Shown: one piece after another, positions 1 through 22,062 of the stretch | Position numbering within the stretch: position 1 is the stretch's first letter | Layout of the letters: the number at the start of each line of letters is the position of its first letter | Virus record (IMG/VR): IMGVR_UViG_3300024346_000576 | Coordinates: 1 to 22,062 of that record | Origin: a virus | Length of the DNA: 22,062 nt | Reading direction: 5' to 3' (one strand) | Notes under the pieces: model-generated | What the model was told of the DNA's origin: nothing | Seen by the model: only the letters and a program-made list of their open reading frames with translations | Database searches by the model: none | Translations under genes and position numbers: made by a program

Positions 1-4
1 CAGT

Positions 5-222
5 GGTTTACACAACTAACTTGTTACATATCAATACATTATCTAAAAAGTGTACACTGTAAACTAGTTTACACTTGAATTTTAAATATATTTTTAACTC
101 ATCAAAAATGTACTTTTTTAAAAAAAGTGTAAGTTTACACTACAAAACGTCTGTAACCCTTATAAACACTAAGATTTTACTGTCAACTTGGTTTACACTT
201 TTACTGTCAACTAGTGTACACT
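5..222. repeat. Cluster of AGTGTAMACT-type repeats; candidate replication origin or operator array
   Basis: Seen directly: GTTTACAC occurs at 6-13, 67-74, 134-140 (within a palindrome, lacking one flanking base match) and 191-198. The perfect palindrome AGTGTACACT occurs twice, at 49-58 and 213-222. A further palindrome at 126-141 has arms AGTGTAA and TTACACT with a 2-nt centre. A direct repeat of about 24 bp starts with TTTTACTGTCAACT at 175-188 and again at 199-212. Between the clusters, 76-126 is very A+T-rich. The cluster lies just upstream of the primase-helicase gene, a usual place for a phage origin with iterons, and an A+T-rich stretch fits a DNA-unwinding element. The palindromes would equally suit a dimeric repressor. 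No initiator or repressor is identified. Short ORFs here are low-complexity and not believable genes. Confidence 0.6.
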
Positions 223-251
223 TTTTAATGTTAATAAAGTTTATAAAAATG

Positions 252-284
252 TTGATTATTATCAGATGAGAATATCTATATTTG
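252..284 (+). promoter_or_regulatory. Host-type promoter for the early region
   Basis: TATATTTG at 277-284 matches the Bacteroidota -7 consensus TANNTTTG exactly. A TTG at 252-254 lies 22 nt upstream, within the spacing used by flavobacterial primary sigma factors. Transcription would begin around 290, just downstream, and read toward the primase-helicase gene at 372 unless stopped by the hairpin at 288-344. Confidence 0.6.
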
Positions 285-287
285 CAA

Positions 288-344
288 AGGGGTTGTCGGA
301 GGCATCCACTTAAAAGGTTCACGCTGCCTTTCCCCTATTTTTTT
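288..344 (+). terminator. Terminator-like hairpin in the early leader (attenuator or small-RNA terminator)
   Basis: AGGGG (288-292) can pair with CCCCT (332-336). After a 5-nt bulge, GGAGGCA (298-304) can pair with TGCCTTT (325-331, two G-U pairs). A run of seven T follows at 338-344. This is the shape of an intrinsic terminator. It sits immediately after the promoter at 252-284 and before the gene at 372, with no ORF between, so it would either attenuate early transcription or end a small RNA of about 55 nt. It could also block transcripts entering from upstream. Confidence 0.5.
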
Positions 345-368
345 AATTAGCGTGGTTTAAATTAGCGT
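345..368 (+). repeat. Direct repeat AATTAGCGT before the primase-helicase start
   Basis: AATTAGCGT occurs at 345-353 and again at 360-368, 15 nt apart, ending 3 nt before the ATG at 372. The position could serve a regulator binding DNA or the 5' untranslated RNA. There is no Shine-Dalgarno sequence here. Function unknown. Confidence 0.4.
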
Positions 369-371
369 AAT

Positions 372-2600
372 ATGATTACAAAAGATTACTTAAAGAAACT
401 ATCTACCATTGGGTATAGCATTATACCATGTGATGAGACCAAGAAACCACTTGAAACAAAGTGGACATCCAAACCATGTAAGACTCATGATGAGATTGAC
501 CAACTGACAGCTCCATTGTATGGCTGTAGATCAGGTGTAAATGATATTGAATGTATTGATATTGACCTCAAAGTATTTTCATCCCTTCAAGAGAAGTTAA
601 CCTGGTGGAATGAGTACATCTCCTTCCTGAGAGATAACATCTCAGAGTTTGATTATAAGTTTGTGATAGCTAAGACCATGAGAGATGGCTATCATATCAT
701 ATACAAGTCAACAACTGTAGCAGGTAACACTAAAATAGCTAAGCTCAAAGGAATGAAGGAGGCTATCATTGAGACCAGGGGAGTTGGTGGTCAGTTCATT
801 CTATACAATCACTTCCATGGTGATAATGAATACCATGACATTAAGTATATCACAGATGAGGAGCGAGATATATTGTGGTCCATCTCAAAGACTTACAACT
901 ACATTGAAGAGGTCAACCTTGACAAACCTACAAAAAAAGAATACTCTACTAAGGAGGATGAGATCACTCCATGGGATGACTACAACGAGAAAAATAACAC
1001 TATTGAACTGATTAGTGATGAGTTCACCATTGTAAGGAACACCACTAAGAGCTACATCATACGTAGACATGGAGCTGAGTCACCTCATTCAGGTTATGTG
1101 TACAAAGATAGTGGATGCATGTATCTATTCAGTACAGGAACACAGTATCCTGCTGAGAAACTATTGAGCCCCTTTGCTATCTACGCACACAAATATAATT
1201 TTGGTGACTTCAAACAGGCTGCAAATGACCTATATGAGAAAGGATATGGATCACGTAGAGTACCACAGATAGAACTGGATGACAAGCCAAAGGTAGATGT
1301 GAGTAAATTAACCTTCCCGATTGACATATTTCCTGAGCCTGTACAACATTACATATTAGAATCTGCTCAGACATTAGGATTATCAATAGACTACATGGGA
1401 TGTGCTTTTATGTGGATGCTGTCAGTGATAGTAGGTAACTCATTGAAGGTAGAGGTAAAGAAAGGATGGCTTGAGACTGGCACCTTATGGATATCATTAG
1501 TAGGTAAGGCTGGTATTGGTAAGACTCCAAGCATCAACCAGATAATAAGACCACTTGAGCAGGCTAACAACACTCATATCAAGAGATATATCAAGGAGTA
1601 TGCTAAGTGGGTTGAGTATGAGAAAAAAGATAAGCAAGAGAAGGAGCACTCAGAGGAGATAAGAAAGCCTAAAAAGACTCAATTCATAGTCAATGACATT
1701 ACACTGGAGGCATTGGTTGACCTACATGAAGAGAATAAGAACTCAGTAGGTGTGTTCAAGGATGAGCTGGCAGGATGGTTTAAGGATATGAACAAGTACA
1801 GAGCAGGTTCTGACCTTGAGTTCTGGCTATCCTGCTGGAGTGGTAAGGCTGTAAGCATGAACAGGAAGACCGCTAAGAGTTCATTTGTTGATAAGCCACA
1901 TATACCAGTGCTTGGAGGTATACAGCCTACTATATTTGATGCATTCAATACAGAGGAGAATAAGGAGAACGGCTTTACAGATAGGATGCTTATATCCTTC
2001 CCTGATTTGTTTGTTGAATCTTACAATGAGAATGAGATGGATGTATCAACTTCTACCTGGTATGAGGCTTATATTGTCAAGTTCTTTGAAGAGGTAAAAA
2101 TGAAGTGGGTTAAGTATAACATGGAGGATGACATTGAGCCTATGACGGTTGTAATGACTCCAAAGTCTAAGCAGCAATGGATGAGAATATTCAATCAGAT
2201 TACTGAGATGCAAAACAGTGATGCTGAGAATGAGTACATGAAGTCAATGCTACCAAAACAGAAGAGTTACATCCCACGCTTTGCAATGCTACTAAATGCA
2301 CTTTGGAGCTATGATGACCCAGTTGAGTACTTTCATGGCACACTGATGGAGCCATCCATGTTGAGAGCTGAGAAACTATCTCACTACTTTATCAACATGA
2401 GTAAGAAGGTTAAGATTGAATCAAGTGAAAAAAGGGAGCTTAAAGACGTTATTAAAAATGACCCTGGCAAGACTAAGTTTGACAAGTTCAAGGTGATGTA
2501 CCAGGCTAATAAAAAATTGAATAAGGTCAGTGTTGCTGATCTGTTAGATGTATCAAGAGAATGTATTTATAAATGGGTTAAAAAGATAGACAATGAGTGA
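372..2600 (+). CDS. Primase-helicase: Prim-Pol-like N-terminus plus DUF3987 P-loop ATPase
   Basis: Probable replicative primase-helicase of 742 residues. The N-terminal 200 residues look like a bifunctional primase-polymerase domain: a GYSIIPC segment near residue 15, an acidic metal-binding motif IDID (D63, D65), DGYHIIYKS (105-113) and ETRGVGGQFILY (134-145). A middle segment around 225-292 resembles the linker seen in such proteins (FSTGTQYP; a GDF..A motif near 278). The C-terminal half matches DUF3987 helicase-like proteins, with Walker A GKAGIGKT (378-385) and an acidic FKDELAGW segment as likely Walker B. The last 35 residues look like a helix-turn-helix (VSVADLLDVSRECIYKW). It is the first gene of the early operon, directly after the repeat cluster, which suits a protein that primes and unwinds at a nearby origin. 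The next gene overlaps its stop by 8 nt. Confidence 0.85.
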   Translation: MITKDYLKKLSTIGYSIIPCDETKKPLETKWTSKPCKTHDEIDQLTAPLYGCRSGVNDIECIDIDLKVFSSLQEKLTWWNEYISFLRDNISEFDYKFVIAKTMRDGYHIIYKSTTVAGNTKIAKLKGMKEAIIETRGVGGQFILYNHFHGDNEYHDIKYITDEERDILWSISKTYNYIEEVNLDKPTKKEYSTKEDEITPWDDYNEKNNTIELISDEFTIVRNTTKSYIIRRHGAESPHSGYVYKDSGCMYLFSTGTQYPAEKLLSPFAIYAHKYNFGDFKQAANDLYEKGYGSRRVPQIELDDKPKVDVSKLTFPIDIFPEPVQHYILESAQTLGLSIDYMGCAFMWMLSVIVGNSLKVEVKKGWLETGTLWISLVGKAGIGKTPSINQIIRPLEQANNTHIKRYIKEYAKWVEYEKKDKQEKEHSEEIRKPKKTQFIVNDITLEALVDLHEENKNSVGVFKDELAGWFKDMNKYRAGSDLEFWLSCWSGKAVSMNRKTAKSSFVDKPHIPVLGGIQPTIFDAFNTEENKENGFTDRMLISFPDLFVESYNENEMDVSTSTWYEAYIVKFFEEVKMKWVKYNMEDDIEPMTVVMTPKSKQQWMRIFNQITEMQNSDAENEYMKSMLPKQKSYIPRFAMLLNALWSYDDPVEYFHGTLMEPSMLRAEKLSHYFINMSKKVKIESSEKRELKDVIKNDPGKTKFDKFKVMYQANKKLNKVSVADLLDVSRECIYKWVKKIDNE

Positions 2601-2952
2601 AAAAATGACACAGGCAAAATTAAAAACAATGACTAAAAATGAAGTGATTGATTTTATCAGATTGGAAAAAGGAGATTTACATTTTGATTTTTCAGGATAT
2701 GAAATTCAAACTGGAGACTGCACAATACACAATAAAAAAGTATTAGATGTATTTGCAAAATATGGTTTATATAACTATACAGATTATTTATTCTTAGATT
2801 TTTACAAAGGAGTCCCAACTTTGTATTTGAGATACTTTCAGGCAGATAAAAATTTAGAGTTTGATTTTGGTGGGTTGACATCTTCTGAAATAATTTATGA
2901 AGTATTTAATTTAACAATTCTTCCATTTGTAGGTGGGAGACGTAGACATTAA
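2593..2952 (+). CDS. Hypothetical protein, A+T-rich insert in the early operon
   Basis: A 119-residue protein that I do not recognise. It is rich in Phe, Tyr and Asp (segments such as NYTDYLFLDFYKG and NLEFDFGG) and ends in the basic run RRRH. There is no signal peptide or clear membrane segment. Its start overlaps the end of the primase-helicase gene by 8 nt (ATGAGTGA); an in-frame ATG 12 nt later is an alternative start. Codon use is markedly more A+T-rich than both neighbours, which favour C-ending codons in many positions, so it may be a recently acquired accessory gene. Only 3 nt separate it from the next gene. Confidence 0.6.
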   Translation: MSEKMTQAKLKTMTKNEVIDFIRLEKGDLHFDFSGYEIQTGDCTIHNKKVLDVFAKYGLYNYTDYLFLDFYKGVPTLYLRYFQADKNLEFDFGGLTSSEIIYEVFNLTILPFVGGRRRH

Positions 2953-2955
2953 GAT

Positions 2956-3435
2956 ATGAACAAACTAAACAAAGCTAAGCTCAAAGCATTAGAGCTCGAG
3001 GCACTACGCCTCAAGCACCCGACCATTGACATGAAGTACTTAGCCTTTACCGACTGGAAGGATAGCTCAGCCAACTCACTGACCAACTGTGTGATTGCTT
3101 ATGTCCAGTACATGGGTGGTCAAGCTGAACGTATCAGTTCTCAAGGTCAGTACAGGGAAGGTGCTAAGATACAGGTGGGCACAGGTGAGATTGCTTACCA
3201 AAAGCAACTACCTGGCAAGTGGACACCAGGACAATCAACCAAAGGTACTGCTGACATCTCAACTACTATCAGAGGAAGGTCAGTTAAGATTGAGATTAAG
3301 TATGGAAAAGACCGCCAGTCAGATGTACAGAAAGCCTATCAGGAAGCCATTGAACGGGCTGGAGGGGTGTATATCATTGTAAGGACGTTTGATGAGTTTG
3401 TGGAGTGGTATGAATCATTTGTATTAGGGTTATGA
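2956..3435 (+). CDS. VRR-NUC / PD-(D/E)XK-type nuclease
   Basis: A 159-residue protein with the core of a VRR-NUC or Holliday-junction-resolvase-like nuclease. KGTADI (96-101, D100) and VKIEIKYGKDRQS (110-122, E113 and K115) supply the PD-(D/E)XK active site. The conserved helix QKAYQEAIERAGG (125-137) and the strand VYIIVRTFDEFVEW follow, as in VRR-NUC domains. The N-terminal 45 residues are Lys/Leu-rich and may be a separate helical part. By family, it would cut branched or structured DNA during phage replication or recombination. It lies between the primase-helicase and the ERF/exonuclease pair, in agreement with that role. The next gene starts within its stop codon (ATGA), so translation is likely coupled. 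Confidence 0.75.
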   Translation: MNKLNKAKLKALELEALRLKHPTIDMKYLAFTDWKDSSANSLTNCVIAYVQYMGGQAERISSQGQYREGAKIQVGTGEIAYQKQLPGKWTPGQSTKGTADISTTIRGRSVKIEIKYGKDRQSDVQKAYQEAIERAGGVYIIVRTFDEFVEWYESFVLGL

Positions 3436-3689
3436 CAGCGAAGGAGAAAGCGAAGGATTTAGTAGATACCTATAGGATAATGCTAATGAATACTGATACT
3501 GAATGTGGTGAGGAGATATTGTGCACTGTGATAGCTAAGTACTCTGCAATAATTGCTGTGGATGAGCTGCTTGAATATGAGAATAGAATGCTTGATGAAT
3601 GGACAAAATATTTTGAAGGTAAAGGTGGACAAATGAAAATTGAACGTCTTTATTGGGCAGAAGTAAAAAAAGAAATACAGTTACTATGA
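3432..3689 (+). CDS. Small conserved-type phage protein of unknown function
   Basis: An 85-residue soluble protein beginning MTAKEKAKDLVDTYR and ending YWAEVKKEIQLL. This layout (KEKAKDLVD at the start, a central CTVIAKYSAIIAVDEL helix, then YW.EVK.EI at the end) is one I recall as frequent in phages and prophages of Bacteroidota, where no function is known. It overlaps the upstream nuclease gene by 4 nt and the next tiny gene by 4 nt (ATGA in both cases), so it is embedded in a coupled operon. It is probably an accessory protein of the early region. Confidence 0.65.
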   Translation: MTAKEKAKDLVDTYRIMLMNTDTECGEEILCTVIAKYSAIIAVDELLEYENRMLDEWTKYFEGKGGQMKIERLYWAEVKKEIQLL

Positions 3690-3796
3690 AAATGAGATAT
3701 AAGCTCAAGATGCCTAAGTTCAAGGTTAAGCTCAAGCACCTAAGAAAGAAGTACAAACACCCAATAAAAGGAATCGATGACAGTGATCAGTGCTAA
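3686..3796 (+). CDS. Tiny basic peptide, 36 residues
   Basis: The reading frame starts at the ATGA overlap with the upstream gene and encodes 36 residues with about fifteen Lys or Arg, beginning MKMRYKLKMPKFKVKLK and ending with the acidic GIDDSDQC. It ends 20 nt inside the following gene. Support comes from exact start-stop coupling, the fact that it fills an otherwise empty gap of about 87 nt, and its strongly non-random composition. The charge suggests binding to nucleic acid or an acidic protein, which is inference. It could also be non-coding. Confidence 0.4.
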   Translation: MKMRYKLKMPKFKVKLKHLRKKYKHPIKGIDDSDQC

Positions 3797-3962
3797 GAAT
3801 AAAGCATACAACATGCTAATCAATGCTCAGATGTTACACCAGGGACATGCAGCAAAGAGTGAAGCCATTAAACAAGCGGAGGCAGTACGCTACCTGGCAC
3901 CGTTGCACCTTCACAAATACTGGGATGAGGTGGTATTTGAGTTATCAAAGATTAATATATAA
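3777..3962 (+). CDS. Small hypothetical protein
   Basis: A 61-residue, mostly helical protein beginning MTVISAKNKAYNMLINAQ and ending HKYWDEVVFELSKINI. I recognise no domain. It contains several histidines (HQGHAAK, LHLHKYW) but no paired cysteines, so a metal site is not evident. It overlaps the tiny basic ORF by 20 nt and is separated from the next gene by 4 nt. Its place in the packed early operon supports it being real. Confidence 0.55.
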   Translation: MTVISAKNKAYNMLINAQMLHQGHAAKSEAIKQAEAVRYLAPLHLHKYWDEVVFELSKINI

Positions 3963-3966
3963 GAAT

Positions 3967-4125
3967 ATGAAAGCAACAAAAGAAGAGATTATCAAGGCTG
4001 AGACATTTTTAAGATGTGCTGCTGCAATATTTGGTAAGCTATGTGAAAATGAAATTAACCTATTAGAACAGGCATTGCTTGAGGTGTATGAGGATAAGGG
4101 TGAGGAACTAACAACTAATTGTTAA
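3967..4125 (+). CDS. Small hypothetical protein, 52 residues
   Basis: The frame is open from 3823, but the ATG at 3967 is preferred because it begins 4 nt after the upstream stop, as is normal in this operon, whereas the longer version would overlap the upstream gene almost fully. The product (MKATKEEIIKAETFLRC to the C-terminus EELTTNC) is amphipathic and helical with a Cys-containing hydrophobic middle (CAAAIFGKLC) and an acidic end. No family recognised. A short inverted repeat (TAACAA, 4 nt, TTGTTA at 4109-4124) overlaps its stop. Confidence 0.5.
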   Translation: MKATKEEIIKAETFLRCAAAIFGKLCENEINLLEQALLEVYEDKGEELTTNC

Positions 4126-4143
4126 TAACTTTATTTCTCTTAT

Positions 4144-4758
4144 ATGCAAAACTTTATTAACTTTGAGGAAAATACAAAGGAAATGAAAGAATTAATCAGT
4201 ACGTCTGAGAAAATCAGGCAAGCAAATGAGGCAGAGAGCACTCAAACTGTATTCAGCCTACACCAGAAGGTGTACAAATGTAAGTTGGCAATTGGCAAGG
4301 TGACCAAGAATGCTAATAACCCACACTTCAAGAAGTCATATGCCGACTTGAATGCAATCATTGAGGCAGTTGAGCCTATCTTATTAGAGAATGGTCTGCT
4401 ATTATTACAGCCTATCCATGGCAATAGTGTCTGCACTCAGATAATAGATGTTGAGTCAGGTAATATGATTGAGTCATGTATGGACTTACCTACTGGCATA
4501 GATCCACAGAAGATGGGTAGTGCCATAACTTACTACAGACGTTATACCTTGCAGTCTATCTTATCACTTCAGGCTGTGGATGACGATGGCAACATGGCAT
4601 CTGAGCCAGTGAAGGAGCAACCTAAGGCAAAAGCTAAAGAATCACTATCTACAGAACGGTTCAACAATGCACTGGCTAAGATTAAGGCAGGTGATTATAA
4701 GGTTGAGGAGCTCAGAGCAAAGTTTAACCTAACTAAAGAACAGGAGGCACAGCTATGA
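4144..4758 (+). CDS. erf: ERF-family single-strand annealing protein
   Basis: A 204-residue recombinase of the ERF superfamily, which anneals complementary single strands during phage recombination. Diagnostic segments are LAIGKVTKNANNPHFKKSYA (48-67) with the following DLNAI, and the GSAITYYRRYTLQSIL stretch (125-140) ending in VDDDGN, both typical of the ERF core. After residue 152 comes a Lys/Pro/Ala linker and a small helical C-terminal part (STERFNNALAKIKAGDYKV), as in many ERF proteins. The length is normal. The next gene, a YqaJ-like exonuclease, overlaps by 4 nt, giving the classic exonuclease plus annealing-protein pair. The upstream gap of 18 nt shows no clear promoter. Confidence 0.9.
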   Translation: MQNFINFEENTKEMKELISTSEKIRQANEAESTQTVFSLHQKVYKCKLAIGKVTKNANNPHFKKSYADLNAIIEAVEPILLENGLLLLQPIHGNSVCTQIIDVESGNMIESCMDLPTGIDPQKMGSAITYYRRYTLQSILSLQAVDDDGNMASEPVKEQPKAKAKESLSTERFNNALAKIKAGDYKVEELRAKFNLTKEQEAQL

Positions 4759-5375
4759 AATGGAGACCATCACAGTTAGGGAAGCTAATGACAACGCCTC
4801 AGAGTAAGTCAGAGGTGCTTTCTAAGACCGCTAAATCAGAAATAAGGAGAATTGCTAAGCAAGACTTCTACGGATTCAACACAGAGCTTAGAACGAAGCC
4901 AATGATTAAGGGCACAGAGTGGGAGCAAGAAGGCATTGATCTACTCAACACCGTTCGCTTCACTAACTACACTAAGAATGAGGAACGAGTGACCAATGAG
5001 TACATGTCAGGATGTTGTGATATCATAACAGATGACCTAATCATTGACATCAAGAGCTCTTGGTCATTAGAAACCTTCCCAGCAACACCATCAGAGGCTG
5101 AGTCAAGTGACTATGAGTGGCAAGGTAGAGCGTACATGTGGCTGTATGACCGACCATCATTTGAGTTAATCTACACCATGTACACAACACCTGATGAGTT
5201 ACTCACTGAGTGGGATAACATGACCATCCACAGAGTTGACCACATCCCAAGTCATCACAGGATAACTGTAGTGAGATATGAGAGAGATGCTTTGTATGAA
5301 GAGCAGATAATTGAAAGGCTCAGATATTGTTCTGAGTACTATGCACAGTATGTAAATGAATTAAATAATAAATAA
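4755..5375 (+). CDS. YqaJ / lambda-exonuclease-like recombination nuclease
   Basis: A 206-residue PD-(D/E)XK nuclease. Seen: KGTEWEQEGIDLL (52-64, with the conserved Glu on the first catalytic helix), GCCDIITDDLIIDIKSSW (86-103, D89 and the D98-x-K100 active-site pair), and DYEWQGRAYMWL (119-130, the Q-containing helix typical of YqaJ and lambda Exo). By family it would resect double-stranded ends 5' to 3' and feed single strands to the ERF protein encoded just upstream, with which it shares a 4-nt ATGA overlap. The following DUF3127 gene starts immediately after its stop codon. Start choice is firm because of the coupling. Confidence 0.85.
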   Translation: MKWRPSQLGKLMTTPQSKSEVLSKTAKSEIRRIAKQDFYGFNTELRTKPMIKGTEWEQEGIDLLNTVRFTNYTKNEERVTNEYMSGCCDIITDDLIIDIKSSWSLETFPATPSEAESSDYEWQGRAYMWLYDRPSFELIYTMYTTPDELLTEWDNMTIHRVDHIPSHHRITVVRYERDALYEEQIIERLRYCSEYYAQYVNELNNK

Positions 5376-5687
5376 ATGGCAGATTTAACAGTCAAAGGAG
5401 CTATCAAGCTCATCAATCCTATCAAAGTGATATCGGATAAGTTTCAAGTAAGAGAGTTCGTGATCACTACAGGTGACAAGTACCCTCAAGACATCATGTT
5501 CCAAACCCTTAATGACCGCATGGATATAATCAAACCGTATGGAGTAGGTCAGGAAGTAGAGGTATCATTCAACCTACGAGGCAGGCAAGTGGGTGATAAG
5601 TTCTACAACAGCCTTGATGCATGGAAGGTAGTAGGTGAACAAGTACAAGATGCATTCACAATACTTGCTGAGGATGACCCGTTCTAA
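5376..5687 (+). CDS. DUF3127 OB-fold protein, possible single-strand-binding protein
   Basis: A 103-residue protein matching DUF3127, a family found mostly in Bacteroidota and their phages and predicted to adopt an OB fold. Recognisable segments are KGAIKLINPIKVISDKFQVR (7-26), EFVITTG, and VGQEVEVSFNLRGRQVGDKF, followed by the LDAWKVVGE strand and an acidic end, AEDDPF. The acidic tail ending DDPF closely resembles the C-terminal tip of bacterial SSB proteins (DDDIPF), which recruits partner enzymes. No classical SSB gene is visible here, so this may be the phage SSB. The gene starts directly after the exonuclease stop and overlaps the next gene by 14 nt. Confidence 0.75.
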   Translation: MADLTVKGAIKLINPIKVISDKFQVREFVITTGDKYPQDIMFQTLNDRMDIIKPYGVGQEVEVSFNLRGRQVGDKFYNSLDAWKVVGEQVQDAFTILAEDDPF

Positions 5688-5886
5688 AACCATCTATCTC
5701 CAGGATAATCAGACCCTCACTGAATGGGTGAGGGCTGAGCTTAAGGACAAGCTATCCAGTAGGAACAGAGCAGTACACATGGCAGAGGATATCGGAGTGC
5801 CTAACATTACGCTGCATAGGTTCCTGCATGGTAAGTCAGTAAAGGGTGAGTTCTATGATAAAGCGTTTAATTACTTATTGAAATGA
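5674..5886 (+). CDS. Small helix-turn-helix protein
   Basis: 70 residues from the ATG at 5674, which follows GAGG closely; the frame is open from 5635, but that start would overlap the upstream gene by 53 nt. The segment RAVHMAEDIGVPNITLHRFLHG (32-53) fits a helix-turn-helix of the XRE/Cro or recombination-associated type: a short helix, a GVP turn, then a recognition helix. The start overlaps the DUF3127 gene by 14 nt. At the end of the early operon it could be a transcriptional regulator or a DNA-binding accessory protein. Its target is unknown; the repeat cluster at 5-222 is one candidate, by inference only. Confidence 0.55.
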   Translation: MTRSKTIYLQDNQTLTEWVRAELKDKLSSRNRAVHMAEDIGVPNITLHRFLHGKSVKGEFYDKAFNYLLK

Positions 5887-5981
5887 ACTACTTAGTACAG
5901 ATAATGATTGACATCGAAGGGCAGTACTACACCCCACAGGTGGTGCTTGATAGCCTACCCCCTAATCAGATTGATACTTGA
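5883..5981 (+). CDS. Tiny ORF, 32 residues
   Basis: An ATGA overlap with the HTH gene opens a frame of 32 codons (MNYLVQIMIDIEGQYYTP to SLPPNQIDT). The coupling and the good codon make-up support it weakly. It is the last frame of the early operon, directly before the terminator-like hairpin at 6013-6035. No family recognised; it could be spurious. Confidence 0.35.
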   Translation: MNYLVQIMIDIEGQYYTPQVVLDSLPPNQIDT

Positions 5982-6012
5982 ACAGTTCAATGTCCATTAA
6001 GGGGTGCAACAG

Positions 6013-6035
6013 GGGGAGTGTAACAGCTCCCCTTT
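6013..6035 (+). terminator. Possible terminator of the early operon
   Basis: GGGGAG (6013-6018) and CTCCCC (6027-6032) form a six-base-pair G+C-rich stem with an 8-nt loop, followed only by TTT. The short T run makes termination uncertain. It lies between the early operon and the methyltransferase block and directly abuts the left TGTTATAA repeat. Confidence 0.4.
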
Positions 6036-6113
6036 GTTATAACGGTTCTCGGCTTGGCGAAGTGGCTGAACCCGAAGCTAAATAGAATTACTAAACTTAA
6101 AAATTAAAAACGA

Positions 6114-6890
6114 ATGATTGATAGAATTACTGAACAGCCATTTTGCCAAACCCGTGTTAGTGGCAGTACTTTTATAAACGCTGATTGTTTCGATGTTTTT
6201 CCTTTTATTGAGGATAAAAGTATAGACGCTATTATTTGCGATTTGCCTTATGGAACTACACAGGCGAAATGGGATAGCATATTACCACTACCTAAATTAT
6301 GGAGTGAATACAAAAGAATACTAAAACAAAACGGTGTTATTATTTTGACTTGCCAACAACCTTTTACAAGCGTTTTAGTGTGTAATGATTTGAATATGTT
6401 TAAGTATTCGCTTGTTTGGGATAAGACCACCAAAACAAACCACCTAAACGCAAAGAAACAACCACTAAGAAGAACGGAAGATATTGTGGTGTTTTACGAA
6501 AAACAATGCACATATAACCCACAAGGGCTTATTGAAGGTAGTTTTAATAATTACAGACCAAACCACTTTAAATATAAGAAAGGAGAAAAAGTATATGGTG
6601 AGCAAAAGGAACATTCAAATACTTCATCATTTACAAATTACCCTGACAATGTGGTTTGTTTTAGTAATGGAAACAACAAAAGCCAACACCCTACGCAAAA
6701 ACCTGTTGAGTTGATGGAACACTTAATAAAAACCTATACCAACGAAAACGATACAGTTTTAGATAATACAATGGGTTCAGGAACTACCAATTTGGCTTGT
6801 ATCAAATTAAATCGCAAATCAATAGGAATAGAAAAGGAAAAACAATATTACGATGTCGCTGTTCGGAGGGCTTCGGAGTATTGCCACTAA
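6114..6890 (+). CDS. Orphan beta-class DNA methyltransferase (N6-adenine or N4-cytosine)
   Basis: A 258-residue amino-methyltransferase. Catalytic motif IV is DLPYG (43-47). The S-adenosylmethionine-binding motif I lies near the C-terminus as LDNTMGSGTT (216-225), preceded by QHPTQKP (191-197) and followed by SIGIE (236-240). The order IV then I is that of the beta class, and the DLPYG form suggests N6-adenine as the target. Length is normal for phage orphan enzymes. No restriction endonuclease is adjacent, so it more likely protects phage DNA from host restriction or modifies expression. Codon use is A+T-rich and unlike the flanking phage genes, and the gene sits between 8-bp repeats, indicating acquisition. 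The ATG at 6114 is the natural start; no Shine-Dalgarno is visible. Confidence 0.85.
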   Translation: MIDRITEQPFCQTRVSGSTFINADCFDVFPFIEDKSIDAIICDLPYGTTQAKWDSILPLPKLWSEYKRILKQNGVIILTCQQPFTSVLVCNDLNMFKYSLVWDKTTKTNHLNAKKQPLRRTEDIVVFYEKQCTYNPQGLIEGSFNNYRPNHFKYKKGEKVYGEQKEHSNTSSFTNYPDNVVCFSNGNNKSQHPTQKPVELMEHLIKTYTNENDTVLDNTMGSGTTNLACIKLNRKSIGIEKEKQYYDVAVRRASEYCH

Positions 6891-6898
6891 CACCAAGC

Positions 6899-6923
6899 TA
6901 TGCGCACGTTTTAATGGCGCATA
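6899..6923 (+). other. Hairpin after the methyltransferase gene
   Basis: TATGCGC (6899-6905), an 11-nt loop and GCGCATA (6917-6923) form a perfect stem starting 9 nt after the stop codon. It has no T tract, so it is a poor terminator. It forms the inner stem of the attC-like structure and is followed by a second inverted repeat ATAACA-AC-TGTTAT (6921-6934). Confidence 0.45.
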
Positions 6924-6944
6924 ACAACTGTTATAAATTTTCAC

Positions 6945-6952
6945 TATCTTTA
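6945..6952 (+). promoter_or_regulatory. Weak TANNTTTG-like -7 element
   Basis: TATCTTTA differs from the Bacteroidota -7 consensus TANNTTTG only at the last base. It ends 5 nt before the ATG at 6958, so transcripts would be nearly leaderless. No TTG is seen at the expected upstream distance. If real, it restarts transcription after the methyltransferase block. Confidence 0.3.
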
Positions 6953-6957
6953 CCCAC

Positions 6958-7188
6958 ATGATAATACAATACTTAGCTCCCTTAGTCATGACATGGTGGT
7001 TCACCCACTTCGAGCCCATCCAAGACTACATCAACACCATGATACTACCCGACTGGCTACACACCGCACTTGGTTGCTGGAAGTGTACCTCCTTCTGGGC
7101 TACACTGATCTATTCTCAATCCTTCACTGTGGCATGTGCCACGTCACTCACAGCAGTATGCTTGAACAAACTGATATACAACTCATAA
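6958..7188 (+). CDS. Small membrane protein with CWKC motif
   Basis: 76 residues, with a hydrophobic N-terminal segment (MIIQYLAPLVMTWWF), a middle GCWKCTSFWATL motif (39-50) with two cysteines, and a hydrophobic C-terminal stretch (SFTVACATSLTAVCL). It probably spans the inner membrane twice. The G-C-x-x-C-x-x-FW pattern is reminiscent of small phage and bacterial membrane proteins of unknown role. It is too small and lacks a clear basic tail to be called a holin, though that is not excluded. It overlaps the next gene by 31 nt. Confidence 0.6.
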   Translation: MIIQYLAPLVMTWWFTHFEPIQDYINTMILPDWLHTALGCWKCTSFWATLIYSQSFTVACATSLTAVCLNKLIYNS

Positions 7189-7364
7189 CTGAGCTACTCA
7201 ACCAGCCAGAGGATAGGATACTCACCAAGCGTACCCTGATACAACTGCAACGCATCAAGAGTAGAGTGACTGGCATCAAAGACAAGGAGTGCTTCTGTGC
7301 ATCAGTACGTAGGAAGGTATGGCTCAAAGACTTTAACATCTGGTATGAAGGAGCAACTGGATAG
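7158..7364 (+). CDS. Small basic hypothetical protein
   Basis: 68 residues from the ATG at 7158; the frame is open earlier but would largely duplicate the upstream membrane-protein gene. The product MLEQTDIQLITELLNQPED... is helical, then basic (LIQLQRIKSRVTGIKDK) and ends with CFCASVRRKVWLKDFNIWYE, a segment I recall as common in small proteins of Bacteroidota phages that lie beside a sigma-like gene. Cysteines are present as C-x-C. No function known. It overlaps the sigma-like gene by 20 nt, suggesting coupled translation and joint regulation. Confidence 0.55.
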   Translation: MLEQTDIQLITELLNQPEDRILTKRTLIQLQRIKSRVTGIKDKECFCASVRRKVWLKDFNIWYEGATG

Positions 7365-7887
7365 ATACGTAGCTAAGAACTACAGTGAGGTGCTCAAGTA
7401 CACCAGGCACTTCCTCAAGGTGCTCAATATACCTGCCTCAATAGATGCAGATGCAGTGATCAACAACGCATACATCCACTGCACCAAGGTACACCTTTCA
7501 GAGATGACTCAAGACAAGGCTAAGAGCTACCTACTGAATACGATCAAGTATGAGTTGATATGGACTCAAGGCTCAAGGACTAAGCGAGATGACATATATA
7601 GGTCTCAGGAGCACTTAGGCGATGACATAGACGACACTACAGACCTTGACCATAAGATACAGATAGAGGAACGCTACAGCTTTAAGAAGGCAATGGTAGA
7701 GATATACAGAAGCCAGCAGCATGACCGCATCAAGCAGATAGTGTTCGAGGCATACTATGACAAAGGGCACTCAACTCAGACCGCCCTGGCTAAGTACTTC
7801 AACATCAACAGTACCTCAGCATACTTCCTGATTAAAGAAATTAAAGAAAATATAAAGTCAATACAATATAGGTATGAAGAGTGTTGA
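7345..7887 (+). CDS. Sigma-70-like transcription factor
   Basis: 180 residues from the ATG at 7345; an upstream start at 7297 is possible but would increase overlap with the preceding gene to 68 nt. Residues 30-75 resemble sigma region 2 (DADAVINNAYIHCTKVH, then DKAKSYLLNTIKYELIW), the helix that in ECF sigma factors carries the AEDVVQ/F pattern. A highly charged linker follows (80-110, DDIDDTTDLDH). Residues 125-172 resemble region 4, with FEAYYDKGHSTQTALAKYFN and a second helix, STSAYFLIKEIKENIK. The match is by pattern and weak in places, so a remote sigma or a sigma-like anti-terminator is meant. The first copy of the repeated late promoter-like element lies within its 3' end, which supports a role in switching on late genes. 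Confidence 0.6.
   Translation: MKEQLDRYVAKNYSEVLKYTRHFLKVLNIPASIDADAVINNAYIHCTKVHLSEMTQDKAKSYLLNTIKYELIWTQGSRTKRDDIYRSQEHLGDDIDDTTDLDHKIQIEERYSFKKAMVEIYRSQQHDRIKQIVFEAYYDKGHSTQTALAKYFNINSTSAYFLIKEIKENIKSIQYRYEEC
7842..7872 (+). promoter_or_regulatory. Phage late promoter-like element, copy 1
   Basis: TAAAG (7842-7846), a 15-nt spacer, then TACAATATAGG (7862-7872) followed by T and the ATG at 7874. The right-hand 11-mer is identical to three other copies; the left box differs from TAACA at two positions. It lies within the coding region of the sigma-like gene. Confidence 0.55.
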
Positions 7888-8038
7888 TATCATAGGGCTT
7901 ATTACTTACATCCTGGCATGGGGTGTGGTCCTGGCATTACTCAATGAAAATATGTACCTGCTGTTTAAGTTCTCAGGTGCTACATTAGGAGCTTATTTAA
8001 TATTTATTATAATAAAAGAGAATGAATTACAAAATTAA
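7874..8038 (+). CDS. Small two-span membrane protein
   Basis: A 54-residue ORF too short to be listed by usual filters. MKSVD is followed by a hydrophobic segment IIGLITYILAWGVVLALL, a short NENMY turn, then FKFSGATLGAYLIFIII and a polar end KENELQN. Two transmembrane helices with both ends likely in the cytoplasm. Size and topology are compatible with a small holin or a structural membrane protein, but nothing proves this. It overlaps the sigma-like gene by 14 nt and the next gene by 17 nt, and starts 2 nt after the late promoter-like 11-mer, which strongly supports it being real. Confidence 0.6.
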   Translation: MKSVDIIGLITYILAWGVVLALLNENMYLLFKFSGATLGAYLIFIIIKENELQN

Positions 8039-8294
8039 ACCAGAGTACATCGGGCAGACTGTCAAGGTGTATGATAGAATCTTAGGGTCTAAGACTATCG
8101 TAGTGAACAAGATCAACCTTAAGAACGTATCCTATTACCAGTCAATCGGTCTCAAGCATATCTTTGAAGAGGTAGTGACTAAGACTACAGAGGATGTAGT
8201 TGTGATAGAATACAAGGCTGTAGATGGTCCAATACCTGAGACAACGGCTAAGCCTAAAAAGAAACGTAAACCTAAGGCAGATGCCAAAGCATAA
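8022..8294 (+). CDS. Small protein with Lys-rich tail, unknown function
   Basis: 90 residues. The first 68 look like a small beta-rich domain (VKVYDRILGSKTIVVNKINL, then a GLKHIFEEVV helix). The last 20 are Lys/Pro/Ala-rich (AKPKKKRKPKADAKA), typical of a disordered nucleic-acid-binding tail. The fold pattern (IGQTVKVYD, then a short strand) resembles small phage head or neck proteins, but I do not recognise a family. It lies directly before the terminase small subunit and overlaps it by 14 nt, so it is probably co-translated with packaging genes. Confidence 0.55.
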   Translation: MNYKIKPEYIGQTVKVYDRILGSKTIVVNKINLKNVSYYQSIGLKHIFEEVVTKTTEDVVVIEYKAVDGPIPETTAKPKKKRKPKADAKA

Positions 8295-8694
8295 ACACAT
8301 AGAGACTCCAGAGGCAATGTGGGAGTTGTTTGAGAGATACAAAGAATGGACCAAGAACAACCCACGTTATCAATACTCACTTTCTAATAAGACTGGTGAA
8401 GCTACTCCAGTGCCATTAGAGAGACCATTGACTCAAGTAGGTTTTAGATGCTTTGCTGCTGATAATGGCAGTACAGTGAATGATTACTTCGCTAATACGG
8501 ATGGGAGATATTCAGTGTATACTACAATCTGTACACGCATAGAGGAGGCAATTAGAAAAGACCAGATAGAAGGTGGCATGACTGGGCAGTACAATGCCTC
8601 AATCACCCAGCGACTGAACAACCTAACTGAGAGAGTAGATACAACTACCCAAGGTCAGGCAATAAATGATATTAAGGTTACTATTATTAAATAG
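8281..8694 (+). CDS. terS: Terminase small subunit-like DNA-packaging protein
   Basis: 137 residues from the ATG at 8281; the open frame extends upstream but would overlap the preceding gene by more than 70 nt. The order of segments fits terminase small subunits of Bacteroidota phages: PEAMWELFERYKEWTKNNP at the N-terminus, a PLTQVGFRCFAADNG motif, a TRIEEAIRKDQIEGGMTGQY helix, and the C-terminal QRLNNLTERVDTTTQGQAIN followed by DIKVTIIK. By family it recognises phage DNA and positions the large subunit, whose gene follows. Between them is a 64-nt gap containing a promoter-like element and a palindrome. Confidence 0.75.
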   Translation: MPKHKHIETPEAMWELFERYKEWTKNNPRYQYSLSNKTGEATPVPLERPLTQVGFRCFAADNGSTVNDYFANTDGRYSVYTTICTRIEEAIRKDQIEGGMTGQYNASITQRLNNLTERVDTTTQGQAINDIKVTIIK

Positions 8695-8696
8695 TG

Positions 8697-8704
8697 TATC
8701 TTTG
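8697..8704 (+). promoter_or_regulatory. TANNTTTG -7 element before terminase large subunit
   Basis: TATCTTTG matches the Bacteroidota -7 consensus exactly and begins 3 nt after the small-subunit stop codon. There is no clear TTG at the expected upstream spacing, so strength is uncertain or an activator is needed. Transcription would start near 8711, upstream of the palindrome at 8718-8740. Confidence 0.4.
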
Positions 8705-8717
8705 ACATAATTCTTAC

Positions 8718-8740
8718 TATACTACTAATTAAGTGGTATA
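8718..8740. promoter_or_regulatory. Palindrome in the terminase leader (operator or RNA hairpin)
   Basis: TATACTACT (8718-8726), loop AATTA, AGTGGTATA (8732-8740): nine pairs with one mismatch as DNA, or one G-U wobble as RNA. It lies in the 64-nt gap before the large terminase gene, downstream of the -7 element. It could be an operator or a structured 5' leader. There is no T run, so it is not a typical terminator. Confidence 0.45.
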
Positions 8741-8758
8741 GTCCAACTATTGCACACA

Positions 8759-9907
8759 ATGGAGATTAAGAGCACAGTCATATTTGAGCGCAACTTTGAA
8801 GCCTTGGCAAGTGAGTCCAGGTTTATCATAAACGAGGGCGGCTCAAGGTCATCTAAGACCTACAGCCTATGCCAGCTTATCATAGTCTACTGCCTGCAGA
8901 ACAGAGGCAAGGTGGTCAGCATCATACGCAAGACCTTCCCAGCACTTAGAGCTACAGTGATGAGGGACTTCTTAGAGATAATGAAGGACTTGGATATCTA
9001 CGAGGTGACCAAGCACAATAAGTCTGAGCACATCTACACCTTTGACAATGGATCTATTGTGGAGTTCTTCTCAGTAGATGATGAGCAAAAGATTAGAGGA
9101 AGGAAGAGAGACCTGGCATGGTGCAATGAAGCTAATGAGCTGTACTACGATGACTTCACTCAGCTCAACATGAGAACGGAGGGCAAGCTCATCTTTGACT
9201 ACAACCCGTCTGAGTCCAACTCATGGCTGTATGAACTGCCAAAGGAAGAGTCAGTGCTCATCAAGTCAACCTACAAGGATAACCCGTTCCTACCTGAGAG
9301 CATCAAGAAACAGATAGAAGACTTGAAGCGAACGGATGAGGCACAGTACCAGATATATGCCCTTGGTGAGAAAGCTATCTCTAAGAGCAACATCTACTCC
9401 AACTGGTCATTCGTTAAGCATAGACCTGCTAAGTTCACAGAGTTTGTCTATGGGCTTGACTTCGGTTACAATCACCCTACTGCCTTGGTCAGAGTCTACT
9501 GGAGGGATAAGGACTTGTACATTGAACCAGTGATCTATGAGAGCTACCTCACCACTACTGACCTGATTGCAAGGATGGACCAGTTAGGCATAGATAAGAG
9601 CGTGAACATACTGGCTGACTACTCAAGACCTGAGACCATAGCCGAGATAGATAGGGCAGGGTATTACATTGAGAATGCCAACAAGGTAGTCAAGAAGGGG
9701 ATAGACAACATCAAGACCTTTGGTATCATATGTGAGGACCACCCTCAACTTAAAAAGGAGTATGAAAACTACAAGTGGAAGAAAGTAGGCGACCAGATAA
9801 CGGATGAGCCAGTCAAACTATGGGATGATGCCATGGATGCCATACGGTATGCAGCTACCTACATCAAGGAGAACTACTTCACCGATGACAGTTACTTATC
9901 CTTCTAA
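8759..9907 (+). CDS. terL: Terminase large subunit
   Basis: 382 residues from the ATG at 8759; a TTG three codons upstream is an alternative but weaker start. The protein is of the PBSX/Terminase_3 type. ATPase half: Walker A-like GGSRSSKT (27-34), a RKTFPALR segment (58-65), and Walker B-like DLAWCNEANE (118-127). Nuclease half (RNase H-like): GLDFGYNHPTALV (232-244, D234), ILADYSRPETIAEID (284-298, D287), and KLWDDAMDAIRYA (353-365, the third acidic cluster). It powers DNA translocation into the prohead and makes the packaging cuts. All key motifs are present, so it should be active. The gene is followed by late promoter-like copy 2, whose left box uses the stop codon. Confidence 0.95.
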   Translation: MEIKSTVIFERNFEALASESRFIINEGGSRSSKTYSLCQLIIVYCLQNRGKVVSIIRKTFPALRATVMRDFLEIMKDLDIYEVTKHNKSEHIYTFDNGSIVEFFSVDDEQKIRGRKRDLAWCNEANELYYDDFTQLNMRTEGKLIFDYNPSESNSWLYELPKEESVLIKSTYKDNPFLPESIKKQIEDLKRTDEAQYQIYALGEKAISKSNIYSNWSFVKHRPAKFTEFVYGLDFGYNHPTALVRVYWRDKDLYIEPVIYESYLTTTDLIARMDQLGIDKSVNILADYSRPETIAEIDRAGYYIENANKVVKKGIDNIKTFGIICEDHPQLKKEYENYKWKKVGDQITDEPVKLWDDAMDAIRYAATYIKENYFTDDSYLSF

Positions 9908-9935
9908 CAGGATTCAAACTAAGATACAATATAGG
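9905..9935 (+). promoter_or_regulatory. Phage late promoter-like element, copy 2
   Basis: TAACA (9905-9909, overlapping the terminase stop), a 15-nt spacer, then TACAATATAGG (9925-9935), T and the ATG at 9937. Same spacing and right-hand 11-mer as copies 1 and 3. Confidence 0.65.
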
Positions 9936-9936
9936 T

Positions 9937-11436
9937 ATGGCAACAACAATCATAGCACAGCCTCAAGACTTCACTCCTGCATACAACGAGTGCAAGTTCA
10001 TAGTCAACTCAACCAATGTCAACAAGGATGGCTTCAGATATATCTTTGAGGTATTCGAGGCAGGCACAGCAACCAGGATAGGATACTACAAGGCACTGCC
10101 AACATTCGGCACTGGCTATGGTGAGCAGGACTTGAGTAAGCTCCTGAGCAACATGGTGAGCTTTGACTTCAACCCTACAGTGACTACATTCTATGATGCG
10201 GCTAATAGCTACTTCGAGTATGATGTCAAGATAGGTGAGGAGTATATCTATGAGCTGAGCTACACAGCATCCTTGGTGAACAATGCAGGCAACGTGCGTA
10301 TCACAGCAACACATGCCTTTGTGGTAGGTGACCAGATAAACATCACCCAAGCAGTGGGAGGTATAGCAGCCAACCCTGGAGTGGAAGGTCTGCACACTGT
10401 TGTCTCAGTAGTTGGCACAACATCATTCACTATCAATGCCTTATGGTCTGAGGTGACGGATGCAACCATCAACGGTGCAGTGAAGTACGCTGACAACAGA
10501 AAGACAATAGCCTTGAACATAGTGAGCACCTTAGACAAGTATGTCTTTAACGGGGTGCAACCTTGGATTGACATGCCGTTCTGGGATGAGACTGACTACG
10601 TGCTTGACAACATACATGGGCAATGGCTCACAGACCAGCCTCAAGTATTCAGTTGCACACCTGGTCAGGACTTATGGCTCAACCTTAAGGATGTTGGTCC
10701 AGTACCTGTCAACAAGAGGGTGTACTTTGAGAATGATAACGGTGACTTGTTCTACAAGGATTTAAGTGGATCTGACTACATCAAGGGTGTGGCAGTTGGT
10801 CCTAATAACTATGGCACGCTAACCTTAGCAAGTGGTAGTCATCCATTGGTCAAGCCAACAACTCAGACATATCAGATATGGTACAGTGACGGTATCTTTA
10901 ACCCTGTGAAGAGTTTAGCATGCCAGGTCAAGATAGATAGAAGGGTACTCATCTCTGAGAGTCATATCTTATTCTTAGATAGAATGGGCTCATGGAGTAG
11001 CTTTGCCTTCCAACTTAAGAGCTATGAGAAGCTGGCTATCAAGAGAGAGACCTACAACAAGGACGTGCCAGGATATGTAACGGGAGCAGAGTGGAAGTAC
11101 AATAGTTATGAACAAGGGGCTGTTAATTTCAACACCCAAGTAACTAAGACCATTGACCTCAACACTAACTGGATGAGTGAGAACGAAGGCATCTACTTCC
11201 AACAGTTAGTTACCTCACCACAGACTTATGTTAAGAACGTAGTGTATCACATCACAGAGGACGGAGTGCCGTTGTATGATGAGGATGGCTGCATCTTACA
11301 TGTGCCTGAGAGCACTGAGTACATTAGCTGTAATGTGCTGAACACTAACTTTGACATACAGAGGCAACGCAACAAGAACTTGATCAAGCAATCAGTACAG
11401 ATTAGGTTATCTAACAACGACATCATAAATGGTTAA
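9937..11436 (+). CDS. Virion structural protein, probable tail component
   Basis: 499 residues of mainly beta-type sequence. It begins MATTIIAQPQDFTPAYNECK and contains a region around 110-165 that resembles an Ig-like or ubiquitin-activating-type insert (NNAGNVRITATHAFVVGDQI, then GVEGLHTVVSVVGTTSFTIN). The later part is rich in aromatic residues and ends NKNLIKQSVQIRLSNNDIING. I recall this layout in structural proteins of Bacteroidota phages and prophages but cannot name a family. It is the first gene of the tail block, starts 2 nt after the late promoter-like motif, and overlaps the next gene by 8 nt. The position before a tape measure gene suggests a tail tube, baseplate or tail-tip role; this is inference. 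Confidence 0.6.
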   Translation: MATTIIAQPQDFTPAYNECKFIVNSTNVNKDGFRYIFEVFEAGTATRIGYYKALPTFGTGYGEQDLSKLLSNMVSFDFNPTVTTFYDAANSYFEYDVKIGEEYIYELSYTASLVNNAGNVRITATHAFVVGDQINITQAVGGIAANPGVEGLHTVVSVVGTTSFTINALWSEVTDATINGAVKYADNRKTIALNIVSTLDKYVFNGVQPWIDMPFWDETDYVLDNIHGQWLTDQPQVFSCTPGQDLWLNLKDVGPVPVNKRVYFENDNGDLFYKDLSGSDYIKGVAVGPNNYGTLTLASGSHPLVKPTTQTYQIWYSDGIFNPVKSLACQVKIDRRVLISESHILFLDRMGSWSSFAFQLKSYEKLAIKRETYNKDVPGYVTGAEWKYNSYEQGAVNFNTQVTKTIDLNTNWMSENEGIYFQQLVTSPQTYVKNVVYHITEDGVPLYDEDGCILHVPESTEYISCNVLNTNFDIQRQRNKNLIKQSVQIRLSNNDIING

Positions 11437-14221
11437 TATAGTACTAAGCACAGGGCAGCTTGATGTGGCTGAGAACGTATCAGTACCTATCACATTCAAC
11501 ATTGGTGACATCAGAGACTTGACCTCAAGAAAGGGAACGTTCTCCAAGACCATAGTGCTTGAGGGTACTAAGAACAACCATGAGCTGTTAGGTCACTACT
11601 ACGATGTGAATATCCAAGCAGGCACGTTCAACATTAACACCTTGACTAAGTGCCAGGTGGTGCAGAACGGTGTGCCAATCTTAGATGATGCACTGCTACA
11701 GTTGGTGAGCGTGAACAAGGTACAGAACAACAACAGCTATGAGGATGAGGTGAACTACACCGTACTTATCAAGGATAGTAGGGCTGAGTTCTTTACTGCC
11801 ATCACTAATGCTAACTTGACTGACTTAGACTTCTCAGACTTAAACCACGTCTTTGACTCATCTGCTATAGTAGCATCATTTGCACACACTGTAACAGATG
11901 GCTACAAGTACGTCATGCCATGGAGCGACCTACCAGACTACACTGCCAATGACTTTAAGCCGGGCATATATGCTAAGACTTACTTTGATAGGATATTCGC
12001 TGTGGCTGGCTTCACATACACATGGAGTGAGTTAGCTGCTGCACACTTCGATAAGCTGTTGATACCTTACAATGGAGATACCAACAACCAAGACTATGAA
12101 GACTACAGAGTTGAGGCAACCAATACATGGACCACAACCAATGTGCAGGCAGTAGGTCAGAACATCACCTTCCTTGAAGCAGTAGACTCAGGATGGACAG
12201 AGGTGATTGATAGTCAAGGTATCTTTGACCCTACAACGGGTGAGTACTCTTCACCATTCAGCACCAACACCAATGCAGGTGAGCACTACACTTACAACCT
12301 ATCCATAGGTGGTACTATTGCCTTGGTCAACTCAAGTGGTGGGAACGCAGTGCTTGATAGTTCTGTTGCAGGAGCTTCTAATGAAAAAAATAGATACAGA
12401 GTCTTTGCAAGGGTATCAGTGGCAGGCAGTGGTAATGCTATTGTGTATGGTCAGTCATCTGTAATTTATTCAAACACTACACCTCTTGCAACAGGGAGCA
12501 CAACAATACTTAGCTTTGCTGAGACCTTACCTATACCCGTTGCCTACAATGGTAGTGGTGTGGCTAATGGTATCACAGCAGGCGACATACAAATACTTGA
12601 GGTAGGTGTTGAGGTATATCAGACTTATAATGTAGCTCCATTTTCAAATATTCCTACTCCAAACAATCGATGGATAGCAGCAGGAGGTGGCTTTACATTA
12701 GTGCCTGTTAACGTAGTCCTTGACCTGGCGTCTATCAACATGGTGATACTACCATCGAACAACATCCAGGTGACGGGCTCAACCTTAGTCATGAACCAAT
12801 ATGTGCCAGTAGAGGTCAAGCAGTCTGACTTTGTTAAGGCAATCTTTCAGATGTACAACCTTTACATTGAGCAGGATGTTGATAACCCGTACAACCTGAT
12901 ACTAAGACATAGGGATGAGTACTATGACTCAGGTGCTGAGAAGGACTGGAGTCAAAAGCTGGCAAAGGATAAGGCTCAGGAGTTAATGTTCCTGCCAGAT
13001 GTAACTAACAAGAAGCTTAAGCTAACCTATGCACCAGATGAGGATGGACCTAATGTGGCATACACTCAAGCGACTGGTGAGATATATGGACAAATAGAAT
13101 ACACTTTTGACAATGAATACGTTAAGGACGTTGATACTAAGGAGCTACTGTTCTCCCCTACTCCAGTATACCGTACAATCTTTGGGGCATATGTGCCTAA
13201 CATAAGCGGTCAAGCACCCAATGTGAACATCCGCATCTTGTATGATGGTGGTGTTGGCACATGTCAACCGTATGATATCATAGACTTTGGCACTACAGGG
13301 CAGATTGGTGAGACTGACTACCCTGTGATAGGTCACTTCAATGACCCGTTGTATCCTACCTTTGACATCAACTTCGGGACCAATGACTACTACTTCTATG
13401 AGACTGAGACATTAACTAACAACAACTTGTACAACCTATACTGGAGGCGCACAGTCAACCAGATAAACGTAGGTAAGATGTTGACTGCTATGTTTGACCT
13501 TGATGAGGTAGACATCCAAGGCTTGAAGCTCAATGATAGGATATACATAGATAACTCATGGTGGAACATTAACAAGATACAAGACTACAATGCTAACAAC
13601 AACAGCTTGACCAAGGTTGAGTTGATTAGTGTGGATACTGAGATTGACCTGGCACGCTTCAAGACTGGAGCAGGACTTCCTATAGGTGATACAATTACTG
13701 CTGTAAGTTTGGATAGTATCATGCGTACAAAGACTGCCAACACAAATGTGATCATGCCAGGTGCAGATGCAATAGTGATGGGTAGAGGTAACACTGTTAC
13801 GGCTGGCACTAAGGGAGTGATAGTAGGTGACGGTCAGACCTTAGCCAATGATGGCATAGTGGTGAGTGACCTTACAGTGACGGGCACTATCAATGGAGAT
13901 GCTGTAGTACCGTATAAGAAGTATATTGCTACTTTACTACAGACAAGCACCACAGACCCACTTGCAACGGTACTTGAGAACACTATAGGTGACATTGTGT
14001 GGACCAGGTTATCAATAGGATACTACAGAGGTCAGTTGACTGGTGCTTTTCCTGACCAAGATAAGACATACATAGTATTGAATGGTACAACAAACCCAGG
14101 ACTTTGCACTTCGTTTTGGGATAACACAGATCAGATAAGAATAAGAACTTTTGATACCTCTACAAGTGCCTTGGCTGATGACTTTTTACAATTTGCAACA
14201 ATAGAAATAAGAACATACTAA
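11429..14221 (+). CDS. Large tail or baseplate structural protein with repetitive C-terminal beta region
   Basis: 930 residues. The N-terminal 130 residues (VPITFNIGDIRDLTSRKGTF, then SKTIVLEGTKNNHELLG and VVQNGVPILDDALLQL) resemble a module found in large structural proteins of Bacteroidota phages. The middle has an aromatic, tail-tip-like part (FVKAIFQMYNLYIEQDVDNP near residue 470). Residues about 770-826 carry short Gly/Val repeats (GADAIVMGRGN, GTKGVIVGDGQ, DLTVTGTINGD), suggesting a left-handed or triple beta-helix as in trimeric fibre stalks, followed by a 100-residue C-terminal domain that could bind a receptor or be a chaperone part. Residues about 314-424 use more T-ending codons than the surroundings. 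It overlaps the previous gene by 8 nt, and the tape measure gene follows after 1 nt. Confidence 0.65.
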   Translation: MVNIVLSTGQLDVAENVSVPITFNIGDIRDLTSRKGTFSKTIVLEGTKNNHELLGHYYDVNIQAGTFNINTLTKCQVVQNGVPILDDALLQLVSVNKVQNNNSYEDEVNYTVLIKDSRAEFFTAITNANLTDLDFSDLNHVFDSSAIVASFAHTVTDGYKYVMPWSDLPDYTANDFKPGIYAKTYFDRIFAVAGFTYTWSELAAAHFDKLLIPYNGDTNNQDYEDYRVEATNTWTTTNVQAVGQNITFLEAVDSGWTEVIDSQGIFDPTTGEYSSPFSTNTNAGEHYTYNLSIGGTIALVNSSGGNAVLDSSVAGASNEKNRYRVFARVSVAGSGNAIVYGQSSVIYSNTTPLATGSTTILSFAETLPIPVAYNGSGVANGITAGDIQILEVGVEVYQTYNVAPFSNIPTPNNRWIAAGGGFTLVPVNVVLDLASINMVILPSNNIQVTGSTLVMNQYVPVEVKQSDFVKAIFQMYNLYIEQDVDNPYNLILRHRDEYYDSGAEKDWSQKLAKDKAQELMFLPDVTNKKLKLTYAPDEDGPNVAYTQATGEIYGQIEYTFDNEYVKDVDTKELLFSPTPVYRTIFGAYVPNISGQAPNVNIRILYDGGVGTCQPYDIIDFGTTGQIGETDYPVIGHFNDPLYPTFDINFGTNDYYFYETETLTNNNLYNLYWRRTVNQINVGKMLTAMFDLDEVDIQGLKLNDRIYIDNSWWNINKIQDYNANNNSLTKVELISVDTEIDLARFKTGAGLPIGDTITAVSLDSIMRTKTANTNVIMPGADAIVMGRGNTVTAGTKGVIVGDGQTLANDGIVVSDLTVTGTINGDAVVPYKKYIATLLQTSTTDPLATVLENTIGDIVWTRLSIGYYRGQLTGAFPDQDKTYIVLNGTTNPGLCTSFWDNTDQIRIRTFDTSTSALADDFLQFATIEIRTY

Positions 14222-14222
14222 C

Positions 14223-16790
14223 ATGAATGAAGTAGAGATACCATTAAAGATAACGGGCATTGGTGCAATCAAGGCTGAGCTTAGAGACCTCAAAGGAGCT
14301 ATTGCCAATGCTACAGACCCTGAGTCAATTCAAGCACTATCAATGCGAGCTGGTGAGCTCAAGGACCAACTCAAGGATGCTAATGAGGCAGTGAATGTCT
14401 TTGCATCTGGCAGTAAGTTTGAGCAGGTCAGCAACTCAATCGGAGGTATCAAGGACTCATTAATGAGCTTGGACTTTGAAGAGGCTAATCAAAAGGCTCA
14501 AGTCTTTGCAGGCGCACTTGGTAAGCTCAACCCTGCAGACTTGGCAAAGGGCTTCAAGGGATTGATGGGTACTATCTCCACTGTAGGAGGTGCATTCGTT
14601 AAGTTAGGGATGACCATCCTTGCCAACCCTATATTCTTATTGGTTGCTATTATCACTGTAATTGTGGTGGCTATAGGTGTATTCCTTAAAAAGATAGGTG
14701 TACTTGATGCAGTCTTCAAGGCTATCATGGGACCTATCAATGCGGTGATACAAGGCTTCAAGGACTTGACTGACTACATGGGCTTGACTGACAATGCAGC
14801 AGAAGAGAATGCAGAGGCGGTAAAGGAGTCCAGTGAGAAAAATATTGATAGCATCAAGCAACAGTCCAAGGCTCAGCAAGACTTGTATAACCTTACAAAG
14901 GACTTGAGTGATGAGGAGATAGCAATGCTTGAGGAGAAGTATGGCATCCAGGTTGATACAAGTCAGAGTATCTATGACCTTAAGCAGGAAGAGATTGACC
15001 AGTTACAATATGAGAACCAAAGGCAGATTGATTCACTCAATGCAAAGAAGGAACTAACAGAAGAGGATAAGAAGAGGCTGGCTGACCTCAACAAGACTAA
15101 GTTTGACTTAGGGCAGCAGGAGATAGCAAACGAGGCTAATAGAATAATGGCTATCAAGAACCTCAACATGAGCCTTGATAAGCAGATTGAGACTCTACAG
15201 GCTAAGCAAATCAAGGGTGAGTCTGAGCGTGCTAAGGCAATGCTTGACATTCAGCTTAAGGAGGCTTTGTCTAAGGTTGACCAACAGATTAAAGAGGCTA
15301 AACAACTTGGCAACCAGGAGGCAGTATCTAAGGCATTGACACTGAGAGGGCTTATCATTCAGGACTTTAAACGGCAAGAGCTTGAGATAACTAACAAGGG
15401 CAATGCAGGTATTGCTAAATCTAACACAACTGCTGCTGTAAAAAGTGTGCAAGAGACCAAAAGCGCTGAGGCTAAGAAATTAGAGGAGATGCGTAAAGCA
15501 GGTGAGAAAGCAATACTATTACTGCAAACAAATAACGCATCAGAGGAGGATATCCAAGCAGAGAGACTTAAGCAGCTTGATGCTGAGCTAACCTATGTCA
15601 AGGCTAACAAGGCTAAACTTTACAAAGCTACAGTTGACCAAGATACAGCTATCCTTAAATTACAGAAATCTATCAATGATATTAAGGATAAAGAGGCAGC
15701 TCAAAGGGAGAAAGAGGACAATGCAAATATGATTGCTAAACTTGAGCGAGATATAGTCAATGCAGAAGAGAACTCAAAAGCTTTATTTGAGGCAGAGAAA
15801 GCTCTATTAACTGAGCAGTCTAAGCAAAAAATGGCTGACCTTGAGGTGGGCTCAGATGCTGCCTTGTTACTTGCAGATGAAACTGCCAAAGGTATTGCAG
15901 ATATCAATAAAAAAATCACTGAAAGCGAGGATGAGAAAAATCTTAAAATACTTGCAGCGGCTCAACTGGTAGCAGAGACCAAGTTGTCTAATGAAGCCTT
16001 TGCACTTGAGAGATTAAAAGGTACTAATGATGAGCAGATAGCAGCACAAGAGGCATTCCTTGCAACTACATTGTCTACCCTTGAGGCTCAAAGAATTACA
16101 GAACTTGCCAACAAGGAGCTATCACAAGCAGAAGTAGCAGCTATAGAAGAGAAATATAGACAAGCTAAAATAGTAGCAGAAGAGGCAACGGCTGCCAAAT
16201 TAGCTGAGATAGATGCTAAGTCAAGAGAAAAGACATACGCTGCCATTGACAAAGGAGTTGAGGATACCAAGAACGGTCTGAATGTTATTGCATCTCTTCA
16301 ACAAATGAACACTGATAGAAAGCTCAAAGGTATAGAGAAAGGAAGTAAGGAAGAGGAGAAAATACTTAAGCAACAATTTGAGCAACAGAAGGCAATGCAG
16401 TTAGCAATGGCTGCAATCAATGGAGCTCAAGCCATCCTTGCAATCTTATCTGTTCCTGACTTTACCTTAGGGGTATCCTCAGGTCTTAGGATAGCAGCAT
16501 CAGTAGCAGCAACAGCAGCGAGTATCAGTGCCATTGCAAGTACAACCTTTAGCGGTGGTGGTAGTGCTCCTTCTGCTGTAGACCCAACGGGCGGCTCAAC
16601 ACCATCAACAGGTGGTATGGCTACACCAGCAGTATCATTGTTTGGTAGTGCCAACCAACTCAACAACGTAGGAGGGGAGGCATCACAACAGCAGAACAAT
16701 AACATCACAGTCACTGCAATAGTTAGTGAGACTGAGATGACCAACACACAGAATAGAGTAAACAAAATACAACGCAACGCAGAATTATGA
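14223..16790 (+). CDS. Tail tape measure protein
   Basis: 855 residues, typical of a tail length ruler. An N-terminal helical part is followed by a hydrophobic segment at about 128-155 (NPIFLLVAIITVIVVAIGVF), then about 500 residues of highly charged heptad-like coiled coil (for instance EEIAMLEEKYGIQVD, EEDKKRLADLNKTKFD, AERLKQLDAELTYVK). A second hydrophobic, Ala-rich stretch lies at about 735-785 (AINGAQAILAILSV; RIAASVAATAASISAIAS), then a Gly/Ser/Pro-rich tail. No lysozyme or peptidase domain is evident. The known ratio of roughly 0.15 nm per residue would imply a tail near 130 nm, so a long, probably flexible (siphovirus-like) tail; this is an estimate. It overlaps the next gene by 4 nt (ATGA). 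Confidence 0.85.
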   Translation: MNEVEIPLKITGIGAIKAELRDLKGAIANATDPESIQALSMRAGELKDQLKDANEAVNVFASGSKFEQVSNSIGGIKDSLMSLDFEEANQKAQVFAGALGKLNPADLAKGFKGLMGTISTVGGAFVKLGMTILANPIFLLVAIITVIVVAIGVFLKKIGVLDAVFKAIMGPINAVIQGFKDLTDYMGLTDNAAEENAEAVKESSEKNIDSIKQQSKAQQDLYNLTKDLSDEEIAMLEEKYGIQVDTSQSIYDLKQEEIDQLQYENQRQIDSLNAKKELTEEDKKRLADLNKTKFDLGQQEIANEANRIMAIKNLNMSLDKQIETLQAKQIKGESERAKAMLDIQLKEALSKVDQQIKEAKQLGNQEAVSKALTLRGLIIQDFKRQELEITNKGNAGIAKSNTTAAVKSVQETKSAEAKKLEEMRKAGEKAILLLQTNNASEEDIQAERLKQLDAELTYVKANKAKLYKATVDQDTAILKLQKSINDIKDKEAAQREKEDNANMIAKLERDIVNAEENSKALFEAEKALLTEQSKQKMADLEVGSDAALLLADETAKGIADINKKITESEDEKNLKILAAAQLVAETKLSNEAFALERLKGTNDEQIAAQEAFLATTLSTLEAQRITELANKELSQAEVAAIEEKYRQAKIVAEEATAAKLAEIDAKSREKTYAAIDKGVEDTKNGLNVIASLQQMNTDRKLKGIEKGSKEEEKILKQQFEQQKAMQLAMAAINGAQAILAILSVPDFTLGVSSGLRIAASVAATAASISAIASTTFSGGGSAPSAVDPTGGSTPSTGGMATPAVSLFGSANQLNNVGGEASQQQNNNITVTAIVSETEMTNTQNRVNKIQRNAEL

Positions 16791-17512
16791 CAAGTTATCA
16801 AGCACTAATCAACAAGATTGAAGGATTCTACAATGACCATCTCCAGGTTAAAAAGGTACACAGCGACTTCACAGAGCAACTGCCAAACTTTGCTACCAAG
16901 GATGAGAAGTATCCTCTGATATTCATAGCTCCTATTGTGGCTATCCCTACTGAGAATACCAACACTATCAGCTTAGAGATATACTGCCTTGACATTATTC
17001 AAAAGGATCGTGCCAACATCACAGTGATACTATCTGATTGCCATCAAATACTGGTTGACCTGGTAAACTATTTTACCTTTAGCTCAGACTATGACTTTGA
17101 TATCTTAGGAGTGCCAACGCTCAACCCGTTAAACAATCAATTGCTTGACTATGCTGCTGGCTGGGTGATGACTATAGATGTTGACATGAGCAACTGGACA
17201 GATTGTCAAGTACCTCTTAAGTTGCCTGTTGTAGTAGGGTGTGATACAATTAGTGTTACTTACACCTTAATAGGCGAAGAGCCTGTAACGGTAGAGGTTG
17301 AGAGTAGCGGGACGTTTAATAGTAAGAATTTTTATAATATACCAGATGCAGGAACTATATTTTGGGAAATAGGAGGAACTTTCGGAACAAATTGGAGGTT
17401 AGCTATTAATGATGTTTATTTACTTTCAGAAGACACCCCTTGCCCATTCGGAACTTACACAATAGAAGAAGGTAGTATCTTTGAATCATTTGAGGTTGCA
17501 CCGATATTATAA
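16787..17512 (+). CDS. Tail protein with an added C-terminal domain
   Basis: 241 residues in two parts. Residues 1-145 (MTSYQALINKIEGFYNDHLQ, then FIAPIVAIPTENTNTISLEIY and the segment LDYAAGWVMTIDVDMSNWTDC) are codon-matched to the neighbouring tail genes and resemble a small conserved tail protein following the tape measure gene in Bacteroidota phages, perhaps a tail terminator or tip protein. Residues about 148-241 are a separate beta-rich domain (VSVTYTLIGEEPVTVEVE-like start, then DAGTIFWEIGGTFGTNWRLA) encoded by distinctly A+T-richer DNA from about 17245. This looks like a recently gained binding domain. The start is fixed by the 4-nt overlap with the tape measure gene. Confidence 0.6.
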   Translation: MTSYQALINKIEGFYNDHLQVKKVHSDFTEQLPNFATKDEKYPLIFIAPIVAIPTENTNTISLEIYCLDIIQKDRANITVILSDCHQILVDLVNYFTFSSDYDFDILGVPTLNPLNNQLLDYAAGWVMTIDVDMSNWTDCQVPLKLPVVVGCDTISVTYTLIGEEPVTVEVESSGTFNSKNFYNIPDAGTIFWEIGGTFGTNWRLAINDVYLLSEDTPCPFGTYTIEEGSIFESFEVAPIL

Positions 17513-17540
17513 CAGAATCATAAGTTAATTACAATATAGG
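17510..17540 (+). promoter_or_regulatory. Phage late promoter-like element, copy 3
   Basis: TAACA (17510-17514, using the upstream stop codon), a 15-nt spacer, then TACAATATAGG (17530-17540), T and the ATG at 17542. Identical layout to copy 2. Confidence 0.65.
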
Positions 17541-17541
17541 T

Positions 17542-18192
17542 ATGGCTCAGAGACAAAAGATATCACAGATGACCCCTAAAGGGGCTAACCTTGAGGCAAC
17601 AGACTTGCTTGAGATAAGTGAGGATACTGGGTCGGGCTACGTTACTAAGTCAATCACTGGTCAACAAATCATTGCGGCTGGCTCTTATGGGCTTTATGCA
17701 CAGACTGCCTTGGGTACTCTTATCACAAACACTATCACAGAGACCTCTTTAGTGGGTGCAGGAGTAGGCACATTATTTGTTCCTGCTAATGCGTTCAGTG
17801 TAGGTAATAGCTTTGTGGCTAAGATGTGTGGCAACCTATCATGTGCAGGCAGTGAGACAATACATATAAGAATAAAATCAAACGGTGTTACTATAGCAGA
17901 TGCTGGAGTATTCTCTATGAAGATAACAACTGATAAATTCTTTGAGCTTACTATTGACTTCACAGTTACCAAGATTGGGGCAGCAGGAGTAGCTGAGTTA
18001 TTTGTCAATGGGCAATATAGCTACAACCATAATGCAGCAGGTGAGATAGCAGGTAATAACTTTGCCTTAATAAGCAATACTACCTTTGACACTACTGTTA
18101 GTAATACTCTTACTATCACTGCTGAGTGGGGACTTGCTAAGACGGCTAATAAGATTCAATCACAGAACTTTGTACTAAATAAAATATACTAA
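17542..18192 (+). CDS. Tail fibre or receptor-binding-type structural protein
   Basis: 216 residues. The N-terminus (KISQMTPKGANLEATDLLEI, then YVTKSITGQQI) matches the adaptor motif seen at the start of many phage fibre-like proteins, where a KISQLP...TGTDLLEIS pattern precedes a variable domain. The remainder is beta-rich and Thr/Val/Asn-rich (SLVGAGVGTLFVPANAFSVG; FELTIDFTVTKIG; LTITAEWG) and resembles a jelly-roll-like tip domain. It opens the fibre block, starting 2 nt after late promoter-like copy 3. Likely a distal virion protein that contacts the host surface; partner and receptor unknown. Confidence 0.6.
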   Translation: MAQRQKISQMTPKGANLEATDLLEISEDTGSGYVTKSITGQQIIAAGSYGLYAQTALGTLITNTITETSLVGAGVGTLFVPANAFSVGNSFVAKMCGNLSCAGSETIHIRIKSNGVTIADAGVFSMKITTDKFFELTIDFTVTKIGAAGVAELFVNGQYSYNHNAAGEIAGNNFALISNTTFDTTVSNTLTITAEWGLAKTANKIQSQNFVLNKIY

Positions 18193-18204
18193 TAAATAAT
18201 AAAC

Positions 18205-18471
18205 ATGCCAACAGATAACGACATCTTAATAGCTAATCAAGGAACTTTTATCCTTAATAATACAGCTACAAAAACAACAATTATCAATGCTATAGTAGCG
18301 CTTGAGGATACTGTGTTCAGTGCCATTAGAATAGCAGGCACAGACGTGAAGGCAACTTACATTGCTGCACCATCAACAGCTGTTAAGGCAGGTACTATCA
18401 TACGTCCTACTAATGCTCAACAATTTAGTGGTGTTACTTTAACAAGTGGCTCAGTAATTTTAGTACTATGA
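18205..18471 (+). CDS. Small structural-type protein
   Basis: 88 residues, rich in Ala, Thr, Ile and Val with few charges (beginning MPTDNDILIANQGTFILNN, ending TLTSGSVILVL). The pattern suggests a small beta-structured virion decoration or fibre-associated protein. No family recognised. It follows the fibre-like gene after 12 nt and overlaps the DUF1566 gene by 4 nt (ATGA), so the two are probably made together and may form one appendage. Confidence 0.55.
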   Translation: MPTDNDILIANQGTFILNNTATKTTIINAIVALEDTVFSAIRIAGTDVKATYIAAPSTAVKAGTIIRPTNAQQFSGVTLTSGSVILVL

Positions 18472-19109
18472 TAAGTGCATTAAACTTCAAGATAGGTGGA
18501 GGGGGTGCTGCTCCCACACCTGCACCCGTTGGTCAAACCTTAATGAAAACAGGTCAAACTACTTCATACAGGACTGGTGATGACGGAGATATTGAAGCGG
18601 GTCGTGCAACTTCATTTAGTGTACTTGCAAGTAATAACCCTTTTGGTAACACAAATAGGTTTACAGATGAGTTAGGGGGTGCTACATACACTAATAATAT
18701 TGTGATAGATTGGTCTACTTATGATGGTGCTACAGTATTAGGCTATAGAAGAACAGTAAATGCAACAGCTATTACTTGGAACAATGCAATAGACGGAGCA
18801 TTAGCAGTAAGTATAGGGTCTTTCACAAGTGGGTGGAGACTTCCTAATATTTACGAAATGATGAATATTTGGAATGGTGGAGTTAGTTTATCCTATAATT
18901 ATCCTCCTTTTAATTTAAATACTGGAGGTAATTGGAATATATGGACTTCAAATACTCCTTCTATTGCAAGTACAGTTGCTTGGGTGGTTCAGATATCAAA
19001 TATTGGTTCATTTAATTATATAGGAAAAACATTAACAACTTCTGCAGGTAATGATTGCAGATATATACCAGTTAGAACATTTACAGTAACGGGAACAACA
19101 TTAACTTAA
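18468..19109 (+). CDS. DUF1566 / Lcl_C domain protein, probable receptor-binding protein
   Basis: 213 residues. A Gly/Pro-rich linker (GGGGAAPTPAPVGQ, 10-23) precedes LMKTGQTTSYRTGDDGDIEA (25-44) and FGNTNRFTDELGG (59-71), then the Lcl_C hallmark GWRLPNIYEMM (122-132), tryptophans at W154 and W159 (NWNIWTSN), and a C-terminal CRYIPVRTF (197-205). This is the C-type-lectin-like domain of DUF1566 proteins, used on bacterial and phage surfaces for binding. As part of the fibre block it is a good receptor-binding candidate. Residues about 134-195 are very Asn-rich and encoded by A+T-rich DNA with many AAT codons, unlike the start of the gene. The start is fixed by the 4-nt overlap. Confidence 0.75.
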   Translation: MISALNFKIGGGGAAPTPAPVGQTLMKTGQTTSYRTGDDGDIEAGRATSFSVLASNNPFGNTNRFTDELGGATYTNNIVIDWSTYDGATVLGYRRTVNATAITWNNAIDGALAVSIGSFTSGWRLPNIYEMMNIWNGGVSLSYNYPPFNLNTGGNWNIWTSNTPSIASTVAWVVQISNIGSFNYIGKTLTTSAGNDCRYIPVRTFTVTGTTLT

Positions 19110-19124
19110 TAAATATAAAATAAA

Positions 19125-19361
19125 ATGGCAACTTACAAATTTCCACAATTCAACGTTGAAATAGTTAACCCAACGGTTACTGTTACAATGGTAACAGATA
19201 ACATAATTGATAGGGTATGTTCAGCAAGTGTATTACTTGCAACTACTTCAACTAATTTTGGTGTTGAGTTTACTGGTTACACTTATACAACTGATTGGGA
19301 TGACCAAGATATTATTGATTGGGTAAATAACGTGGAGCTTCCTAAGTACGAAGTAAAGTAA
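19125..19361 (+). CDS. Small hypothetical structural protein
   Basis: 78 residues (MATYKFPQFNVEIVNPTVTV through an acidic middle DDQDIIDWVNN to LPKYEVK). Beta-strand pattern with alternating hydrophobic residues in the first half, acidic in the second. No family recognised. Encoded in A+T-rich DNA like the end of the gene before. It is placed between the receptor-binding candidate and the 150-residue gene, 15 nt and 3 nt away respectively, so it is part of the same transcript. Probably a small virion or appendage protein, by position only. Confidence 0.5.
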   Translation: MATYKFPQFNVEIVNPTVTVTMVTDNIIDRVCSASVLLATTSTNFGVEFTGYTYTTDWDDQDIIDWVNNVELPKYEVK

Positions 19362-19364
19362 ACA

Positions 19365-19817
19365 ATGGCAAGATACGCTAACACTGGAGAATTTAATGTC
19401 CTTTATCCCACCAGGAGAAGGATGGCAAATATACTTAAACGTATAATCAGAAATGATGTTGTTGATGGTCAAGGCACATTGGTTGAGTCTATTAGAATCA
19501 ATGCCAAGATAACGGGCTTTGAGAAGTTGGAGATACAAATCATAGCCATGTACTACTTTATTTTCCTTAATAATGGCGCATTTTTATGGAACGGTGGAGT
19601 AATTACACCAAGAGACTACGTTGCACAGTTCACAGATGAGCTTAATGCGGCTGGTATCACTGCTGAGATATACTCACAGTACACTGAGTGGATGACTAAA
19701 CGTTATCCTATCCTACAAGTGGCAGAGATACTTGAAAAGAATCAAAAAATAGTGTATACATTTGAGGCATTAGATCCACCTGCAGGCTTCAAGGTAGGTT
19801 ATCCTTTAGATGTTTAA
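19365..19817 (+). CDS. Possible head-tail connector or gp10-like protein
   Basis: 150 residues. MARYANTGEFNVLYPTRRRM is followed by a basic helix, then a LVESIRINAKITGF and IIAMYYFIFLNNGAFLWNGG region whose 'S.R......Y..FLNNGA' pattern is faintly like the HK97 gp10 family of head-tail joining proteins. The C-terminal half is helical and ends AGFKVGYPLDV. The similarity is weak, so the assignment is tentative. It is the last plus-strand gene before the inverted pair; its stop overlaps the end of the convergent gene by 12 nt, leaving no space for a terminator between them. Confidence 0.45.
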   Translation: MARYANTGEFNVLYPTRRRMANILKRIIRNDVVDGQGTLVESIRINAKITGFEKLEIQIIAMYYFIFLNNGAFLWNGGVITPRDYVAQFTDELNAAGITAEIYSQYTEWMTKRYPILQVAEILEKNQKIVYTFEALDPPAGFKVGYPLDV

Positions 19818-20540
19818 CTCTTTTTTCATAGCCATCATATTAAAGGTTAGAACAAGTGGCATGTCAGTGACCTGGTCAAACTTAGTCAGGTCTTCATTGC
19901 ACAGTCCATATAGCAACCGTTCCCAACTCCACTTAATAGCACTCTTATGCTCCTGCTCAGCCTTGGCATCTTGAGAGTTAGCTGGCTTGATAGCTTCTTC
20001 TTCCTCTTCTGACTCATCTGCTTGGAAGAGTAGCTCATACTTCTCCATGAACGTTGTCCTGAATGCTAAGTACTCAGTGATTATACCGTATATCTCATTG
20101 ATGCCGTACTCATCAAACAGCTCAGCACGTTCAAAGGGTGAGTACTTGTAAGGCTCAAAGACTAAGTCACCCCACTCATTGATGCTGTGCTTCCTGTATA
20201 AGATAGAGGCTACATGTGAGATGTGCTTGATGTAGTCATTGGCAAAGAAGTACTCAAGGTCAATGAACTCACCCACTGTGAGCTTAGACAATGGCTTAAA
20301 CTTCCACTCACCAAGTACATGCTTGTAGAACTTAGACGGCTCAGAGTTAATGAAGGTGATATCTTTAAGCATATCACCCACTTCGCTTATGTCAAGGTCC
20401 TCTAAGTCATCCGATGGTATGTCAGCCAGTGTAGCAAGTATCTCTATCTCCCTGGAGAAGGTCTCCTCAATGGTATATAGTGACCTAATCTCTTTAAACT
20501 GAAAGACATCTATCTCACTCCACGACTTCGGCAGGTGCAT
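19806..20540 (-). CDS. Tail-assembly-chaperone-like protein B
   Basis: 244 residues on the minus strand. MHLPKSWSEIDVFQFKEIRS at the start, DDLEDLDISEVGDMLKD near residue 45, and KFKPLSKLTVGEFIDLE near residue 80 line up, in the same order, with segments of the upstream minus-strand gene, so the two are paralogues or a divided pair. The second half is helical with a strongly acidic stretch (ADESEEEEEAIKPANSQD near 190) before a conserved-looking WSWERLLYGLCNEDLTKFDQ. Size, position beside tail genes and pairing suggest tail assembly chaperones (like lambda G and GT), but no slippery frameshift site is seen, and the pair is orientated against the other late genes. The start overlaps the previous gene by 26 nt in the +1 frame. 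Confidence 0.5.
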   Translation of the reverse strand: MHLPKSWSEIDVFQFKEIRSLYTIEETFSREIEILATLADIPSDDLEDLDISEVGDMLKDITFINSEPSKFYKHVLGEWKFKPLSKLTVGEFIDLEYFFANDYIKHISHVASILYRKHSINEWGDLVFEPYKYSPFERAELFDEYGINEIYGIITEYLAFRTTFMEKYELLFQADESEEEEEAIKPANSQDAKAEQEHKSAIKWSWERLLYGLCNEDLTKFDQVTDMPLVLTFNMMAMKKELNI

Positions 20541-21063
20541 CCTTAGGCATTTGTTTAGCTAACTTCTGACCAATCTCAACTAAGTAAGGCACTGCTAACT
20601 CAGCCTTAAGTTCACGTATCATTTTTGCTTTATGCTTGATGTGTGCCTCTGCATAGTGCTCAGCCTTGGTCAAGTCCTCACGCTTAAATAGGATAGCCAA
20701 CAGTTCAGCTATGTATCCCTTATGTTTGGAGTGCATAACCTTCTCAATGTGCTTAGTATCCTTGACAGATAGTCTGAAGGTATCACCCTCGAATGCCTTA
20801 TAAGTGTATCCTTCCATCTCAATAGATTGCTGTAGCTCAGGCTTACCGCTAAGGTCATTGAATACCTTAACACATTCCTTGAACTCCTCAATAGATACAT
20901 CCTCAAAGTCAACTTCTGGCACACCTAACAACTCAAACACTTCAAGGTGCTTGGCTATTGCATCCAGTTCATTATTGGCATGGATATTTGTGATCTGTTC
21001 AAACTGTAAGACCGTCAACTCATTCAGTTGATTAGGTACTTCTCTTCCTAAAATTGTTACCAT
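20515..21063 (-). CDS. Tail-assembly-chaperone-like protein A
   Basis: 182 residues from the minus-strand ATG at 21063. A start six codons earlier (21081) exists but would fall within the likely promoter, so the shorter form (MVTILGREVPNQLNELTVLQ) is preferred. The order of segments, LNELTVLQFEQI, VDFEDVSIEEFKE, FRLSVKDTKHIEKVM and IAELLAILFKRED, parallels its downstream neighbour (WSEIDVFQFKEI, DLEDLDISEVGD, FKPLSKLTVGEF, HVASILYRKH), pointing to gene duplication. The C-terminus is Lys/Ala-rich and ends PKDAPAEVVE. Probably a tail assembly factor, by pairing and location. It is transcribed from its own minus-strand promoter, diverging from the protease gene. Confidence 0.5.
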   Translation of the reverse strand: MVTILGREVPNQLNELTVLQFEQITNIHANNELDAIAKHLEVFELLGVPEVDFEDVSIEEFKECVKVFNDLSGKPELQQSIEMEGYTYKAFEGDTFRLSVKDTKHIEKVMHSKHKGYIAELLAILFKREDLTKAEHYAEAHIKHKAKMIRELKAELAVPYLVEIGQKLAKQMPKDAPAEVVE

Positions 21064-21075
21064 AGAATTATTTTT

Positions 21076-21105
21076 TAACAAATATACAACTTTCTACAAT
21101 ATAGG
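21076..21105 (+). promoter_or_regulatory. Phage late promoter-like element, copy 4
   Basis: TAACA (21076-21080), a 14-nt spacer, then TACAATATAGG (21095-21105), C and the ATG at 21107. Unlike the other copies it lies in an intergenic region, between two divergent genes, so coding constraint cannot explain its conservation. Confidence 0.65.
21079..21086 (-). promoter_or_regulatory. Minus-strand -7 element for the inverted gene pair
   Basis: Read on the minus strand the sequence is TATATTTG, an exact match to TANNTTTG. It lies 15 nt before the preferred start at 21063 and overlaps the left box (21076-21080) of late promoter-like copy 4 on the plus strand. No TTG is found at the expected spacing. 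Confidence 0.45.
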
Positions 21106-21106
21106 C

Positions 21107-22062
21107 ATGGACAGACCAGTGTACAAAATTACTATTGATGAGGCTTACTCAGACGGTGAGGACTTAGGTGTTGAAATGATAGCATTCACATCTAAGCCTG
21201 CAATCAAAGTCAAAGGTATGGCATTCAATTCTCATGTTGCACCTATGTCATTCAGTGATAGTGTTAAGATGCGTATTGTGGCACCTGCCATGATACCTAT
21301 GAACATCTATAGAATGGATGAGGATACAGAGGAAGAGTATGATGTACAATTCTCAGCAGATGTGATTGAGCAGATACATGCTAAATTCATGCTTAACCTA
21401 AGCAACAAGAATATCTTTAACCTGGAGCACGATCAAAATAAGATAGTACCAGCGTACATCCTTGAGGCTTGGATAGTAGATAACCCTGAGACTGACAAAG
21501 CATTCACAACATACGGCATTGAGGTCCCTAAGGGCACTCTAATGCTAACAAGCCAAGTGACTGACAAAGACTACTATGATAAGTTAGTTGAGTCAGGTCA
21601 AGTAGGCTACTCAATAGAGGGCTTCCTTGGTATGAAATTATCGGAACACTTAAATAAATATACCATGACTTTACCAGATGGAGAACACCTGATTGAAGAT
21701 AAAATCTACGTAGTAAAAGACGGAGAAGTTATTGAGATCAAAGACGTACCTGCAGTAGCAGAAGAGGAAATGTCAACAGACGTTCCTGAGGAAGAGGAAG
21801 CTCCAGCAGAAGCGGAAGCAGAAGCTGTAGTTGAAGAGGAAGAGGTAGCAATGTCAGTTGACCCTGTGCTTGATGCAGAGGCTATCCTTGCAATTGTTGC
21901 ACCAGTTATTGAGGAGCAAGTCAACCAACTTGTTGCTATGATAGCAGACTTAAAGAACCAACTGGAAGAAAGTCTTTCAGCTGAGATTGAGGAGGAAGTA
22001 GCACCAATGGCTATGACTGCTCATGAGAAATTCAAAGAATTTGTAAAATTTTCAAAAACCAA
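21107..22062 (+). CDS. XkdF-type prohead protease fused to an acidic scaffold-like tail (partial, 3' end outside window)
   Basis: 318 codons are visible and the frame is still open at the window edge, so the gene is incomplete. Residues 1-175 match the PBSX XkdF domain: VYKITIDEAYSDGEDLGVE (5-23), FNLEHDQNKIVPAYILEAW (104-122) and a GYSIEGFLG segment (167-175). H108 and S169 are probable catalytic residues of a capsid maturation serine protease. After about residue 215 the chain becomes Glu/Ala-rich (VPEEEEAPAEAEAEAVVEEE) and then a coiled coil (EEQVNQLVAMIADLKNQLEE, 269-288), which resembles an internal scaffold joined to the protease, as in HK97-like phages. The major capsid gene is expected downstream. 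Its start is 2 nt after late promoter-like copy 4. Confidence 0.8.
   Translation, partial: MDRPVYKITIDEAYSDGEDLGVEMIAFTSKPAIKVKGMAFNSHVAPMSFSDSVKMRIVAPAMIPMNIYRMDEDTEEEYDVQFSADVIEQIHAKFMLNLSNKNIFNLEHDQNKIVPAYILEAWIVDNPETDKAFTTYGIEVPKGTLMLTSQVTDKDYYDKLVESGQVGYSIEGFLGMKLSEHLNKYTMTLPDGEHLIEDKIYVVKDGEVIEIKDVPAVAEEEMSTDVPEEEEAPAEAEAEAVVEEEEVAMSVDPVLDAEAILAIVAPVIEEQVNQLVAMIADLKNQLEESLSAEIEEEVAPMAMTAHEKFKEFVKFSKT

What the first reader, a model, noticed from the sequence alone, without database searches (positions are those of the whole stretch)
7842..21105. Four-copy bipartite motif placed directly before late gene blocks: a probable phage-specific promoter family
TACAATATAGG followed by one pyrimidine and ATG occurs at 7862, 9925, 17530 and 21095, each time ending 2 nt before the start of a gene that opens a block (small membrane protein and packaging genes; tail genes; fibre genes; head protease). 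A left box, TAACA in three copies and TAAAG in the fourth, lies 14-15 nt upstream. Outside the two boxes the spacers are not similar. The motif differs from the host-type TANNTTTG element and is not at the early gene starts I checked. As the right box is so close to ATG, mRNAs would be almost leaderless. The AGG is too near the ATG to be a Shine-Dalgarno site.
Basis: partly seen in the sequence, partly recalled or inferred. Interest (0 to 1): 0.78.

Follow-up and report, generated by a model that had tools for sequence, protein, structure and literature searches.

The report
Phage late promoters with matching sigma
A DNA signal set almost on top of the start codons of five phage gene blocks is very probably the phage's own late promoter, and the gene beside its first copy encodes a sigma-like protein that most likely reads it; the two have changed together across a widespread group of uncultivated phages.

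Summary
TACAATATAGG-Y-ATG occurs four times, exactly and on one strand, where 0.0004 copies are expected; near-complete relatives (about 30 kb) carry five. It is kept at nucleotide level: where copy 1 overlaps a gene end, five consecutive codons are identical in all 69 distinct genes. It behaves as a promoter, not a translation signal: one copy directly follows a conserved terminator, one follows opposite-strand genes, and in some phages the ATG has moved away. The left box is better read as AACA, which distant relatives carry at the same gene blocks. Across three clades of this protein the -10 sequence (TACAAT, NACAAT, TAATAT) and the spacer (15, 14, 16) shift together at several sites. Best reading: host-type TAnnTTTG promoters drive early genes, then the phage sigma sends host RNA polymerase to five nearly leaderless late promoters. 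The closest working analogue is phage 7-11's late sigma, with no detectable homology. No transcript was mapped.

The parts
7345..7887 (+). ECF-sigma-like protein, 180 aa; probable reader of the promoters; its 3' end contains promoter 1
   Evidence: AF2 model, PDB fold matches nearly all sigma factors, sub-threshold full-length TIGR02937 matches in relatives
7842..7846 (+). left box of promoter 1 (TAAAG)
   Evidence: sequence
7862..7872 (+). promoter 1 right box TACAATATAGG (ATG at 7874)
   Evidence: codon invariance in 69 of 69 genes
9905..9909 (+). left box of promoter 2 (TAACA; TAA is also the terL stop codon)
   Evidence: sequence
9925..9935 (+). promoter 2 right box (ATG at 9937, tail block)
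17510..17514 (+). left box of promoter 3 (TAACA; TAA is also the stop codon of ORF 16787-17512)
   Evidence: sequence
17530..17540 (+). promoter 3 right box (ATG at 17542, probable fibre block)
21076..21080 (+). left box of promoter 4 (TAACA), overlapping the divergent host-type promoter
   Evidence: sequence
21095..21105 (+). promoter 4 right box (ATG at 21107, protease/capsid block)
21079..21086 (-). divergent host-type promoter element TATATTTG for the two minus-strand genes
   Evidence: present in 34 of 36 distinct relatives
277..284 (+). host-type promoter element TATATTTG before the primase gene (early)
7874..9907 (+). block 1: 54-aa protein, gp8022, terminase small and large subunits
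   Evidence: PHROG matches
9937..17512 (+). block 2: tail genes with tape-measure protein
17542..19817 (+). block 3: probable fibre genes
   Evidence: position and ORFs; no family match
21107..22062 (+). block 4: protease-like head gene (runs off the record); in relatives followed by a virion structural protein

Best explanation
The motif is the promoter of the phage's late transcription units and is read by host RNA polymerase carrying a phage-encoded ECF-like sigma factor. In the wider group its form is [TG]AACA-N14-16-TAnnATATARGY-ATG: an AAC-type -35 element, a TAnnAT -10 element, and a start point at or within a few bases of the start codon, so late mRNAs are leaderless or nearly so. Early genes are transcribed from host-type TAnnTTTG promoters; the last gene before the late region encodes the sigma factor, and its 3' end contains the first late promoter. 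The sigma factor then opens five dispersed late promoters (packaging, tail, fibre, protease/capsid, portal and lysis blocks). Shown here: the motif, its nucleotide-level conservation, its placement, its co-divergence with the sigma-like protein, and the predicted sigma-like fold. Inferred: that this protein binds core polymerase and these sites, the exact start point, and the timing.
For: Five copies per near-complete genome, one strand only, 0-1 mismatches. Located by downstream-gene homology, the core is nearly invariant in 106 distinct upstream sequences while spacers differ between sites. Five codons invariant in 69/69 genes, against 7/108 comparable codons elsewhere. A conserved terminator about 20 nt before copy 5 and opposite-strand genes before copy 4 both require a new start. 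Motif kept where the ATG has moved or is GTG. Clade 2 and clade 3 phages have diverged motifs at the corresponding gene blocks, with AACA in all of them and modal spacers 14 and 16 against 15. Sigma-like protein: first 29 Foldseek matches are sigma factors, VIA-align finds sigma-4 and sigma-2 matches (Z up to 8.6), TIGR02937 E 1e-4 over residues 5-169 in a relative.
Against: No RNA or biochemical data. The sigma profile match is below its curated cut-off and absent for the window's own protein. AF2 pTM is 0.44 and the Z-scores are moderate, a range in which helical folds can match by arrangement. The left box is confounded in the window's own clade. If the start lay 6-8 bp past the 9-mer, as in phiEco32, it would fall after the start codon. 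Pairing of protein and motif rests on position, co-occurrence and co-divergence, not on binding.
Confidence: 0.8

Rival explanations
1. The sites are late promoters, but the 7345-7887 protein acts as a RinA/ArpU/Ltr-type DNA-binding activator helping host sigma, not as a sigma factor itself.
For: [quoted passage not shown] Weak TIGR01636 (RinA) matches, E 0.013-0.088.
Against: The -10-like element is not the host TAnnTTTG type. No activator repeats were seen upstream; the Ltr promoter described in PMC13123087 has 18-bp repeats. Five dispersed promoters instead of one late operon. Fold and profile cover sigma-2 as well as sigma-4.
Confidence: 0.1
2. The motif is a translation or RNA-level signal (ribosome or regulator binding at the start codon), not a promoter.
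For: It almost always ends one base before the start codon.
Against: It persists where the first gene is missing and the next ATG is about 22 nt away and where the start codon is displaced by -2 to +3 nt. Sites 4 and 5 need a promoter of their own. A conserved AACA element lies 13-16 nt further upstream. It stands only at block starts, not at internal genes.
Confidence: 0.05
3. Promoter of a phage-encoded single-subunit (T7-like) RNA polymerase.
For: A long directional motif ending in TATAGG, as T7-type promoters do around their start point (own knowledge).
Against: No PF00940 match in six near-complete genomes, though that search had no positive control. The large ORFs are primase-helicase, tail and tape-measure genes. 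The GG is lost in clades 2 and 3 while TAnnATATA and AACA remain.
Confidence: 0.02

Closest known systems
Salmonella phage 7-11 late sigma factor gp47 and its promoters GTAAtg-(16)-aCTA (PMC8948821)
   Same: A phage-encoded sigma factor directs host polymerase to a bipartite motif upstream of late genes; early genes use host sigma.
   Different: No detectable sequence relation between the sigma proteins; different -35 and -10; here the right box touches the start codon.
Escherichia phage phiEco32 sigma factor gp36, consensus tAATGTAtA (PMC4331800, PMC8948821)
   Same: Long AT-rich -10-type element. The clade 3 version here, TAATATATA, matches the phiEco32 consensus at 8 of 9 positions.
   Different: phiEco32 promoters have a single element and its sigma lacks region 4; here a left AACA element and a sigma-4-like domain are present. 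No sequence relation found.
RinA / Ltr late regulators of Gram-positive phages (PMC13123087)
   Different: Those act on one late promoter, for Ltr through upstream repeats; here five dispersed promoters, no such repeats, and the RinA profile score is far below cut-off.
Bacteroidota primary-sigma promoters (TAnnTTTG)
   Same: Used by the same phages for early and minus-strand genes.
   Different: The late motif does not match it.

Membership tests
ECF (group 4) sigma factors | sigma-2 and sigma-4 domains joined by a flexible linker, no sigma-3 | tested here: met
   AF2 helices 2-76, disordered 76-97, helices 101-178; PDB matches to sigma-4 (Z 8.6 to 3mzy, 73 residues, 2.4 A; Z 7.6 to 2h27) and to sigma-2. 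Predicted model only; Z moderate.
ECF (group 4) sigma factors | recognised by the curated sigma70-ECF profile TIGR02937 | tested here: inconclusive
   Almost full-length matches in relatives, E 1e-4, 2.4e-4 and 1.7e-3, 18-22 bits against a cut-off of 42.9; no match for the window's own protein.
ECF (group 4) sigma factors | AAC-type -35 element at a fixed distance from the -10 element | tested here: met
   AACA at every site of clade 2 and at the clade 3 block starts, modal spacers 14 and 16; weaker in the window's clade.
ECF (group 4) sigma factors | binds core RNA polymerase and starts transcription | not testable with these tools
   needs biochemistry
RinA / Ltr late regulators | gene directly upstream of the packaging-gene promoter | tested here: met
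   gene 7345-7887 ends on promoter 1, followed by terS and terL
RinA / Ltr late regulators | RinA profile TIGR01636 above cut-off | tested here: not met
   13.0 and 15.7 bits against 31.9
RinA / Ltr late regulators | single late promoter | tested here: not met
   five dispersed copies of the motif per near-complete genome
phiEco32 / 7-11 phage sigma factors | sequence relation to gp36 or gp47 | tested here: inconclusive
   hhalign probability under 1% to either single sequence; these sigma factors diverge fast (15% identity between the two)
T7-like RNA polymerase promoters | phage encodes a single-subunit RNA polymerase | tested here: inconclusive
   no PF00940 match in six near-complete genomes, but the control genomes did not ring either

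The most novel reading that the evidence does not exclude
A previously undescribed family of phage ECF-like sigma factors in an uncultivated phage group, paired with a promoter class whose start point coincides with the start codon (leaderless late mRNAs), in which natural clades have shifted the -10 sequence and the -35/-10 spacing (14, 15, 16) in concert at several sites, giving a ready series of possibly orthogonal sigma/promoter pairs.
Probability: 0.6. Interest if true: 0.66.

Novelty: new variant of a known kind. Interest (0 to 1): 0.55.

Why it matters
It gives an early-to-late transcription plan for an abundant phage group that has no close cultivated relative in the collection searched. 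It predicts leaderless or nearly leaderless late mRNAs. It is also a natural experiment on how a sigma factor and all its promoters change together: each genome has only about five sites, and three clades differ in -10 sequence and spacer length. If the host is a Bacteroidota, as the early promoters suggest, the pairs are candidate independent expression parts for that phylum.

Tried and rejected
(1) Chance, or coding constraint alone, at copy 1: rejected by codon invariance. (2) TAACA as the true left box: replaced by AACA after seeing relatives. (3) Direct search for the sigma-like protein in cultivated phages and GTDB genomes: nothing; the genome-collection relative L286 was reached through terL. 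(4) Other terL relatives: no homologue of the sigma-like protein in 79 loci and no convincing ATG-linked repeat in the 11 scanned; many of these contigs hold little sequence upstream of terL, so absence is weak. (5) Sequence search against PDB, single and profile: nothing significant. (6) First AF2 model (18 close sequences, pLDDT 62) placed only sigma-2; the second (26 diverse sequences) placed both domains. (7) Host from the MAG that carries L286: its relatives are all 0.4-1.0 Mb genomes, binning doubtful, not used. (8) Homology to phiEco32 and 7-11 sigma factors: not detected. (9) An AACA-N16-TAATATAG site inside the gp8022 gene of clade 3: promoter 1 displaced, or coding coincidence; unresolved. 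(10) Literature searches found no paper describing this motif or protein in the held library.

Full report
WHAT WAS CHECKED. The window is a whole IMG/VR record of 22,062 bases, a phage fragment. TACAATATAGG-Y-ATG occurs four times exactly, all on the + strand, at 7862, 9925, 17530 and 21095; 0.0004 copies are expected. A pattern-free search for sequences shared in register before ATGs finds the same four as the largest cluster. The genes that follow are a 54-aa protein with gp8022, terS and terL, tail genes with a tape-measure protein, probable fibre genes, and a protease-like head gene.

RELATIVES. Among 139 matches to TAACA-N12-18-TACAATATAGG in loci from IMG/VR, spacers 14 and 15 account for 103, of which 93 are followed by YATG; the other spacers account for 36, of which 2 are. 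Near-complete records of about 30 kb carry five copies at 0-1 mismatches, all on one strand, clearly apart from the chance matches at 3 mismatches. One record, G002, has a variant at site 4 (TTCAATATAGGGTATG). The fifth copy opens a block with a portal protein and an M15-peptidase endolysin.

CONSERVATION WITHOUT ASKING FOR THE MOTIF. I located the five downstream genes in the relatives by tblastn and read what precedes them. In 106 distinct upstream sequences the core is nearly invariant, while spacers are unrelated between sites. At site 1 the motif overlaps the end of the preceding gene and encodes IQYRY. Those five codons (ATA CAA TAT AGG TAT) are identical in 69 of 69 distinct genes and are the only run of two or more invariant codons in the gene; elsewhere 7 of 108 comparable codons are invariant. 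Selection therefore acts on the nucleotides.

WHY A PROMOTER. (a) At site 5 a terminator hairpin (-15 to -18 kcal/mol) with a T-run ends about 20 nt before the motif in all eight genomes examined, so a new start is needed. (b) At site 4 the two preceding genes lie on the opposite strand. (c) In one sub-clade (13 of 69 genes) ATG has become ATA, the small first gene is missing, and the motif stands about 22 nt before gp8022. (d) In other clades the start codon is displaced by -2 to +3 nt or is GTG. (e) Early and minus-strand genes instead have TAnnTTTG, the form known for the Bacteroidota primary sigma factor: 34 of 36 distinct sequences before the divergent gene, and nearly all primase leaders seen.

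THE LEFT BOX. In the window's clade it is weak: the five sites share TTnTAA (p 0 to 0.015 in two genomes, weaker in a third), which coincides with stop codons at sites 2 and 3, a divergent TATATTTG at site 4 and a terminator tail at site 5. Relatives resolve it. In clade 2 all five sites have TAAACA or TGAACA, and the clade 3 block starts have AACA as well. AAC is the usual core of ECF -35 elements (own knowledge).

THE PROBABLE READER. The gene ending on promoter 1 (7345-7887) encodes 180 aa without a confident family match of its own. Repeated searches gave relatives of 43-100% identity. With 26 sequences AlphaFold2 gives pLDDT 76.7: helices 2-76, a disordered linker, helices 101-178. The first 29 Foldseek matches in the PDB are sigma factors, mostly ECF (E 0.002 to 0.3). 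VIA-align's 50 rows are sigma factors or sigma-like proteins, covering sigma-4 (Z 8.6 over 73 residues at 2.4 A to 3mzy; Z 7.6 to sigmaE region 4 on its -35 DNA, 2h27) and sigma-2. These Z-scores are moderate for a helical protein; the uniformity of the matches is the stronger point. Independently, NCBIfam's sigma70-ECF profile matches three relatives over nearly their whole length (E 1e-4, 2.4e-4, 1.7e-3), below its cut-off. I call it ECF-like, not a certified ECF member.

CO-DIVERGENCE. Clade 2 (L286 and its IMG/VR relatives; terL 76% identical, sigma-like protein about 45%) has TRAACA-N14-NACAATATAARY-ATG; G034 and G028 hold exactly five such bipartite sites on one strand and none on the other. 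Clade 3 (G031, G038, G039, G040; sigma-like protein 43-47%, terL about 80%) has AACA-N16-TAATATATAAGT-ATG or close variants. In clade 3 a fibre-like block lies directly after terL, and a promoter stands at its new start. Modal spacers are 15, 14 and 16 in clades 1, 2 and 3, with site 4 one base shorter in each. A concerted shift at several sites is what a change in the reading protein predicts.

MECHANISM. Shown: motif, conservation, placement, co-divergence, predicted sigma-like fold. Inferred: host polymerase makes early mRNA from TAnnTTTG promoters; the sigma gene is the last early gene; the sigma factor redirects host core polymerase to five late promoters. With TAnnAT as the -10 hexamer, six bases separate it from the start codon, and the invariant pyrimidine before A is a typical start dinucleotide, so transcripts should begin at the start codon. 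If phiEco32's ruler applied (start 6-8 bp past its element; PMC8948821), they would begin after it; as ATG and GTG interchange there as start codons, I find this less likely.

COMPARISON. The working analogues are phage 7-11, whose sigma gp47 reads GTAAtg-(16)-aCTA before late genes, and phiEco32, whose sigma reads tAATGTAtA (PMC8948821, PMC4331800). No homology to either is detectable here. The gene position recalls RinA and Ltr regulators (PMC13123087), but the RinA profile score and the promoter layout do not fit. The kind is known; this family and its start-codon-fused promoters appear undescribed in the material searched.

LIMITS. There are no RNA data. The host is uncertain: TAnnTTTG promoters and several terL neighbours suggest Bacteroidota, and the only MAG association is doubtful. 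The polymerase search had no positive control.

Noticed in passing
window 284-360 (leader of the primase mRNA): Invariant GGGGTTGTCGGAGGCATCCAC, then AAAAGG...CCTTTCCCC with a T-run (terminator-like), and a second pairing with compensatory changes between relatives (CACGCT/AGCGTG, CACTGTT/AACAGTG, TTCTTGCTA/TAGCAAGAA, ACTCGTT/AACGAGT). No Rfam match and no unusual single-sequence stability. Looks like an undescribed early leader RNA, perhaps an attenuator with a pseudoknot.
   Followed up: partly
window 1-240: Several imperfect copies of GTTTACACTT / AGTGTACACT in a non-coding AT-rich stretch, possibly an origin or repressor-binding region.
   Followed up: no
window 8695-8704: A host-type TATCTTTG between terS and terL in the window's sub-clade, found in 13 of 42 distinct relatives' upstream sequences; possible extra promoter for terL.
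   Followed up: partly
window 6114-6890: N6/N4 DNA methyltransferase gene between early genes, absent from the corresponding place in the G002 gene list; looks like a recent insertion.
   Followed up: no
L286 (JAIXRY010000011.1): A 29.6 kb relative of this phage is filed as a contig of a 0.8 Mb MAG whose relatives are all 0.4-1.0 Mb genomes; probably mis-binned, or an unexpected host.
   Followed up: partly
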